DNA of 64,000 bases from Nitrosospira sp. Nsp14 (GTDB taxonomy: Bacteria > Pseudomonadota > Gammaproteobacteria > Burkholderiales > Nitrosomonadaceae): assembly GCF_900113575.1 (NCBI RefSeq), contig NZ_FOPV01000013.1, positions 1 to 64,000 on the forward strand, read 5' to 3'. Of this stretch, positions 1-64,000 are shown piece after piece. The notes beneath the pieces are model-generated. The model made no database searches and was not told the DNA's origin. It saw nothing but the letters and a program-made list of their open reading frames with translations. Numbering within the stretch: position 1 is the first letter of the stretch; every line of letters starts with the position of its first letter. A program made the position numbers and the translations under genes.

Positions 1-528
1 GCAAAAAGAAATCAACGGCTGTGAGAGAGAAAGAAGCTGATCTTTTAACTGAACTTCGCTAGAACACCCCTGGCACTATTATCGGGGGCACATCAGGTTG
101 TGCCCGTCATTTCTCACTTTCGCTTTTGATTAGGTCTCAAAGACTAAACATAAATCTTATTTATTTTCCCGCAACTGATATGTCTTTTCAAAAACTTGAT
201 CCGTTCTAGGAGGAATTCGTTCGCAACTCAGAAAGAACTAGCGCAATAGATACCAGGGAGGAAGAGCAAGGCGATAGGCGAAGATTCTCCACCTTGAGTG
301 GGAGATTTTCTCTGGGCGGGCATCTATGATTCGCATATTTACCCCCAGTGGCACAATCCCATATCAATCTCAACGCCATGTAATTCACCTAAGTGTTCTA
401 AACGGTAGGGGTCTATCGAATAGTATTAACGGTAACAAATGAGTTTAAATTACCAGCTCAGCAGTAACAACTGTATTGGCATTGTGGGTAGAACCCAAGG
501 GGGAAACGCTCACGAAAGGGCATCTTAG

Positions 529-747
529 AATCATCATGGACAGAGCGCTGTCCAACCCCTCCTGATTTTTCGGACACGCAAATACTCGACGCTCAGCGAG
601 TATTGCGGCCAGGCCGTCTATAGCGGCCCGACCCCGCAATACCGAGGCGGCTTCACCTTGTGCTGCGACGAAACCAAAACCAGTGGCGCAACGCTGCGCG
701 AAGCCGTTTGTCTCGCGGCAGCAAAGTGGAAAGAGGCAAACGAGTAA
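529..747 (+). pseudogene. unrecognised 3' coding remnant
   Basis: An open frame with no usable start runs from a stop at 526-528 to TAA at 745-747. Its C-terminal half has protein-like composition (YCGQAVYSGPTPQYRGGF, then CC and a charged helix ending KWKEANE). I do not recognise the family. It may be the tail of a decayed gene. The rest of 1-940 shows no convincing gene; a small hairpin (GCCACC/GGTGGC) lies at 817-833. Confidence 0.25.
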
Positions 748-940
748 AGCGGAAGGGACTGAGTAAGTTATAAGTTGTATCTCCGCCGTTACGCCGCGAC
801 ACTTCTTCCCCCAACCGCCACCCTGAAGGTGGCTTCCGTCGGGTTACACTGCACTAATCCGGCACAACACTGGGGGAACGCCGTTTATCCTATACCCCCT
901 ACAGAGTCCGTACCCCAACAAGCGTAAATCGAACACTTTT

Positions 941-1297
941 TCAGGTTTCGGAGAAACGAAGCCTGTTTCCGAATGGGTCCCAGATCTCCATTATTCGCCC
1001 CCACGGTACTGCTTTGATCGCTGGCTTGGCGTACCTGTACTCCTTCGCCTGAAGCTCTGAAAACAGCGCCTCGATATTTTCCATTGGCACGAAAATCGTC
1101 GCACCCGGAGTGGCGTCGCCGTGGTGCTCGCTCAAGTGGATTATCAATTCCGACCGCTTTATTTGCGCATACAGCGGAAAGTTATCTCCAAACCGGTGCT
1201 CCCATTCAAGCCGGAAACCAAGAAAATCCACGTAAAATTCCTTCGCTTTTTCTTCGGAGAAGATGCGCAAGATGGGAATGGCGGCGGATAAGCGCAT
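941..1297 (-). CDS. glyoxalase/bleomycin-resistance (VOC) family protein
   Basis: A 118-residue single-module VOC fold protein. The N-terminal half reads AIPILRIFSEEKAKEFYVDFLGF, the typical first beta-alpha-beta unit with an FYVDFLGF motif. The C-terminal half ends PWGRIMEIWDPFGNRLRF, the usual 'D-P-x-G-N' closing strand. Length fits the bleomycin-resistance/glyoxalase group (about 120 residues), which works as dimers and binds or modifies small hydrophobic compounds in the cytoplasm. The substrate cannot be told from sequence. It stands alone, with a DUF4142 gene next downstream of its start on the same strand. Confidence 0.85.
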   Translation of the reverse strand: MRLSAAIPILRIFSEEKAKEFYVDFLGFRLEWEHRFGDNFPLYAQIKRSELIIHLSEHHGDATPGATIFVPMENIEALFSELQAKEYRYAKPAIKAVPWGRIMEIWDPFGNRLRFSET

Positions 1298-1365
1298 GAA
1301 GATTATTTAATACGAATCCAAGTATACGAATTATGCTGTTCGCGTTGCGATCCGGCAACAGCCCG

Positions 1366-1896
1366 TTACTTCTTCCGCCCCAGCGAGGCCTTGAGTTTCT
1401 TCGCCTCCTCGAGATGACGCACAACTGCCGAGCGCACGTCCGCCAGCAAGCGCTTCAATTCTTCATTCTGGGCCTGCGGAATCAGTTTCTCGTCCCACAA
1501 CCGCAGCATTTTCTCGTGAAACTCGACCTCGTGACTTGCGTAGTCCAAATCAAACAATATCCCCTGCTGCTGGCGATCGAGGCTTTCAAGATGTTTTTCT
1601 TCATCAGCCTTCACTTTATCGCTCAGCCAGTTGTTCTGCGGCGTTATATTCTGTCTAACTGAAAGGTCCTTAAGGGCTGCATAGGCGTTGTAATGCTCCT
1701 TGAGCATTAACCGCGCGAACGACTTTACATCTGAATTGGATGAGGTGGTGTCGGCCATGTTGCCGGAATCGATCTCGGCCTGGTTCACGGCCTGTATGAC
1801 GCCGAGGATCTCCGCATCACTCAGCGCAATTGTTTCAGTAACATCCGCAAATGACGGAGCGATCATGGCAAACGCAAGCATGAGTAATTTTTTCAT
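1366..1896 (-). CDS. DUF4142 family exported protein
   Basis: A 176-residue protein with a short signal peptide (MKKLLMLAFAMIAPSFA, cleavage near residue 17) and an all-helical body. The body has the DUF4142 ferritin-like pattern: LSDAEILGVIQAVNQAEIDSGNMA, then SFARLMLKEHYNA, and DLDYASHEVEFHEKMLRLWDEKLIP. Family members are periplasmic or outer-membrane proteins of unknown function, often linked to stress. A lysine-rich tail (KKLKASLGRKK) ends the protein. The gene is followed by a 310-bp gap before the next gene; nothing clear is in that gap. Confidence 0.8.
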   Translation of the reverse strand: MKKLLMLAFAMIAPSFADVTETIALSDAEILGVIQAVNQAEIDSGNMADTTSSNSDVKSFARLMLKEHYNAYAALKDLSVRQNITPQNNWLSDKVKADEEKHLESLDRQQQGILFDLDYASHEVEFHEKMLRLWDEKLIPQAQNEELKRLLADVRSAVVRHLEEAKKLKASLGRKK

Positions 1897-2209
1897 GTGA
1901 ATCCTTTATTATCGATTGAGGACGATTGCCTTGATGCAGTAATAGACCTTCCCGAACATTGTTGGACTAAGCGTAGCCGATGGGCCCCCTCGTGTAAATT
2001 TCTAAATTTTTGCGCGGCCGCTCAAACAAGAGTTGAAAAAAGAGTGGAAAAATAAGCCGACCGATAAGCGCCGCGCAAGTCACGAGACAATCGGTCGAAA
2101 GATGCGCAAGCGCTTGATACGCAACAATCAGGCGCGTGTTGCGAAGCAGGATTTACGAGAAGGGTCGCCCCCCCGGTGAGCTGGCTGAAAAACAGGCCGG
2201 GGCGACGCT

Positions 2210-3757
2210 CTAAATGGCGCTCTCACTGGGGGAATCCTTCCCCAGCTCAAGCCTATTGATGGCCACGGTCGGGCATGCGTTTACTGAATCAATATCCACC
2301 CGGATATCCGTAACAGCCCCCGCCTGGGTCCATGACGCAAGCGGCGACAAATTGATCGCCGTTGTTCCCGGTTGGGCGGCGAAGCGGACGCTGTTGGCCT
2401 CGCTGAATGGCCTGCCCGCGGCATGCCACGATACCTGCACCTGCACTGGCCCCGTCTTTTCTCCGCAATTCAGGTCCAGCACCAGTTGCGAAGCGTCTCG
2501 CGCATGTACCGGATGGTCGAGGGAGAAGATCAGGTACGGATCGGCACCCGACACCCGATAGGCCTCGCCGTTACGGGCCTTGACCAGGTCGTGCGTGCCG
2601 GTAGGCATTCCCTGGCTCACGGAGGTGAAATCACTCGGCTTTTTAGAGGAGGTGATAAGCGGAGGCACGCTGCCAAAGCGCTTTCTCCTCGCCGCCCTTT
2701 CCACCACCGTGACGAATACATAGTCCGGCTTGAAAGTTTCTACCAGCCGCGCCAGTAAAGCGGTGTCAGCGGTTTCATAATGAATCTGCAGCGTCTCGGA
2801 AAACGTCGCCGCCATAAACGGAGCCATCGCGGTGCCGAAGGAATCACGCAACCACAACACCTTCTTGTCGTTCAAGGCATGTTTGGACTTCACCAGCAAC
2901 GGTTGCCGCGCGGTATGAATCTGGGGGTTGCCACCGGCTTTTTTCAGCCGGCCGGTATCGAATTCATACTGCTCGATTTCGATTGGATGCTCGCTGAGGA
3001 TATCCACCAAAACCTCGCTATCCCGCAAGGTTTCCTTCATCCTCAGGAATTTCGCCAAGTCACCCCCTTGCCGCTCGCTCACTTTTGAAACCCGCACCTC
3101 GTTGTCGGAAAGCAGGCGCAACCCCGGCTCGCTGCGGGCAATCTCCGCTTCAAAAGCGCGAAATGCCACCCATGCGCCGAGACTGTTCCAGTGCGTATCG
3201 GTCTTGTAATAAAGGGATTCCGAAAACCGCGCCTTCGCTATTCTCAATGCGTTTCGGGTGTCAACGTAGAGCCCCTTGCTGTCGTTTGCCAGTAATGCAT
3301 CGGTGGTAGACCTGGATGCCTGTTGCGCCCAGTCCGGCAGGAACTCGGGGTAGACCGTATTTTTGTCCGGACCGAGCATGACCCTGAACATGCTCACACC
3401 CTTCAGGTTCAGCCATTGATCCCACGATGTGGTTGCGCCCGCGATCATCCGGGCCAACTCCGCGTCCTGGACCGTGGGCTGATGACGCCTCGACGTAACC
3501 GTTTTTTCGTACTGCTCACCCAGGTAGAGCCAGTCATCTTTCCCGATGAATACCTGGGTGGGGTTTGTCGAAATCCCATGCGGATAAAAAAACCGACCCA
3601 GCAATGCGGAAGCGAAGTCAAAGTTGTAGAGCACGGATTCGCTCCACCATTTCTGACCTTCCTTTTTCGGGCCATTCCACGTGGACAGATTGATCAGCGG
3701 AACAATCGCCAGCGCAAGCAGGGCCACGCCCAGAAAGACAAAAACCCTTTTTTTCAT
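2210..3757 (-). CDS. AlgJ/AlgX-like SGNH-fold polysaccharide O-acetyltransferase
   Basis: A 515-residue protein with one N-terminal membrane anchor or uncleaved signal (residues 5-25) and a periplasmic AlgX/AlgJ SGNH domain. Family motifs are visible: IGKDDWLYLGE (71-81), the catalytic Asp-His pair in YYKTDTHWN (D187, H189) and the nucleophile in LRDSFGTAM (S306). The last 130 residues look like a beta-rich carbohydrate-binding extension. The gene lies 10 bp downstream of the MBOAT gene, so the two form an operon: the MBOAT passes acetyl groups across the inner membrane and this enzyme transfers them to an exported glycan. No alginate polymerase genes are nearby, so the polymer is unknown. 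Confidence 0.85.
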   Translation of the reverse strand: MKKRVFVFLGVALLALAIVPLINLSTWNGPKKEGQKWWSESVLYNFDFASALLGRFFYPHGISTNPTQVFIGKDDWLYLGEQYEKTVTSRRHQPTVQDAELARMIAGATTSWDQWLNLKGVSMFRVMLGPDKNTVYPEFLPDWAQQASRSTTDALLANDSKGLYVDTRNALRIAKARFSESLYYKTDTHWNSLGAWVAFRAFEAEIARSEPGLRLLSDNEVRVSKVSERQGGDLAKFLRMKETLRDSEVLVDILSEHPIEIEQYEFDTGRLKKAGGNPQIHTARQPLLVKSKHALNDKKVLWLRDSFGTAMAPFMAATFSETLQIHYETADTALLARLVETFKPDYVFVTVVERAARRKRFGSVPPLITSSKKPSDFTSVSQGMPTGTHDLVKARNGEAYRVSGADPYLIFSLDHPVHARDASQLVLDLNCGEKTGPVQVQVSWHAAGRPFSEANSVRFAAQPGTTAINLSPLASWTQAGAVTDIRVDIDSVNACPTVAINRLELGKDSPSESAI

Positions 3758-3767
3758 TGCGACGCCG

Positions 3768-5249
3768 CTAGAAATTGAAGTAAAGAAATATCGAACTCGT
3801 GGTCACCATGCTGGAATACATGGCGATGCAGAACAGCACCAGCGCGCCCGAAAATTTTGCTGTTCCCTGGCCGCCGGCATCGACCATCAGCTCGAACGAA
3901 TTCTTGCGACTAATGATCCCCAGCGTGAGCAGGATGGCGACGAAACAGAGTATGTTCGCGGCAAGTCCGGCGGGCAGCCACCTCAGGAGGTAATCCGAAA
4001 ACCATCCGCCCCACACGAGGCTGTCGGTAGGCACGTGCAACGCCGTCAGATCAAAGACCGAGCCGATATCCGCCATCCCTCGGATGACCCTCAACGCATT
4101 CTCGGGGGTATCCGCCCGAAAGAAAATCCAAGTGAGGTTGATGAAGTTGAACGTCAGCAACCACGCTATTGCCTTGGGCATCCGCAGGCCGAATCCGCTC
4201 CATGCGCGATGAATGACCAGGGCGGCGCCATGAAAGGCCCCCCATAGCACAAACATCCAACTGGCGCCATGCCACAGCCCGCCCAGTATGAAAGTGGCCA
4301 TGAGGTTCAGGTAGACGCGCGGCGTGGCGCAGCGGTTGCCGCCCAAGGGGATATAGAGATAATCCCGCAGGTAGCGGCTGAGCGTCATGTGCCATCTGCG
4401 CCAGAAATCCTGTATGTCCAGCGCCTGGTAGGGAGAATTGAAATTGATCGGCAGCCAGATGTTGAACAGGAGCGCAGACCCGATCGCCATGTCGCAATAG
4501 CCGCTGAAATCGAAATAGAGCTGGAACGTGTAGGAGAGACTGGTCGCCCAGGCGCTGAAAAAATCGAGCGTTTCTCCGCCCTCGAAGCCCGCGTTTGCCC
4601 ACACCGCGAAGGTGTCGGCAATGACCACTTTCTTGAACAGGCCGATGCTGAAAATAAACAGGCCAAGCGCAATATTCCGATAGCGCATGACCAGGGTCCA
4701 GCGCGATTTGAACTGCGACATCATCTCGCCGTGGTGCAGGATCGGACCTGCTATGAGGTGCGGGAAAAAGGTGACGAACAGCGCATAATTGAGGAAATCG
4801 TATTCCCTTGCCTCGCCGCGGTAGCTGTCCACCAGATAAGCTATCTGCGTAAATGTGAAGAAACTTATCCCCAGTGGCAGCAGCAGGTGAGGCGAAATAA
4901 AGCCGATATCGAACGCGGCGTTCATGTTGTCGATCAGAAAGTCGGCATACTTGAAATATCCGAGCAGGCCAAGGTTGCCGATAATCCCGCAGGCGAGGAC
5001 CAGGCGGCGCGAGAATCGCGCAGGCTTAGACGGATTTGGCGCCAGGGCGGTGCCGACGGCGAAGTTGAACAGTATGGAACCGACGAGAAGCGGCAGATAG
5101 GCGATATTCCAGTAAGCGTAGAAAAAAAGGCTTACCGCCACCAGCCAGGCTTTTCCTGCGAGAACCAGCCGAATCCTGTTCAGGTAGAAATACCCCAGGA
5201 AGGCAATTGGCAGAAACAGCAGGATGAATTTCGGGGAGCTAAAAATCAT
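3768..5249 (-). CDS. MBOAT family membrane O-acyltransferase (AlgI-like)
   Basis: A 493-residue polytopic inner-membrane protein of the MBOAT family, AlgI subgroup. It shows the diagnostic DFWRRWHMTLSRYLRDYLYIPLGGNR motif split here as residues 281-300 and onward (H287), followed by GGLWHGASWMFVLWGAFHG with the active-site His at 327. The family moves acyl groups, usually acetyl, from a cytoplasmic donor to a periplasmic acceptor protein. First gene of a two-gene operon with the AlgJ-like gene. Length matches the family (460-520 residues). Confidence 0.9.
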   Translation of the reverse strand: MIFSSPKFILLFLPIAFLGYFYLNRIRLVLAGKAWLVAVSLFFYAYWNIAYLPLLVGSILFNFAVGTALAPNPSKPARFSRRLVLACGIIGNLGLLGYFKYADFLIDNMNAAFDIGFISPHLLLPLGISFFTFTQIAYLVDSYRGEAREYDFLNYALFVTFFPHLIAGPILHHGEMMSQFKSRWTLVMRYRNIALGLFIFSIGLFKKVVIADTFAVWANAGFEGGETLDFFSAWATSLSYTFQLYFDFSGYCDMAIGSALLFNIWLPINFNSPYQALDIQDFWRRWHMTLSRYLRDYLYIPLGGNRCATPRVYLNLMATFILGGLWHGASWMFVLWGAFHGAALVIHRAWSGFGLRMPKAIAWLLTFNFINLTWIFFRADTPENALRVIRGMADIGSVFDLTALHVPTDSLVWGGWFSDYLLRWLPAGLAANILCFVAILLTLGIISRKNSFELMVDAGGQGTAKFSGALVLFCIAMYSSMVTTSSIFLYFNF

Positions 5250-5892
5250 TTATCCGCGGGTTTTCCTTAACGAGCCATAGACGGGTGCGCGACTATTCGA
5301 GGTCGGATCTTTTGAGGTCGAATGACGCGGGCAGCAAGGATGCGAACTCCCACTATCTCGCCATATTCCTGCTGCGCTGGCTCGCCCCGCTGATACTGAA
5401 CTGCCGCATTGTACCCCAGGTTTAAATTCTTTGCTCGATTGAGCGTTTTCGGCCGATTCGACCGATTCTCTTGCCGGCTCCGCAATCCAATCCTTATCCC
5501 CCAGTTCCCCAGCCCGCTTGAAAAAATGCCCGGGACAGCAGCTGCCGCGGGTGGCAAACGAAGTCGCGACTAGAGTCGTTGAGCAGGCACAGCGGGCAGC
5601 AGCAGGCGTCAAAAGCAAACAGAGACGGATAGCAAGAACGGGACGCCGGGCGTTGTGCGCCTCACGATTGGATCTACCGTTTCGCGGTCATGGAAACGGA
5701 CGGTCCGGCGGAAGCGTCCCAAGCGTCCTGGCGACAATTATTCAGGGACAACCTTGTAGCGCATCATCTTTTTTAAAAAATATTCGCTTTAGGCGCGAAC
5801 TTTACGTGTGCTGGAAAGTCGAAATACTGGCGGGCTTTTTGGAGTTCGGCTCGCTGATGTCATGTTGTTGACGTGTTTTTGATCAACCTGGA
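5250..5892. other. intergenic region, no gene seen
   Basis: Between the MBOAT start and the 16-bp palindrome. Open frames here on both strands have unnatural composition and no ribosome-binding site. The MBOAT operon promoter must lie in the first part. Confidence 0.4.
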
Positions 5893-5908
5893 AGTACAAC
5901 GTTGTACT
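5893..5908. promoter_or_regulatory. perfect 16-bp palindrome, probable operator
   Basis: AGTACAACGTTGTACT is its own reverse complement. It sits 52 bp upstream of the 26-residue membrane peptide gene. The right arm TTGTAC (5902-5907) could serve as a -35 box, with ATATTC 17 bp further as a weak -10, so a bound protein would block the promoter. The protein that binds is unknown. Confidence 0.5.
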
Positions 5909-5960
5909 GGTCATTAATGTAGTCATATTCTTGAACATCTACATCCTTAAGGAGGTAATC

Positions 5961-6041
5961 ATGGAAATGGCAATCCTCGTGATAGGTCTCGGTGCGGTTG
6001 TTGCTTGGTTCTTCATGTCAAAGGACGGCCGCAAGGAATAA
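5961..6041 (+). CDS. 26-residue single-span membrane peptide
   Basis: ATG at 5961 follows a textbook Shine-Dalgarno AAGGAGGT (5949-5956) at ideal spacing. The peptide is MEMAILVIGLGAVVAWFFMS followed by KDGRKE: one hydrophobic span of about 19 residues, then a short positive tail that should stay in the cytoplasm. A strong terminator begins 85 bp downstream, and a palindromic operator lies upstream, so this is a self-contained transcription unit. It resembles small accessory subunits of membrane complexes (KdpF or CydX size class) but matches none that I can name. It is too short for usual gene callers. Confidence 0.6.
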   Translation: MEMAILVIGLGAVVAWFFMSKDGRKE

Positions 6042-6125
6042 CCTGTCTAAAATATTGAGTAGTGCTACGAAGCAGTAATTCTTTTGATTACGAAAACAAA
6101 CGAACCCAAGTAGACGAGTCGATTA

Positions 6126-6174
6126 GCCGATGCACACCCTCATGTGTTCGTCAGGTGGCATCGGCCCCTTTTTT
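6126..6174 (+). terminator. rho-independent terminator
   Basis: Arms GCCGATGC (6126-6133) and GCATCGGC (6158-6165) pair perfectly; inner CACC/GGTG extends the stem with one bulged A. The stem is followed by CCC and six T. It ends the 26-residue peptide transcript. Confidence 0.75.
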
Positions 6175-6413
6175 GAGGTGGCGGAATAGTGGAAGTTCAC
6201 CTCCGCCGCCCCCTGGCTTCTTCAAACAATCCCGCCAGGCCAATTCCTTGAGCTTGAGTTTCCGCAGTGCAACGACCTTCGGGAACACCTCGAAGCTTTG
6301 ACGCGCTTGAAACCTTCGCGCGGCAGCACGCAGCAATGAAGCCGAGTGTTGCTTCACTCAGCGCCCACCGCCGGGCCCGGCCAACTCAATATACCCGGGG
6401 TTTCCAGGTACTT

Positions 6414-7580
6414 TTATGCCAGCAGGCGTTTGCGCCGGGCAATAAACTCGATCAGTCCCAGCCCAGCTAAAAACATGGCGTAGGATTCGGGTTCAGGGAT
6501 AACGGCGATGGGAACGGAAATGGCGATAACGTGCCCCGCATGATTGATATCCATAGCTCCAGTTAGAACAACTCCATCCGGCAGATCGACAAGCGTATTG
6601 AGATCGGTCATGCCCATCCCATCGGCGCCGGTGATAAAAGCACGGGGTTCCCCGCGGCGTACCCCTCCATGCGTGTAAGACTCTCCCACCACTTGCCCGA
6701 TGTCGTTGATACCCTCAGCATCGCTGTAATCATCGCCGCCTAAAGTGCCAAGATCTCTCATGCCGACCCCATCAGGGCCGGCGATGAATGCATGGGACCC
6801 CCCGTCAGCCGACGCCGTGATAGACTCTCCCACCACCTGCCCTGCTTCGTTGATGTCCAAAGCCGCGCTGGCAATACCACCTAAAGTGCCAAGGTCTCTC
6901 ATGCCGACCCCATCAGGGCCAGTGATGAACGTACGGAATTCCCATCCAGTGAGAGACTCTCCCGTCACCTGTCCAATCTCGTTTATGCCATAAGCTGAGG
7001 TGTTATTACTGCCTAACGTGCCAAGGTCTCTCATGCCCACTCCGTTGGGGCCGGTGATGAAAGCACGGGATCCCCCTCCAGGCAACATGTAAGACTGCCC
7101 CACCACCTGTCCCGCCTCGTTGACGTCATAAGCCCTGCTGAAATTATCACCGCTTAATGTGCCAAGGTCTCTCATGCCGACCCCATCAGGGCCGGTGATG
7201 AATGCATGGGGTTCCCCTCCATCCGTGTAAGACTCTCCCACCACCTGCCCAGCATCGCTGATCCCATTAGCCCTGCTGTAATTATTACCGCCTAAAGTGC
7301 CAAGGTCTCTCATGCCGAACCCATTAGGGCCGGTGATAAAAGCACGGAGTTCCCCTCCAGCCGTATAAGACTCTCCCACCACCTGCCCGGAATCGTTGAT
7401 CGCCCGGGCGATCGTCCGACTTCCACCCAAACTCCCAAGGTTGATCGCTGTCCTGCTGCTCAGGTCAATGAAATAGGAAGCTTCTTGCTGGGCAGCGGCA
7501 TGAGTCACAAAACCGAGGCCAGCGAGCAGGGCCGCCCCGAGGATAAAACTATGCACCTTGGAGCTATGGGTAATTTTCAT
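6414..7580 (-). CDS. HAF-repeat PEP-CTERM protein (6 repeats)
   Basis: A 388-residue secreted surface protein. Residues 1-30 form a signal peptide ending HAAAQQ. Six HAF repeats of about 43 residues follow, each built as DLGTLGG-x-ARxINDxGQVVGESYTxGGxxHAFITGPxGxGMR. A degenerate terminal unit (DLNTLVDLPDGVVLT) leads to the PEP-CTERM signal: VIPEPESYAMFLAGLGLIEF, then ARRKR. The PEP-CTERM tail directs exosortase processing at the inner membrane and export to the surface or matrix. The HAF family has no known activity and may form a beta-propeller-like or solenoid fold. One of ten related loci here, 41 kb from the main cluster. Confidence 0.9.
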   Translation of the reverse strand: MKITHSSKVHSFILGAALLAGLGFVTHAAAQQEASYFIDLSSRTAINLGSLGGSRTIARAINDSGQVVGESYTAGGELRAFITGPNGFGMRDLGTLGGNNYSRANGISDAGQVVGESYTDGGEPHAFITGPDGVGMRDLGTLSGDNFSRAYDVNEAGQVVGQSYMLPGGGSRAFITGPNGVGMRDLGTLGSNNTSAYGINEIGQVTGESLTGWEFRTFITGPDGVGMRDLGTLGGIASAALDINEAGQVVGESITASADGGSHAFIAGPDGVGMRDLGTLGGDDYSDAEGINDIGQVVGESYTHGGVRRGEPRAFITGADGMGMTDLNTLVDLPDGVVLTGAMDINHAGHVIAISVPIAVIPEPESYAMFLAGLGLIEFIARRKRLLA

Positions 7581-7903
7581 GATGAATCTTCCTCAGGAAA
7601 AGAAAACATTGGTGCTGCTAAGCGTGAAGCATCTTTTCAAAATAATTAATGGATTGAATTGTTAAGGCAAGAAGAAATCCAGGGGCCAATTGCAGCAATC
7701 CGCACATACGCTTTTCAATTACTGAGTCTTACCGCATTTAAGGCGACAGGAAATTCAATAAGTGATTTTAGGGAATACCTCCCCGTTTGTGAGTGTGGCC
7801 GGTCAAGACAGCTCAGCTCATCCTATTGCCAAGATACGCCTAATAAGATGGCAGAGCGATAGTCTCTTCTGACTACTGTCAAGCAATCGTTGATGTTGCC
7901 CAA

Positions 7904-7945
7904 ACAGAAAAGGCAAGGCGTGCGACAGAAAGGGCAAGGCGTGCG
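7904..7945. repeat. 21-bp direct tandem repeat, two copies
   Basis: ACAGAAARGGCAAGGCGTGCG occurs twice back to back, with one base differing between copies. No function is evident. Confidence 0.6.
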
Positions 7946-8106
7946 GTTCGCCTCGGTCACTGCTTAGCTTGTGTCGTTGAGCTTGTAGAAATCACCTGAA
8001 TGACCGGAATGGATGTTCGCCGTAAAAAGGCGGCGCTTTCGGTGGGCAAAAGACCCACTGGCAATCAATGAGCGGTCGCCCTCGGGAAATCCGGCGGGTT
8101 TGTGTA

Positions 8107-8162
8107 GAAAGCAGTAACTTAAATCTGACAACCAGTGTCAGATCAAATCTCGACTAACGACA
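8107..8162 (+). repeat. interspersed hairpin repeat (type D), copy 1
   Basis: Shares about 56 bp with 55438-55495 and, inverted and more diverged, with 57005-57070. The core is a hairpin: ATCTGAC (8123-8129), loop AACCAGT, GTCAGAT (8137-8143). In the 55-kb copy the stem is ATCCGAC/GTCGGAT: both strands of the stem changed together, so pairing is kept. Confidence 0.65.
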
Positions 8163-8178
8163 CAGTAGCCTCTATGAA

Positions 8179-8256
8179 TTAAAACATCAGTACCGCCACC
8201 AGCGCTATCGACATTCCGAGGAAATATGAAATGGCAACAAGTTTTCCTATTTTCAC
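8179..8256 (-). CDS. possible 25-residue hydrophobic peptide
   Basis: A GTG start at 8254-8256 follows a purine-rich AAGGAGAAGAGGG stretch. The peptide reads (M)KIGKLVAISYFLGMSIALVA plus VLMF: a short positive start and one membrane span. The strong ribosome-binding sequence is the main support. No homologue is known to me and it may be spurious. Confidence 0.35.
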   Translation of the reverse strand: MKIGKLVAISYFLGMSIALVAVLMF

Positions 8257-8259
8257 CCC

Positions 8260-8903
8260 TCTTCTCCTTCTGTTGAAGCATCGTGGTTAGCAATGCCGTA
8301 AGTTGTGAAGATTTTGTGAAGTTTTTGTTCCCCCCATGTGAAGACCATTGTTACTCAAGCTAGTTCCCTTCCGAGACACCGCCCCGGCGTTCTTTAGGTG
8401 ACGCCATCTGCCCACGTTCTATGGCTTCGCGGCGAAGCAGATCCCTTTTGCAACAATGAATGAACAATGCCAAGGGACTATTTTTTTTCTACTTGTACTG
8501 TTGCATGAGGGCATGGCAAAGAGAGAGGGAGTAATTTACGAAAACGGGTTATGTGCGGATCTCTGCCGATGGCCAGAATCCCGCCTTGCAGAAGCCGCTT
8601 TAACCAGGGCGGGTGTGACGGATATTCGCCGAGCAGGGCGCCGGCCGCGCCCCCCCGTTGCGCGGGAAGGATTGTTTCAGGCAATTGCCGCAGTCGGGAA
8701 AGGTGACGTGCCGAGGGCTGGAAACCTGACCCCCCAGAGCGCCCCTTTAATTTCTTTATTTCTTTATGGAGCTGATCGAGAAACGGCGAACAAACGGGCA
8801 GGAAGGGCTTCACGTAGCGCCCTTGAAACGCCCATAGCGCGCCAAGAGCGCCCCGCCCGATGCGGCGGGACGGGGCGGGGCCTGAGAAGGAATTATTTTT
8901 TAT
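8260..8903. other. intergenic region, GC-rich inverted repeat near its end
   Basis: Frames on both strands look like chance reading. GCCCCGCC/GGCGGGGC inverted arms lie at about 8850-8881, followed on the + strand by TTATTTTTTATT; this could act as a terminator for + strand transcription running into the RTX gene end. Confidence 0.35.
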
Positions 8904-9683
8904 TCAGAGAATGATGTCGGTGATGGGACCCGCGAGATCCAATGGAGGACTGCCAACCAGATGGATCTGCAGATCGAGCGAACCGGGGATACCAAAGCCT
9001 ATGACAGTTGCGGTCAGTATCCCCCCGCTATAGGTCAACTGATTCAGGTTGAACGCCTGATTGCCGGGCATGTTCAGGTTGGCGTCTATGGTGGAGAGAT
9101 CAATGCGGTCCCCCGCCATATTCCCCCTACCATTGAAGCCGATAATATTGTCTCGAATCACCACCGGGCTGGTTTCCTCGAATCCCGGGCTGTCGGATAG
9201 CGCGTCGTAGTCGAACACGTCGTTCCCCGACCCGCCGTGAAGCGTATCCATGCCGCTGCCGCCGTTAAGGGTGTCATCTCCGCTTTCACCATACAGCCTG
9301 TCATTCCCAGCTTCTCCGTATAGCTTGTCGTTTCCTTCGCCTCCCAGGATGATGTCGTCGTCCTTCCCGCCAGAAATCCGGTCTGTTCCCCCGCCCCCAA
9401 ACAGTATGTCGTTACCCGCCTCTCCCTCGAGCCGATCGTTGCCGCTGCCCCCGTCCATGCCATCATAACCCGCGCCGCCCATCAGTGTATCGTCGTCACC
9501 GTCGCCGGCCAGGATATCGTTGCCATTGCCTCCACTCAGGCTATCGTTGCCGTCACCTCCGTCGATCACATCATTACCACCGTTGCCGGACAACCGGTCG
9601 GCCCCGCCGAAACCGAACATGAAATCGGCGGTATTGCCCAGGGCTTTAGTGTTGCTTGATTCATCTCCAAAATAAAAGGCCAT
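8904..9683 (-). CDS. RTX-type calcium-binding repeat protein
   Basis: A 259-residue protein. ATG at 9683 is chosen because GAGGAGGT lies four bases ahead; a longer frame from 9764 has no such site. After MAFYFGDESSNTKALGNTADF come about ten glycine-aspartate nonapeptides of the GGxGxDxLx type (residues 25-150), which form a calcium-bound parallel beta roll. The last 90 residues contain DIIGFNGRGN-like 'D-x-I-x-F' and DRIDLSTIDAN, typical of the M10/serralysin C-terminal region and of type I secretion substrates. No catalytic domain precedes the repeats, and no type I transporter is nearby. Confidence 0.85.
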   Translation of the reverse strand: MAFYFGDESSNTKALGNTADFMFGFGGADRLSGNGGNDVIDGGDGNDSLSGGNGNDILAGDGDDDTLMGGAGYDGMDGGSGNDRLEGEAGNDILFGGGGTDRISGGKDDDIILGGEGNDKLYGEAGNDRLYGESGDDTLNGGSGMDTLHGGSGNDVFDYDALSDSPGFEETSPVVIRDNIIGFNGRGNMAGDRIDLSTIDANLNMPGNQAFNLNQLTYSGGILTATVIGFGIPGSLDLQIHLVGSPPLDLAGPITDIIL

Positions 9684-10060
9684 GCGACCTCCTCTCGTTA
9701 GTTGAACAGGTGTAACGCCCTTGCCGGTCGGTCTGAACCGGCCCTCGCTGCCTGCCGCTCGCACGGCATCGGGGTTGACCTATTAATCTTTAGCACACCG
9801 CGCGCGCTTGGCAAGCTCCTACCCGTCCATAAGCCCAACGATCGGTGGACCTTGGCGTGTCTCCGGGTTTTTCATCGGTGAAGCGGGACCCGTTCAAGGT
9901 TTGCACGGTTCGCGATGCAAAAAACGGTTTCGATGTGGTCACCCATTCTGCGGAACAGTCGAGCGCAGGCTGCTTCGTCCTTGTCAAAACAGGTTCATCA
10001 GCTAATATGAAATGAAACATTCTGAAGCCTCGAGAGTATTCCCCTTACCGGAGCTGCGCC
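9684..10060. other. divergent promoter region
   Basis: Lies between the RTX gene (leftward) and a HAF gene (rightward). No gene is convincing in it; it must carry both promoters. Confidence 0.4.
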
Positions 10061-11221
10061 ATGAAAAAAACAAATTATTTTGAAATAATACGCCGCTTTG
10101 CTGCGATCGCCGCCATGAGTATAGGCCTTGGTTCTGGTTCCGCAGCTTATGCTCAAGCCTACTCATGGGTAATGGGCCCGAATGGCGAGGGATTGACCAG
10201 ACTCGGGAGTCTCGGTGGAGATGAAACGGTAACCTTTGCACGTGCAATCAATGACGCCAGGCAGATAGTTGGGTGGTCTTCCACAGCGGCAGGTAAAACT
10301 CATGCTTTTCTCACCGGCCCGAATGGCGCATCCATGACTGATCTCGGCACTCTGGGAGGAGAGAACAGCTACGCCTATGGCATCAATAATGCCGGGCAAG
10401 TGGTGGGGACATCCGACGCCGAGTTTTGTTGTGTAAATAGGGCCTTTATCACCGGCCCGAATGGCACCGGAATGACCGCGTTTCTGCCGACCGCGGGTGC
10501 TCAGCGGGACCCATACAGCGTCGGCCTTGGCATTAACAATACCGGGCGGGTAGTCGGTTATTCGACTGATAACATTCGTTCTCATCTGCTGATAACCGGC
10601 CCCAACGGGATGAACAGACTCGATACCGGTTTTCAGGAAGGGGTTGCCAGCGCCATTAATGATGCCGGGCAGGCAGTGGGAACGTTAAGCCCCCTCGAGG
10701 AATTTACCCACCACGCCTTCATAACGGAGCCGAACACGGCGACCGTAACCAAACTCGGCACGCTCGGGGGTAGCGAAAGCCACGCCACCGACGTTAACGC
10801 CTCAGGTCAGGTGGTAGGATGGTCACGCACCGCTGGAGGGGAGTTCCATGCCTTCATCACTGGGCCGGATGGAGCCGGCATGACCGATCTGGGCACGTTG
10901 GGCGGAACCGTTAGCATGGCGACGGGCATTAACGATGCCGGTCAGGTAGTTGGATATTCCACCAAGGCGGAAGGCGCCGAACATTACGCCTTTATCACGG
11001 GCCCTGGCGGCACCGGCATGACGGATCTCAATTCGTTAGTAACCCTGCCGGACAGGCTGACTCTAAGCGAGGCCCAAGGGATCAACAATTCGGGGCAGAT
11101 CATTTCGCTTAGCGGAATAGCCCCCATACCCGAGCCTGCCACCTATGCCTTGATACTCGCCGGCCTCGGCCTGGTAGGTTTCATGGCAAGATGCAGAACT
11201 CGAGCTACCATCAACCAATAG
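10061..11221 (+). CDS. HAF-repeat PEP-CTERM protein (divergent repeats)
   Basis: A 386-residue surface protein with a signal peptide (cleavage near SAAYAQ, residue 31), about six HAF units and the anchor PIPEPATYALILAGLGLVGF followed by MARCRTR. Units 3 and 4 have lost the TLGG core (FLPTAGAQRDPY and DTGFQEG), so this copy is the most diverged of the family. A GGAG ribosome-binding site precedes the ATG. Its last 11 bases overlap the end of the convergent gene at 11211. Confidence 0.9.
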   Translation: MKKTNYFEIIRRFAAIAAMSIGLGSGSAAYAQAYSWVMGPNGEGLTRLGSLGGDETVTFARAINDARQIVGWSSTAAGKTHAFLTGPNGASMTDLGTLGGENSYAYGINNAGQVVGTSDAEFCCVNRAFITGPNGTGMTAFLPTAGAQRDPYSVGLGINNTGRVVGYSTDNIRSHLLITGPNGMNRLDTGFQEGVASAINDAGQAVGTLSPLEEFTHHAFITEPNTATVTKLGTLGGSESHATDVNASGQVVGWSRTAGGEFHAFITGPDGAGMTDLGTLGGTVSMATGINDAGQVVGYSTKAEGAEHYAFITGPGGTGMTDLNSLVTLPDRLTLSEAQGINNSGQIISLSGIAPIPEPATYALILAGLGLVGFMARCRTRATINQ

Positions 11222-11699
11222 ACGCCAGCTTGGCCAGCCGCGCTTGAATGTCCTTGTCATCAGCAACAACAACGAGCCACTCTTCAACCGCCCCGCTGAC
11301 ATCCAGGCAGAACTGATCTATTTGCAGCTGGAGAACATTGTTAATCTGGTTCATATGAACGAGGAAACCCTGCTGCGGTGCGGTGAAGTGGAAGTATTGC
11401 AGCGCTCGCCGCACACGCTGGTCATCAATTCCAAATTCGCCCTGGTGCAAGAACGCGCACCGCAGTGCGTAACAATCCAGGCCGCCGAGGAAAGTGTGGA
11501 GCGTGCGACTCGCGCCGATATTAGCCTGATAGCGCTTGAGCAAGAACCTGTCATACCATTCCACGAAACGCGCCTTCGAACTCTTTGACGGGTTCTCGAT
11601 CCTGCCACAAATGTCGGGCATGGTGAGCGCTATCGCAAGCGCTGCATACCAGTTACCTTGCGCGACTGCCGCTCTGGCGGCGATAACAAACTGGCGCAT
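11211..11699 (-). CDS. conserved hypothetical protein
   Basis: A 162-residue soluble protein, no signal or membrane span. Features: MPDICGRIENPSKSSKARFVEWYDRFLLKRY near the start, then LGGLDCYALRCAFLHQGEF, and an acidic VVADDKDIQARLAKL end. The DCYALRCAFLH motif is one I associate with small conserved hypothetical proteins found widely in bacteria, with no assigned role. It converges on the HAF gene and overlaps it by 11 bp. Confidence 0.65.
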   Translation of the reverse strand: MRQFVIAARAAVAQGNWYAALAIALTMPDICGRIENPSKSSKARFVEWYDRFLLKRYQANIGASRTLHTFLGGLDCYALRCAFLHQGEFGIDDQRVRRALQYFHFTAPQQGFLVHMNQINNVLQLQIDQFCLDVSGAVEEWLVVVADDKDIQARLAKLASIG

Positions 11700-11838
11700 T
11701 CCATGCTCGTATGGTCGCTACTCGGCGGTTAGGAGGCAATTCCAAGCGACGGGTGAAGAAACAGCGGCCTCCAACATCAAGCCGAACCTTGACATCCGAT
11801 CCGGTTTTTTTGGAATAAAACCCGACCGGCTCCTAAAA

Positions 11839-11867
11839 GCCCGGCGGCAGGAGTACTGCCGCCGGGC
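11839..11867 (-). terminator. hairpin with T-run on the minus strand
   Basis: A perfect 12-bp stem GCCCGGCGGCAG/CTGCCGCCGGGC around a 5-nt loop. On the minus strand it is followed by TTTTA. No minus-strand gene reads into it from the right, so it may be a mobile terminator-like repeat; a near copy lies at 16811-16838. Confidence 0.5.
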
Positions 11868-12132
11868 CGGGCTCCCTCTTGTAGGTATACCCTTGGAGGA
11901 ACGCTGCTCCTCCATTTAATATAATACAACCATTCCGCGCCTTGGGTATCGGGCCGAGGTGCTATTCCGCATATTTTTTCACTCTTGGCCTATGCCGGAG
12001 CAGCGCCATCAGAGCGCGGCGTGCTTGCCATTTCCCTGCTGCGGGGACCGGCATCCGCCGTCGCGTGCGATAATATTCAAGCCTGGAAGAGCTGGATAAG
12101 AGAACAGGCTGAATCAGGGAATAAGGCTACGC

Positions 12133-13320
12133 ATGTCGACCACGAACTCTCCATATACTTCGGCGCCCACGCCCTACATCGTGTCGGTGGACCTTTTGCG
12201 TGGGTTGGTGATGGTACTGATGGCGCTCGATCATGTGCGCTGGTTTTTTACCGCTGACAACTTCTCTCCGACTGATTTGTCCCGCACCGATGCAGCGCTG
12301 TTTTTCACCCGCTGGGTGACCCACTTTTGTGCACCCGCCTTTGTCTTTCTGGCAGGCACCAGCGCTTTTCTTTCCGCCACGCGCGGCCTCACGCGTCCGC
12401 AGCTCGCCCGCCGGCTGTTCACCCGCGGTCTGTGGCTGGTATTTCTGGAGGTAACGGCTGTTCACCTCGCATGGAATTTCAACCTGGATTACAGCGAGCT
12501 GGCACTGGGGGTTATCTGGGCGCTGGGATGGTCGATGGTAGCGCTTGCCGCATTGGTTTATCTCCCCCGATGGGCAATCGCTTGCACCGGTATCGGCATG
12601 ATCGCGGCCCATAACCTCCTGGACGGCCTGCAGCTTGACAGCTTCCGCGCCCTCGACGGCTCGCTGCAATGGCAGGGATGGCTGCTCAACGTGCTCCACG
12701 TGCCCGACTCCCCCATTTCGTTTCCGCTGATTCCATGGATCGGGGTCATGGCGGCAGGGTATGCTTTCGGGCCCATCCTCCTGATGCCTCCAGGCAGGAG
12801 ACAACAATGGTTGCTCGCAGGGGGAACGGCGATCATCGCTGCCTTCGTCCTCTTGCGCCTCTATAACGGCTACGGGGACGCGAGGCCATGGGCCTCACAG
12901 GAAACGGCCTTGTTCACGCTGCTGTCCTTTCTGAATACGAGCAAATACCCCCCCTCCCTGCTCTTCCTGCTGATGACGCTCGGACCCACGCTCATACTGT
13001 TGGCGATATTCGAACATAGGCAAGCCCGGCACGGCTCGCTATCGCGCCTGCTTATCGTCTTTGGACGCGTGCCGCTCTTCTTCTACCTCCTGCACCTGTA
13101 CGCCATACACGGGCTGGTGATCGTTTTCGCCATTGCCATGAACCGGAACATCGAACCATTCCTGGCATCTTTCGAGGCTTTCCCGTCCTGGTGGGGGTTC
13201 AGCCTGCCCGCCGTCTATCTGGTCTGGATCGCAGTCACCCTGCTGCTCTACCCGCTTTCCCGCTGGTTCGCTGCTGTCAAGGCGCGTCACAAGGACAGCT
13301 GGTGGACTCCGTGCATATAA
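12133..13320 (+). CDS. DUF1624 / heparan-alpha-glucosaminide N-acetyltransferase-like membrane protein
   Basis: A 395-residue polytopic membrane protein. The N-terminus PYIVSVDLLRGLVMVLMALDH carries the family's 'D-L-L-R-G' and 'D-H' signature, followed by FFTRWVTHFCAPAFVFLAGTSAFL. About ten spans follow, with SRLLIVFGRVPLFFYLLHLY near the end. The family includes YeiB-like and HGSNAT-like proteins that move acyl groups across the membrane. The acceptor here is unknown. It stands alone. Confidence 0.85.
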   Translation: MSTTNSPYTSAPTPYIVSVDLLRGLVMVLMALDHVRWFFTADNFSPTDLSRTDAALFFTRWVTHFCAPAFVFLAGTSAFLSATRGLTRPQLARRLFTRGLWLVFLEVTAVHLAWNFNLDYSELALGVIWALGWSMVALAALVYLPRWAIACTGIGMIAAHNLLDGLQLDSFRALDGSLQWQGWLLNVLHVPDSPISFPLIPWIGVMAAGYAFGPILLMPPGRRQQWLLAGGTAIIAAFVLLRLYNGYGDARPWASQETALFTLLSFLNTSKYPPSLLFLLMTLGPTLILLAIFEHRQARHGSLSRLLIVFGRVPLFFYLLHLYAIHGLVIVFAIAMNRNIEPFLASFEAFPSWWGFSLPAVYLVWIAVTLLLYPLSRWFAAVKARHKDSWWTPCI

Positions 13321-13485
13321 AAACGGCTTTAATTACGGCTTGAGGCAACTTACCTCCTGCACGATTTATCCCCAATATCAATCTAATTCCGCTGTATGTG
13401 CGGTAGCTAACGAAGTTTGAACATTCCTCTTTGGTAAACTATTTGTCCCGACTCTTTTCTTAATTTTCGCAAAACAGGAGTTGTC

Positions 13486-13746
13486 ATGGAAAACAATCTT
13501 TTTCAATTCCCCATTACGGGATGGGAAATAAAATCCGAGCCGGTCGACGGCCTGCTTTGTGTCCGCTTCCCGTTTCTGTCGCATGGACAGCAGAACCTGG
13601 CGGAGGCCGACCCCGGCAGGCCGTACGTCATGCAGGCTGAGCAGGCACGCGAGCTCAGGGATGCCCTCTCCCGGGCCCTGGAACGCATTGAAAACCACGC
13701 GCTTGAGTCTGCGCCCGTCTCGCCGAGCAGCCTGTCCATTTATTAA
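13486..13746 (+). CDS. BssS-like small protein
   Basis: An 86-residue soluble protein with ACAGGAG upstream of the ATG. It resembles the E. coli biofilm regulator BssS in order and spacing of features: FPITGWEIKSEPVDGLLCVRF at the start (compare HPLVGWDI...LMLRL), a gap, then YVMQAEQARELRDALSRALERIE (compare WLTTDVARQFISILEAGIAKIE). BssS affects biofilm and indole signalling in E. coli, but its biochemical role is not known. The match is by eye. It could be a general small family of unknown role. Confidence 0.6.
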   Translation: MENNLFQFPITGWEIKSEPVDGLLCVRFPFLSHGQQNLAEADPGRPYVMQAEQARELRDALSRALERIENHALESAPVSPSSLSIY

Positions 13747-13883
13747 CAGTTGCGTGTTCCCCCGATTAGCCAACCAACCAATCGAGTCAATTAGCGCATA
13801 AACAAGCCTGAACCGGGCCGCGCCTCACACGAAAGCGAGCGCACAGTGCTGGAACCGCTGCGCCGCAGTGTTCGATTTCTGAC

Positions 13884-15746
13884 GTGACACCCGACACTCC
13901 ACCCAACCGGCTCGACCGGCCCGTCGACGACACAGATGACCATGTATTGGGTCCCCCCGACGCCGAAATAACGCTGGTCGAATACGGCAGTTATGCAGAC
14001 GCTTCCTCCCGCGTGGCGCACGAGCGCATCGCCGAAATACGCAATCGCTTCGGCGGCCGCCTGCGCTATGTATTCCGTCATCGGCCGCTGCCAGGGAACG
14101 ATGTGGCCCGGCAGGCAGCCGAGCTGATCGAATCATTCAGCGACCCGGCGCGGTTCTGGAACATGCATGTCTCGCTGATGACGAGGTCCGATCAGCTCAC
14201 ACCGGAGAATCTGCAAACAATTGCCGCCGAGCTGAACCTGGAGGAAAACGGAGGCTCGCAAAACGACGAAGCGCTCGCGTTTGCCAAAGCCCGGGTGGAC
14301 GCGGACGTGGAAAGCGCAGAGGCCAGCGGCGTGATCATCACGCCGACCTTTTTCATCAACGGGCGGCGCTACGATGGCCCATGGGACGCCAACTCGCTTT
14401 CGGAAGCGATGCTGGGGTCGCTCGGTCACGTCGTGCACGCGGCGGCGCTGGATTTCGCCAGGTGGGCGCCCTCTACCGGCATCCTGCTTCTATTGGCCAC
14501 CGGCATCGCCGTGGTGCTGAGCAATTCCGGCTTTGGACCCGGTTTCAATCAATTCTGGGACCTGCCTCTGGGGTTTGTTTTTGACGGCGCCGAGTTCGTT
14601 CTCTCGCTGCGCCACTGGATCAATGATGGTTTGCTGGTCATCTTCTTTCTCGTCGTCGGCCTGGAAATCAAACGCGAATTCACGGTTGGCCACCTCGCCA
14701 ATGCGCGTGCGGCGATGCTCCCTGTCGCGGCTGCCACCGGCGGCATGGTCGTCCCCGCCATCCTCTACCTGATCCTGGTTCCGAGCGGCCCTGACGGCGC
14801 CTGGTCCCGGGGATGGGGCGTGCCCATGGCCACGGACACCGCCTTCGCGGTCGCATTGATCGCCATGATGGGCAAGCGGGTTCCGGTGGAACTGCGCGTC
14901 TTTCTTACCGCCGCCGCGATCGTGGACGACATCGGCGCGATCGTCGTCGTGGCCATCTTCTATTCCACAGAGCTGCAATTTGGCTTCGTCACCGGCGCAA
15001 TCGCCATCGTCGCGCTGCTCGCGGTGTTGAACGAGGGCGGCGTCTACCGTGCCACGCCCTACATACTCCTGGGCATGGGCTTATGGATTTGCGTGCACGA
15101 GAGCGGGATACATGCGAGCCTGGCGGGGATTATCCTCGCATTGTTTATTCCCACCCGTCCGCCACCTAATCTCCGGGCGCTTATGATACAGGCCGACGCC
15201 ATCCTTACCGCAGAGACGCAGCGCGGCAAGGAGGTGATGCGATACGGTCCTTCGGAGCCCGCGCTGGAGGCGCTGGATGCCATCCACGACCGGCTCGAGT
15301 CCCCGGCTGAGCGCATGCTGCGCATTGTCGCGCCAAAATCCAGCTACCTGGTGCTGCCGCTGTTTGCGCTGGCCAACGGCGGGGTGACGATCAATACCGA
15401 GGTATTCGAGGGTCATGCGGCACTGATGCTCGGCATTGCGACGGCGCTCGTGATCGGTAAGCCACTCGGATTCTTCGCCGCCACTGGCGCAGCGGTATGG
15501 ATGGGAATCGCGGCCAAGCCCCACGCCTATTCCTGGCGCCAACTCGCAGCGGCGGGCGCGCTGGCAGGAATCGGGTTCACCATGTCGCTTTTCATTGCCA
15601 GTCAGGCTTTCCCAACCGAGACGGATTATGCCGCCGCCAAGATCGCGATTTTTGTCGGTTCGATTGCCTCGGCGCTTATCGGCGTCGCCATACTGTGGGG
15701 CGCCCAGCCCAATTCCAACTCCAACTCCAATTTCAGTTCGCGCTGA
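13884..15746 (+). CDS. nhaA: Na+/H+ antiporter NhaA with N-terminal thioredoxin-like domain
   Basis: A 620-residue fusion with a GTG start. Residues 20-185 form a DsbA-like thioredoxin fold: ITLVEYGSYADASSRVAHE where a CxxC would normally follow, RHRPLPGNDVARQAAE, and the cis-proline strand TPTFFINGRRYDG (P154). Both active cysteines are missing. Residues 190-610 are NhaA, with GVPMATDTAFA (D318) and the ion-binding pair in IVDDIGA (D348, D349). NhaA exchanges sodium for protons across the inner membrane in pH and salt balance. The thioredoxin domain cannot do redox chemistry here and may be regulatory. A repeated NSNSNSN tail ends the protein. Confidence 0.9.
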   Translation: MTPDTPPNRLDRPVDDTDDHVLGPPDAEITLVEYGSYADASSRVAHERIAEIRNRFGGRLRYVFRHRPLPGNDVARQAAELIESFSDPARFWNMHVSLMTRSDQLTPENLQTIAAELNLEENGGSQNDEALAFAKARVDADVESAEASGVIITPTFFINGRRYDGPWDANSLSEAMLGSLGHVVHAAALDFARWAPSTGILLLLATGIAVVLSNSGFGPGFNQFWDLPLGFVFDGAEFVLSLRHWINDGLLVIFFLVVGLEIKREFTVGHLANARAAMLPVAAATGGMVVPAILYLILVPSGPDGAWSRGWGVPMATDTAFAVALIAMMGKRVPVELRVFLTAAAIVDDIGAIVVVAIFYSTELQFGFVTGAIAIVALLAVLNEGGVYRATPYILLGMGLWICVHESGIHASLAGIILALFIPTRPPPNLRALMIQADAILTAETQRGKEVMRYGPSEPALEALDAIHDRLESPAERMLRIVAPKSSYLVLPLFALANGGVTINTEVFEGHAALMLGIATALVIGKPLGFFAATGAAVWMGIAAKPHAYSWRQLAAAGALAGIGFTMSLFIASQAFPTETDYAAAKIAIFVGSIASALIGVAILWGAQPNSNSNSNFSSR

Positions 15747-15917
15747 GTCGAGAGTTGTTCTCCAACCCCTGTACTGTCGCTGTCATTGGCGCTGTCGCCG
15801 TCGCGGTCACTGCCAGCCCCTGCTCCTGCGTTAGGAAGCGCACAGACTCAAGGATGCAAATATCCATAGGCTTGCATCATCGCATCCGCTCACTCTCATC
15901 TATTCAGGGGAAAAATC

Positions 15918-16346
15918 ATGACAGTCAAAAAGGCATGGGCAGTCTGGAATGGCAGCATCAAGGAAGGTGGCGGTACGATTTCCACCGAGACAGGGGTGCT
16001 GGACAAGGCGCAGTACGGGTTCAAGTCGCGGTTTGAGGATGGCAAGGGCACCAATCCCGAGGAATTGATCGCGGCCGCGCATGCCGCCTGTTTTTCCATG
16101 GCGCTTTCCCTGATGCTGGGCCAGGCCGGCCTGACGCCGGACCGGATTGAAACCCACGCGGAGGTGACGCTTGAGAAAATAGGCGAAGGTTTCGAGATAA
16201 CGGCCAGCCATCTGAAAGTTGTCGCCAAAATTCGCGTCGCCAGCGAGGAGCGGTTCCTGGAAGTTGCCAACCAGGCAAAAGAGGGGTGTCCGGTATCGAA
16301 GCTCCTGAAGGCGAGGATCACGATGGACGCGCGGCTGGAAAAATAG
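15918..16346 (+). CDS. OsmC family peroxiredoxin
   Basis: A 142-residue OsmC-type protein. Both redox cysteines are present: one in LIAAAHAACFSMALS (peroxidatic) and one in EGCPVSKLLKA (resolving). The family reduces organic hydroperoxides in the cytoplasm. Length matches OsmC (about 140). The upstream GGGG AAAAATC context gives a weak ribosome-binding site. A stand-alone gene after nhaA, 170 bp away. Confidence 0.9.
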   Translation: MTVKKAWAVWNGSIKEGGGTISTETGVLDKAQYGFKSRFEDGKGTNPEELIAAAHAACFSMALSLMLGQAGLTPDRIETHAEVTLEKIGEGFEITASHLKVVAKIRVASEERFLEVANQAKEGCPVSKLLKARITMDARLEK

Positions 16347-16451
16347 CTTGGTTCCGTCTCCTCCCTGCTTCAACCGGTGCGCTTCCAGGCGGAGAGCGGG
16401 GGGCTAAGGGAAAAAAGGATGAAAGGGACGAAAGAGTCAACAGAGTCCCAG

Positions 16452-16800
16452 GGGAACCGCTGAACAAATCCGCGCTGAGCGCGTTGCGGTTAAAATCGGG
16501 GATGATCATAAGGCGCGCGACGCTGGTCGTAGCTCGTACGACGCGATGCCGAGGAGCGCAACGCCATGGCTCCCTAGAACGTTGCCTGAGGGGTCCCGCG
16601 AAGCGGGGATCGAGCAGCGGCGGGATGTCAAGACCGCGCGAAGAACCTGTTGGGGCATTTGCATCCCGCTACGGCGTCGCATCTTCCTTTGGAAGACACT
16701 GCTCTGCCCTTCGCGGTCGCACCATTCGCGTCGTCGCCTTTCGCGCATCCCATCCCGCTAAGCCGCCGTCGCGCCAGCGGAGATTTGTTCAGCGGTTCCC
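16452..16800. mobile_element. MITE-like element with 19-bp inverted ends
   Basis: GGGAACCGCTGAACAAATC (16452-16470) recurs inverted and perfect at 16782-16800. The 350-bp interior has no convincing gene. This fits a non-autonomous transposon or an IS whose transposase is lost. I saw no clear target duplication. Part of the end sequence (GGGAACCGCTGA) also appears at 27060. Confidence 0.55.
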
Positions 16801-16810
16801 TAAAGAAAAA

Positions 16811-16838
16811 GCCCGGCGCAGGATCACTGCCGCCGGGC
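16811..16838 (-). terminator. terminator of the ATP synthase gamma gene
   Basis: GCCCGGCG and CGCCGGGC arms form a hairpin that is followed on the minus strand by TTTTTCTTTA. It lies about 180 bp past the atpG-like gene and closely resembles the hairpin at 11839. Confidence 0.55.
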
Positions 16839-17020
16839 TACAGGCACCCGCTACATCGGGGAGTCATTGGGTTACTCCCCAGCCATCATCCTACTCGGTT
16901 TTCGTGCCTTTCCAATTGGACTAAAGTACAACCTGTCCGAAAATCCTTCACGACAAATCTCGGCGGCGCACCTTCGTCCGCCCCTGATTCGCTCCCGCGC
17001 GTTTACCCGTTTATCCATAC

Positions 17021-18028
17021 TCACCCATACTCGCGCCGTTTTCCCGGGTGTGCGCCCGTCGGTGCTGCTGCCAGCGCCTCTACTCCCGCGATCACGTCAA
17101 ATAATTCCTCGTCAATCTTGCTCTGGCGCTGGCGGTAAAACGTCTTCTGAAGTTCGTCGAGCAGTTGATCGATGTTGCGCTCGGCGCGCTCCATCGCGGT
17201 GAGTCGGCTTGCGTTCTCGCTCGCCATCGACTCGGCGCACGCGCGGAAAAGCGACACGAACAGATACTCACGCACCAGCGCCTGCAGCGTGGAGGGGACA
17301 TCACCCACCACCTCGGGCAAATTCTTCGACGGCCAGGGAAGTTCAGCCAGAGAGCGCCGCCATGCCTCATCCAGCGGCAACAGTCGCTGGGCGATGGGTT
17401 CGTATGCTGTGCCCGATCGGGAGCGATTGTAAAACAGATAAAGTCCCGCCAGTTCATTTTTTCCCTGCACGCCGCCTTCCAGCATGCCGGGCGCCATGAT
17501 GTGCAACAGAAGCTGGCCGATGAAGGGGGTGACGGCTTTTAACGACAGGGGAACGGCGAAAAGCCCATTCAGAGGCAGTTGCTTGTCGGCCAAGCGGTCG
17601 TGTACGCGCTCGCCGACGGCCCAGATTTTTTTTCTTCCCCCATGCAAGGCCAGGGTCGCTGCGGCATGATCGGCGACGATGTCATTGAATTGCCCGACCA
17701 AGCCCTGGTCCGAACCGAACACGATTGCGCCGGTGATACTGTCCGGTGCTCGTGGGCTGTGGGGACTGCCTGAGCCGCGTGGACCGGTGCCGGCGCCGGC
17801 GCCGTCGCTACTGACCTCTCCGACGGAGGCAGCCAATGCGGGCGTCCTGGAGCGAACGCAAACGCTCAGGCCGAGCTGCACCGTACGGTAATAGTCAGCC
17901 AGCGAGCGCACCGATTTTTCATACTGAGCCAGGTTGGCAGCGGCCAGCGCCTTCATCGTGCTCACCACCGAACCCAGGTCCCGGGCCCGGTCGATCTTCC
18001 GGCGCAAATTCGCGAGGGTGTCGCTCAT
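17021..18028 (-). CDS. atpG: F-type/N-ATPase gamma subunit, orphan
   Basis: A 335-residue gamma subunit. The N-terminal helix MSDTLANLRRKIDRARDLGSVVSTMKALAAANLAQYE and the C-terminal helix RAERNIDQLLDELQKTFYRQRQSKIDEELFDVIAG form the rotor coiled coil. Core strands include TGAIVFGSDQGLVGQFN. The sequence style is that of the alternative Na+-translocating N-ATPase rather than the housekeeping enzyme. An unusual low-complexity insert (GEVSSDGAGAGTGPRGSGSPHSP) lies at about 68-95. In N-ATPase operons atpG is the last gene, but here no other ATPase gene precedes it: bamC is next upstream. It may be a leftover of a deleted operon. Confidence 0.8.
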   Translation of the reverse strand: MSDTLANLRRKIDRARDLGSVVSTMKALAAANLAQYEKSVRSLADYYRTVQLGLSVCVRSRTPALAASVGEVSSDGAGAGTGPRGSGSPHSPRAPDSITGAIVFGSDQGLVGQFNDIVADHAAATLALHGGRKKIWAVGERVHDRLADKQLPLNGLFAVPLSLKAVTPFIGQLLLHIMAPGMLEGGVQGKNELAGLYLFYNRSRSGTAYEPIAQRLLPLDEAWRRSLAELPWPSKNLPEVVGDVPSTLQALVREYLFVSLFRACAESMASENASRLTAMERAERNIDQLLDELQKTFYRQRQSKIDEELFDVIAGVEALAAAPTGAHPGKRREYG

Positions 18029-18176
18029 GAGTTATGCCCGTCCGTCCGTGGATGCTCGAACGAGCCGGAGACACTGACGCCCGACATACAATATCAGCAC
18101 CGGTCCCATCGAGAAACCTTGCGCGGAAAGGGGCCGCCGCTTACATGAGCGCGGCCTTCCGCGATTATCTTACGGG

Positions 18177-19298
18177 TTACTTCAGTTGCTCGTACAGCAG
18201 CTTCAATATCCGGCTTCCGTTGCCCGATTTCTCGGGTTCGCCATCCTTGTTCAGCACCTTGACCTCGGTGCTGTCACCGGCTTCACTGAGCAGTATGCGG
18301 TACTGGTCCGGTTTGTCGGACCCTTCCTCCCGCCAAAAAGCGAGCTTGGAGAACAAACCGACGCCGACAACACCGCTGTCCACGTCCGGGTCGATGTAGC
18401 GCACGTAATAGATACCCTGCGAACGGTTGCGGTCTTCCACGGTAAACCCAGTCCGGTCGAGCGCCAGTCCCACGCGGCGCCATGAGCGGTCGAATGCCTC
18501 GTTTACGGTGAGCACGCCACCCTTCTCTACGAGGCGGGCGCGCTCCTGGGCTGAGCCGGTGCTTGCCACGGCTGATCTGGCGCGCTCCTCTCCGACGCCG
18601 AAACGCATCATAAGGCGGGAGAGCATCTCGGCTTCGAGGTCGGGATCGGGCTTGCGCGGCTGCCACACAGTGCGCACGTTGCCCTCCATTACCTCATCCA
18701 TGCCGCGGTGGCTGATGTAGATTTCCGTCGTGCCGCCCTCCCCACGCTCCAGGCGGGTGCGGAACTTGTCGCGCTCGGAAGTCGAATACATGGAATCGAG
18801 AAGTTTCCCCAGGGTGTTGCGGATAATGTCCTCGGGAATCTTGGCGCGGTTTTCCGCCCAGTCGGTCTCCATCACGCCAGCCTCGGGCAATTCTATCTTG
18901 ATGAGGAAACCCAGTTCATGCCAGAACTCTTTCACCACCGGCCAAATCTCCTCCGGTTCGCCCTTTACCACCAGCCAGCGCTGCGTGCCCGCGCGCTCCA
19001 TGCGTACCCCACCCTCTTCCAGTGAAGGCAGGATGGCAGCCCCGGCCGGGTTCGGCGTCTTGTTGCGCTCTGCATTATAGGCGGAGAACGTTGCGCTTCC
19101 GCTCGGGCTGATATCCGGAACGATAAAACGTTCGTCCGATCCTGGTGACGTCAAATCCGGCGGGATTTCCAGCGGAGGGAGTTTTCCGGCCGATTTATAA
19201 TTCATCTTCTTGCCTTCCGGCAACAGGCTAGAGAGAGCGTTACACCCTGTTGCCGCCACCACCGTCAAGCATAGTGCAGCCGCTATATGCCATCTCAT
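18177..19298 (-). CDS. bamC: outer membrane assembly lipoprotein BamC
   Basis: A 373-residue lipoprotein (NlpB/DapX family). Lipobox VAATGC with the lipidated Cys at residue 19. An extended N-terminal segment (LPPLEIPPDLTSPGSDERFIVPD) is the part that binds BamD in E. coli; two helix-grip domains follow (about 105-215 and 260-370), with the GIYYVRYIDPD motif in the second. It belongs to the BAM complex that folds outer-membrane proteins. It lies 38 bp downstream of dapA, the same order as in E. coli and many proteobacteria. Confidence 0.9.
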   Translation of the reverse strand: MRWHIAAALCLTVVAATGCNALSSLLPEGKKMNYKSAGKLPPLEIPPDLTSPGSDERFIVPDISPSGSATFSAYNAERNKTPNPAGAAILPSLEEGGVRMERAGTQRWLVVKGEPEEIWPVVKEFWHELGFLIKIELPEAGVMETDWAENRAKIPEDIIRNTLGKLLDSMYSTSERDKFRTRLERGEGGTTEIYISHRGMDEVMEGNVRTVWQPRKPDPDLEAEMLSRLMMRFGVGEERARSAVASTGSAQERARLVEKGGVLTVNEAFDRSWRRVGLALDRTGFTVEDRNRSQGIYYVRYIDPDVDSGVVGVGLFSKLAFWREEGSDKPDQYRILLSEAGDSTEVKVLNKDGEPEKSGNGSRILKLLYEQLK

Positions 19299-19337
19299 GT
19301 GTAGTGCTTTATCCTTTTGTCATGCAGCATTGAATTG

Positions 19338-20246
19338 CTAAACCGGCCAGCCGCTGAGGTGTTTTACTTCCGCATCGCGCATCGCTTCCAGTACCGTATG
19401 GTGGTGTTTATCCAATAGCTGCGTCAGGGGCAGGCGCAAGCCGGGCCCGATCAAGCCCATTTGCGACACCGCCCACTTTACCGGAATGGGATTCGCTTCG
19501 ACGAACAAATCCTGATGCAGACTCATCAGTTTTTCATTCAAAGCCCGCCCCGCAAGAAAATCGCCTGCGAATGAGGCCAGGCACATCTGGTGCATCATTC
19601 TCGGCGCCACATTGGCCGTAACCGATATTACGCCATGGCACCCCAGCAGCAGTAGCGCCAGGCCGCTCGCGTCATCCCCGCTATAAACGGCAAAGCCCTG
19701 CGGCGCACGGCTCAGTAGCTCGAAACCGCGCCCCATGTCGCCGGTCGCATCCTTGATGCCGACAATATTGGGAATCTCGGCCAGCCGCAGCACCGTTTCA
19801 TTGGCGATATCGGCCACCGTCCTGCCAGGCACGTTGTATAGAATCTGGGGAATATCGACGGCTTCAGCCACCGCGCGGAAATGCTGGTACAAGCCTTCCT
19901 GCGTCGGCTTGTTGTAGTAAGGGACCACCGAGAGGCTTGCGTCCGCGCCGGCATCCCGGGCGAAAATCGAGAGATCGATCGCCTCCCGGGTGGAATTCGC
20001 GCCTGTGCCCGCGATGACCGGAATGCGCCCGGCGGCACGCTCCACCGCGGTCCGGATGAGCAGGCTGTGCTCGTCGAAATCCACTGTCGGAGACTCGCCG
20101 GTCGTGCCTACCACCACGATGCCGTCGGTCCCCTCTGTCACGTGATAGTCGATCAGGGCGCTGAAACGCTCCAGATCCAGTTCGCCATTATCATGCATGG
20201 GCGTGACGATGGCGACCAGACTACCTTTTATTGCAACACTATTCAT
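19338..20246 (-). CDS. dapA: 4-hydroxy-tetrahydrodipicolinate synthase
   Basis: A 302-residue TIM-barrel aldolase that condenses pyruvate with aspartate semialdehyde in lysine and diaminopimelate synthesis. The start at 20246 ([17 protein letters not shown]) is chosen because the family begins there; the frame stays open 67 codons further upstream without family similarity. Catalytic residues: Schiff-base Lys165 in GIKDATGD, Tyr137 in LYNVPGRT, Tyr-containing VVPYYNKP at 108-114, and the GTTGESPT substrate loop at 47-54. It is co-transcribed with bamC. Confidence 0.95.
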
Positions 20247-20705
20247 GACGTGTCCGTCCCGTGAAAAGGGGTATTTTACCTGAATCTCGCCTCCGTCAAG
20301 AATATTCCCTAACGAGCCGGGACGTACGAAGGCACCTTCTGGCGAGGCCGCCACCCGCAAAACTTTCAGCGGAAGGGTCCGGGTATGAGCCTCGGACCGG
20401 ACCTGCATGAGACAATGCCAATGGTATCGCGTTCCCAAAGCCTTCATCCCTAGGCCTTCATTTTCCTCCGGGATATGATTCAGCAGTCGGACCGCTGAGC
20501 GGATTCCGGCAATTGGTCCTTGACGTCCAGCGCGGCTTGAGGTAGCTCCTTCATCATTCCTGATCCACGAATCGTATCAATCGTATCTGTGCAACGGCTC
20601 CGCGAGAGGGTGCTAAGATTAAGAATCACCACCTCTGGATGTGATACCAGAAAATGAGACAGGAAAGAGCGGTATTAATCTCTAAAATTTTGGAGGCCAG
20701 CGTCG
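20247..20705. other. divergent promoter region
   Basis: Between dapA and the mla operon. No gene is convincing; both promoters must lie here. Confidence 0.4.
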
Positions 20706-21863
20706 ATGAGCACGCCGGCTGATTCAAAGCTTCTGGCATGGGACGAGACCAGCGGGCAGCGAACCCTGACCGTTCGCGGTGACTGGACGCTCGACAATTA
20801 TGTCGCACTGGGGGAGCAGATCGCCTGCTTGCGTCCCGAAGTAGGGGATTCCACCGCGGCGCAGGGTAACATCGACCTGACCGGTTTAGGGGCGCTTGAC
20901 ACCTCGGGCGCCTCACGGCTGTATGAACTGCTCGGCGGTGAGCTCGTCGGAAAAGTTTCCACTTCCGGTTCCGGGCTGAGCGCGGAACGCCGCGCATTAT
21001 TGCAAACCGTGGCCAAAGCGATGGAAGCTGCCGAACAACCTGCGCGCAGACGCGCCCGAGGAGCGCTCATCGAACTGTTTGGCCGGGCCGGGCTGGCGCT
21101 GGAAGCCTTTTGGCGGGAACTACACACCCTGCTTGGATTCGTCGGTTTCACGCTTGAAGCTCTAGGCCAAAGCCTGTTTCGCCCAAGGCGCTGGCGGCTG
21201 ACCTCCGTGGTCGCGCAAATCGAGACCACGGGGCTCGATGCCGTGCCCATCATTTGCCTGCTCAATTTTCTGGTGGGCGCAGTGATTGTTTTCCTCGGCG
21301 CGACGGTGCTGGCCGAATTCGGCGCCACCATCTATACCGTCAACCTCGTGACTTTCGCGTTCCTGCGCGAACTTGCCGTCCTGCTCACGGCCATTCTCAT
21401 GGCCGGACGCACTGCAAGCACATTTACGGCCGAGCTCGGGTCAATGAAGATCAACGAAGAGATCGACGCCATGGAGGTACTCGGCCTGAGTCCGGTCAAT
21501 CTGCTGGTGTTGCCCCGGGTACTGGCACTGCTCGTATCCTTGCCGATCCTTACCTTTCTGGCGATGATTGCCGGGATACTGGGAGGAGCGCTGGTGTGCG
21601 CGTTGCAGCTCAATATATCTCCAGCGATGTTTGTCAGCATTTTTCATGATCAAATCGAGCTGCGGCATTTTTTCGTGGGGATGTCCAAGGCGCCGGTGTT
21701 CGCCTTCGTCATCGCGGTGATCGGCTGCCTGGAAGGCATGAAAGTGAGCGGCAGCGCATTATCGGTTGGCCGGCACACGACTGCCAGCGTCGTGCATTCG
21801 ATTTTTGTCGTCATTCTTCTCGATTCGGTGGCGGCGCTATTTTTCATGGAAATGGGATGGTAA
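20706..21863 (+). CDS. mlaE: STAS-MlaE lipid ABC transporter permease
   Basis: A 385-residue fusion. Residues 10-85 are a STAS domain (QRTLTVRGDWTLDNYVALGEQ ... IDLTGLGALDTSGASRLYELL), residues 130-385 the MlaE permease (PIICLLNFLVGAVIVFLGATVLAEFGA, then ELAVLLTAILMAGRTASTFTAELGSMKINEEIDAMEVLG). In E. coli the STAS protein MlaB is separate and binds MlaF; here it appears fused to the permease, as in many betaproteobacteria. The complex moves phospholipids between the inner and outer membranes. First gene of a four-gene operon. Confidence 0.9.
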   Translation: MSTPADSKLLAWDETSGQRTLTVRGDWTLDNYVALGEQIACLRPEVGDSTAAQGNIDLTGLGALDTSGASRLYELLGGELVGKVSTSGSGLSAERRALLQTVAKAMEAAEQPARRRARGALIELFGRAGLALEAFWRELHTLLGFVGFTLEALGQSLFRPRRWRLTSVVAQIETTGLDAVPIICLLNFLVGAVIVFLGATVLAEFGATIYTVNLVTFAFLRELAVLLTAILMAGRTASTFTAELGSMKINEEIDAMEVLGLSPVNLLVLPRVLALLVSLPILTFLAMIAGILGGALVCALQLNISPAMFVSIFHDQIELRHFFVGMSKAPVFAFVIAVIGCLEGMKVSGSALSVGRHTTASVVHSIFVVILLDSVAALFFMEMGW

Positions 21864-22780
21864 ACAACCAGGCAGGAGTGGCGGATAACGCGGCGGAGAT
21901 TGTGGCCGGGCGCTCCGCAGCCGACGGTAGCGAGGCCCGGCGCGGGCCAGCCCAGGGCGAGACGCACCGACAGCATGGCAAGGAAGAGGAAGTGGTTATA
22001 GAGGTCCGGGATCTGACAAACCGTTTTGCCCGGCAGGTGGTGCATCACAAGCTGAATCTTGATGTCTACCGCGGCGAGGTCCTGGGCGTGATCGGCGGTT
22101 CCGGGGCCGGGAAATCGGTGCTGCTGCGCTCCATCGTGGGATTGGAAACCCCTGCCTCAGGTCGTGTGCGCGTGCTCGGGCAGGATTTTTCGAGCCTGGC
22201 GCCTGAACGCCGGTCTGCCCTGGAACGCCGGTTTGGCGTACTGTTTCAGAGTGGAGCGCTTTTTTCATCGTTGACAGTGGTGGAGAATATCGCCGTCCCC
22301 CTGATCGAAAATGTCGGCCTCGACCGGCCAGAGGCGGAACATCTGGCGGAAGTCAAGCTTGCGCTGGCCGGCCTTCCCGCCAGTGCGGGGGCAAAATATC
22401 CGGCGGCCTTGTCCGGGGGGATGGTGAAACGAGCCGCGCTGGCGCGGGCGCTTGCCCTCGATCCTGACATACTCTTCCTGGATGAGCCCACGGCCGGGCT
22501 GGACCCCATCAGTGCCGCCGAATTCGATCAACTCATCCTGACCCTGCGCGATGCGCTCGGTTTCACCGTTTTTCTGGTGACGCATGACCTGGATACGCTA
22601 TACGCCATCTGCGACCGCGTCGCCGTGCTGTCAGATAAGCGCGTCCTGGCAGCCGACAAGCTCGATGTCGTCCAGGCGATTAACGACCCCTGGGTGCAGG
22701 CATATTTTCACGGACCTCGCGGGCGTGCAGCTAGACAGGCAAGTCAGGCCAGCCGACAGCAGACCACGGAGACCCATTGA
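21857..22780 (+). CDS. mlaF: lipid ABC transporter ATPase (MlaF-like)
   Basis: A 307-residue ATPase. Walker A GGSGAGKS (80-87), ABC signature LSGGMVKR (185-192), Walker B DILFLDEPTAGLDP (from 204) and the H-loop THD (H243). The first 45 residues are a low-complexity extension; an internal start could be used. The ATG overlaps the TGGTAA end of mlaE, so translation is coupled. It powers the Mla-type complex at the inner face of the membrane. Confidence 0.9.
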   Translation: MVNNQAGVADNAAEIVAGRSAADGSEARRGPAQGETHRQHGKEEEVVIEVRDLTNRFARQVVHHKLNLDVYRGEVLGVIGGSGAGKSVLLRSIVGLETPASGRVRVLGQDFSSLAPERRSALERRFGVLFQSGALFSSLTVVENIAVPLIENVGLDRPEAEHLAEVKLALAGLPASAGAKYPAALSGGMVKRAALARALALDPDILFLDEPTAGLDPISAAEFDQLILTLRDALGFTVFLVTHDLDTLYAICDRVAVLSDKRVLAADKLDVVQAINDPWVQAYFHGPRGRAARQASQASRQQTTETH

Positions 22781-23718
22781 TGGAACCACGTGCACACCAT
22801 GTGTTGATCGGCTCGCTCACAATCCTGGCGGTGGCCGTGGCACTGCTCTTCGCGTTTTGGCTGGGCAAGGGGCCCAGCGCGGCCCAGCAGCGCTACTACA
22901 CCGTGATCTTCAATGAAACAGTCAGGGGCTTGTCCGTTGGCAGCGGGGTCCAATACAACGGGATAAAGGTCGGCGAAGTGACAGCGCTTGAGCTTGACCC
23001 GCGTGATCCGCGAAAAGTACTTGCGCGGGTGCGGGTGGACGGCAATGTCCCGATCAAGCAAGACATCGAGGCGCGGCTGACGCTGACAGGCATCACCGGC
23101 ACCTCTGTGATCGAATTCAGCGCCGGATCGCCGGAAAGCCCTGACCTCGTCGCGAAGGATGACGGAGACCCGGTCATTGTCGCCTCTCAGTCACCCATTA
23201 CCAAGCTGTTGGAGGACGCCGAGAGCACTTTCTCCGATCTAAGGGAGATTATCCTGCACGTCAAACAGGTCCTATCTCCGGATACTGTTCAAAATCTGCG
23301 CCAAACAGTTGCGCACCTGGAAAAGGCTTCAGGCGCGATCGCAAGCCAGGATGACAATATCAAGGTTCTGGGGCGTGAATTGGTCGCCGCCAGCAGGCAG
23401 GCCAACGCGGTATTGCAGCAGGCATCGGGCGTCATGGATGATGCGCAAGAACTTATCAACAACGAGGGTAAAAATGCCTTAAGGAGTGCAGACCGGGCCA
23501 TGGCTTCCCTGGAGAAAAGCGCAGATGCAATCGATCAGATCCTGGTAGAAAACCGAACGGCGCTAGCTGGGGGCATTCGCGGCCTCAACGAGCTTGGCCC
23601 CACCTTGCAGGAACTCCGCGATACGCTCGTCTCGATCAGAAGACTAACCCTCCGGCTGGAGGATGATCCCGCCGAATACCTGACGGGCCGTCAAAAAATA
23701 GAGGAGATCGAACCATGA
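22780..23718 (+). CDS. mlaD: MCE-domain lipid-binding protein (MlaD-like)
   Basis: A 312-residue periplasmic protein with one N-terminal membrane anchor (residues 10-30) and an MCE domain (about 40-120: TVIFNETVRGLSVGSGVQYNGIKVGEVTALELD). A long helical tail (150-300) could form the tunnel or needle seen in larger MCE proteins. The ATG at 22780 overlaps the TGA of mlaF (TGATG). Length is above E. coli MlaD (183), closer to the PqiB/YebT-style or plant TGD2-like group. Confidence 0.9.
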   Translation: MEPRAHHVLIGSLTILAVAVALLFAFWLGKGPSAAQQRYYTVIFNETVRGLSVGSGVQYNGIKVGEVTALELDPRDPRKVLARVRVDGNVPIKQDIEARLTLTGITGTSVIEFSAGSPESPDLVAKDDGDPVIVASQSPITKLLEDAESTFSDLREIILHVKQVLSPDTVQNLRQTVAHLEKASGAIASQDDNIKVLGRELVAASRQANAVLQQASGVMDDAQELINNEGKNALRSADRAMASLEKSADAIDQILVENRTALAGGIRGLNELGPTLQELRDTLVSIRRLTLRLEDDPAEYLTGRQKIEEIEP

Positions 23719-24401
23719 TGAACTGGATGCCTCAACGCTGTTGGAGGCGGGTGGGACTAGTCGCGGCACTGGTTCTTCTGTCTTCGTGCTCGATCCTGCC
23801 CAAGAAAACTGTCGAGGTATATCAGCTTCCTCCTTCATCAATTACGATCGCGACCGCACCGGATCGGCTGCCGTTAACGCTGCATATTGCCAAAGCGGAC
23901 AGCAGCCGCGTCACCGATAGCCAGCGCGTCGTGATACTGAATAAGGACAATCACGTGAGCGCCTACAAGAGCGTCCGCTGGAGCGACCCGCCCCCAGTCC
24001 TGCTGCGCAACCAGATCGCAAGCGCCTTTCGCGCCGATGGCAGGCTCAGCCTGGTGAGCGACTATAATCCCACTCTGGCGAGAGACCTCGAGCTCAGTGG
24101 CGATCTCGGCGCTTTTCATGTCGAATACGCCGACGGCAAGCCCGTCGTAGTGATCCGGTTTTATGCCGTTCTCGCGCACCCGGGGCTCAAACGCAGCATC
24201 TCCGCGCGTGGCTTTGAGTCCCGGCAGCCGGTGAAAGGCAAGGGAATGCCTGAAGTCGTCGCCGCATTCGGCAAAGGCGCCGATGATGTTGCAAGGGAAA
24301 TTATCGAGTGGACGATCCAGCACGGCAGTGCCATTCAAGCAGGTGAGAATGAGATGCCAGCGTCTGCCGGAAGAATGAATCCGCCAGCCGAAAAGCCCTG
24401 A
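23715..24401 (+). CDS. ABC-type transport auxiliary lipoprotein (PqiC-like)
   Basis: A 228-residue lipoprotein. Lipobox LLSSC, with Cys25 as the lipidated residue. The body matches the PqiC/YmbA (ABC_trans_aux) family: VEVYQLPPSS, LTLHIAKADSSRVTDSQRVVI and WSDPPPVLLRNQIASAF. It is probably the outer-membrane receiver of the MCE system, as PqiC is for PqiAB. Its ATG overlaps the end of mlaD (ATGA). Last gene of the operon. Confidence 0.85.
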   Translation: MMNWMPQRCWRRVGLVAALVLLSSCSILPKKTVEVYQLPPSSITIATAPDRLPLTLHIAKADSSRVTDSQRVVILNKDNHVSAYKSVRWSDPPPVLLRNQIASAFRADGRLSLVSDYNPTLARDLELSGDLGAFHVEYADGKPVVVIRFYAVLAHPGLKRSISARGFESRQPVKGKGMPEVVAAFGKGADDVAREIIEWTIQHGSAIQAGENEMPASAGRMNPPAEKP

Positions 24402-24483
24402 TTCGCACCCCGGTCAATCATATCGTTGCGCGACGAGAACGTCCTTCGATCTTAAATAATTCCCTCAAACATAAATCCCGGAA

Positions 24484-24972
24484 ATGAACGCACGCCTATT
24501 GCACAGAAAGTTGAGTAAACCCATAACACCGATGCTGGCAATGATCATTTTTTTTTCGGTAAGCGTAAGCGCAACCTCGGCAGACCCTCCAATGCTAGGA
24601 AATGCGAAGCGCATTTCCGGCAAATGGGTTGGACATTATGAATGCTTTGATGGAAAAACCGGAGTTACCTTGATCCTTACGGGCCACAAGAGTGGACATG
24701 TAGAGGGGAGCTTTTCATTTTACCCAATGTCATCAAGTGCCGACATGGCTACAGGCCGTTTCGTTCTCGTTGGTTCCTATTATTATGACGGCTCCTTGAT
24801 TCTGGATAGCGGTGCATGGATAGAAAAACCCGAGGGGCATCAAACGATCAGCCTGAGGGGAAAAGTCAATTCTTCATTTGATTCGTTCACAGGAACCGTA
24901 CCCGAGTGCTTTAATGCCCAATTCAACTTGGAAAAAATGCAACATTTACATTACGACAGGACGCTTGATTAA
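24484..24972 (+). CDS. exported hypothetical protein
   Basis: A 162-residue protein with a signal-peptide-like N-terminus (hydrophobic core LAMIIFFSVSVSA, cleavage near SADPP). The rest is beta-rich (GKWVGHYECFDGKTGVTLILTGHKSGHVEGSF ... GRFVLVGSYYYDGSLILDSG), with two conserved-looking Cys (ECF and ECF near the end). It looks like a small periplasmic beta barrel or sandwich. I do not recognise the family. Confidence 0.6.
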   Translation: MNARLLHRKLSKPITPMLAMIIFFSVSVSATSADPPMLGNAKRISGKWVGHYECFDGKTGVTLILTGHKSGHVEGSFSFYPMSSSADMATGRFVLVGSYYYDGSLILDSGAWIEKPEGHQTISLRGKVNSSFDSFTGTVPECFNAQFNLEKMQHLHYDRTLD

Positions 24973-25023
24973 CAAATCGAAGAAAGTGAATTTCTGAATG
25001 AAGCGCTCCGATCTGTACATTCG

Positions 25024-25113
25024 GAGCCGAGTCGTTATGCAGGCTCAAATCGGCCACCGCCCGCTTCAACTTGCTGTTCTCCTCTTCCAGCTGCCGCAGC
25101 CGTCTATATTCTG
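25024..25113 (-). pseudogene. IS3-family transposase OrfA fragment
   Basis: The minus strand reads EYRRLRQLEEENSKLKRAVADLSL, the leucine-zipper region of IS3-family OrfA. Only about 30 codons remain, and both ends are lost. It marks an old insertion just upstream of the sigma-factor cluster. Confidence 0.75.
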
Positions 25114-25226
25114 AAGGCCAGTTGATGTGATGTCTGCCAGACCACCCAGGAACCCCGCACGGCTCCTCGGTCGCGCGACATGGGGAGGCTTGTTATTTAA
25201 AACTTGCAAAACTTAGGGGGGCGCGG

Positions 25227-26519
25227 ATGGACGACCCTAAACGTTCAACGGGGGAGATCCAGTCCATCCCCGTTGAGGCCGGTGGGACCAGCGGGCGTGT
25301 GCGTGAGCAGTTGGAGGCAATCTACCGGGCCGAGTCCCGTCGCGTGTTTGCGACGCTGGTCCGCCTTCTAGGCGACTTCGACCTCGCCGAGGAGGCGCTG
25401 CACGACTCCTTTCGCGCCGCGCTTGAGCAATGGCCGCACGAGGGCGTGCCGGCCAATCCGCGTGCCTGGCTCGTATCCACTGGCCGCTTCAAGGCGGTCG
25501 ACACCTTGCGGCGGCGCGCGCGTTTCAACCTGGTGGAAGACTTCGATGATCGCCCTGATCCGGCGAGCGAGGACGTGCCGGACCAGGACAGCGTCGAGGA
25601 CGACCGCCTGCGGCTGATCTTCACCTGCTGCCACCCCGCCCTGTCGCCCGAGGCCCAGGTTGCGCTGACGCTGCGCGAGGTATGCGGCCTCACCACTGAG
25701 GAGATTGCCCGTGCCTTCCTCATTGCGGCGCCCGCGCTCGCGCAGCGCATCGTGCGTGCCAAGGCCAAAATCCGCGACGCCCGCATCCCCTATGAAGTGC
25801 CCGCGCCTGCGGCGCTGCCAGCCCGGCTCGACAGCGTACTGCGCGTGATATACCTCGTTTTCAACGAAGGCTACTTGGCATCCGCCGGCGATTTATTGAC
25901 ACGGGCCGACCTGTCGGGCGAGGCGATCCGGCTCGGCCGCCTGCTTGCTGAATTGATCCCTGAATCCGAGTCGATCGGGTTGCTGGCGCTGATGCTGCTT
26001 CAAGAGTCGCGGCGGACGGCGCGTACCACCCCGGCAGGCGATCTCGTGCTGCTCGACGAGCAGGATCGGTCGCAATGGAAGCATGAGTTGATTGCTGAAG
26101 GCTCGGCACTGGTCGAACGCGCGCTCGGCTCGGGGCGCGTGGGCCCCTACGCGCTGCAGGCAGCGATCGCCGCGGTTCATGCCGAGGCACCGAATGCCGC
26201 GGCAACCGATTGGGCGCAGATCGTCGGCCTCTACGATGTCTTGCTGCGGCTCGATCCGTCTCCTGTGATCGAGCTGAACCGTGCCGTGGCAGTCGCCATG
26301 CTCGACGGTTCCGCTGCGGGACTGGCGGCGGTCGACAATATCCTCGCGCGCGGGGAACTCGCTGACTACCATCTGGCGCACGCCGCCCGGGCTGATCTGT
26401 GCCGGCGCCTGAGAATGGTCGGCGAGGCACGGGCAGCCTACCGGCGGGCGCTTGAACTGACTCGACAGGCGCCTGAGCGCCGGTTCCTTGAGCGGCGACT
26501 CGCTGAATTGCCTGAGTAA
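25227..26519 (+). CDS. ECF42-like sigma factor with C-terminal helical domain
   Basis: A 430-residue sigma factor. Region 2 at about 28-95 ([39 protein letters not shown]), region 4 at 120-180 ([27 protein letters not shown]). A long C-terminal TPR-like helical domain (200-430, DUF6596) follows, which marks the ECF42 type. The family has no anti-sigma factor; the C-terminal domain controls activity. ECF42 genes typically sit beside DGPF/YCII proteins, exactly as seen here with three of them downstream. Confidence 0.85.
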
Positions 26520-26689
26520 TATCGCCTAGTGATATCGCGTCGCGATGTTGTGGAGTGATGCGCGAAATAATGTCGCCGCGCAGTAATGTCGAATTCGCAG
26601 TTCGCCGTTCGACCAGGAATAAGTACACCCCACCTAAACAAACATGCAAACACGCAAACACGCAAACACGACAGAGAAGGAGGAAGGCA

Positions 26690-27055
26690 ATGAAATACTT
26701 GTGTCTCGTCTATCTTGACGAAGGTCGCCTTGACGAACTGCCCGATGAAGACTGCGTCGCCTACGACTCGGCGATCCGGACGAGCGGCCACTGCCTCGCC
26801 TCGGAGGCACTGGAGTCAGTCCGCACGGCGACGACCGTGCGCATGCGCGACGGCAAGGTGTCGGTCACCGATGGGCCCTTCGCCGAAACCAAGGAACAGC
26901 TTGCCGGCTTCTACATGATCGAGGCCAGGAATCTCGATGAAGCGATCGCGCTCGCGGCAGAGATACCGCCTGCCCGCGTCGGTAGCATCGAGGTGCGGCC
27001 GATCCGGCCGATCCGCGAGACTGTCGCCGCAGCCAATGCGGTCCCGCACGCGTAG
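26690..27055 (+). CDS. YCII-related (DGPF) protein 1
   Basis: A 121-residue protein. ATG at 26690 follows GAAGGAGGAAGG. It carries the core VTDGPFAETKEQLAGFYMIEARNLDEAI of the DGPF/YCII family, a small dimeric ferredoxin-like fold of unknown reaction. It is an expected partner of the ECF42 sigma factor upstream. A short ACACGCAA tandem repeat (26646-26670) lies in the leader. Confidence 0.85.
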   Translation: MKYLCLVYLDEGRLDELPDEDCVAYDSAIRTSGHCLASEALESVRTATTVRMRDGKVSVTDGPFAETKEQLAGFYMIEARNLDEAIALAAEIPPARVGSIEVRPIRPIRETVAAANAVPHA

Positions 27056-27137
27056 CCAGGGAACCGCTGAGCGGCGCTGTTATCAGGCCGCCAATATCGG
27101 CCCCATTTACCGTCCGCCATTCACGAGGAGAAACAGC

Positions 27138-27527
27138 ATGAAATACCTGTGCCTGATCTGTGCCGAGAAGGTGATGGAGCAAATGCCCCCCGCCGATGCG
27201 GACAAGCACTTCGAGGAGTACCGCGAGTTTACCGACAGCATACGGCGTAGCGGCCACCTTATCGGCTGCAACCGGCTGTTGCCGCCTGATGCCGCAAGTA
27301 CGGTACGGGTCCGTAACGGCAGGGTCTCGGTCACGGATGGACCGTTCGCCGAGACCAAGGAACAATTCGGTGGCTACTATCTTATCGAGGCCAGGGACCT
27401 GAACGAAGCAATCCAGGTCGCATCGCGGATTCCGGGTGCGAAACGCGGTTGCGTCGAGGTGCGGCCTGTCGCGGAGGATCCCCCGACTCTGCGTGCGCTT
27501 GGAGCTGACGGGCCGGAATTTGCATGA
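27138..27527 (+). CDS. YCII-related (DGPF) protein 2
   Basis: A 129-residue paralogue of the preceding gene, with MKYLCLICAEKVMEQMPPAD at the start and VTDGPFAETKEQFGGYYLIEARDL. CACGAGGAG precedes the ATG. The 82-bp gap between the two carries a stretch resembling the end of the 16.4-kb MITE-like element. Confidence 0.85.
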   Translation: MKYLCLICAEKVMEQMPPADADKHFEEYREFTDSIRRSGHLIGCNRLLPPDAASTVRVRNGRVSVTDGPFAETKEQFGGYYLIEARDLNEAIQVASRIPGAKRGCVEVRPVAEDPPTLRALGADGPEFA

Positions 27528-27759
27528 TGACGTGGGTGCCGATGTCGATTTCGCGGTCTGTCATTCGACTATTGGATGCAATCAACTGTCTCACCGCTCA
27601 AAGTCACCCACTCAAAGGAACTCGCGTCATGAACACTGCACCCATACGTGCAAGTATTGAAGTCACGACCCCGCTCAAGGCTGGACGAGCGGACACGTTC
27701 GGTTCGAATCAAGAAACAATCCTTAACTATCAAACTTCACCCCGACCAAGGAGAGCACC

Positions 27760-28212
27760 ATGCGTATTGACCCTTATCTCATGTTCAACGGCCAGTGTGA
27801 GGCCGCCTTCAAGTTCTATCAGCAGTGCCTCGGCGGCACTATCAAAGCGATGTTAAAGTTCTCTGATGCGCCAAAGGGCGAGGAAGGCGAGGACGCCGCC
27901 AGCGGATGTGGACCCCTCCTCCCCGGATCGGAAAACCTCATCATGCATGCTTGCCTATCGTTCAACGACCAGATTCTGATGGCATTGGATACGCCCCCGA
28001 ACTATCCTTACGAGGGCATCAAGGGTTGCTCGGTTTCGCTGAACGTCGATTCGATTGGCGAAGCCGAACGCGTCTTCGCCGCGCTTTCCGAAAATGGCAC
28101 AGTGCAGGCGCCGCTCGACAAGACCTTCTGGGCTGCCCGCTTCGGCATGTTCACAGACCAATTCGGCGTGCCCTGGATGATCAACTGCGAGGCCGGCAAG
28201 GAGGGTAAGTGA
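27760..28212 (+). CDS. PhnB-like VOC family protein
   Basis: A 150-residue protein of the PhnB/3-demethylubiquinone-methyltransferase-like VOC group: MRIDPYLMFNGQCEAAFKFYQQCLGG at the start and WAARFGMFTDQFGVPWMINCE at the end. AAGGAGAG precedes the ATG. The function of these proteins is not known; they accompany ECF sigma/YCII clusters. The gap at 27528-27759 has a small frame (MNTAPIRASIEVTTPL) that I do not trust. Confidence 0.85.
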   Translation: MRIDPYLMFNGQCEAAFKFYQQCLGGTIKAMLKFSDAPKGEEGEDAASGCGPLLPGSENLIMHACLSFNDQILMALDTPPNYPYEGIKGCSVSLNVDSIGEAERVFAALSENGTVQAPLDKTFWAARFGMFTDQFGVPWMINCEAGKEGK

Positions 28213-28213
28213 C

Positions 28214-28624
28214 ATGCGATTCATGATGCTCGTGATCCCGAAAGGCTATGAGAAGGCCGCGCCAGGAACGATGCCGGATGTTAAGGCGGTCGAGGCAATG
28301 ATGAAATACAACGAGGAGCTGCAGAAAGCCGGCGTCCTGATCGCACTCGACGGCCTGCACCCACCGTCGATGGGCGCCCGCATATCGTTCTCCGGGGGCC
28401 GGCCGACCGTCACAGATGGCCCCTTCATCGAGACCAAGGAGGTACTAGGCGGCTACTGGATGATTCGCGTGGATTCCAAGGAGGAGGCGATCGCTTGGGC
28501 GTCCCGCTGTCCCATGGCCGACAATGAGATTATCGAGATCCGCCAGGTCCAGGAGATGTCGGACTTTCCGCCTGATATACAGAAGGCAGCGGAGGGGCTG
28601 ACCGCGATGCAAGGTCAGTCCTGA
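28214..28624 (+). CDS. YCII-related (DGPF) protein 3
   Basis: A 136-residue DGPF protein: MRFMMLVIPKGYEKAAPGTMPD, then TVTDGPFIETKEVLGGYWMIRVDS. It starts 1 bp after the stop of the PhnB-like gene, so the two are translationally linked. It completes a sigma-YCII-YCII-VOC-YCII array that is likely one regulon. Confidence 0.85.
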   Translation: MRFMMLVIPKGYEKAAPGTMPDVKAVEAMMKYNEELQKAGVLIALDGLHPPSMGARISFSGGRPTVTDGPFIETKEVLGGYWMIRVDSKEEAIAWASRCPMADNEIIEIRQVQEMSDFPPDIQKAAEGLTAMQGQS

Positions 28625-28754
28625 GGATTGCTGGGATGTAGTGCGGCGCAGCTTGGCTAAGCGCCTCGTTGCGCCTCAAGAGGGCGCGCCAGCACCCCAG
28701 GAACGACGAGAGCCTTGGCTGGGGTCGTTTCAATATAAACAGTAAAGGAGATCA

Positions 28755-29111
28755 ATGATGAACTACGTGGATGGATTTGTTGCTGCCGTGCCTACCGCAA
28801 ATCGGGAAATTTATCGGCAGCATGCGGAAAAAGCGGCCGTGGTATTCAAGGAGTACGGCGCGCTGAACGTCGTCGAGTGCTGGGGCGATGACGTGCCCGA
28901 GGGCAAGCTGACATCCTTTTCAATGGCGGTCAAGCGCGAGGCGGACGAAACGGTGGTGTTCTCGTGGATAACGTGGCCCTCGCGCCAGGTGCGGGACGAG
29001 GCCTGGAAGAAGGTGATGGCGGACCCGCGACTGCAGCCCGACACGAATCCGATGCCGTTCGATGGCAAGCGCCTCATCTATGGCGGATTCGAGGTGATTG
29101 TAGAGGTCTGA
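28755..29111 (+). CDS. DUF1428 family protein
   Basis: A 118-residue protein with the DUF1428 start MNYVDGFVAAVPTANREIYRQHAEKA and the closing GKRLIYGGFEVIVEV. AAAGGAGATCA precedes two ATGs, either usable. The fold is a ferredoxin-like dimer; the reaction is unknown. It continues the sigma-factor-linked cluster. Confidence 0.85.
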   Translation: MMNYVDGFVAAVPTANREIYRQHAEKAAVVFKEYGALNVVECWGDDVPEGKLTSFSMAVKREADETVVFSWITWPSRQVRDEAWKKVMADPRLQPDTNPMPFDGKRLIYGGFEVIVEV

Positions 29112-29125
29112 CGCCTGGCACAGGC

Positions 29126-29365
29126 TCATCTCGCGCGGGCAGATTTCGGACCCAGGATGCAGAGGCAGGGTAATAAGCGATCGGGCGAAGCCTGTAGCAT
29201 CGGCGATAGCTCGCAGGCTTCCCGTCCTTGTTTTATCCAGCGCGTGTAAATCAATCCAGTTTGCCCGTCGGCTATTTTATGCTGTTGCCATGGAACTGGG
29301 TCGTCTTCAATCCCGGTGAGTTTGCCTTGACAGCTTCCAGCCGCGCAGCCGATGATTTTGGCCAA
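29126..29365 (-). CDS. possible small protein, divergent from GST gene
   Basis: A 79-residue frame (MAKIIGCAAGSCQGKLTGIED ... GQTGLIYTRWIKQGREACELS) with plausible composition, read divergently from the first GST gene. I recognise no family and its start overlaps the GST leader. It may be a remnant. Confidence 0.25.
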   Translation of the reverse strand: MAKIIGCAAGSCQGKLTGIEDDPVPWQQHKIADGQTGLIYTRWIKQGREACELSPMLQASPDRLLPCLCILGPKSARAR

Positions 29366-29379
29366 GGAGGAGCCTCACG

Positions 29380-30033
29380 ATGACCATCACCATTACCGCC
29401 TTTGAACGGTCACCCGACGGTGGCAAGGGACTCGCGCGTGATACGCGTGTTCGCTGGGCGCTTGAAGAAGTGGGCCAACCTTACGAGGTTCGCCTTGTTT
29501 CGTTCCGTGCGATGAAGGAACCCGCGCATCTGGCGCTTCATCCTTTCGGCCAGATTCCGACCTATGAGGAAGGCGACCTCGCCCTGTTCGAGACAGGGGC
29601 AATCGTATTCCACATCGCCGAGCGCCATGCGGGCCTGCTGCCGCTCGATGCCAATGCCCGGGCGCGCGCAATCACATGGATGTTTGCCGCGCTCAACACG
29701 GTGGAACCGCCGATCCTTGAACTTGGAACCGCGAGGCTGCTCGAGGGCGACAAGCCCTGGCATGCGGAGCGTCTTCCTCTGGTGGAAGATCGCGTTCGCG
29801 GCCGGCTAAACCAACTTTCCGTTCGCCTAAGTGACGCCGACTGGCTTGAAGGTGCCTTCAGCGCGGGCGACCTTTTGATGGTGTCGGTGCTGCTCAGGCT
29901 GAAATCATCGGGCATTCTGGACGAATTTCCGAACCTGGCCGCCTATGTCGCCCGCGGCGAAGCGCGGCCTGCATACAAGCGGGCTTTCGCCGCGCAATTG
30001 GCAGTCAACACCGGCAAGCCTCCGACCGGCTGA
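29380..30033 (+). CDS. glutathione S-transferase family protein 1
   Basis: A 217-residue GST. Thioredoxin-like half at 1-80 (VRWALEEVGQPYEVRLVSFRAMKEPAHLALHPFGQIPTYEEGDLALFETGAIVFHIAE, with cis-Pro in QIP and ET for the glutathione carboxylate), helical half after it (SAGDLLMVSVLLRLKSSGILDEFPNLAAYV). AAGGAGGAG gives a strong ribosome-binding site. It likely conjugates glutathione to electrophiles. Close to the sigma/YCII cluster, perhaps part of its regulon. Confidence 0.9.
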   Translation: MTITITAFERSPDGGKGLARDTRVRWALEEVGQPYEVRLVSFRAMKEPAHLALHPFGQIPTYEEGDLALFETGAIVFHIAERHAGLLPLDANARARAITWMFAALNTVEPPILELGTARLLEGDKPWHAERLPLVEDRVRGRLNQLSVRLSDADWLEGAFSAGDLLMVSVLLRLKSSGILDEFPNLAAYVARGEARPAYKRAFAAQLAVNTGKPPTG

Positions 30034-30261
30034 TTGAGGTCAGTCCTCGGCTCAAAGTCGTCATCCGAGTTTTTCGTTCAGTTTATGGGTCCTGACCCTA
30101 GGTTCGCTGAAGCCCCCGCGTGCATTTGCGTCTTGCGGTAAGAATACATGAATAGAAAAAGGTTGGCGGAGTGCGAAAAAAGTTAACCATAAAGGAAAGT
30201 TTTGCTTGTGCACCAGTATGCAGCAGATATATTTAGCCGTTTTGGAAGCTATGAGGTGCCC

Positions 30262-30951
30262 ATGAACCTGACGCTCTATTCCCACCCCCTGTCCTCCTAT
30301 TGCTGGAAGGTTCTGATTGCCCTCTATGAGAACGGCACGCCTTTCGATACGCGAATGGTCAATCTCGGCGATCCGGAGGCGAAAGCGGCATTCAAGACAT
30401 TGTGGCCCACCGCGAAAATCCCGCTTCTCGAGGATAGAGGTGAAGTCGTACCCGAGACCTCAATCATGATCGAGCATATCGAGCAGCGATATCCCGGAAA
30501 GGTCCGCCTAATCCCGCAAGATCCGCACGCACAACTGAACATCCGTCTTTGGGATCGCCTTTTCGACCTCTACGTCATGGCCCCGATGCAGCGCTTCATT
30601 GCCCAGCAGCTCCGGCCAGCCACGGAGCGGGACATGGGAATCATTGCCGACTCGCTCACGGAGCTGCAAAATGCGTACGACATGATCGAGGACAGGCGTG
30701 GCGACCACAACTGGGCGGCGGGGGAAAGCTTCAGCATGGCGGACTGCGCCGCGGCCCCGGCGCTGTTCTACGCGCGCATGGTTGCGCCATTTTGGTCCAG
30801 CCACGTAAACCTGGCCCACTACTTCGACCGGCTGATGGCACGCCCATCGGTCAGACGAGTCATCGCGGAGGCGCGCCCCTACTTCCATTACTTCCCCCTT
30901 TACCATTCCATCCCGGCGCACTTCCTTTCGGATGTACCCGAGACAGCCTGA
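30262..30951 (+). CDS. glutathione S-transferase family protein 2
   Basis: A 229-residue GST with the N-terminal MNLTLYSHPLSSYCWKVLIALYENG (SYC, Ser or Cys at the catalytic position), AKIPLLEDRGEVVPETSIMIEHIE with cis-Pro, and the C-terminal ADCAAAPALFYARM helix. Start 30262 follows GAGGTG; the frame extends 20 codons upstream without family similarity. It is 228 bp after the first GST and only loosely similar to it. Confidence 0.9.
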   Translation: MNLTLYSHPLSSYCWKVLIALYENGTPFDTRMVNLGDPEAKAAFKTLWPTAKIPLLEDRGEVVPETSIMIEHIEQRYPGKVRLIPQDPHAQLNIRLWDRLFDLYVMAPMQRFIAQQLRPATERDMGIIADSLTELQNAYDMIEDRRGDHNWAAGESFSMADCAAAPALFYARMVAPFWSSHVNLAHYFDRLMARPSVRRVIAEARPYFHYFPLYHSIPAHFLSDVPETA

Positions 30952-31119
30952 CGCGGACCCGTACCGCCTGGATCGGCTGGATCGGCTCCTCGCCGCGCTC
31001 GCCGATGGAAACCGTTTCACGGGACTGGAGGCCTGGGTTTCGGAACGCAAGGCGCAGTGAAACAGCCAGTTCGACTGGCTGGAAAGATACCTTGATGGAA
31101 ACACCGCATGACACCCCTC

Positions 31120-31150
31120 TTGACTTTCCCTGACATTTCGATGATTATAG
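31120..31150 (+). promoter_or_regulatory. putative ars operon promoter
   Basis: TTGACT (31120-31125) and GATTAT (31143-31148) are 17 bp apart, just before the arsR ATG at 31155. ArsR would be expected to bind here. No obvious dyad was seen, so the call is provisional. Confidence 0.4.
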
Positions 31151-31154
31151 AATT

Positions 31155-31529
31155 ATGAAAATGAAAGAAGCTATCGTCGCACTTGCCGCGCTTGCCCAGG
31201 ATACGCGCCTTTCGATATTTCGCCTGCTGGTGCAGGTGGGGCCGGAAGGAATTCCTGTCGGGCAGATCGGTGAAGAGCTGCAGGTAGCGCCTGCCACGCT
31301 TTCGTTTCACTTGAAGGAGCTCTATCACGCAGGGCTGATTTCATCGCGGCAGGAAGGCCGGTTCATCTACTACACCGCCAATTTCGAGCATATGGCGGCA
31401 CTCATGACCTTCCTCACCCAAAATTGCTGCCAGGGCGTGCCGCACGAGTGCCTTACCGTGGCGGAAACCCAGCTTAGGGATTGTTGTCCGCCGAAACGCA
31501 AACCTAAATCTACGAGGAGTCAATCATGA
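31155..31529 (+). CDS. arsR: ArsR-family metalloregulator
   Basis: A 124-residue winged-helix repressor. The helix-turn-helix is PVGQIGEELQVAPATLSFHLKELYHAGLIS (35-64), the wing RQEGRFIYYTAN. The C-terminal tail has Cys pairs (QNCCQG, HEC, DCC), which fit arsenite sensing by a C-terminal site rather than the ELCVC motif. First gene of the arsenic cluster; its TGA overlaps the next ATG (ATGA). Confidence 0.9.
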   Translation: MKMKEAIVALAALAQDTRLSIFRLLVQVGPEGIPVGQIGEELQVAPATLSFHLKELYHAGLISSRQEGRFIYYTANFEHMAALMTFLTQNCCQGVPHECLTVAETQLRDCCPPKRKPKSTRSQS

Positions 31530-32011
31530 AACGTTTTCACGTTCACGTTGCCGTTGATGATCTGGAGGCCAATATCCGCTTTTACTCCGCAATATTCTGA
31601 GCACCTCCTAGCGTAGCTAAACCTGATTACGCAAAATGGATGATCGAGGAGCCGCGGCTGAATTTCGCAATTTCCAATCGAGGTGCAAAAACCGGACTGG
31701 ATCACTTGGGGTTTCAAGTCGATTCGAATGAGGAGTTGGGCGAATTGCGCCAGAAAGTGGCCGATGCGGAGATTGCCGCGCTTGATCAACCGCAATCAGA
31801 ATGCTGCTATGCACGTTCGGATAAATATTGGATTACCGACCCGCAGGGCATCGCCTGGGAAACCTATCATACGCTCGGCGAGGTCGAAGTTTATGGTGTG
31901 GACATGCCTAAGGCCGCCAATGCCGCCGAAGCCGCCGCTGAAGGGGCTGCATGCTGCGCCCCCAAGCCGACTGTAGCGAACACCACGCCGAAGCGCGCAA
32001 GCTGCTGCTAA
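31526..32011 (+). pseudogene. arsI: arsI/cadI-type VOC protein gene with one nonsense codon
   Basis: The frame reads MKRFHVHVAVDDLEANIRFY, SAIF, then TGA at 31598-31600, then APPSVAKPDYAKWMIEEPRLNF and continues intact to a cysteine-rich end (CCAPK ... RASCC). The family has Gly at that position, so one change GGA to TGA explains the stop. The rest shows no other damage. ArsI-type proteins cleave organoarsenicals or bind metals. Coupled to arsR by ATGA. The break is recent, or the protein restarts downstream. Confidence 0.8.
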
Positions 32012-32016
32012 AGATC

Positions 32017-32250
32017 ATGACCATTCGCTCCTTCAACGTTTTGTTCCTTTGTACCGTCATTCAGCACCAAGCATCCTGGCGGAAAGCTATCTTAATGCGT
32101 CCGGCAAGGGGCGCTTCCGTGCGTTCAGTGCGGGAGTTTTCCAACAGAAAAAGTAAATCCTTCCGCGCTTGAGCTCCTGGAGAACAGCCACCTTCCAACC
32201 GGAGGAACTCAGGAGCAAGGCATGGGATGAATTTGCCAAATATTACTGAA
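32017..32250 (+). pseudogene. arsC: arsC-type arsenate reductase remnant
   Basis: Begins MTIRSFNVLFLCT as in low-molecular-weight phosphatase-type ArsC, but the CxxNxxR loop is damaged: one base is lost and the Arg codon now reads Pro. Later pieces of the same protein appear in other frames: ILAESYLNASGKGRFRAFSAG, LELLENSHLPTG and EELRSKAWDEFAK. At least three frameshifts and loss of the last 90 residues make it non-functional. Confidence 0.75.
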
Positions 32251-32381
32251 TATCGCTTCTGGCAACTCCAGCCCTCCCGAACTTCCCCGAACACACCGTT
32301 AAGCACGTTCTAGTTTTCAGGCTGAGCTGTTAAAGCCGCTAGTCAAAGAAAGCGGTTCACCCGCTCAAAGGGAGAATTGAC

Positions 32382-33671
32382 GTGCTTGTCGCCTTACTGA
32401 TTTTTCTTGTCACCATTATTCTGGTGATCTGGCAGCCGCGCGGGCTCGGTATTGGCTGGAGTGCAATGCTCGGTGCCGTCCTGGCGCTGCTGTCAGGCGT
32501 GGTCCAGCTCGCCGATATTCTGACGGTCTGGCAGATTGTCTGGAATGCAACGGCTACCTTCATCGCCATTATTATCATCAGTCTCTTGCTCGATGAAGCC
32601 GGTTTTTTCGAATGGGCGGCCCTGCACATAGCGCGGTGGGGCGATGGACATGACCGGCTGCTATTTGCCTTGATCGTCCTGCTCGGCGCGTCGGTTGCTG
32701 CGTTGTTTTCCAATGATGGCGCGGCGCTGATTCTCACGCCCATCGTGATGGCGATGCTGCTGGCGTTGGGATTCAATCCGGGGACCACTCTTGCGTTCGT
32801 AATGGCAGCAGGCTTCATTTCCGATGTTGCGAGTCTCCCCTTCGTCGTTTCCAACCTGGTCAATATCGTATCAGCCGATTTTTTCAAGATCGGTTTCACG
32901 GCATACGCCGCCATCATGATTCCGGTGAATATCGCCGCTGTCGCTGCCGCGCTGGCGGTGTTATTGCTCTATTTTCGCCGGAGTATTCCGGCACGCCATG
33001 ATGTGCATCAGCTTAAACGGCCAAATGATGCCATTCGGGACGGAACCACCTTTAGCACCGGCTGGCTGGCGCTCATGCTGTTGCTGATCGGATTTTTCGG
33101 CCTCGAACCTTTGGGGGTACCGATCAGCGCGGTTGCCGTCGCCGGGGCGCTGCTCCTGTTCGCTGTTGCCGCGCATGGACATGTCATCAGCACCCGCAAG
33201 GTACTTCGGGAAGCCCCGTGGCAGATCGTAATTTTCTCTCTCGGGATGTATCTCGTGGTTTATGGACTGCGCAATGAGGGGCTTACCGATTATCTCACCA
33301 GACTGCTCGATTACTTTGCACAGGGCGGGATATGGGGAGCTGCGTTTGGAACGGGAATTCTTGCCGCGCTATTGTCCTCAGTCATGAACAATATGCCTAC
33401 GGTGCTGCTGGGAGCCCTTTCCATTGATGCCACGAGTGCAACAGGTGTGGTCAAAGACGCGATGATCTATGCCAATGTAATTGGCTGCGACCTGGGACCC
33501 AAGATCACGCCCATCGGTTCATTGGCAACACTGCTATGGCTTCATGTCCTGGCGCGTAAGGGCATGAGAATTACCTGGGGCTATTACTTCAAGGTGGGCA
33601 TCGTACTGACCATGCCGGTATTGCTTGTTACACTGGCGGCGCTTGCATTACGTTTGAATCTCAATCAATGA
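32382..33671 (+). CDS. arsB: arsenite efflux transporter ArsB
   Basis: A 429-residue transporter with about 11-12 membrane spans and GTG start after AAAGGGAGAA. Typical motifs: the first span [36 protein letters not shown], and [20 protein letters not shown] with [20 protein letters not shown]. It is intact although arsI and arsC upstream are broken. It expels arsenite, alone or with ArsA (not seen here). Confidence 0.9.
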
Positions 33672-33764
33672 AGTGAACATTAAGGTCCGCTTTATCGGAA
33701 AGCTGGGCGCTTCTCTTGGTGTGCCTAAATCCCTTAAAGCGCATTAAGACTCACATCGCATGGG

Positions 33765-33989
33765 ATGCCATTATTTATGAATGCCGTTGTTCTCGAATCG
33801 ATCCTCACCTGTCCGCATTGCGGAGCCACTAAACAGGAAACCATGCCGACCGACGCTTGCCAGTTTTTCTACGAGTGCAGCCACTGCAAGGCCCTGCTGC
33901 GTCCCAATCCGGGCGACTGCTGCGTTTTCTGTTCTTTCGGCTCGGTGAAGTGTCCGCCCATCCAGCAACAGCATGGATGCTGCCGGTAG
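33765..33989 (+). CDS. small Cys-rich zinc-ribbon-like protein
   Basis: A 74-residue protein with ten-plus Cys: LTCPHCGA, YECSHCKA, GDCCVFCSFGSVKCPP and a GCCR end. The GDCCVFCSFG motif recurs in small proteins that travel with metal-resistance genes, in my recollection. It probably binds metal. Two starts are possible (33765 or 33777). It follows arsB by 94 bp. Confidence 0.7.
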   Translation: MPLFMNAVVLESILTCPHCGATKQETMPTDACQFFYECSHCKALLRPNPGDCCVFCSFGSVKCPPIQQQHGCCR

Positions 33990-34031
33990 TGTTTTGCAAT
34001 AACTCTTTCGTTTGCTGACAAACCCTGCATA

Positions 34032-34826
34032 TCACCTGCGCGGCGAGGCAACTCCCTGCAAAACCGCGTCGAGCGATTCAACCTTGTGGACAAACGGATC
34101 ATAGTGACGGTCTCCCAGGTCCGCCACGTCAATCGTCTCGAAAATGCGTCCTTCCATCATATCTGCACGCGGCCAATTCTCCGGTGTAGTGAAGTGAAGC
34201 GTTTTGAGATTGATCGTCACGCGGACGTTTTGTTGCTGCTTGATGACGCGAGCCGGCAACGCCAGCGCGTCCAGCCACCAGAGTTCAATGCGCTCTCCCG
34301 CGATGGAACCACGCAACACTGAGGCCCGACCGTAACGGGTATTCACGGTGCGGGTGCGTTTGAGCGTGGCGAAGAATCTGGGGTCGACAACTGATCCAAG
34401 CGATTCCCATGGCACATCCATCTGACGCGCGCGAAGCTCCCCGGGCACGTACTCGACGATGCGGGAGTCGTTGCCAAACACCCGCTTCAGGCTTACCTCT
34501 CCCCTGTCATCGCGCTCCCAGATCTCGGCAAGCCCCGCATCCGGGCGCACCCTTTCGATGCGCTGTAGGTCCCGTAGCAAGTACCAATCCTCTTGTGCAA
34601 CGGGTCGTGAACCATCGCGTGAGATGCTCACGCCAAATCTTGCTGCCACCGGCGGGCCTTCTTTCCACATCGCCGCTGTTTGAGGAGCATATGCCCCCGC
34701 TGCCCCCGTTGAGTGTTCTGCTGCCTGGTGCCCACGGCTAGAGTGTCCTGCCGCCTGGTGCCCATGGCTGGAGATCGGAAAGGCAACTGCAACCGTCAGT
34801 AATAGGAATAGTGGAAACTTGTGCAT
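34032..34826 (-). CDS. exported hypothetical protein
   Basis: A 264-residue periplasmic protein. Signal peptide 1-20 (MHKFPLFLLLTVAVAFPISS), then a histidine-rich GHQAAGHSSRGHQAAEHS repeat (22-40), then a beta-rich domain (FGVSISRDGSRPVAQEDWYLLRDLQRIERVR ...). It ends DRHYDPFVHKVESLDAV. The His-rich segment might bind metal. The family is not known to me; the fold could be a LolA/outer-membrane lipoprotein-carrier-like half barrel. Confidence 0.6.
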   Translation of the reverse strand: MHKFPLFLLLTVAVAFPISSHGHQAAGHSSRGHQAAEHSTGAAGAYAPQTAAMWKEGPPVAARFGVSISRDGSRPVAQEDWYLLRDLQRIERVRPDAGLAEIWERDDRGEVSLKRVFGNDSRIVEYVPGELRARQMDVPWESLGSVVDPRFFATLKRTRTVNTRYGRASVLRGSIAGERIELWWLDALALPARVIKQQQNVRVTINLKTLHFTTPENWPRADMMEGRIFETIDVADLGDRHYDPFVHKVESLDAVLQGVASPRR

Positions 34827-34895
34827 TTCTGGAATCTGTAAAAAGAGCCAGAGAACGCCATAAGGACGTCCCCCGGCTCGGGTAGGGTGTATGCC

Positions 34896-36530
34896 TCAGA
34901 AGTTGAATGCTTCCCGCATCACGTGATAGATCCAATTCTGTTCCATCACGCCTCTGAACAGATGGCTGCGCGGCCCCGTCGCGTAGATGGCTACGTCCTC
35001 GCCGGCGTGCGTCTCGGAATTGAGGGGAACGGTCGCCTCCGGCATGAATGCTTGAGCCGTCGTATCCACATTCGTAAGATCGGGGCGGATCGCCATGTTG
35101 GTAGCGGACGCTGGAGTGTGCGGGAAGGTCTTGGTTCCCGCCGGCTGAACATCGGACGCGCCGGTATACCCAGGACCATTCGCGTATCCCAGAGTCGTGT
35201 ACGGCAGTCCAACGAGATCCTTCGCGAGCGTCGCTGGTTGACCGTCGCGATCTGGAACTTCTCTCACCTTGCCGAGTATCGGATTGCCTCGATGCGGGTA
35301 GCCGGCGATCGTAAAGACGTGACTGTGGTCCGCTGTGACGATAATGAGCGTCTCATCGGGATCTGTCATTTCGTATGCCTTACGAATGGCATTGGAGAAC
35401 TCGATGGCGTCCGTCAGCGCGCGGTATGGATTACCCGCGTGGTGAGCGTGATCAATTCGGCCCCCCTCGATTTGCAGGTAGAACCCCTGGTGGTCGTCGT
35501 TAACCATTCTGATCGCCTTCTCCGTCATCTCGGTAAGAGAGGGCTCCCCTCCGCGGTCGGTTGAGCGATCGGCTTCGTACTCCATGTGCGACCGCTCGAA
35601 CAAACCGAGCAAATAGGGGGTTGAGTGGGCGTGGGCAGCATCAAAGCCCGCTTTATCGAAGACAAACTTCGCACCCTGCTCCCGATTTTGAACCCATTCT
35701 TTCGTCAAGTCGCGACCGTCCTTACGGCGGCCCCGGTTATTGCCGCCATCCTCAGGATCCACAATGGCCTCTGGCATGAAATACGAGCGGCCGCCACCCA
35801 AGACCACCCGCAGGCTCTTCTTGACCGCTGGGGAAGACTCGACCAGCTGCCGAGCGATATCCCGCACGGTGCAGGAATTGGCTGGCAAATTATTTGCTGC
35901 TTCAAAAGCCCGGATCTCAGCATCGCTTTCCCAGTCGCGCATCGCTGTATGCGCATAGTTTGCCGCCGGAGTCGCATGGGTAATACGTGCTGTGCTTACA
36001 ATGCCCGTAGCCTTGCCAGCGTGCGCCGCCTGCTCCAGAATCGTCTGCAGCGACTTGCTGGCGATGACGTTGGCGTTGCATTCGTAGCGGGTCGTAGTGT
36101 GGTTGACGGACAACTGACCTTCGCGACCCTTGTAGCCGGTGACCATGGCGGTCATGGTAGGAGCGGAGTCCGAGGTCTGTTGATCCCACGAGTATGTCTT
36201 GGAAAGAGCAACATTAGGAAAGGTCTCGAAGAAGAGATGATTCTCTTCGCCCATCCCATTTTTCATCTGTCCCTCGAGTATCCGGGCCGCTGTCACGGTC
36301 GATACGCCCATACCATCTCCGACGAACAGGATGATGTTCTTTGCCCTGCGGCGGACGTCGCGCTCGTGCTGGCTTTCACGTATGAACTCCTGACCAGCAC
36401 GCCACCAGTCCTGTACGCTCTCCGGCCCGCCGACAGTGGGCGTGGTCTCGGCATAGGCCAGCATCGACAGGCCGCTGAGGGTTGTAGCGACAAGAAACGT
36501 CGCCGTTATTCGATTAACCCATTTTCTCAT
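34896..36530 (-). CDS. alkaline phosphatase (PhoA superfamily)
   Basis: A 544-residue exported enzyme. Signal peptide 1-27 (cleavage AYA|E). Metal site D72 in VGDGMG, nucleophile S122 in SDSAPTMTA, the QIEGGRIDHAHH metal motif and VTADHSHVFTI near 405. It hydrolyses phosphomonoesters in the periplasm to gain phosphate. Transcribed in the same direction as the 34-kb gene, 70 bp apart, so perhaps cotranscribed. Confidence 0.9.
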   Translation of the reverse strand: MRKWVNRITATFLVATTLSGLSMLAYAETTPTVGGPESVQDWWRAGQEFIRESQHERDVRRRAKNIILFVGDGMGVSTVTAARILEGQMKNGMGEENHLFFETFPNVALSKTYSWDQQTSDSAPTMTAMVTGYKGREGQLSVNHTTTRYECNANVIASKSLQTILEQAAHAGKATGIVSTARITHATPAANYAHTAMRDWESDAEIRAFEAANNLPANSCTVRDIARQLVESSPAVKKSLRVVLGGGRSYFMPEAIVDPEDGGNNRGRRKDGRDLTKEWVQNREQGAKFVFDKAGFDAAHAHSTPYLLGLFERSHMEYEADRSTDRGGEPSLTEMTEKAIRMVNDDHQGFYLQIEGGRIDHAHHAGNPYRALTDAIEFSNAIRKAYEMTDPDETLIIVTADHSHVFTIAGYPHRGNPILGKVREVPDRDGQPATLAKDLVGLPYTTLGYANGPGYTGASDVQPAGTKTFPHTPASATNMAIRPDLTNVDTTAQAFMPEATVPLNSETHAGEDVAIYATGPRSHLFRGVMEQNWIYHVMREAFNF

Positions 36531-37227
36531 ACGACACTCCTCATAAATCGTTTTAGGGAAGATTCTTCCTTTACAGCAGTAATCGTCCGAACCTTCAGTG
36601 AGTGTCGCATCCCGATGTGACGGGGCAATGACATTGTTGAGCTAACAATTGGATCAATTGGACTTAAGTACACCTCTATCGCCAAGTATGGGTATGTTGG
36701 GAAAGCCCTGGCTCGCTGTGCGATTCACGGTCCCCGACCTGGCGGGCGGGCAAGATGCCCTTGTACGTGTACGCGTCACTCGCGCCAACCTCCCCGGCGG
36801 AGGGGAAACCCACCGTGCTGTCCTGCTCTGCCTAGTGGGAACGCCGCAACTCGTGTAGAAGACCTTCCTTATCCTCCCCTTATCCTTCCATGCGCGCGCA
36901 TCATCTTTGTGTACAAAATGGAAGCCAGTGGCCGCCACGACGCCACCTGCGCAGCATCGCTGTGCACAACGGAATTTCACACCTGGAGGGGTCCGGCACG
37001 CATCTCCGGCTAACCGAGCAGTTGGCCTACCTCGACGGGCGCTATGGTTTGGGGGAACGCATTTGCCGCACCGGCGAAGGACTCGACCGGCTCGTGCTTG
37101 AAGTCATGGAAAACCTGCACTCCATCAAGCACTAGAACGATTGCCCGAACTTCTCGTACGGGCTTTTGCAGACTCATTTTGCAAATTCGTTTTCCGGGTG
37201 TTGCCCAACACGGAGCAAGCCGCGAAG
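36531..37227. other. intergenic region with a short coding-like segment
   Basis: Between alkaline phosphatase and carotenoid oxygenase. The frame 36890-37135 (+) ends THLRLTEQLAYLDGRYGLGERICRTGEGL and looks coding, but I do not know the family; it may be the tail of a lost gene. Confidence 0.35.
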
Positions 37228-38637
37228 CTACGAACGAATATAAGCACCGTGAAAGCCAAACGGCACGTGCTGGGGAACCCTTGCGCGGGCAATCTCCGAC
37301 AAATCACGTGCGTCGAGCAGCAAAAGGTACGAGTTGTTTGCTGGTGCATCCAGGACCACCGTCAGCAATATGCCGTCGTCCTCGGATTGAGCGTTTGGTC
37401 GTGGGACAAACACCGGCTCGCCAGGGTATTGCCCCTCCTGCTTCCACTGCCTGACATTGCCGGCCAGATCGAATTTAACGATAGTGTCAAAAATGACTGA
37501 TTCGCCCCCTTTTGCGATGCCCACAGCATAAACATACCGGTACGCCTGGCCGTTGCAGCGCCCATAATTGATGCGCGGCAGCTCGGCCGTATAGTCAGCC
37601 AGCCGGCGGGAGTTGACGGTACCCGCGGACACGTCGATAGTAAATCTCCGTAATTCGTTCTCTGGATAGGCCTCATGATTCGGCCTGTTGAGCAATGAGT
37701 TCAGATAGAAGTACTGCACCACATCGGCGTTCGGATACACGATCATGTCGAAGTCTACTTTGCCGTCACGGTCCGCTGAGTTGACGTGGTGAAAGCCGAA
37801 CCACGCTTCGTCGGTGTGAGCATGGCTGACTTCGCCCGTATCGCGATCAACCAGCGAGAAGCGCGTGCCCCGCTGGGGCTCCCAGGTGTAATTTGCTATG
37901 AATGGCTTGCCTCGCAACAACATGCTTAAGGGATTCACTACCAGCGGAAACTCCCCCAAAACGACATACTTATGGCTGAGCCCAAAGCTGTGCATATATG
38001 ACGGCCTGTCTGTCCTGTAGCTGCCAAGCAGACGACGTTCGCTGCTGCCGTCAGGCAACGTGCAGACGTTGTATGTGGATTGGCGCCCAAAATTGAGCAG
38101 GTAGTTGAACTGGCTGCCTTGATCGTAATGCGGATGAGCTGTTGTCACTTGGCCCTTCAGCGTGTCGCCATAGCTGACGACACCAATGGTCTCCAGGGTT
38201 TTTTTGTCGAAGGCAACCGGCACGGGGGTTTCGGTTTGAGCGACGAACCGTCTGCCAATCTTGCCGATCGAGACATTCGCATTGGCGCCAGGGGTCGATC
38301 CCATGAAGATCTGGGCAATGCGCTTGAACAGGGAACGGCAGGGATCGGTGGCAAACTCCCCGTATTGCATTTTTCCGTCTTTCGCCGCCCGAAATGCGGG
38401 ACTGTCGAGGAACTTGTTCGCATAGCCGACCTTGCCTTTGGCGATATCGAACTTATGCAGCATCGCCAGACCGTCGAACCAGTGGTTAAGTGTTTTGCCT
38501 TCCAGGCGGAACCGGGCCGGACCGTTACGCAAAAGCGTGCCGGACAGCCAGTCAGGTATCACCCCCTCTACCTCGAGCGAAGGAGCGATGATTTCGTTGG
38601 TTTGGTCCGCAAACCCTTTTCTATAGTCATCTCTCAT
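37228..38637 (-). CDS. carotenoid oxygenase (RPE65 family)
   Basis: A 469-residue beta-propeller dioxygenase. Strong ribosome-binding site GAGGAGGT. Iron-binding His candidates are H168 or H170 (AHPHYD), H216 (MHSFGLSHK), H283/H284 (FHHVNSAD) and H463 (FGFHGAY). The LSGTLLRNGPARF motif near the start is typical. It cleaves carotenoids or apocarotenoids to aldehydes. A 560-bp part of the same gene is duplicated at 43187-43747. Confidence 0.9.
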   Translation of the reverse strand: MRDDYRKGFADQTNEIIAPSLEVEGVIPDWLSGTLLRNGPARFRLEGKTLNHWFDGLAMLHKFDIAKGKVGYANKFLDSPAFRAAKDGKMQYGEFATDPCRSLFKRIAQIFMGSTPGANANVSIGKIGRRFVAQTETPVPVAFDKKTLETIGVVSYGDTLKGQVTTAHPHYDQGSQFNYLLNFGRQSTYNVCTLPDGSSERRLLGSYRTDRPSYMHSFGLSHKYVVLGEFPLVVNPLSMLLRGKPFIANYTWEPQRGTRFSLVDRDTGEVSHAHTDEAWFGFHHVNSADRDGKVDFDMIVYPNADVVQYFYLNSLLNRPNHEAYPENELRRFTIDVSAGTVNSRRLADYTAELPRINYGRCNGQAYRYVYAVGIAKGGESVIFDTIVKFDLAGNVRQWKQEGQYPGEPVFVPRPNAQSEDDGILLTVVLDAPANNSYLLLLDARDLSEIARARVPQHVPFGFHGAYIRS

Positions 38638-39430
38638 TTCAGTACCTCCTCATTCCCGACATCGAAACGGTAGTAGTCGAGTTGTTTACTCAAGGTAGGT
38701 GATGAAATTTAAGCTGTCAAAGTGGGTTTCGGTTGCGGCTTGGCAACACAAGCAATTACGTTCGCTCAGTTGCTGAAGAACATTAAAGCGGGTTGACCTG
38801 AGCGCAGCAGTAATCACCTTACGCCAGATCGGTCCTTCGCCCTTGGAGTACCGTCAATAACTGTACCACCCCTGCGATCGGCGGGAGTTAATTCAAATCT
38901 TGACTCTAATCAGGGCTAAGAAAATCACCTGAATCTCTAAAATAAGAAATTACGATATTAGCCCGGCGTTTTCTTCCTGAGGAGTTGCTCCCCATTGTCA
39001 TCATCCCAGATCTCACAAATAATGCCATTTACGTTTTCAAAGCTCCCAGTTGTAATTGGCTCCTACAGGGCATCGTTTCTACCAAGAAAAGGGGCATCGT
39101 CCTAAAAACTGCCGTTGCGATTCGCTGAAGGCCAAATTCTAGCCGAGCAGTTAGCATTAAGCGTGCCCTCTTCCGCTTCTTAACGATAAAACCTGTCACC
39201 CGCCGCCTATGAACGAAAAATGGCAGCAAACCAATGTCTGAAATGATTTGACCACTACAGGTGTTGGATGCAAGACTTATGGAAGGCCGGCTCTGGCTGA
39301 CTATGAATTTTTGGCGTTTCTTCTGCAGGTCGGGTTTAAAACGAAGCGGTTCAACTCGCCGCTGCCACTGGTCCCGATGGTCCGATAGCCTGGATAAAAT
39401 TGATCGCACCTCGAAGATGAATCGGATTTT
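38638..39430. other. intergenic region, upstream of carotenoid oxygenase
   Basis: No convincing gene. At 38827-38866 it shares GTCCTTC...CCTTGGAGT and a CAATAACTGTAC block with 44253-44313, suggesting that the partial duplication at 43-44 kb includes the old upstream region. Confidence 0.4.
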
Positions 39431-41314
39431 ATGCCGCTAAACAAAAAGCCAAACAAGTTAGAGAGCGTCAGCCGCGCGCTGCGAACCTTGAGCGCGGGCA
39501 ATCGCACCTTGCTGCGCGCGTCGGACGAGCAGGAGCTTCTGCGCGAGATGTGCAAGGTAATCGTTGAGCAGGGCGGCTATCCCATCGCGTGTGTCGGATA
39601 CGCGCGAAATGATGAAAATAAGACCATCCAGTGGATGGAGTGCGCTGGAATGGACAAAGAACATCTCCAGGCGCTTTTTCCCTCCTGGGCTGGTACCGTT
39701 GTTGCCAAGGGCGCGTTCGGTACCGCAATTAGCACGGGCAAACGCAGCGTCGCGACGCACGTCTTGACTGATCCCGCCTATGCCACCTCCGCTCATGCCC
39801 AGCTAATGGAACTTGCAACAGCGAGAGGCTACGCCTCGGTGACCGCGTTTCCACTTCAGGTTGAGGGAGAAATCCTTGGCGCACTCGTAATGGCGTCGGC
39901 AGACCCGGAGGGATTTAATGACGAAGAACTCAAGCTGCTTAACGAGCTGGCGGACGATCTTGCCTATGGGATTGCCAGCTTGCGAATGCGGATCGAGCAC
40001 CGTAAAGCTCAAGAGGCTATCGCTCACCTTGCTTACCATGACCCGCTGACCGATCTGCCAAACCGCATCCACTTGCGTCAGCGCCTGGAAGAAGCGATAG
40101 AGCTTGCCAAGCGACAGCATCACCCCGTGGCATTGCTCTATCTTGAAATCGGACAATTCCATGAAATCAACGAAATCCTCGGCCACCACGCGGGGGACCA
40201 GTTGGTGCAACAACTGGCAGCGCGCCTGGCGGGAGCAGCGAAGCTCGACCAGCTTCTGGCACGTGTGGGCGAAGCGGCTTTTGCTTTGCTAGTCCAGAAT
40301 GCCGGAGCCGATGATGCCGCCACGGAAGCACAGCGACTACTTGACGTTCTGTATGACCCGGTGGAGATATCGGGGTTGACAATAGACGCGCCGGTATCCG
40401 CTGGAATTGCCATGTTTCCGGGGCACGGGAGCGACGCCGAAGCGCTACTGCGAAGGGCGAACGCGGCGGTGCGCAAGGCGAAGCCCGCAAGGGGCGGCTA
40501 CGCCTTCTACAGTGGTCAGGAACAGGAAAACGCGCTGAGGCTTCGCCTGATGGGTGAGTTGCGGCAAGCGATCGGAAGGAACGAACTGCGCCTCTATTGC
40601 CAACCGAAGGTAACCATCGCTTCGCGCCGACCCTTTGGAGCGGAGGCGCTGGTGCGCTGGGAACACCCATTGCATGGTTCGATCCCTACCGGCGAATTCA
40701 TTAAGCTCGCGGAACAAGCCGCGCTCATCACCCCGCTTACAAACTGGATGTTAAAGGCTGCATTCAGCCAGGCTTATGCGTGGTACGAGGCCGGGCTGGC
40801 AAGGCCGTTGTCGGTAAACCTGTCGGCGCACGATCTGCATGACTCGCGGCTGGTCGAACGAATTCGGAACCTGTTCTCTACTTGGGGCCTTCCGCCAGAG
40901 CTCATTCAATTCGAAATTACCGAGAGCGCGTTGATGGAGGACCCGGCGAGCGCCAGGGATACGCTGGCACGTCTGAAAGAACTGGGCATCGAGCTGTACA
41001 TTGACGACTTTGGCACAGGGTATTCCAGCCTCAGCTACTTGCAGAAACTGCCGGTCGACTGGATCAAGATCGATCAATCTTTCGTCATGCCGATGACGAC
41101 AAGCAGGGATTCTGCACTGATCGTGCGATCAATTATCGAGCTGGGCCATAATCTTGGTCTAAGAGTGGTCGCGGAAGGCGTAGAGAGCCAGGCGCTGTGG
41201 GATCAGCTCGGCACCTGGGGATGCGACGTAGCACAAGGCTTTTTTGTCGGGCAGCCGATGCCGGCGGACAGATTTAATGAGTGGGAAACCCAATGGTCCC
41301 GGGGTCCTGCCTAA
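39431..41314 (+). CDS. GAF-GGDEF-EAL cyclic-di-GMP phosphodiesterase
   Basis: A 627-residue regulator. GAF at about 30-185, a GGDEF-type domain at 195-355, EAL at 370-615. The GGDEF motif is degenerate (GEAAF, 280-284), so it cannot make c-di-GMP. The EAL domain keeps its key residues: E405 in GAEALVRW, FEITES (494-499), DDFGTGYSS (525-533), and AEGVES. It should degrade c-di-GMP, tuned by a GAF-bound signal. No membrane span. Confidence 0.9.
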   Translation: MPLNKKPNKLESVSRALRTLSAGNRTLLRASDEQELLREMCKVIVEQGGYPIACVGYARNDENKTIQWMECAGMDKEHLQALFPSWAGTVVAKGAFGTAISTGKRSVATHVLTDPAYATSAHAQLMELATARGYASVTAFPLQVEGEILGALVMASADPEGFNDEELKLLNELADDLAYGIASLRMRIEHRKAQEAIAHLAYHDPLTDLPNRIHLRQRLEEAIELAKRQHHPVALLYLEIGQFHEINEILGHHAGDQLVQQLAARLAGAAKLDQLLARVGEAAFALLVQNAGADDAATEAQRLLDVLYDPVEISGLTIDAPVSAGIAMFPGHGSDAEALLRRANAAVRKAKPARGGYAFYSGQEQENALRLRLMGELRQAIGRNELRLYCQPKVTIASRRPFGAEALVRWEHPLHGSIPTGEFIKLAEQAALITPLTNWMLKAAFSQAYAWYEAGLARPLSVNLSAHDLHDSRLVERIRNLFSTWGLPPELIQFEITESALMEDPASARDTLARLKELGIELYIDDFGTGYSSLSYLQKLPVDWIKIDQSFVMPMTTSRDSALIVRSIIELGHNLGLRVVAEGVESQALWDQLGTWGCDVAQGFFVGQPMPADRFNEWETQWSRGPA

Positions 41315-41711
41315 TCCTCGCTGACGCGATGGTTGAAGAGCTGGTGGTTGGCGCAGAAGTGGCGGGTTCAAGGACGAGGGGTATAGTCATTGATGATAGG
41401 CAGGCAATGGCGTATGCCGGCGTGATTAGCGAATTACCGCTTCAGCTTGATCTTCCGGCTGCTACAGAGCCCACCCAGAATGCCTATATGAACGCTTCAA
41501 TGGTCGATTCTGCAATGAGTGCCTGGCCCCACGTTCCCATGGCAATATCACGCCAACCGAATTTGCGGCCCAACATCAATTTGCAACCCAAGATTCTACT
41601 GCACTGGTGTAGCTAATGATTGGGAGCAGGTCAGAGGAACTGCCCTACATTGCCAGTGCAGGGCAACTCACTAGTCAGCTTGCTCAGCGGCATTCAAGTG
41701 ACGGTCAAGTT
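41315..41711. other. intergenic region, no gene seen
   Basis: The frames here lack start signals or natural composition. Nothing else stands out. Confidence 0.35.
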
Positions 41712-42014
41712 TTATTGGGGCAGTTTGGCAGCGAGCACATCTACATGCTCAATCTGCGGGGGTTCTGAGAGCAGCTCCGAGGCATTGGCCATCAGCGCCG
41801 CCGCGATCGGACCCGCCAAATGTGCCGTGCGTCCGGCTTCGTCAGCGAAAGCATCGAAAATACCGAAAGTTGATGGCCCAAGACGCAGCGCAAACCAGAC
41901 CGGAGTGGTAGCTTCTTGATTGGCCAAGTCCAGGGCGCTTTCAAGGAAGCGGGCGACTGCAGTTTCCTTTCCGGGTTTGGCCTGCAAGCGTACCAACAGG
42001 GCGACTTTTACCAT
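41712..42014 (-). CDS. antibiotic biosynthesis monooxygenase (ABM) domain protein
   Basis: A 100-residue ABM protein. Start 42014 follows AAGGAGAATCACT. MVKVALLVRLQAKPGKETAV, WFALRLGPSTFGIFDAFADEAGRTAHLAGPIAAAL are typical of the family. ABM proteins are small dimers with quinone or peptide oxidation or purely structural roles. It is divergent from a GlxA-type regulator and a probable target of it. Confidence 0.85.
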   Translation of the reverse strand: MVKVALLVRLQAKPGKETAVARFLESALDLANQEATTPVWFALRLGPSTFGIFDAFADEAGRTAHLAGPIAAALMANASELLSEPPQIEHVDVLAAKLPQ

Positions 42015-42073
42015 AGTGATTCTCCTTTCTTGAATTGAACTACGAGAGGCCAGTCTAACGGGGGCTCTAATTC

Positions 42074-42103
42074 CTGCCAAGTGGCAAGATTGACAATTAT
42101 GGT
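42074..42103. promoter_or_regulatory. divergent promoter region with small dyad
   Basis: The 89-bp gap between the ABM and AraC-type genes includes TGCCA-AG-TGGCA at about 42076-42087, a dyad, and TTGACA at 42091. The GlxA-type regulator may bind here. Confidence 0.35.
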
Positions 42104-43078
42104 ATGATTCCTGCCATGCGTATCTACGTTCTTGCACTTAACGACGTTTTTGACACTGGCCTGGCCACTGTTGTCGACACCTTCAGTATTGCTAATGAGC
42201 TGACTGTATCTGCGGGGACTCCTTCGGTCCATTTTGAGATTACCGTCGTTGGCGTCCGCAGCCGGGTATACACCAGTCAGGGGCTGTCGGTTCCGGTACT
42301 TTCTGCTGCACAGCTTCCGTATCCGGATATCGTGCTGATACCTGCGCTTGGGGCAAAAATGCCCGCTACGTTGCTAGCGGCGCTTGAACGGCGAGACATA
42401 ACCGACGCGGGGAAGTTGTTACGGCGATGGGCTGACAATGGCGCTTTGGTTAGTGCCGCCTGCACTGGAACCTTCGTCCTTGCGGACACATCATTGCTCG
42501 ACGGGCTGAGCGCCACTACCTCATGGTGGCTTGCTCCGCTATTCCGGGAGCGTTACCCGTCAGTCTTGCTGGAAGAATCGCGCATGGTCGTGGGGTCATC
42601 CCGTTTTGTCACCGCAGGGGCGGCCCTGGCGCATATCGACTTGGCACTATGGCTAGTGAGGCGTAGCAGTCCTACGTTGGCAGCGCTGACGGCACGTTAT
42701 CTTTTGATTGATCCCCGTCCGTCGCAGGGAGTTTTCATGATCCCCGAACACCTGATGCATGCAGATCCGCTGATCGAGCGATTTGAGCAGTGGGCCCGGC
42801 GCCATCTAAGCGAGGGGTTCTCGCTCGGGGCAGCAGCCACGGCGACCGGTACCAGTGCGAGAACACTCGCACGCCGCCTGAAAGCTGTGCTGGGCAAGAC
42901 GCCGCTTTCCTATTTTCAGGATTTGCGCGTAGCGCGTGCGATACAGTTGCTGCGTACAAGTAGTGACAGTATTGATCTGATTGCCAATCAAGTTGGTTAT
43001 GAGAGCGGGGTAACGTTGCGTACGCTCCTTCGCCGTAGAATTGGCCGATCGGTGAGCGAGTTGCGTGCAGGCAATTAA
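42104..43078 (+). CDS. GlxA family AraC-type transcriptional regulator
   Basis: A 324-residue activator. Residues 5-185 form a DJ-1/PfpI domain with the nucleophile-elbow-like SAACTGTFVLAD; residues 225-322 are a pair of helix-turn-helix motifs (FSLGAAATATGTSARTLARRLKAVLGKTPLSYFQDLRVARA). A downstream start (MRIYVLALN, 42116) is equally possible. Its divergent neighbour is an ABM monooxygenase. Confidence 0.9.
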   Translation: MIPAMRIYVLALNDVFDTGLATVVDTFSIANELTVSAGTPSVHFEITVVGVRSRVYTSQGLSVPVLSAAQLPYPDIVLIPALGAKMPATLLAALERRDITDAGKLLRRWADNGALVSAACTGTFVLADTSLLDGLSATTSWWLAPLFRERYPSVLLEESRMVVGSSRFVTAGAALAHIDLALWLVRRSSPTLAALTARYLLIDPRPSQGVFMIPEHLMHADPLIERFEQWARRHLSEGFSLGAAATATGTSARTLARRLKAVLGKTPLSYFQDLRVARAIQLLRTSSDSIDLIANQVGYESGVTLRTLLRRRIGRSVSELRAGN

Positions 43079-43113
43079 TAGAACGCGAGCATCTCGCCCA
43101 TAACATTGAGAGA

Positions 43114-43818
43114 CTATCGACGCAATGTGGAGATACTTTTCAGTAGAGTACATTCAAGACGTGAATCCCGAACTACGCTCAACTCGGCATCTGGATACAC
43201 GATCATGTCGAAGTCTACTTTGCCGTCGCGATCAGCTGAATTAACGTGGTGAAAGCCAAACCACGCTTCGTCAGTATGCGCATGCCTGACTTCGCCGGTA
43301 TCGCGATCAACAAGCGAGAAGCGCGTACCCCGCTGAGGCTCCCAGGTGTAATTTGCTATGAATGGCTTGCCTCGCAACAACATGCTTAAGGGATTCACTA
43401 CCAAGGGAAACTCCCCCAAAACGACATACTTATGGCTGAGCCCAAAGCTGTGTATATATGACGGCCTGTCTGTCCTGTAGCTGCCAAGCAGACGACGTTC
43501 GCTGCTGCCGTCAGGCAACGTGTAGACGTTGTATGTGGATTGGCGCCCAAAATTGAGCAGGTAGTTGAACTGGCTGCCTTGATCGTAATGCGGATGAGCT
43601 GTTGTCACTTGGCCCTTCAGCGTGTCGCCATAGCTGACGACACCAATGGTCTCTAGGGTTTTTTTGTCGAAGGCAACCGGCACGGGGGTTTCGGTTTGAG
43701 CGACGAACCGTCTGCCAATCTTGCCGATCGAGACATTGGCATTGAACGCAGGATTAGGCTCCTGCGTTCTTACGGAATTGGCATTGGTAGCACAATGGTT
43801 GGATATTGGATATATCAT
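43114..43818 (-). pseudogene. partial duplicate of the carotenoid oxygenase
   Basis: Bases 43187-43747 match 37727-38287 almost exactly (offset 5460), covering residues 119-302 of the intact enzyme. Neither the iron-binding C-terminus nor the N-terminus is present. The rest of the frame at both ends is unrelated. Differences cluster at the low-coordinate end and are mostly silent, so the copy was long under selection or repaired by gene conversion. Confidence 0.85.
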
Positions 43819-44170
43819 TGGAACCCCCTTTGGATAGCGGTTTGATGTGATCTTTTGTCCAAGTGGTCTTGTAACGCTTACTGGGCCTCGGCGGTATTTC
43901 CATCCAAGCTCTCTTACATCGAGGACAGGCTAAGAATTCTTGGAGTATTTTGAGCCACTGTGACTTTGTGTGATGACCACCATTAGCCAATTTTCTCGCA
44001 TTATATGATTCGCGACGTGCATTGCGGCAAGGTTTGCAGTAGGGAAATGTTTTTCCCGTAGATGATGAGGTCCACTGACCGTAGTCAACGTTGCCGCATT
44101 TTGAGCAAGGCAGATACTCGCTGCTTGTCATAGCTGAAACCTTACTTTGTTTCGCATTCGTTGCGTTCAT
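43754..44170 (-). CDS. HNH endonuclease domain protein
   Basis: A 138-residue protein with a zinc-ribbon half (YLPCSKCGNVDYGQW ... YCKPCRNARRE) and an HNH core (ACPRCKRAW, WTKDHIKPLSKGGSNDISNIQPLCYQCQFRK). The last residues run into the duplicated carotenoid-oxygenase segment, so the C-terminus may be shortened. Start may also be 44131. It adjoins an OLD nuclease, which hints at mobile or defence DNA. Confidence 0.75.
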   Translation of the reverse strand: MNATNAKQSKVSAMTSSEYLPCSKCGNVDYGQWTSSSTGKTFPYCKPCRNARRESYNARKLANGGHHTKSQWLKILQEFLACPRCKRAWMEIPPRPSKRYKTTWTKDHIKPLSKGGSNDISNIQPLCYQCQFRKNAGA

Positions 44171-44533
44171 GTGGATTAAATCTTCCCAAAAAAGGCAGCA
44201 CCATTACAACACATACTGGGCGGTAACACACATCCAGCATGTCTTACATGAGGTCGGTCCTTCCCCCTTTGGAGTCCTATCAATAACTGTACGAGTCCTA
44301 TCAATAACTGTACGGTATGAAAAACAAGTTTCATTAATAGTTATTTTCGATAACAGCCGATGCAGCAATGGCTTAATAGGCGGGATCAATTACGTTGCTG
44401 GCAGAGAACAACCCAACATGAAGGTGTACTAATGTCCAATGGCGGTCATGAAGGGTTTCTATAAGATGGAACTGAGGAATAACCGATGGTAAAATCGCTC
44501 CGCCCCATTATTGATGAGTATGAGTACTAGGTC
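44171..44533. other. intergenic region with 21-bp tandem repeat
   Basis: GAGTCCTATCAATAACTGTAC occurs twice in tandem at 44272-44292 and 44293-44313. A similar stretch lies upstream of the intact carotenoid oxygenase at 38845-38866. No gene seen. Confidence 0.5.
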
Positions 44534-46363
44534 ATGAAGTTGGAAACAGTATCGTTAAAAAATTTCCGTTGTTACAAAGACGTGATGACTATCCAGGTCG
44601 GCAAGATGACGACCTTCGTAGGAAAGAATGATGTCGGCAAGTCTTCGGTACTTGAGGCTCTAGAGATTTTTTTTAACAACGATATTGTGGCAATCGAACC
44701 GAGCGATGCCAATGTTAATGGAGGTAGTTCTAGGGTTGAGATTACATGCGAATTTTCTGACTTACCATCAACGCTAACTCTTGATGCTGGGGCCGAGACT
44801 ACCTTGGCAGACGAATATTTACTTAGTTCGACGGGGAAATTAAAGATTCAGAAAGTCTTTGACTGTAGTGTGAAAAAACCAGTGGCGGAAGTGTTCGTGC
44901 TTGCTGAACATCCCACCGCCGACGGTGTTTCAAATCTACTAGAACTCAAAGAAAAGGATTTACAAAAACTTGTCAGAGAAAGGAGTTTGGACGTTGGATT
45001 AAAAGGTAATCCTAGTATGAGAAGAGCAATCTGGGCTGCGGCCGATGAACTTGCTTTAGCGGAAGTTCCAATCTCCGTTAGCAAGGGCAAAGAAGACAGC
45101 AAACGCATCTGGGACCAGCTTGGAAGCTATCTACCGATTTTTGCCCTGTTTCAAAGTGATCGTACTAGCAAGGATTCTGATGGTGAGGTACAAAATCCAA
45201 TAAAGGCGGCAGTAGCAGCTGCGATTGCGGAAGTCGGAGCCGAGATCGCACAAATTCAAAGTAAGGTTCAACAAAAAGCGGAGGAAATTGCCAAAAACAC
45301 CCTCGAAGCACTAAAAACTATCGATTCACAACTTGCCGGGGAGCTAACACCCGAGTTTGCTCCCCCTTCCCCCGCTAAATGGACTGCGCTCTTTTCAGCT
45401 GGACTAGCTACCGAAGCGGGCATTCCACTAAATAAGCGCGGTAGCGGCGTTCGACGATTAGTATTAGTTGCTTTTTTTAAGGCTGAAGCCGAGCGGCGTC
45501 TCAAAAACACCAATAAGCGCAGCATCATATACGCGATCGAAGAGCCTGAGACTGGTCAACATCCGAACAATCAACGAGTCCTCGTCCAATCACTTAACGG
45601 GTTGGCTAATGAGCCTGGCTGTCAGGTTATGCTGACTACTCATAGTCCTGGTCTGGCATCCGAGCTACCCCTGGATAGCATTAGGTATCTCTACAGAGAC
45701 CGCACTGGAAGCCCGAAGGTTGATCTAGGTATCGAGGTGTTCGGTCCAGTTGCAGATGCCTTGGGGGTCATACCCGACAGTCGTACGAAAGTACTGTTCT
45801 GTGTAGAAGGGCCAACGGACATCACCGCGTACAAGTGTTTGAGCCACGCACTACACCTTACGGATCCTACAATAGTTGATCTTTCCCAGGACGACCGTGT
45901 TGCATTTGTCCCGCTAGGTGGCAGTACACTTAGGCATTGGGTGGCAGATCATTATTTGCGTCCACTTCGTCGAACGGAATTCCATATTTACGACCGTGAT
46001 GTACCAGACTATCAAAATGCGGTAGACGAGATTATGGCCAGAGGGGATGGGGCGTGGGCAGCGTTAACAACAAAGTACGAGATTGAGAGCTATTTGCATC
46101 CGGATGCTATTGCGGATGCATTCGACATAGCAATCGAGATTTCAGATCATCCGGGAGAGGATAAGAAAACTGTTCCAGAGTTATTCGGTGAAGCCTACGC
46201 TCTTAAACGAGGACACGGGGCGCCACTAAGCGACAGCAAGGCCAAGAAAAAACTGAGTGAAGCGTTTTCGCATATGAGCGCTGAAAGAATCCGTGAACGG
46301 GACCCTAATGGGGAAGTGGAAAACTGGTTTCGCAAGGTAGGAGAGATAATTGATAAAACATAG
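44534..46363 (+). CDS. OLD-family ATP-dependent endonuclease
   Basis: A 609-residue protein. AAA/ABC-type ATPase at 1-390: Walker A GKNDVGKS (30-37), signature-like KRGSGVRRL (301-309), Walker B YAIEEPE (333-339), switch His in TTHSP (H370). TOPRIM nuclease from 418: E425 in CVEGPTD, then YDRD (D487, D489). OLD proteins nick DNA and many act in phage defence (Gabija GajA, PARIS AriA, retron and P2 Old). No partner helicase or effector is next to it, so it may be a solitary class 1 or 2 OLD. Its AT-richer sequence suggests transfer. Confidence 0.9.
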   Translation: MKLETVSLKNFRCYKDVMTIQVGKMTTFVGKNDVGKSSVLEALEIFFNNDIVAIEPSDANVNGGSSRVEITCEFSDLPSTLTLDAGAETTLADEYLLSSTGKLKIQKVFDCSVKKPVAEVFVLAEHPTADGVSNLLELKEKDLQKLVRERSLDVGLKGNPSMRRAIWAAADELALAEVPISVSKGKEDSKRIWDQLGSYLPIFALFQSDRTSKDSDGEVQNPIKAAVAAAIAEVGAEIAQIQSKVQQKAEEIAKNTLEALKTIDSQLAGELTPEFAPPSPAKWTALFSAGLATEAGIPLNKRGSGVRRLVLVAFFKAEAERRLKNTNKRSIIYAIEEPETGQHPNNQRVLVQSLNGLANEPGCQVMLTTHSPGLASELPLDSIRYLYRDRTGSPKVDLGIEVFGPVADALGVIPDSRTKVLFCVEGPTDITAYKCLSHALHLTDPTIVDLSQDDRVAFVPLGGSTLRHWVADHYLRPLRRTEFHIYDRDVPDYQNAVDEIMARGDGAWAALTTKYEIESYLHPDAIADAFDIAIEISDHPGEDKKTVPELFGEAYALKRGHGAPLSDSKAKKKLSEAFSHMSAERIRERDPNGEVENWFRKVGEIIDKT

Positions 46364-46967
46364 CTTAACTGAAAATCGACACTAACAAGCAGCAAGCACA
46401 CTTATGTGTTAAAGATATCCCTACTCATTTATTTTGCATCAGGAGCTGCAGGAGATGCGAGACAGTTTCGCAATAATCTTACTCAGAATCTAATTCGCAC
46501 ATGTTAAAGTTTATCTCCCATACTTCGTTTAACGCCCCTGTCCTCCTGGCATGTGCCTGAGTCGCATAAGGCATCTACTCTTTTTGCACTCCTGACCCAT
46601 CTTTCAATTTTGGTGCTCGGGGAGACTTCATGAAACGATAACTCTATTCCCCATAGCTTTAGCTTGAGTGTACCTGTATGTCATCGCCGTTTCCAAACAT
46701 AAAACCTTCGTCAAAATATCGCGTTTTATCCTTCATCTATGAGCGACGCTGAAGATCGAGTAAAAAAATGTGTAGTCAAGTAATTTTAGCCATTGGGATA
46801 AGCGGTATTGCTGTCCTTCCGTTCCTACGCGCTAAACAGCCTGCTTTTTTACCCACGATAGATATTTTTCGTACGCTAGTGGACATACAGCAAGCGGTAC
46901 GACGCCAACGACGGTTAATTGGTGTTGCAGTCAGAATAAGGCCGCGAGTTTTCGCTCCGGCGGCAGG
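46364..46967. other. intergenic region with an interspersed repeat
   Basis: Nothing gene-like. A 68-bp block (46831-46898) matches 52151-52219: CTAAACRGCCTGCTT, then GATAGATATTTTT and ACATACAGCAAGCGG. Confidence 0.45.
46831..46898. repeat. interspersed repeat (type C), copy 1
   Basis: Shares CTAAAC-GCCTGCTT-TTTACCCA-GATAGATATTTTT and ACATACAGCAAGCGG with 52151-52219. About 80% identical by eye. Confidence 0.55.
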
Positions 46968-47804
46968 TCATCGCAAGTGGGCGATCTCGGTCACCGAGTC
47001 TTTGATGACCTCCACGTAGCGTTCCAGGTCGAGATCGTCGGCCTCTGTGCCAAACGGGTTCTCCATGATCTCCGATGCCATCTCAAACACGAGCAGGATA
47101 TAGCCGGCCAGAAGCACTGCGGGAAGGGCGGACCAACCCATGGTCTTCGTCGCCACCAGTGGACTGTAAGCAAGGTAGAGAACAATGCCCAATCGCAGAA
47201 CTCCCGTGAGTGTGGGCGGAAGCGGCGTGTTTCGAATCCGCTCGCAGGCACCGGAAGCGTCCATCAGCGCTGTGGCGTGAGGTTCGAGATATAGCAATGT
47301 GAAGCCGTCGATGCGGTTCTGCCTTCGCCACCCGTCGATGAGCGAGAACACTCGGGCCGCGAACCACATTGGGACATGAGCCGGCTGCTCTACCTCCGCC
47401 TGGTACCGCGGATTGTCCTGCAAACGTCCGGAGCCCCTCAGATGGCGGAGCAGTGCGTGAGCGAAGCCGCCGACGAGATCAGCCAGTTCAGATGCTTCCA
47501 CCTCGTTCAAAGGAACAGCAGCCTTCGCCTTGAGCACCAGATTGCGGCTGTCGTTTACCAGCTTTCCCCAAATGATGCGCCCTTCCCACCATCGATCAAA
47601 TGTAACTTTGTTGCGGAAAGCGATCAGAAGACTAAGAATGAGACCTACGCTCCCTAAAGCCTCCCTGTCCCAGATGTCAAAAGAGAGGGCGGTGAGCGGC
47701 ACTAGCAACTGCACAGCGACAGTATACAGAGCCAGGATGGCTAGCCAGGGAAGAGTTCGCCGAGTCGCGGGGATCCAAAGGAACGATTTAGACGGGGATT
47801 TCAT
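46968..47804 (-). CDS. bestrophin-family anion channel protein
   Basis: A 278-residue membrane protein of the bestrophin/UPF0187 family. Start RRTLPWLAILALYTVAVQLLVP, then LSLLIAFRNKVTFDRWWEGRIIWGKLVNDSRNLV with the conserved RWWEGR, and GYILLVFEMASEIMENPFGTEADDL near the end, the family's calcium- and gating-linked motif ENPFG. Bacterial members form pentameric ion channels in the inner membrane. Confidence 0.9.
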   Translation of the reverse strand: MKSPSKSFLWIPATRRTLPWLAILALYTVAVQLLVPLTALSFDIWDREALGSVGLILSLLIAFRNKVTFDRWWEGRIIWGKLVNDSRNLVLKAKAAVPLNEVEASELADLVGGFAHALLRHLRGSGRLQDNPRYQAEVEQPAHVPMWFAARVFSLIDGWRRQNRIDGFTLLYLEPHATALMDASGACERIRNTPLPPTLTGVLRLGIVLYLAYSPLVATKTMGWSALPAVLLAGYILLVFEMASEIMENPFGTEADDLDLERYVEVIKDSVTEIAHLR

Positions 47805-47973
47805 AGGGGAGCACTATCATCCTCTTTGTTATCTGCTCCCCCGTCGTTCCGCCGACCGACGCAGCCGTGCGATCTGAAGGTTTAGTAGTCTGGGGGACCA
47901 ATCCAGGGAACGTGATCGTCTCTTGAGCATCTGCTATGCATGGCGGAAATACTAAAGCCGGTACAACGAGCAC
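47788..47973 (-). CDS. possible short exported peptide before bestrophin
   Basis: A 61-residue frame with GTG start, a hydrophobic start (LVVPALVFPPCIADA) and the mature part QETITFPGLVPQTTKPSDRTA, overlapping the bestrophin start by 17 bases. Overlap could couple translation. The composition is plausible but no family is known. Confidence 0.3.
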   Translation of the reverse strand: MLVVPALVFPPCIADAQETITFPGLVPQTTKPSDRTAASVGGTTGEQITKRMIVLPYEIPV

Positions 47974-48170
47974 TGGCGTGTAATTCTTTATCCTGAGCAG
48001 CCGACATCCAAGTCGCCTTATTCATAACAAATCCCCCAAAGGGTCACCGAGTCGAAAGTTGGCGCCGTTGCTTTTAAGCAAATGAACGGTAGATGGCCGG
48101 AGCGTCTAGTGTCTAGCGTCACAGCGCAACCAATCTACTTCACTAACCGCGTGCCCCGCAGCTTATTTTC

Positions 48171-48251
48171 AACATAGATCGTTTCAATGGGAAAGCAAGG
48201 AAACGGTGCTCATTCCCAGGACCTTCTGGAAGAATTATTGTGAAGACCTGC
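48171..48251. repeat. interspersed repeat (type B), copy 1
   Basis: Matches 53696-53778: AACATAGATCGTTTCA, then ATTCCMGGACCTTC and GAAGAATTAT, GACCTG. Both copies lie in gaps between HAF genes and their neighbours. Confidence 0.6.
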
Positions 48252-48390
48252 CCAGTATCATCAGCGATGTGGGTAGCCGATCAAGGGGAAGAGTTGACGA
48301 TGGCCTCTATGCGGGTGCCCATCTGCTGGAATTGCTCAGTTACGATGCGGATATCGACGCCGTCCTGCATGCCATCCGCGATCCAATAAG

Positions 48391-48486
48391 ATATGCTGCG
48401 CCAAGCCTTCCACGATGTGCTGTAAGAAAAGGAAAAGAAATTAAAAATAATTTCGATCCCACCAATCGCGCAGTTTCCTGAATATT
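48391..48486. repeat. interspersed repeat (type A), copy 1
   Basis: Matches 51687-51892 and 59650-59940: GATGTGCTGTAAG, GAAAAGAAAT, AAAAATAATTTC, CCAATCG, CTGAATATTC. This copy is truncated at the end. Confidence 0.65.
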
Positions 48487-48524
48487 CGCGGGCCTGCCCC
48501 GTGTGGCTCGGCCTCAAACGCTGC

Positions 48525-49416
48525 TTAGATAAGCTTACGGCGGTTTGCGATAAAACCCAGCAGACCCAGACCGGCCAACAGCATGGCATAGCTTTCCGGT
48601 TCTGGAATACCTTGTGCGATTACTTGGCCCATGTTGTTAATGTCCCTGGCTTCGGTTAGAAGCACCCCTCCCGGAACTTGAACCAATGAATTGAGGTTCG
48701 TCATGCCCCTCCCCATTGGGACCTGTGATGAAGGCATGGCCAGCCCCTCCATCAGCAGGGTAAAACAATCCCACCACTTGCCCTGCATCATTGATTTCTC
48801 TAGCGTAACTCCATTCGAGTTCTCGTGGGTCAAGGCTTCTCATCCCCATTCCGTCTGGACCAGTGACGAAAGCGTGGGTCGTCCCTTTGTCAGTATCGGC
48901 GTTCCCCACCACCTGTCCGGTAGCATTGATGCCATAGGCGTCGCTGGTAGCCCCGCCTAAGGTACCAAGGTCCCTCAGGCCAACCCCATTGGGACCGGAG
49001 ATGAAAGCATGCGCAACAAAGCCTGGGGTGCTAGTGTTGGAATACCCCACCACCTGTCCTGAGTCATTGATCCCGGAAGCGTAGCTATAGTCTCCACCGA
49101 GTGACCCAAGATCGGTCATGCCGACGCCATTCGGGCCCGTGATGAAGGCATGGAGCTGCCCGTTGTCCGTGCTGAATTCCCCTACCACCTGCCCTGCGTC
49201 GTTGATTCCGAGAGCGATGCTAGAGTTTCCACCGAGTGTGCCGAGGTCGGTCATGCCGACGCCATCTGGGCCCGTGATGAAGGCGCGGGCCTGCTGCCCG
49301 TTGTCAGTCTTGGAGTACCCTACCACCTGCCCCGCGTCGTTGATGGCTGTTGCATCGATGCATCGTGGCCGCCCTGAGGCATTTCGGCAGCCAGCGCAAG
49401 CCTGAGAGTTCTTCAT
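48525..49416 (-). pseudogene. HAF-repeat PEP-CTERM gene, 5'-truncated and frameshifted
   Basis: HAF units run from about 49360 to 48710 and match the 54.1-kb gene module for module (about 90% identical by eye). The signal peptide and first unit are replaced by unrelated sequence near 49360. At 48706-48709 (CCCC) one extra C shifts the frame before NLNSLVQVPGG, so the anchor GIPEPESYAMLLAGLGLLGF falls into another frame (48525-48833). It cannot make a secreted, anchored protein as is. Confidence 0.8.
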
Positions 49417-49477
49417 CCGCCTTGCGACGAAGCTTCAGCATCCCGGAATTTATTAGCCGGAAGTTTATTTTACAGGC

Positions 49478-50611
49478 CTATCCCAGGCTAAAAGCTTCCC
49501 CACCCATCTTCTTCCGCCGCGCGATGAATCCAACAAGGGCCAGACCGGCAAGCAATAGGGCGTAGCTCCCAGGTTCGGGAACGATTCCGATGGCAATGAC
49601 CTGCCCCGTGTTATTGATGCCAGTGGCTCGCCCTAAAACCACCCCGCCAGGCACATCCACCAGGGAATTCAGGTCAGTCATGCCCAGGCCGTTGGGGCCG
49701 GTGACAAAAGCATGAATATCACCTGCGGCGGTCCAGGAGTCTCCCACTACCTGTCCGGAGTCGTTAATACCCGCAGCCACAGCCGAGCCTCCGCCCAGAT
49801 TACCGAGATCGGTCATGCCCGAGCCATTTGGGCCGGTTATAAAAGCGTTAGGATAATACAAATCATATGGATCTGGGACGGCCATGGAGCCTCCCACTAC
49901 TTGCCCGGAAGCGTTAATATCGTTAGCGTGACTACGGTTTCCCCCCAGAGTACCGAGGTCTCTCATACCCACGCCGTTGAGGCCGGTCATAAAAGCATGA
50001 CGATCACCTGTGGCAGTTCGGGACTCTCCCACTACCTGCCCGGACCCATTGATACCATAAGCGAAACTGAGGTTTCCCCCCAGGGTGCCGAGGTCGGTCA
50101 TGCCCACGCCGTTGGGGCCGGTAATAAAAGCATGAGCCGTTCCCGGGATGTAGGAGATTCCGGCTACTTGGCCGTAAGCGTTGATGCCTTGAGCGAAACT
50201 TTCCCCACCCAAAGTACCGAGATCTCGCATGCCCACGCCGTCGGGGCCGGTGATGAAAGCATGTGAGCCAGAAAAACCCGCTACTTGCCCAGAATCGTTA
50301 ATACCAAAAGCGCCACTATTGCCTCCGCCCAGAGTACCGAGATCGGTCATGCCTACGCCGTTGGGGCCGGTAATAAAAGCATGGAGATCTCCGGCGGCGG
50401 TCCGGGACTCTCCCGCTACTTGCCCGGAAGCGTTGATACTTCGAGCGATACTGTAATTTTCGCCCAGGGTACCGAGGTAGGTCACCTCACGGGTGTTAAG
50501 GTCAACAAGATATGAGACCTCTTGCTGGGCAGCGGCAGGAAACACGAAACCGGCGCTTACGGCTGCGGCGAGGACAAGGCTGGGAATTTTGAAGCTGTGC
50601 AGGATTTTCAT
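49478..50611 (-). CDS. HAF-repeat PEP-CTERM protein (6 repeats)
   Basis: A 377-residue protein with signal peptide (cleavage near FPAAAQQ), six HAF units and the anchor IVPEPGSYALLLAGLALVGF followed by ARRKKMGG. Unit 2 is shortened (AGFSGSHAFITGP) and unit 5 carries an insert (VPDPYDLYYP), so units differ in length. AAGGAGATTCACC precedes the ATG. Exported and anchored through exosortase; function unknown. Confidence 0.9.
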   Translation of the reverse strand: MKILHSFKIPSLVLAAAVSAGFVFPAAAQQEVSYLVDLNTREVTYLGTLGENYSIARSINASGQVAGESRTAAGDLHAFITGPNGVGMTDLGTLGGGNSGAFGINDSGQVAGFSGSHAFITGPDGVGMRDLGTLGGESFAQGINAYGQVAGISYIPGTAHAFITGPNGVGMTDLGTLGGNLSFAYGINGSGQVVGESRTATGDRHAFMTGLNGVGMRDLGTLGGNRSHANDINASGQVVGGSMAVPDPYDLYYPNAFITGPNGSGMTDLGNLGGGSAVAAGINDSGQVVGDSWTAAGDIHAFVTGPNGLGMTDLNSLVDVPGGVVLGRATGINNTGQVIAIGIVPEPGSYALLLAGLALVGFIARRKKMGGEAFSLG

Positions 50612-50807
50612 GGTGAATCTCCTTCGTTGTCAGGAAGAATCGCTGTGAGGTTCTCTGAAAGCAAGGACTCTTCGCTTAAAGATAGACCAGGGCCCGATTA
50701 AATAAGGGAAGGGAGAGCAGCAAACTTTCCCGGTGAGAGAGCGGTAGCGCAATTACACAGCAGCTGCAGGTACAGCCTGCTGGAAATCGCCAAAGTCCTA
50801 TCCCGGG

Positions 50808-51266
50808 CTAAAGGCTGTCTCCCTCATCTTCTTTTCGCCCCGCAATGAAACCGACCAGGCCCAGGCCCGCAAGAAAGAGCGCATAGATCTCCGGCTCCGG
50901 GATAATAGCGCCGATGGCAATGACTTGCCCTGCGTTATTAATGGCGGAGGCTGAGGTTAGAACCACTCCACCCGGCAGATCAACGAGCGAATTGAGGTCC
51001 ATCATGCCCGTGCCATTGGGGCCGGTGATGAAAGCATGGAAAATGCCCCCAGCCGTTCTAGAATCACCCACCACTTGCCCGGCGTCGTTGATGCCAGAAA
51101 CAGAGTTGTCACCGCCCATGCCAAGCTCGGTTGCTGTCTTGCTGTTAAGGTCAACGAGGTATGAAAGCCCTACTTGTGCGGAAGCATTGGTGCCGAAACC
51201 CAGACAAGCAGAAAATGCTGCAGCCAGGATAAAAGCACGGATTTTAAAGCCAGGGGTGATTTTCAT
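50808..51266 (-). CDS. miniature HAF PEP-CTERM protein (1 repeat)
   Basis: A 152-residue protein that has signal peptide (ASAQVG), one HAF unit (ELGMGGDNSVSGINDAGQVV, HAFITGPNGTGM), the terminal unit DLNSLVDLPGGVVLT and the anchor IIPEPEIYALFLAGLGLVGF. It looks like a full-length copy from which five repeats were lost by recombination between modules. Confidence 0.85.
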   Translation of the reverse strand: MKITPGFKIRAFILAAAFSACLGFGTNASAQVGLSYLVDLNSKTATELGMGGDNSVSGINDAGQVVGDSRTAGGIFHAFITGPNGTGMMDLNSLVDLPGGVVLTSASAINNAGQVIAIGAIIPEPEIYALFLAGLGLVGFIAGRKEDEGDSL

Positions 51267-51513
51267 GATAAATCCTCTTTATTTTTTTCGACGAAAGGAT
51301 AGGACTGCCAGGCTGTCAGAAACCACATACTCCATCTTAAAATAGATCAAGGATTTGAATTGTCAACGCAACGAAATGCAAGATGCGTTAAGCATCAGGA
51401 AGGGTTCTTTGGGAGGATGGTTGCCAGCATCGTATCCTCCGGAAAGGTATCGTTTCGCTCTATTAATTCAATCAAGGTGCTGGAAATTTAAACCCTTAAA
51501 GACAGGCCGCTAT

Positions 51514-51708
51514 TTATCCTGCATTTTTCGCCTTCTTGCGTCGCGCCATAAGCCGGACCAAGCCTAAGCCGGCCAGCATCAACGCATAGGTTTCGGGTTC
51601 GGGAACAGTGCCAACGGCAATGACCTGTCCGTTATTATTGATGTCGCCGGGGGAGGTTAGAATCACTCCCTCCGGCAGTTGACGACACGCTGCGCCAAAC
51701 CCCTCCAC
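51514..51708 (-). pseudogene. 3' fragment of a HAF PEP-CTERM gene
   Basis: Only the end is kept: LPEGVILTSPGDINNNGQVI, then TVPEPETYALMLAGLGLVRL with ARRKK. It meets a type A repeat copy at 51687. No signal peptide or full HAF unit remains. Confidence 0.8.
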
Positions 51709-51892
51709 GATGTGCTATAAGGAAAGAAAAAGAAATAAAAATAATTTCAATCCTGCCAATCGTGCAGCTTCCTGAATATTCAATATTCATACTTGGAATG
51801 CAGCACTTTTTCGCGCAATTATTTGTTTTACAGTTTGTTCCCAGTCATATGACTGTTTGGAATGGGCATGACTTTTAGTAGGGGCTTTCCAG
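51687..51892. repeat. interspersed repeat (type A), copy 2
   Basis: Longest shared form with 59650-59940. It includes the palindrome CAGTCATATGACTG (near 51841) and ends CATGACTTTTAGTAGGGGCT. Relative to this copy, the 59.6-kb copy carries about 95 extra bp. Confidence 0.7.
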
Positions 51893-52150
51893 CAATCTGG
51901 ATGGGGCGTAACGGCACCCGGAATGAATATTCAGAACATTCCGTATTTACAAGAAATGGAAGAAGTAATCACAAAAAGGCCGCCCCTCGCTAAGGAGAGG
52001 GCCTCTATGACCAGCCCACAACACGCTATTGCTAGCTATTTTTCAGTGCGGACGCCACGTCTGGGTAAAACTGCTCCCATCAACCTGATTCCAGCCAGGA
52101 ACATTGATAGGTTTCCGTCTCGTGGATGGCGAGTGCAAAATTGACTAAGC

Positions 52151-52219
52151 ACTAAACGGCCTGCTTGTTTACCCATGATAGATATTTTTACTGCGAGGGA
52201 GTGCACATACAGCAAGCGG
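52151..52219. repeat. interspersed repeat (type C), copy 2
   Basis: Matches 46831-46898; lies just beyond the end of the 52.2-kb HAF gene. Confidence 0.55.
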
Positions 52220-52248
52220 AATTTATAGATCCCTGTCTCCAGGTATTT

Positions 52249-53430
52249 TTACGCTAGGCGGCGCTTGCGCCCCGCAATGAACCCTGCCAAGCCAAGCCCG
52301 GCAAGCATCAAGGTATAGGTTTCAGGTTCAGGAACTTCTGGAACAACTGCTTCTGAAACTCCCCCAGCAATCACCTGTCCATTGTTATTAATATCAATAG
52401 CATATGTTAGGGTCACTCCCTTCGGCATGTAACTCAGTGAATTAAGGTCCATCATACCCATTCCATCGGGGCCGGTGAGAAAGGCACGGTATTCACCTTC
52501 GGCAGTGCGAGATTGTCCCACCACCTGCCCCGCATCGTTAATGCCACCAGCACTGCTGTAATCCCCGCCTAAAGTACCAAGGTCTCTCATCCCCATTCCA
52601 TCCGGGCCGGTGATGAAAGCATGTGTCTCCCCTTCCCCTACAGAGGTGAGTGAACTCCCCACCACCTGCCCAATGTCATTTATGCTCCCAGCCGTGCTGG
52701 TATCACCACCCAAGGTACCAAGGTCTCTCATCCCCGTTCCATCAGGACCGGTAATGAAGGCATGGAAAGGGCCTTCAGCCGTGTGAGACTGCCCCACCAC
52801 CTGCCCCGCATCGTTGATACCACCACCAAAGCTGTCGACATAACGGACCGCACCGCCTACTAGTGTGCCGAGATCTCTCATCCCCGTTCCATTAGGACCG
52901 GTAATAAAGGCATGGTTAGCGACTCCGTCAAGGAAAGAGTGCCCCACCACCTGCCCCACATTGTTGATACCGTTACCATAGCTGTCATTCTTGCCAAAAG
53001 CGCCTAGGTCTTTCATCCCTCTTCCATCTGGACCCGTGATGAAGGCATGGTATTCACCTTTAACAGTGCTGGATTGTCCCACCACCTGCCCCGCATCATT
53101 AATGCCACCTGGATAGCTCCACCATCCACCAAGGGTGCCAAGGTCTCTCATCCCCATTCCATCAGGGCCGGTAATAAAGGCATGTTCCGCCCCACCCCCA
53201 ATTCCGTCCACTTGAGAGTATCCCACCACCTGTCCGGCATCGTTGATGCTCATAGCATTAGCGCCGTAATCCCTGCTTAAACTGCCAAGATTGGTCACTG
53301 TCCTGCTGTTGAGATCAATAAGGAAGGAATGATGATCTTGGGCGATGGCATCAGTACCGAGGCCAAGGCTGGGAGTCATGGCTGCGACAAGGATGAGGTT
53401 GCGGATTTTGAAGCACTGGTTGAATGTCAT
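52249..53430 (-). CDS. HAF-repeat PEP-CTERM protein (6 repeats)
   Basis: A 393-residue protein. Start 53430 is set by GGAGGATACG just ahead; the open frame extends 29 codons further with no signal peptide. Signal peptide ends DAIAQ. Six HAF units (some with GMRDLGTLGGDYSSAG, one with DLGAFGKNDSYGNG), terminal unit NSLSYMPKGVTLT, anchor VPEPETYTLMLAGLGLAGF with AGRKRR. Confidence 0.9.
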   Translation of the reverse strand: MTFNQCFKIRNLILVAAMTPSLGLGTDAIAQDHHSFLIDLNSRTVTNLGSLSRDYGANAMSINDAGQVVGYSQVDGIGGGAEHAFITGPDGMGMRDLGTLGGWWSYPGGINDAGQVVGQSSTVKGEYHAFITGPDGRGMKDLGAFGKNDSYGNGINNVGQVVGHSFLDGVANHAFITGPNGTGMRDLGTLVGGAVRYVDSFGGGINDAGQVVGQSHTAEGPFHAFITGPDGTGMRDLGTLGGDTSTAGSINDIGQVVGSSLTSVGEGETHAFITGPDGMGMRDLGTLGGDYSSAGGINDAGQVVGQSRTAEGEYRAFLTGPDGMGMMDLNSLSYMPKGVTLTYAIDINNNGQVIAGGVSEAVVPEVPEPETYTLMLAGLGLAGFIAGRKRRLA

Positions 53431-53695
53431 CGTATCCTCCGGAAAGGCGGCGTTTGGTTTGGCATCCATTGCTTCAAAGTTGGTAATGGACCTTAGCTTG
53501 TAGCCAGCCCAGCACACATACTGAAGTACATCCGGATACGCTTTCAGTTTCCTTTATAGATGAGTCTGGAGAAAAAACAAGTTGGAGCTAAAAGAGGGGA
53601 AGACACGAAACGGAATTTTCTGCACCCCAAGCCGCATTCATAGCCTATGGTTTGGGAACTCGGGAGAGAGCGTCCAGTGCCGATTCCTGCTTGGC

Positions 53696-53778
53696 AACAT
53701 AGATCGTTTCAGTTCGAAAGCAGAAAAACGGAGGCCAATTCCAGGACCTTCCCGAAGAATTATCGTAAAGACCTGGCC
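53696..53778. repeat. interspersed repeat (type B), copy 2
   Basis: Matches 48171-48251. Confidence 0.6.
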
Positions 53779-53905
53779 GGTTTGATACGCCTCTTTAACG
53801 GGTCTCGTCAAAACCGACCGATTGTGCAACGCGGCTCCCAACATTGATACGACCATGATTATCAGCCGTGCATCTTGAAGCAGTCGCGGCAGCTGAGGTG
53901 GGTGG

Positions 53906-53929
53906 TATATTGCCGCACGCGACAATATA
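53906..53929. promoter_or_regulatory. AT-ended dyad, possible protein site
   Basis: TATATTG (53906-53912) and CAATATA (53923-53929) flank a GC-rich centre; a stronger relative with 12-bp arms lies at 59038-59069. Confidence 0.4.
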
Positions 53930-54129
53930 TCGCAGCCCGGAAGCGCTTGAATAGAAAACGAGGCTCGGCTGCTTTAGAAGCAGGGTGAATAGATGTACTA
54001 GTTTGGATTTGATCGGACAAACAATGTCAGATTCGAACTGCCGCCAAGTACCAGGAAGCGGCCCTCAGGCGCTGGCAACAATAAGCCATGGGCCGCGCCC
54101 GCCCCGTTGTGCTCGGCATCAAACGCTGC

Positions 54130-55248
54130 TTAAACAGTCTTGCGGCGGCGCGCGATAAAGCCCAGCAGACCCAGACCGGCCAACAGCATGGCATAGGTTT
54201 CCGGTTCGGGAATACCTTGGGCGATTACTTGGCCCATGTTGTTAATGTCCTTGGCTTCGGTTAGAAGTACCCCTCCCGGAACTTGAACCAATGAATTGAG
54301 GTTCGTCATGCCCATGCCATCGGGGCCAGTGATGAAGGCATGGCCAATGCCGGTTTGGAAATCGTAAAATACTCCCACCACTTGCCCTATGTCGTTGATT
54401 TCTCTAGCATAACTCCACCCGATTTCCCGTGGGTCAAGGCTTCTCATCCCCATTCCGTCTGGACCAGTGACGAAAGCCTGGGACGTCCCTTTGTCAGTAC
54501 CGGCGTTCCCCGCCACCTGGCCGGTAGCATTGATGCCATAGGCCACGCTAGTAGCCCCGCCTAAAGTGCCAAGGTCCCTCAGACTCACCCCATCGGCACC
54601 CGAGATGAAAGCATACTGAAGAAAGCCTGAGGCGCTAGTGTTGGCCCCTCCCACCACCTGTCCCTCCTCATTAATGTCGTAAGCAGCGCTGGGATCGCTA
54701 TAAAGCGTACCGAGATCTCTCATTCCCGTCCCATTAGGGCCGGTGATGAAGGCGTGGTACAGTTGTCCGTTGTCCCTCCCAGACACCCCTACGACCTGCC
54801 CCGTGTCGTTGATCCCGGAAGCGTAACTATAGTCTCCGCCGAGTGTGCCGAGATCGGTCATGCCTACGCCATCCGGACCCGTGATGAAGGCATGCAGCTG
54901 CCCTTTGTCAGTGCTGGATTGCCCTACCACCTGCCCTGCGTCGTTGATCCCGGAAGCGCGGCTATTTCCACCGAGCGTACCGAGATCGGTCATGCCTACA
55001 CCATTAGGGCCCGTGATGAAGGCGTGGATCTGCCCGTTGTCAGTTCCGGAGTACCCTACCACCTGCCCCGCGTCGTTGATGGCTGTTGCGTCGACGTTTC
55101 CGAGATCGGTTACTGTCTTGCTATTGAGGTCGATCAGGTATGAATGTCCTGGTTGTTGTGCGGAGGCGTTGGGGCCGAATCCCAGACCAGCAGAAAATGC
55201 TGCAGCAAGGATGAGATTGCGGAAATTGAAGCAATGGTTGAGTGTCAT
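54130..55248 (-). CDS. HAF-repeat PEP-CTERM protein
   Basis: A 372-residue protein. Start 55248 follows GGGAGGATACG, the same leader as the 52.2-kb gene. Signal peptide ends NASAQQ. Units: a truncated first (DLGNVDATAINDAGQVV), four near-standard and one deviating (SLDPREIGWSYAREIND), then NSLVQVPGGVLLT and the anchor GIPEPETYAMLLAGLGLLGF, with ARRRK. It is the closest relative of the 48.5-kb pseudogene. Confidence 0.9.
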   Translation of the reverse strand: MTLNHCFNFRNLILAAAFSAGLGFGPNASAQQPGHSYLIDLNSKTVTDLGNVDATAINDAGQVVGYSGTDNGQIHAFITGPNGVGMTDLGTLGGNSRASGINDAGQVVGQSSTDKGQLHAFITGPDGVGMTDLGTLGGDYSYASGINDTGQVVGVSGRDNGQLYHAFITGPNGTGMRDLGTLYSDPSAAYDINEEGQVVGGANTSASGFLQYAFISGADGVSLRDLGTLGGATSVAYGINATGQVAGNAGTDKGTSQAFVTGPDGMGMRSLDPREIGWSYAREINDIGQVVGVFYDFQTGIGHAFITGPDGMGMTNLNSLVQVPGGVLLTEAKDINNMGQVIAQGIPEPETYAMLLAGLGLLGFIARRRKTV

Positions 55249-55437
55249 CGTATCCTCCCGCAAGCGGCGTTCAATTGATGAATTATCCGTTGCTTCAATC
55301 TAGGTGATGGAACCTGGGATGTCAAAGCACGCTTTTATTTATGTGCGAACGCGCTTGATTCGGGCGCTCTATTTGGCCGAACAGGCGATGATTCCGCCAT
55401 GAATAAGGTGTTTTCCCTGACCTGACTGTTTTGTATC

Positions 55438-55495
55438 GAAAGCAGTAACTTGAATCCGACAACCAGGGTCGGATCGAATCTCGACTACGACACTT
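55438..55495 (+). repeat. interspersed hairpin repeat (type D), copy 2
   Basis: Same 56-bp unit as at 8107-8162, with stem ATCCGAC/GTCGGAT (55454-55460, 55468-55474) around loop AACCAGG. Confidence 0.65.
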
Positions 55496-55659
55496 TACGG
55501 CTGCCGGTCCTTACTTTCCGCCGATTGACGACAAAGAAAACATTCTGAGTTTAGTGGTGGGGAGTATGTTGCTGCTGCGATCCCGGCGTTGCCAGATAGC
55601 AACAAAGCGGCCGAGGATTTTCAGGAAAGCGTATCAGGTACCTAATTTAGGCAAAGTCC

Positions 55660-55875
55660 ATCGCTACTGCTGTGTTTGTGAAGCCGGGAGTAGATGTCTT
55701 CTGCTCGCTAGGCCGCTCGGCTCCTATACTTTTCCCTTGATTGATCTAAGCTGGATTGTGGGAAATGGTAGCCGGGCAGTTATCGCTGACGCAGGGGACC
55801 GCGCTGTCGGCACGCTTCAATCAAATCAGGAGAGGCTCCGAATTTTAATAAACCCTCTCTTACTGAGGAAAAATC
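55660..55875 (+). promoter_or_regulatory. duplicated promoter/leader region of HAF genes
   Basis: This segment is repeated with about 85% identity at 57078-57290. Shared landmarks: CATCGCTACTGCT, GGCCGCTCGGCTCCTATACTT, TTGATTGATCTAAGCTGGATT, TGGTAGCCGGGCAGTTAT and GTCGGCACGCTTC. TATACT is a good -10. Both genes should be regulated alike. Confidence 0.5.
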
Positions 55876-56874
55876 ATGAAAATTACCCATCGCTCTAAAA
55901 TCCAAAGCTTCATCCTGGCCTCGGCGCTGGGTATCGGGCTGAGTTTTGCTTCCCCCATCTCCGCACAGGTACGTTCATACATCTTGGACTCCAATGGCAA
56001 AGGACTGACCGATCTCGGGACGCTGGGTGGAGGTAACAGTTGGGCCCGTGGCATCAACGACGCCGGGCAGGTGGTGGGGGAATCCAGCACGGCCGCAGGT
56101 GTTAGCCATGCCTTTATCACCGGCTCCAATGGCCTGGGCATGACCGATCTCGGGACGCCGGGTGGAGGTTCCGGTTCCGCCTTCGGCATCAACGACGCCG
56201 GGCAGGTGGTGGGGGACTCCTTCATGACGTCCGCAGATATTTACCATGCTTTTATCACCGGCCCCAATGGCGTGGGCATGACCGATCTCGGCACGCTGGG
56301 CGGGGTTGTAGGTTACAGTTCCGCCTGGGGCATCAATGACGTCGGGCAGGTGGTGGGGGACTCCTTTACGGCCGCAGGTTTTTGACATGCCTTTATCACC
56401 GGCCCTAATGGCGCGGGCATGACCGATCTCGGGACGCTGGGTGGACCTGAAAGTTTCGCCCGTGGCATCAACGACGCCGGGCAGGTGGTGGGGGTGTCCG
56501 TCCCGGCCGCATATGCTCCGCATGCTTTTATCACCGGCCCCAAGGGCGTGGGCATGACCGATCTGGGGACGCTGGGTGGAAGTCACAGTTACGCCTGGGG
56601 CATTAATGACGCCGGGCAGGTGGTGGGGAAGTCCGACACGGCCACAGGTGCTTACCATGCCTTTATCACCGGCCCCTATGGCGCGGGCATGGCCGACTTG
56701 AACTCGTTGGTGAGTCTGCCGGGCACAGCTGTGCTAACGGAGGCCCGAGGAATCAATAACCATGGGCAAATCGCCGTCATTGGCAGCCCTATCCCCGAAC
56801 CCGAAATGTATGCCATGCTGTTGGCCGGTCTGGGTCTGCTGGGCTTTATCGCGCGCCGCCGCAAGACTGCTTAA
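55876..56874 (+). pseudogene. HAF-repeat PEP-CTERM gene with internal nonsense codon
   Basis: A 332-residue frame interrupted by TGA at 56383-56385 (TTT TGA CAT where sister units have a sense codon before HAFITGP). Before it: signal peptide (PISAQV) and three units; after it: two units, NSLVSLPGTAVLT and anchor PIPEPEMYAMLLAGLGLLGF, all in the same frame. Otherwise undamaged. The truncated product would be secreted but not anchored. Confidence 0.8.
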
Positions 56875-57077
56875 ACACCGTTCGATGCTGAGCCACAACG
56901 GGGCGCGCGCCTTAGCGGCTTATTGTTTCCAGCACCTGAGAATTCCTTCCTGGCACTTGGCGGCAGTTCGAATCTGACATTGTTGCCCGATCAAATCCAA
57001 ACTAGTACAAGAGTGTCGTAATAGAGATTTGATCCGGCCTTGGCTGTCAAATTCAAGTTGCTGCTTTCGATACAAAA
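56875..57077. repeat. shared 3' flank of HAF genes (type E) and inverted type D copy
   Basis: TTGTTTCCAGC-CCTGAG and CTGGCACTTGGCG-CAGTTCG, ACATTGTT, CCGATCAAATCCAAACTA recur after the 58.8-kb gene (58809-58945) and, inverted, after the 54.1-kb gene (54000-54129). An inverted and diverged copy of the type D repeat follows at 57005-57070. Confidence 0.6.
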
Positions 57078-57290
57078 CATCGCTACTGCTCAGTGTTTGT
57101 GAAACCAAGAGTAGATTTTTCCGCTGGATAGGCCGCTCGGCTCCTATACTTTACCCTTGATTGATCTAAGCTGGATTGTGAGAAATGGTAGCCGGGCAGT
57201 TATCCTTGACGCCAGGGGACGTCGGCACGCTTCCCTCAACTCACGAGAGCCCCGAATCTTCAAAAACCCTCTCATGCTGAGGAAAAAGTC

Positions 57291-58808
57291 ATGAAAATTA
57301 CCCATAGCCCTAAAATCCAAAGCTTGCTCCGGGCCGCAGCCCTGAGTATCGGGCTTGGTTTTGTGTCCCCCGTCTCCGCACAGGAACATGCATACATCGT
57401 AGACTCCAGTGGCAAGGGACTGACCGATCTCGGGACGCTGGGTGGAGGTTCCAGTTGGGCCCAGGGCATCAACGACGCCGGGCAGGTGGTGGGGACCTCC
57501 ACCCCAGCCGCAGGTCCTGTCCATGCTTTTATCACCGGCCCCAATGGCGACGGCATGACCGATCTCGGGACGCTGGGTGGGTATGTAGTAAGTGTCGCCT
57601 ATGGCGTCAACGATGCCGGACAGGTGGTGGGGTACTCCGACACGGGCTCAGGTAATTTCCATGCCTTTATTACCGGCCCCAATGGCGCGGGCATGACCGA
57701 TCTCGGGTCGCTGAGTGGAGGTGACAGTTTCGCCTCTGGCATCAACGGCGCCGGGCAGGTGGTGGGACGGTCCTACACGGCCGCAGGTTTGCGTGCTTTT
57801 ATCACCGGCCCCAATGGCGTGGGCATGACCGAGCTCGGGACGCTGGGTGGAGACACTTACGCTTCTGGCATCAACGACACCGGGCAGGTGGTGGGGATCT
57901 CCACCACGGCCGCAGGTGCTTACCATGCCTTTATCACCGGCCCCAATGGCGGGGGCATGACCGATCTCGGGACGCTCGGTGGATCGGAAAGTTACGCCTC
58001 TGGCATCAACGACGCCGGGCAGGTGGTGGGGATTTCCACCACGGCCGCACGTGCTTACCATGCTTTTATCACCGGCCCCAATGGCGTGGGCATGACCGAC
58101 CTCGGAACGCTGGGTGGAGGTTACAGTGACGCCACTGGCATCAACGATGCCGGGCAGGTAGTGGGAGGCTCCGTCACGGCCGCAGGCGATCGGCACGCTT
58201 TTATCACCAGCCCCAATGGCGTGGGCATGACCGATCTCGGGTCGTTGGGTAGTTTCGCCCGTGGCATCAACGACGCCGGGCAGGTGGTGGGGGCGTCCGA
58301 CACGGCCACAGGTGCTTACCATGCCTTTATCACCGGCCCCAATGGCGCGGGCATGACCGATCTCGGGACGCTGGGTGGAGATTACAGTTACGCCTCTGGC
58401 ATCAATGACGCCGGTCAGGTGGTGGGGGACTTCGACACGGGCGCAGGTGCTTGGCATGCCTTTATCACCGGCCCCAATGGCGTGGGCATGACCGATCTCG
58501 GGACGCTGGGTGGAGATTCCAGTTACGCCTATGGTATCAACGACGCCGGGCAGGTGGTGGGGCGGTCCGACACGGCGGCAGGTGCTTGGCATGCCTTTAT
58601 CACGGGCCCCAATGGTGGGGGCATGACCGACTTAAACTCGTTGGTGAGTCTGCCGGGTGGAGCTGCTCTAACCGACGCGACGGGGATCAATAACCTGGGG
58701 CAAGTCGCCGTCATTAGCAACCCTATCCCCGAACCCGAAACCTATGCCATGCTGTTGGCCGGTCTGGGCCTGCTGGGCTTTATCGCGCGCCGCCGCAAGA
58801 CTGCTTAA
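57291..58808 (+). CDS. HAF-repeat PEP-CTERM protein (9 repeats, longest copy)
   Basis: A 505-residue protein: signal peptide (PVSAQE), nine HAF units of 40-44 residues in near-perfect tandem, terminal unit NSLVSLPGGAALT and anchor PIPEPETYAMLLAGLGLLGF with ARRRKTA. Units 4, 5 and 8, 9 are nearly the same in DNA, so the repeat number can change by slippage or recombination. Unit 7 is shortened (GSLGSFARG). The upstream gene is a near-duplicate in leader and flanks. Confidence 0.92.
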   Translation: MKITHSPKIQSLLRAAALSIGLGFVSPVSAQEHAYIVDSSGKGLTDLGTLGGGSSWAQGINDAGQVVGTSTPAAGPVHAFITGPNGDGMTDLGTLGGYVVSVAYGVNDAGQVVGYSDTGSGNFHAFITGPNGAGMTDLGSLSGGDSFASGINGAGQVVGRSYTAAGLRAFITGPNGVGMTELGTLGGDTYASGINDTGQVVGISTTAAGAYHAFITGPNGGGMTDLGTLGGSESYASGINDAGQVVGISTTAARAYHAFITGPNGVGMTDLGTLGGGYSDATGINDAGQVVGGSVTAAGDRHAFITSPNGVGMTDLGSLGSFARGINDAGQVVGASDTATGAYHAFITGPNGAGMTDLGTLGGDYSYASGINDAGQVVGDFDTGAGAWHAFITGPNGVGMTDLGTLGGDSSYAYGINDAGQVVGRSDTAAGAWHAFITGPNGGGMTDLNSLVSLPGGAALTDATGINNLGQVAVISNPIPEPETYAMLLAGLGLLGFIARRRKTA

Positions 58809-58945
58809 GCAGCGTTGATGCCGCGCCACAAAGGGTCGGACCCGCCCTTGTGGAGGCATATTGTTTCCAGCGCCTGAGGACCGTTTCCTGGCACTTGGCG
58901 CAGTTCGAGGCTAACATTGTTTGTCCGATCAAATCCAAACTAATA
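58809..58945 (+). repeat. shared 3' flank of HAF genes (type E)
   Basis: Same block as 56875-57004 and, inverted, 54000-54129. Confidence 0.6.
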
Positions 58946-59037
58946 CTGGATAGATGCGATAGATGATTGTTCTGTAATAGCTTCTACTGTCTTTCTCCCT
59001 TGCCACTATACTACTTTCAAAGCAGCCCACCCCATGG

Positions 59038-59069
59038 TGTGACATATTGTCGCGCGGCAATATGTCACA
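59038..59069. promoter_or_regulatory. 32-bp dyad with 12-bp perfect arms
   Basis: Left arm TGTGACATATTG (59038-59049), right arm CAATATGTCACA (59058-59069), centre TCGCGCGG. Related weaker forms lie at 53906-53929 and about 59820-59856. The symmetry and repetition suggest a DNA-binding protein site. Confidence 0.5.
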
Positions 59070-59335
59070 TTCCCAAGCTGGTATCCCCTCTATAATCGGG
59101 CTACTTCTTGTTGCTAAGCATTAGTACGACTAAGTGTTGGTGTCTGTACTTTCAGCGTTTTCCCCCCTAGGTTTCATTACCTATTTAGGTTCGTAACATT
59201 CGCTCAAGGATGTTACAAGCCTGTTCTTTTCCCCTTCGCTCACCTCAAGACCCGGGCTATCAGAAACGCTCGGCGGCCACAATAGAAAATTGCTTGGAAA
59301 GCGAATCCAAGTAGAGACGGGGTTTAGCACCTCTC

Positions 59336-59640
59336 CAGCACCGCGTCCACCTCGATGTACTTGCGGTATTCGTCCAGCGCGGTTGCCCACACACAGTGCA
59401 GCCCGCCATGCGCCAGCGCCGGTTTGAGCATATTCCCCGCATCGATCGCGCTTCCGCCTTGCGCCTACCACGGTGTGAAGCTCGTCAATAAACACGATCG
59501 TGCCCTCGCTCTGCGCGATTTCCCTCAAAACCGATTTCAGCCTTTCTTCGAATTCGCCACGGTATTTGGCACCGTGAGCAATTCCGCCGTATCCGGCGAT
59601 AGCACTTCTCGTCCTTCAGCGTTTCGGGCACTTCGCCATT
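59336..59640 (-). pseudogene. clpB: clpB fragment
   Basis: Pieces of the first AAA domain of ClpB in two or more frames: [11 protein letters not shown], then [20 protein letters not shown]-like text ending [11 protein letters not shown] (Walker B), a frameshift near 59465, then [19 protein letters not shown] and [16 protein letters not shown]. About 100 residues are kept. It abuts a type A repeat at 59650. Confidence 0.8.
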
Positions 59641-59649
59641 GACGATCCG

Positions 59650-59940
59650 TTACACAAGGCCCTCCGCGATGTGCTGTAAGGAAAGGAAAAGAAATAAAAA
59701 TAATTTCAATCCCCCCAATCGGGCAGTTTCCCGAATATTCAATATGCATAACCGGAATGCAACACTTTTCCGTGCTAACCGAAGCTACAGGCGACTTGGC
59801 GCGGGGTTCATTTCTCGTGTGCGACAAAATGTCACATGCGGAAATATGCCACATTCCTAATTCAAATCATTTGTTTTACAGTTTGTTCCCAGACATATGA
59901 CTGTCTGGAATGGACCATGACTTTTAGTAGGGGCTCTCCC
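59650..59940. repeat. interspersed repeat (type A), copy 3 with insertion
   Basis: Matches 51687-51892 at both ends. The centre has about 95 extra bp carrying a CACATGCGGAAATATGCCACA stretch (split here as CACATGCGG and AAATATGCCACA) that resembles half of the 59.04-kb dyad. Confidence 0.65.
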
Positions 59941-60669
59941 CAGGCGGCCCAACCGGCAGCAAAAATACGGAATATTGCAAACCCTGCGGCCCTCGGCGCT
60001 CAGTCCCCTCGCTTTACCCTGCTCCCGGCTGGTGGCATATTGATGAGCTGGGTAGAACCGGTTCCCGATGGTCATGCCCTCAAGTATGGCGTATTGCGCG
60101 ATGGACGAGGGATCCACAAGGGCGAAGTCGCGCGCGGTAATGACTGGTTCGTCAACTGGAGCGATTTTCCATCTGTGGTACCCATTGACGAGTCCTTTTG
60201 GGTGGCGCATTGGCTAATCAATAAAGAAGGGGAGAACGCCTATCACTACGATATTGCCATATCCGTTTCTCGGGATGCCGGCATAACCTGGAGTGCTCCC
60301 CGTCCACCCTATCGCAACGCTACGGCGGCGCAATACGGTTTTGCCACGATATTCCCGGTGCATGACAGTGCCGGCGTGATCTAGCTGGATGGACGCGATC
60401 GGCACAAGCGGGATGGCGGTGGCAAATCGGTTTTCACTTTACGCTATGCGCGCATTCATCGCGACGGCGGGATGGATAGCGAGCAGATAATCGACAGCAG
60501 TACATGCACTTGCTGCTGGACAACAGTATCTGTAACACCAGCCGGCCCAGCCCCAGCCTGGCGTGGCCGCACGGAGAACGAGATCCGCGATTACCGGGTG
60601 GCGCGTTTGCTTGCTGCTAAATGGTCTGCACCTACGCCGCTGGGTAAGGAAAATACGATTGTCGAATAG
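59940..60669 (+). pseudogene. sialidase/BNR-repeat-like gene remnant
   Basis: SPRFTLLPAGGILMSWVEPV, GNDWFVNWSDFPSVVPIDES and FWVAHWL, then ISVSRDAGITWSAP (a BNR/Asp-box motif), TAG at 60382-60384 (VI-stop-LDGR, likely a Trp codon before), then LDGRDRHKRDGGGKSVFTLRY and YARIHRDGG. After about 60530 the sequence ends in TENEIRDYRVARLL. The stop and the missing N-terminus, replaced by repeat A, make it non-functional. Confidence 0.65.
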
Positions 60670-60918
60670 CTTTACACTTTGTACCGTTTCTACTCATCTG
60701 CTACAGGAGAAACTAGAAAAACATACACCTAAACAGATAGGCATAATTTATGCTTAAGGTTATTCTATCCTTTTTATATAAAAAGCAGGCACACAATGCC
60801 CTGCGACAAACAGGTTCGGCCACGTTAGCGCGCATTGTCATCGGAAGGACTTATTTTTTAGCAGACTCGTTTATTCTGTTTCAAACTTGGCTTCCTCGTA
60901 GTTTCTTGATTGGAGCGT
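60670..60918. other. intergenic region
   Basis: No gene seen. It must hold the promoter for the large regulator. Confidence 0.4.
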
Positions 60919-63876
60919 ATGTTAGCCAAGACCAGCCGCCCTCGTCTCTCCGCCGTCTACCAGCGCTCGCGCTTGTTTGATCAGCTGGACATGGCATGGA
61001 GAAAACATTCGGTCACCCTCGCCCATGGGCCACCTGGAGCGGGTAAAACCACGCTCGTCTCAAGCTATATTGAATTTCGAAATCGTCCCTGCCTTTGGTA
61101 TCAGGTGGATTCGGGCGATGAGGACGTAGCCACGTTCTTTCACTATTTCGGCTCCGCGGCAAAGGAACATTTACCGGTCGACGCAACCCCGTTGCCTGAT
61201 TTCGACCCGGGTACCGCGGCAGACCTCGTAAGATTCAGTCGACAGTACTTCCGCAAATTTTACGCTGGACTGAAAAGCCCGCTTGTCGTGGTGCTGGACA
61301 ACTACCAGGAGCTGGCCGACGCCTCCCCCTTGCACACCGTGGTACAGGTCGCCTGCGAGGAAATTCCAGAAGGCTATCACATCGTTATCGCTAGTCGCGA
61401 AGCCTGCCCTCCGCCAATCGCCTCGGCGCGCTTTAGGCAGGCGTTGACGGTGATTGGTGCGGACGATCTTGTTTTAACGCATGAGGAGACGTGCGGAATT
61501 GCGGAGTTACAAGGGATGAAGCAGCCTTCCCCAGCCACGACACTAGCCCTGCACGCACGTAGCGCCGGATGGATGATGGGCTTGATGCTGATGCTCGAGC
61601 GTGCGGATGGTATCCGCAATGACAGCGATCTGAGCCTTTCCCTCGGAGACGATCAGGGAGAATCTGTATTCGATTATTTCGGTGTCGAAGTTTTCAAGAA
61701 ACTCGACACTACTTGCCACGACCTGCTATTGCAAAGCGCGTTGCTCCCCAAGATGACCATACCCCGCGTTACGCAACTCACCGGCACGCCCAAAGCCGGC
61801 GAGCTGCTGCGGGAACTGTTACGGCGAAACCATTTCATCACACGCCATGCGGGAAAGGAAGCGGCGTATCAGTTCCACCCCCTCTTTCGGGAGTTTCTCC
61901 TTGAACAAGCAATGGCGCGGTACTCTAAGGATGCGCTAGAGTTAAAGTACTGTAGAGCTGCTGAGGTGCTGATAACGGACGGCGATAACGAGGGTGCCAT
62001 CGGCTTGCTGGAGCAGGCAGGCAACTGGCGGCGCCTGGCGGAAGTAATCTTGGCGACCGCCTCGACTCTGAAGGCACAGGGCCGTGATGCAACCCTCGTG
62101 GCCTGGATGGAGAAGCTGCCCGCCGACGTGATCGACACGGATCCGTGGCTGCTCTACTGGCACGGTAGCAGCAAGGCATTCTCGGACCCTGCCGCCAGCC
62201 AGGCAATTCTTGAAAATGCCTATCGGCAATTTCGCATGATGGACGACCTCGTGGGTATGGCGATGAGCTGGGCTGGGCTTATGGGTGCGATTTTCAACAT
62301 GTACCAAAACCTCCGGCAGATGGACGCATGGGTAGAGGAATTCAGCGAACGACTTATTGGCCGACTTGAGCTGCTGCCACATGACCTTCAGGTGGCGGTG
62401 ACCGTCGCTTTCGTTATCGCGCTATCGTTCCGCCAGCCTCTGCATCCTGACCTGTTGTATTGGCGGGAACGATTGCGGAAGGTGCTGGAGTCCGAAACCC
62501 GGGCTGCAAATCGACCTCTGTTGCGCCACCATCTGGTGACGCATCACATCTTGCGCGGCCAGCATGCGGAGGCCGAATCCGTTCTGAGCATGCTTTACTA
62601 CGCAACCAACCTGCCCTCGGCTGAACGTCCGCCTCGCACCCCCGTGGACTATATAAACGAGGCCGCGGTTGCGCTGCATACCGGCATGAAAGAGCGCTGC
62701 TTGCGAGCAGTTCATGATGGGTTGCGCGTCGCTGAGGGTACCGGCGATCGTCGTCTCGATTCGGTTTTTCTCCAGCTTGGCGCGGCCATGAGCCTCAATC
62801 GAGGCGATCTTGGACAGACAGACGAGTTCCTCGCCGCCTTCGAGCGTTTGGCTGAATCTATGCCATTTGTGGACCGGGGCGCCTATTATGCTGTGGCGGC
62901 CTGGCGCAAGTTTTATGCAGGAGAGCCTGCGCTGGCACTACATCTTTTAGGCCGGGCGGTCGCTGCTTCGGAAGCTCGGGGCGCACCCTACTACATCGCC
63001 GTCGATAACCTTGGCTTCGGGCTGCTGCTTCACCTCTGTGGCAGGAAGAGCGAAGCGCTTCTGTGTCTGAAGATGGGACGCAGGCTCGGCGCAAGCATCA
63101 AAAATGCGTTGATCGAGTACGCCTACCAGCTCTTTTCAGCCTTCATCGCGTTGGATACGGGCGGGAAAAATCACGCCCTCTACCATCTCGCTACCGGCAT
63201 GCGGCTCGGCCAACAACATGGCTACATGCATTTCTTTTTTTTCCCCCCGAGAGTAATTTCAAAACTATGTTCGATAGCACTCGGGGCCGGAATTGAGACC
63301 GAGTATGTTCGTATCCTCATTGAACGCAATGAACTAAGCCCGGACCCCTCTTGGCGAGACGCCGAGTCATGGCCCTGGCCCATCCGTATTTATACCCTTG
63401 GACGTTTTAGCGTAGTCAAGCAAGGCACAGCGCTGCAATTTTCCGGAAAAGCCCAGAAGAAACCCCTGGAGTTGTTGAAGGTGTTGATCGCGTTGGGGGG
63501 TCGCGATGTGTCAGAAGCGAGGCTGGCAGATGCCCTCTGGCCCGATGCTGAAGGCGACGCGGCTTCACAGGCGCTTGCGACCAACTTGTTCAGGTTGCGT
63601 AAACTCATTGGAGAACAGGCGATTCGCAGGCAGGAGAATCGCCTTACAATCAATCCGACCTTCTGCTGGGTAGATTGCTGGGCGTTCGAACGATTGTCTA
63701 GGGAGAGCCCAGGCGATTCGCAGAGATGTCTTGAGAAACTCAGGAAGTTCTATCAGGGCCCTTTCCTCGACGGAACAGACGATGCCCCCTGGGCCCAGTC
63801 AATGCGCGAGCGATTGAAGGCAAGGTTCGCACGACTCACGCAGAATCCAGGCAATTCATCCGGCAAGAGATCGTAG
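60919..63876 (+). CDS. large AAA-TPR-BTAD transcriptional regulator
   Basis: A 985-residue protein. ATG at 60919 follows GGAG; an in-frame TTG lies three codons earlier. NTPase at about 15-300 (Walker A GPPGAGKTT, 37-45; VVLDNYQELADASPLHTVV Walker B region), MalT-like winged and helical TPR repeats to about 810, then a winged-helix DNA-binding domain (IRIYTLGRFSVVKQGTALQF, 835 on) and BTAD end (LALDALWPDAEGD-like text, LATNLFRLRKLIGEQAIRR). SARP/BTAD regulators activate distant operons. It may control the HAF cluster next to it; that is inference. Confidence 0.85.
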   Translation: MLAKTSRPRLSAVYQRSRLFDQLDMAWRKHSVTLAHGPPGAGKTTLVSSYIEFRNRPCLWYQVDSGDEDVATFFHYFGSAAKEHLPVDATPLPDFDPGTAADLVRFSRQYFRKFYAGLKSPLVVVLDNYQELADASPLHTVVQVACEEIPEGYHIVIASREACPPPIASARFRQALTVIGADDLVLTHEETCGIAELQGMKQPSPATTLALHARSAGWMMGLMLMLERADGIRNDSDLSLSLGDDQGESVFDYFGVEVFKKLDTTCHDLLLQSALLPKMTIPRVTQLTGTPKAGELLRELLRRNHFITRHAGKEAAYQFHPLFREFLLEQAMARYSKDALELKYCRAAEVLITDGDNEGAIGLLEQAGNWRRLAEVILATASTLKAQGRDATLVAWMEKLPADVIDTDPWLLYWHGSSKAFSDPAASQAILENAYRQFRMMDDLVGMAMSWAGLMGAIFNMYQNLRQMDAWVEEFSERLIGRLELLPHDLQVAVTVAFVIALSFRQPLHPDLLYWRERLRKVLESETRAANRPLLRHHLVTHHILRGQHAEAESVLSMLYYATNLPSAERPPRTPVDYINEAAVALHTGMKERCLRAVHDGLRVAEGTGDRRLDSVFLQLGAAMSLNRGDLGQTDEFLAAFERLAESMPFVDRGAYYAVAAWRKFYAGEPALALHLLGRAVAASEARGAPYYIAVDNLGFGLLLHLCGRKSEALLCLKMGRRLGASIKNALIEYAYQLFSAFIALDTGGKNHALYHLATGMRLGQQHGYMHFFFFPPRVISKLCSIALGAGIETEYVRILIERNELSPDPSWRDAESWPWPIRIYTLGRFSVVKQGTALQFSGKAQKKPLELLKVLIALGGRDVSEARLADALWPDAEGDAASQALATNLFRLRKLIGEQAIRRQENRLTINPTFCWVDCWAFERLSRESPGDSQRCLEKLRKFYQGPFLDGTDDAPWAQSMRERLKARFARLTQNPGNSSGKRS

Positions 63877-64000
63877 CCCCAGGCCAACTTTTCCTGTTCC
63901 CGCATCTGCTGGCAATGCTCTCGTCTTCGGCCATACGAAAGAATGTAACCGTTCATCTTTCCACTGGCCGACCTCCATTTCCTCCCATACCGGCAAACTC
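63877..64000. other. window edge, no gene seen
   Basis: Nothing clear follows the regulator before the window ends. Confidence 0.3.

Follow-up and report, generated by a model that had tools for sequence, protein, structure and literature searches.

The window, as we call the whole stretch of 64,000 nucleotides analysed here, belongs to a Nitrosospira, a soil ammonia-oxidising bacterium with dozens of genes for propeller-like exported proteins in its genome. Eight family units at 48.5–58.8 kb and a further pair, at 6.4 and 10.1 kb, as given in a preliminary description, were confirmed with the TIGR02913 (HAF_rpt, NCBIfam) and PF07589 (PEP-CTERM) profiles; five of the clustered units are intact and three are broken (Table 1). 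TIGR02913 exceeded its cut-off in eight of the nine ORFs given for the locus (E 3e-10 to 1e-112), matches that are far above chance, and PF07589 did so in seven of the nine, which are all the ORFs with a 3′ end. The members of the locus belong to the HAF repeat family and carry a PEP-CTERM tail; together they form a single cluster within a large family of Nitrosospira genes, and the host genome has at least 150 HAF repeats (a lower bound, 150 of 297 candidates having been scored). Two exosortase matches (PF09721, E 2e-78 and 1e-71) are found in the same genome. Besides PEP-CTERM and DUF3466, the HAF proteins showed in Pfam a MoaF_like match below the cut-off and nothing else.

Table 1. Features of the HAF locus and its surroundings in the window
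Feature	Position	Strand	Remarks
intact HAF PEP-CTERM gene, 7 modules	6414..7580	-	
intact HAF PEP-CTERM gene, 7 modules	10061..11221	+	
broken HAF copy	48525..49416	-	5′ end missing, frame change ~48714; ORFs 48637-49416 and 48525-48833
intact HAF PEP-CTERM gene, 7 modules	49478..50611	-	profiles, module HMM
intact miniature, 2 modules	50808..51266	-	signal peptide, first module, last module, PEP-CTERM
promoter-like element of miniature	51336..51369	-	family-specific motif TTGACA-N17-TATTTT
HAF gene 3′ fragment ending in PEP-CTERM tail	51514..51681	-	
intact HAF PEP-CTERM gene, 7 modules	52249..53430	-	profile, module HMM
intact HAF PEP-CTERM gene, 7 modules, structure modelled	54130..55248	-	profile, HMM, AlphaFold2
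promoter-like site of 54.1-kb gene	55297..55325	-	TTGACA-N17-TAGATT, below matrix threshold, looser pattern only
broken HAF gene, 6 modules	55876..56874	+	in-frame TGA at 56383-56385
intact HAF PEP-CTERM gene, 10 modules	57291..58808	+	profile, module HMM
right flank: AAA/BTAD-type transcriptional regulator	60910..63876	+	sub-cut-off Pfam matches

Each window copy that retains its 5′ end has an RBS-like sequence, seen by eye, and a signal peptide, called by eye and pattern. The damaged copies (5′-truncated, 3′ fragment and nonsense) do keep undamaged modules, as ORFs and TIGR02913 matches confirmed. Relative to the 54.1-kb copy, the 48.5-kb copy lacks a 138-bp block, which is one module, and has smaller indels. 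The upstream regions of the 55876 and 57291 genes are about 90% alike, and within the latter gene modules 4/5 and 8/9 are pairs of 90–91% identity.

The regulator on the right flank has counterparts in two other genomes, G015 (85% identical in protein) and G022 (84%), with 83–86% identity in DNA. For the nine window units scored, a set outside which the 51.5-kb fragment stands, no clear orthologue was found in G015 or G022; the best matches were of 65–71%, and that of the miniature reached 80% over a fifth of its length.

Module number and recombination

All module counts are defined by an HMM trained on 29 modules of the window. The range of 1 to 9 repeats in the preliminary description holds for TIGR02913 stretches per ORF, but the HMM, which includes the first and last modules, gives 2 to 10, and most intact window genes have seven. 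Of the 111 genes called intact, which come from 17 of the 18 genomes sampled (in 15 of the 18, only loci around the best matches were covered), 93 have exactly seven modules, a number that recurs in 16 of these 17 genomes. The signal-peptide and PEP calls behind these 111 genes are pattern-based and admit a few one-module fragments, while the HMM misses diverged modules, so that several genes counted as six may have seven. Outside the 111 stand 88 ORFs that are not intact (split genes, fragments and weak matches at a lax threshold) and one edge ORF; locus L035, a fragment in G000, and the G015 HAF match C2:100322 are also outside the counts. Repeat number in HAF genes is constrained.

The modules had also been described as similar DNA, which is only moderately true: among full modules of the host genome, mean identity is 0.69 within genes and 0.63 between genes. 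Modules at the same position in different genes are no more alike than those at different positions (0.632 versus 0.625), so this comparison gave no signal of positional homology. For 36 of 136, 28 of 104 and 22 of 87 modules, the best match within the genome of the module lay in the same gene; shuffling gave 3.4–4.0.

Individual events were also found. Between two near-identical relatives, about 1.5 kb is 99.9–100% identical except for two small upstream indels and an in-frame loss of 375 bp, which corresponds to three modules and has a 23-bp direct repeat at its junction. In another species there is an exact duplication of four modules, with a 608-bp exact repeat at a 543-bp offset, and the window itself holds 10-, 6- and 2-module forms. 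Recombination in the HAF family is real, mostly within genes and module-precise. The earlier recombination reading stands in so far as repeats change module number, as in the 375-bp loss and the 608-bp repeat, but not as an exchange between expressed and silent copies. Relatives do not all share the same order of modules, and the gene content of one HAF cluster varies among close relatives. Of the two observations that would have counted against the earlier reading, a uniform module order was not seen, and a lack of conversion tracts was seen for the pairs tested. In G022, a module pair of 0.956 identity is shared by two neighbouring genes, one of them broken, which indicates some between-gene exchange in relatives.

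Predicted fold, variable positions and promoters

The AlphaFold2 model of the 54130 protein (pLDDT 85, pTM 0.82) has 27 strands of at least three residues and, as befits a PEP-CTERM protein, a C-terminal helix; each of its five full modules is four-stranded. Foldseek returned 334 PDB matches at E ≤0.001, of which 50 were listed; these 50 we take, by their names, to be propellers, including TolB, PLL/PHL lectins, sortilin and acylaminoacyl peptidases. TM-scores of 0.40–0.54 and rmsd of 4.8–13.7 Å among the matches listed support the fold class but do not prove a closed ring. A PDB sequence search with the module profile gave no match, and one with the 10-module protein gave a single weak match, to a DUF4150 protein (E 0.007). 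The model and the Foldseek matches point to HAF repeats as blades of a seven-bladed beta-propeller.

The variable columns of the module are 21, 23, 25, 36 and 38, which would lie on one beta-hairpin, plus 20, 41, 43 and 44. In 49 within-gene module pairs, picked by similarity and not strictly independent, as were the other pairs used for selection, dN/dS was 2.06 [1.53–2.77] at these columns and 0.25 elsewhere, while 34 orthologue pairs gave 0.32 [0.14–0.52] at the variable positions. Between-gene pairs outside the host genome, scored with local dS, had a ratio of 1.26 [0.87–1.82], an interval that includes 1. In each blade, eight or nine positions, most of them alternating, thus diversify once the blade has been duplicated, whereas orthologues conserve them. 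No diversifying selection was seen between orthologues.

A family-specific promoter motif, with sites of the form TTGACA-N17-TAnnnT, was matched with 0–1 mismatch at 13 places in the host genome and 8 in G022, and 13 of 13 and 8 of 8 of these matches lie upstream of HAF genes; the matrix was trained on G000 genes, and G022 is an independent check. Of 105 ORFs in other species, a set that has imprecise starts and includes broken copies, 30 exceeded the 99% null, as did 0 of 87 coding windows. Before 49478, 52249, 55876 and 57291 the motif is weak or missing. It also precedes some broken copies outside the window. For a sigma-54 motif upstream of HAF genes, the best scores in 28 regions equalled those of shuffles, and TTTACA was present in one of the 28. 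The sigma-54/TTTACA motif is reported for proteobacteria, and PMC1569441 found it before 99 of 167 genes, so its absence does not exclude membership of the PEP-CTERM class. Intact copies are probably transcribed each from its own promoter, as their upstream sequences suggest.

Explanations for the diversity of the family

We consider it probable that these genes encode a family of exported seven-bladed propellers, in which blades recombine within genes, seven blades are selected for, and a repertoire rather than switching results. The family, the prevalence of seven, the recombination events, the selection pattern and the promoter motif on which this proposal builds are results of computational tools, and the fold is predicted. 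Genes would multiply and decay through duplication. Within a gene, blades would be deleted, duplicated or copied via conserved framework DNA, such as that coding AFITGPDG, and recombination there would preserve the frame and join blades at their borders. Most survivors would be brought back to seven blades by selection; in a duplicated blade, the variable positions, which would lie on strands three and four and in the next loop, would diversify fast, and they would then be conserved in the settled protein. With a probable promoter for each intact copy, a cell would show its repertoire at once instead of switching. Judging from sequence, the HAF proteins would be expressed and exposed at the surface, and they may bind ligands in the matrix or in cell-cell recognition.

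More tentatively, blade shuffling in Nitrosospira could build a surface recognition repertoire, in which in-frame exchange through a conserved framework, strong selection for seven and positive selection on a hypervariable patch, the variable columns given above, generate specificities that are each then frozen. Such a bacterial counterpart of HNWD allorecognition, by which cells in aggregates would recognise kin or partners or which would act against phages or predators, is possible, although we would not expect it. In this reading, the two- and four-module forms might be oligomeric propellers.

A neutral birth and death of genes, with selfish repeat amplification, unequal crossing over and variable positions that are merely unconstrained, agrees with the many broken copies, with the lack of clear orthologues for the nine window units scored and with a within-gene similarity as unequal crossing over would leave it. 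It appears unlikely nonetheless, against a framework dN/dS of 0.25 with variable columns that move from about 2 after duplication to 0.32 between orthologues, a constrained blade number and, in two genomes, a promoter motif peculiar to the family.

Antigenic variation by silent cassettes, in which truncated or nonsense copies would act as conversion donors to one expressed copy or a few, is more doubtful still. The undamaged modules of broken copies, the module common to two adjacent G022 genes and a cluster whose gene content differs among close relatives would suit it, but the window pairs tested showed no conversion tract. The 48.5- and 54.1-kb copies are 88.8% identical over 811 sites, with a longest identical run of 50 nt (p=0.18); no tract was found between the 55.9- and 57.3-kb copies either, and the run test gave p of 0.15–0.74 over four alignments of the two pairs. 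Between genes of the host genome, the highest full-module identity is 0.874. Signal peptides and RBS-like sequences on every 5′-bearing copy, the promoter motif on many and the constancy of seven modules further argue against it, and variable sites that orthologues keep are unlike what a switching antigen would lead one to expect. The proposed recombination between expressed and silent copies was therefore not borne out: the broken window copies are read as decaying pseudogenes, and their sequences give no sign of silent cassettes feeding one expression site.

An assembly artefact behind part of the variation, through collapsed or expanded repeats, is very improbable: several genomes are drafts whose exact repeats could be distorted, and near-identical propeller repeats are not reliably assembled from short reads (PMC12222747), but modules of the host genome differ by about 30% on average, the break-point sequences of the 375-bp event are identical at only 86 of 160 positions, which makes repeat collapse unlikely, and seven recurs across genomes.

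If the propeller reading is right, the HAF repeat is a propeller blade, and blade gain, blade loss, the return to seven and positive selection are visible in one bacterial genus. The promoter motif is a handle on the regulation of HAF genes, and the findings suggest how exosortase-sorted proteins of ammonia oxidisers diversify.

Comparison with known systems

The pilE/pilS and vlsE systems vary antigens from silent cassettes. With them the HAF locus has in common a cluster of intact and damaged homologous copies, but it differs in the lack of any sign of a single expression site and of conversion tracts in the pairs tested.

By profile membership, the cluster belongs to the TIGR02913/TIGR02595 PEP-CTERM system of PMC1569441, which describes, in the passages concerned, rapid expansion and loss of PEP-CTERM paralogues, including a clade rich in ‘Nitrospira multiformis’ (as printed). 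The main text of that paper never uses the word ‘propeller’, and blade-level recombination and a TTGACA-type promoter are features found here beyond its relevant passages. In the literature searched, the HAF repeat or TIGR02913 appeared in PMC8685578 only, whose main text is also without ‘propeller’ and a passage of which states that the extracellular HAF repeat domain likely mediates attachment.

Recently amplified beta-propellers are described, in the parts of PMC9218822 and PMC6805158 concerned, as having highly similar blades, continuing amplification and an expected return to a preferred number. HAF genes share these three traits, and unlike in those studies, as far as these parts go, a contraction was caught here between near-identical genomes; the main text of PMC9218822 does not contain ‘HAF’, ‘PEP-CTERM’ or ‘Nitrosospira’.

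The Podospora HNWD genes het-d and het-e, in the accounts excerpted from PMC1805685 and PMC12222747, have WD40 propeller repeats that evolve in concert and vary in number, and some of their copies are pseudogenes; within each repeat, codons under positive selection lie on either side of conserved codons. The HAF cluster likewise has repeats, predicted to form a propeller, with concerted evolution, a changing repeat number, broken copies and selected positions beside conserved ones. HNWD proteins are intracellular fungal NLRs with exchange within and between genes, whereas HAF proteins are bacterial, exported and PEP-CTERM-tailed, with similarity mostly within genes and a strong preference for seven modules. 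The Pfam search found HAF proteins to be free of HET and NACHT effector domains, so a HAF gene would work like an HNWD gene but is not one. By this analogy, the mode of evolution of the HAF family resembles that of the fungal HNWD WD40 receptors, not antigenic variation.

HAF-repeat genes and their candidate start signals

The preliminary description listed a series of HAF-repeat PEP-CTERM units, and profile searches confirmed the list: the HAF repeat (TIGR02913) was found in eight of the nine ORFs given, and the PEP-CTERM tail (PF07589) on all seven having a 3′ end. The genome of the window (G000) holds at least 150 HAF repeats over the cut-off, spread over several clusters (150 of 297 candidates scored). 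Matches in the 22 further Nitrosospira species range from 0 to at least 144; recounts gave at least 123 in strain Nsp2 (G015) and at least 144 in G022 (150 candidates scored in each), the remaining species being counted up to 100.

Features of the HAF cluster and its surroundings
Feature	Position	Strand	Remarks
HAF gene	6414-7580		intact, apart from cluster
HAF gene	10061-11221		intact, apart from cluster
RPE65 gene	37228-38637	-	full copy
RPE65 duplicate	43114-43818	-	truncated
Bestrophin-like gene	46968-47804	-	
Non-coding element	48405-48487	+	
HAF unit	48525-49416		damaged
HAF PEP-CTERM unit	49478-50611		intact
HAF PEP-CTERM unit	50808-51266		intact, miniature, 2 modules
HAF unit	51514-51681		damaged, 3′ fragment
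Non-coding element	51701-51816	+	
HAF PEP-CTERM unit	52249-53430		intact
3′ flank	54000-54090	-	
HAF PEP-CTERM unit	54130-55248		intact
HAF unit	55876-56874		damaged, 6 modules, in-frame TGA
3′ flank	56917-57034	+	
HAF PEP-CTERM unit	57291-58808		intact, 10 modules
3′ flank	58855-58972	+	
ORF	59181-59528	-	
Non-coding element	59640-59790	+	

An RBS-like sequence was recognized by eye ahead of the start in all eight window copies having a 5′ end. The motif GCCTTGACAATTCAAATCCTTGATCTATTTTAAG lies 80–115 nt upstream of the start in 18/28 HAF genes of G000, as scored with a matrix trained on these same genes. The pattern CCTTGAYAATTC-N10-TCTA, at one mismatch or fewer, has 13 matches genome-wide in G000 and eight in G022, all of them upstream of HAF genes (some broken in G000); at two mismatches these fractions are 2/5 and 1/5, respectively. 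The reversed-pattern control, up to two mismatches, presented three matches in G000 and none in G022. In the window, the full motif precedes the miniature and weaker forms precede 6414 and 10061; 54130 is preceded by a TTGACA-N17-TAGATT site, and 55876 and 57291 have a common upstream region, about 90% identical and unlike the motif type. Upstream of HAF genes, the sigma-54 motif described by Haft et al. scored no higher than chance.

The presence of two exosortase genes in G000 makes the export and sorting of HAF proteins plausible. The miniature may be functional: both its start and its tail are intact, its promoter motif scores best among those of the window, and its dN/dS against a close full-length relative is 0.37, part of this divergence perhaps predating the shortening.

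Exchange, gain and loss of modules

The cluster had been read as a cassette switch, varying surface proteins by recombination between expressed and silent copies. This was not borne out; the locus is real and probably represents a different system. Conversion between the 48.5- and 54.1-kb copies found no support: their identity is 88.8% across 811 aligned sites, and the longest identical run, 50 nt, is not unusual (p=0.18). Nor was an unusual identical run present in three stretches of the 55.9/57.3-kb pair (p 0.15 to 0.74), and recombination between window copies was not detectable in these pairs.

Among 136 full modules of G000, the highest between-gene identity is 0.874. The best match of a module falls within its own gene in 36/136 cases in G000, 28/104 in G022 and 22/87 in G015, compared with 3.4–4.0 once gene labels were shuffled, so that homogenisation acts mainly within genes. 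G022 holds one clear between-gene pair (0.956 identity), and one module pair of non-orthologous genes is 0.933 identical between G015 and G022.

Direct events were also found. A seven-module HAF gene of G022 (locus L054), about 7 kb from the counterpart of the putative AAA/BTAD-type regulator at the right of the cluster, has a four-module counterpart in G015 through an in-frame 375-bp deletion, around which some 1.5 kb are otherwise 99.9–100% identical, besides upstream indels of 1 and 12 bp. The linkage is seen in G022 only, the G015 gene and regulator lying on separate contigs (C6 and C10). The deletion breaks at a 23-bp exact direct repeat, within the framework encoding AFITGPDG, and the flanks of the two break points match at 86 positions over 160 bp. 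In G004, an 11-module HAF gene (L127 348-2108, -) carries an exact internal 608-bp repeat at an offset of 543 bp, or four modules. In addition, an exact 135-bp tandem module occurs inside a split gene of G015, and a 138-bp block of the 54.1-kb partner has been lost from the 48.5-kb copy, which also shows smaller indels.

Module counts come from an HMM based on those of the window, so that the first and last modules of a gene are included. Seven modules were found in 93/111 genes called intact, from 17 of the 18 genomes sampled; the sample took nearly all reported HAF loci for G000, G015 and G022, and for the other 15 genomes, including G008 with no intact gene, only loci around the best TIGR02913 matches. 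Of the 80 single-ORF units in the former three, 54 carry seven modules, 15 five or fewer, nine six, one eight and one ten; 50808, 55876 and 57291 are the window exceptions. G015 and G022 present 16 reciprocal best pairs at ≥92%, three being short fragments; module number is the same in 12 of the remaining 13, the other being the 7-to-4 case. In one additional pair outside this list, the G022 gene is truncated by an imprecise deletion.

Turnover of the genes

Passages of Haft et al. 2006 (PMC1569441) already describe fast expansion and loss of PEP-CTERM proteins. A HAF cluster compared between G015 (C2, 40-66 kb) and G022 (C1, 40-60 kb) has collinear flanks and one collinear inner block (94.7–97.8% identical), and two inner segments neither identical nor collinear. 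Reciprocal best matches in G022 were found for 19/26 G015 HAF units, only 16 at ≥92%. For the 42 units of G000 they number seven in G022 and six in G015 (64–80% identity), none falling in the window. The best matches of nine window units scored are 65–71% in these genomes (the miniature, 80% over one fifth of its length), and the regulator adjoining the cluster has 83–86% DNA identity to its counterparts. No counterpart of the left side of the cluster was seen in those stretches of G015 and G022 that were compared.

A non-coding element (about 80–150 bp, copies 87–90% alike) has three matches genome-wide, all at this locus; a reading frame with a KALRDVL-like end lies ahead of the 59.7 kb copy. 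The direct-orientation copies at 48.4 and 59.7 kb flank the cluster and could permit its loss. The conserved 3′ flank TCCGATCAAATCCAAACTA... after three copies is a trace of duplication including flanks. The ORF at 59181 has no Pfam match at E 0.001 and contains a 13-residue motif that we take to be ClpB-like; it is probably a decayed fragment. To the left, the carotenoid-oxygenase (RPE65) gene has a truncated duplicate about 5 kb off, near-identical by eye and adjoined by an HNH nuclease ORF and an AAA ATPase. The bestrophin-like gene has no strong match in 22 other genomes of the genus, with weak matches (26–29%) in G001.

Predicted fold, selection and known systems

The AlphaFold2 model of the 54130 protein (alignment of six window proteins; pLDDT 85, pTM 0.82) presents four strands in each of five full modules. 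It has 334 PDB matches at E ≤0.001, the best 50 including TolB, Photorhabdus PLL/PHL lectins, sortilin, acylaminoacyl peptidases, a designed Pizza protein and similar structures, which we take to be propellers. TM-scores of 0.40–0.54 and rmsd of 4.8–13.7 Å support the propeller class for the predicted fold, but not an exact ring; seven modules are consistent with seven blades.

Variable columns, with entropy ≥3 bits in G000 modules (20, 21, 23, 25, 36, 38, 41 and 43; 44 added in a larger alignment), fall in strands 3 and 4 or in the subsequent loop, mostly alternating with conserved columns. In 49 similar within-gene module pairs of other species, dN/dS is 2.06 [1.53–2.77] at these columns versus 0.25 elsewhere. 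Between genes, it is 1.31 [1.02–1.69] with local dS and 1.96 with pooled dS for all genomes (58 pairs), and 1.26 [0.87–1.82] and 1.82, respectively, outside G000 (35 pairs); for orthologous modules of G015 and G022 (34 non-identical pairs), it is 0.30 with local dS and 0.32 [0.14–0.52] with pooled dS, all intervals being optimistic because pairs were picked by similarity and orthologous genes may count twice. These comparisons suggest that blades diversify once copied and afterwards settle. The family is probably one of birth-and-death surface propellers, diversifying via blade recombination and selection, whose members may act as matrix proteins or as recognition propellers.

In the open literature searched, which may differ from the wider literature, 'HAF repeat' or TIGR02913 was found only in PMC8685578. 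One passage there attributes a likely role in attachment to the extracellular HAF repeat domain of an Agrobacterium protein, and the word 'propeller' is absent from the paper's main text. The predicted HAF propeller resembles fucose-binding lectins at fold level only. A comparable pattern is described for fungal WD40 repeats in portions of Paoletti et al. 2007 (PMC1805685), with selected codons flanking a conserved one; for such repeats, PMC12222747 reports a customary repeat number and predicted seven-blade propellers.
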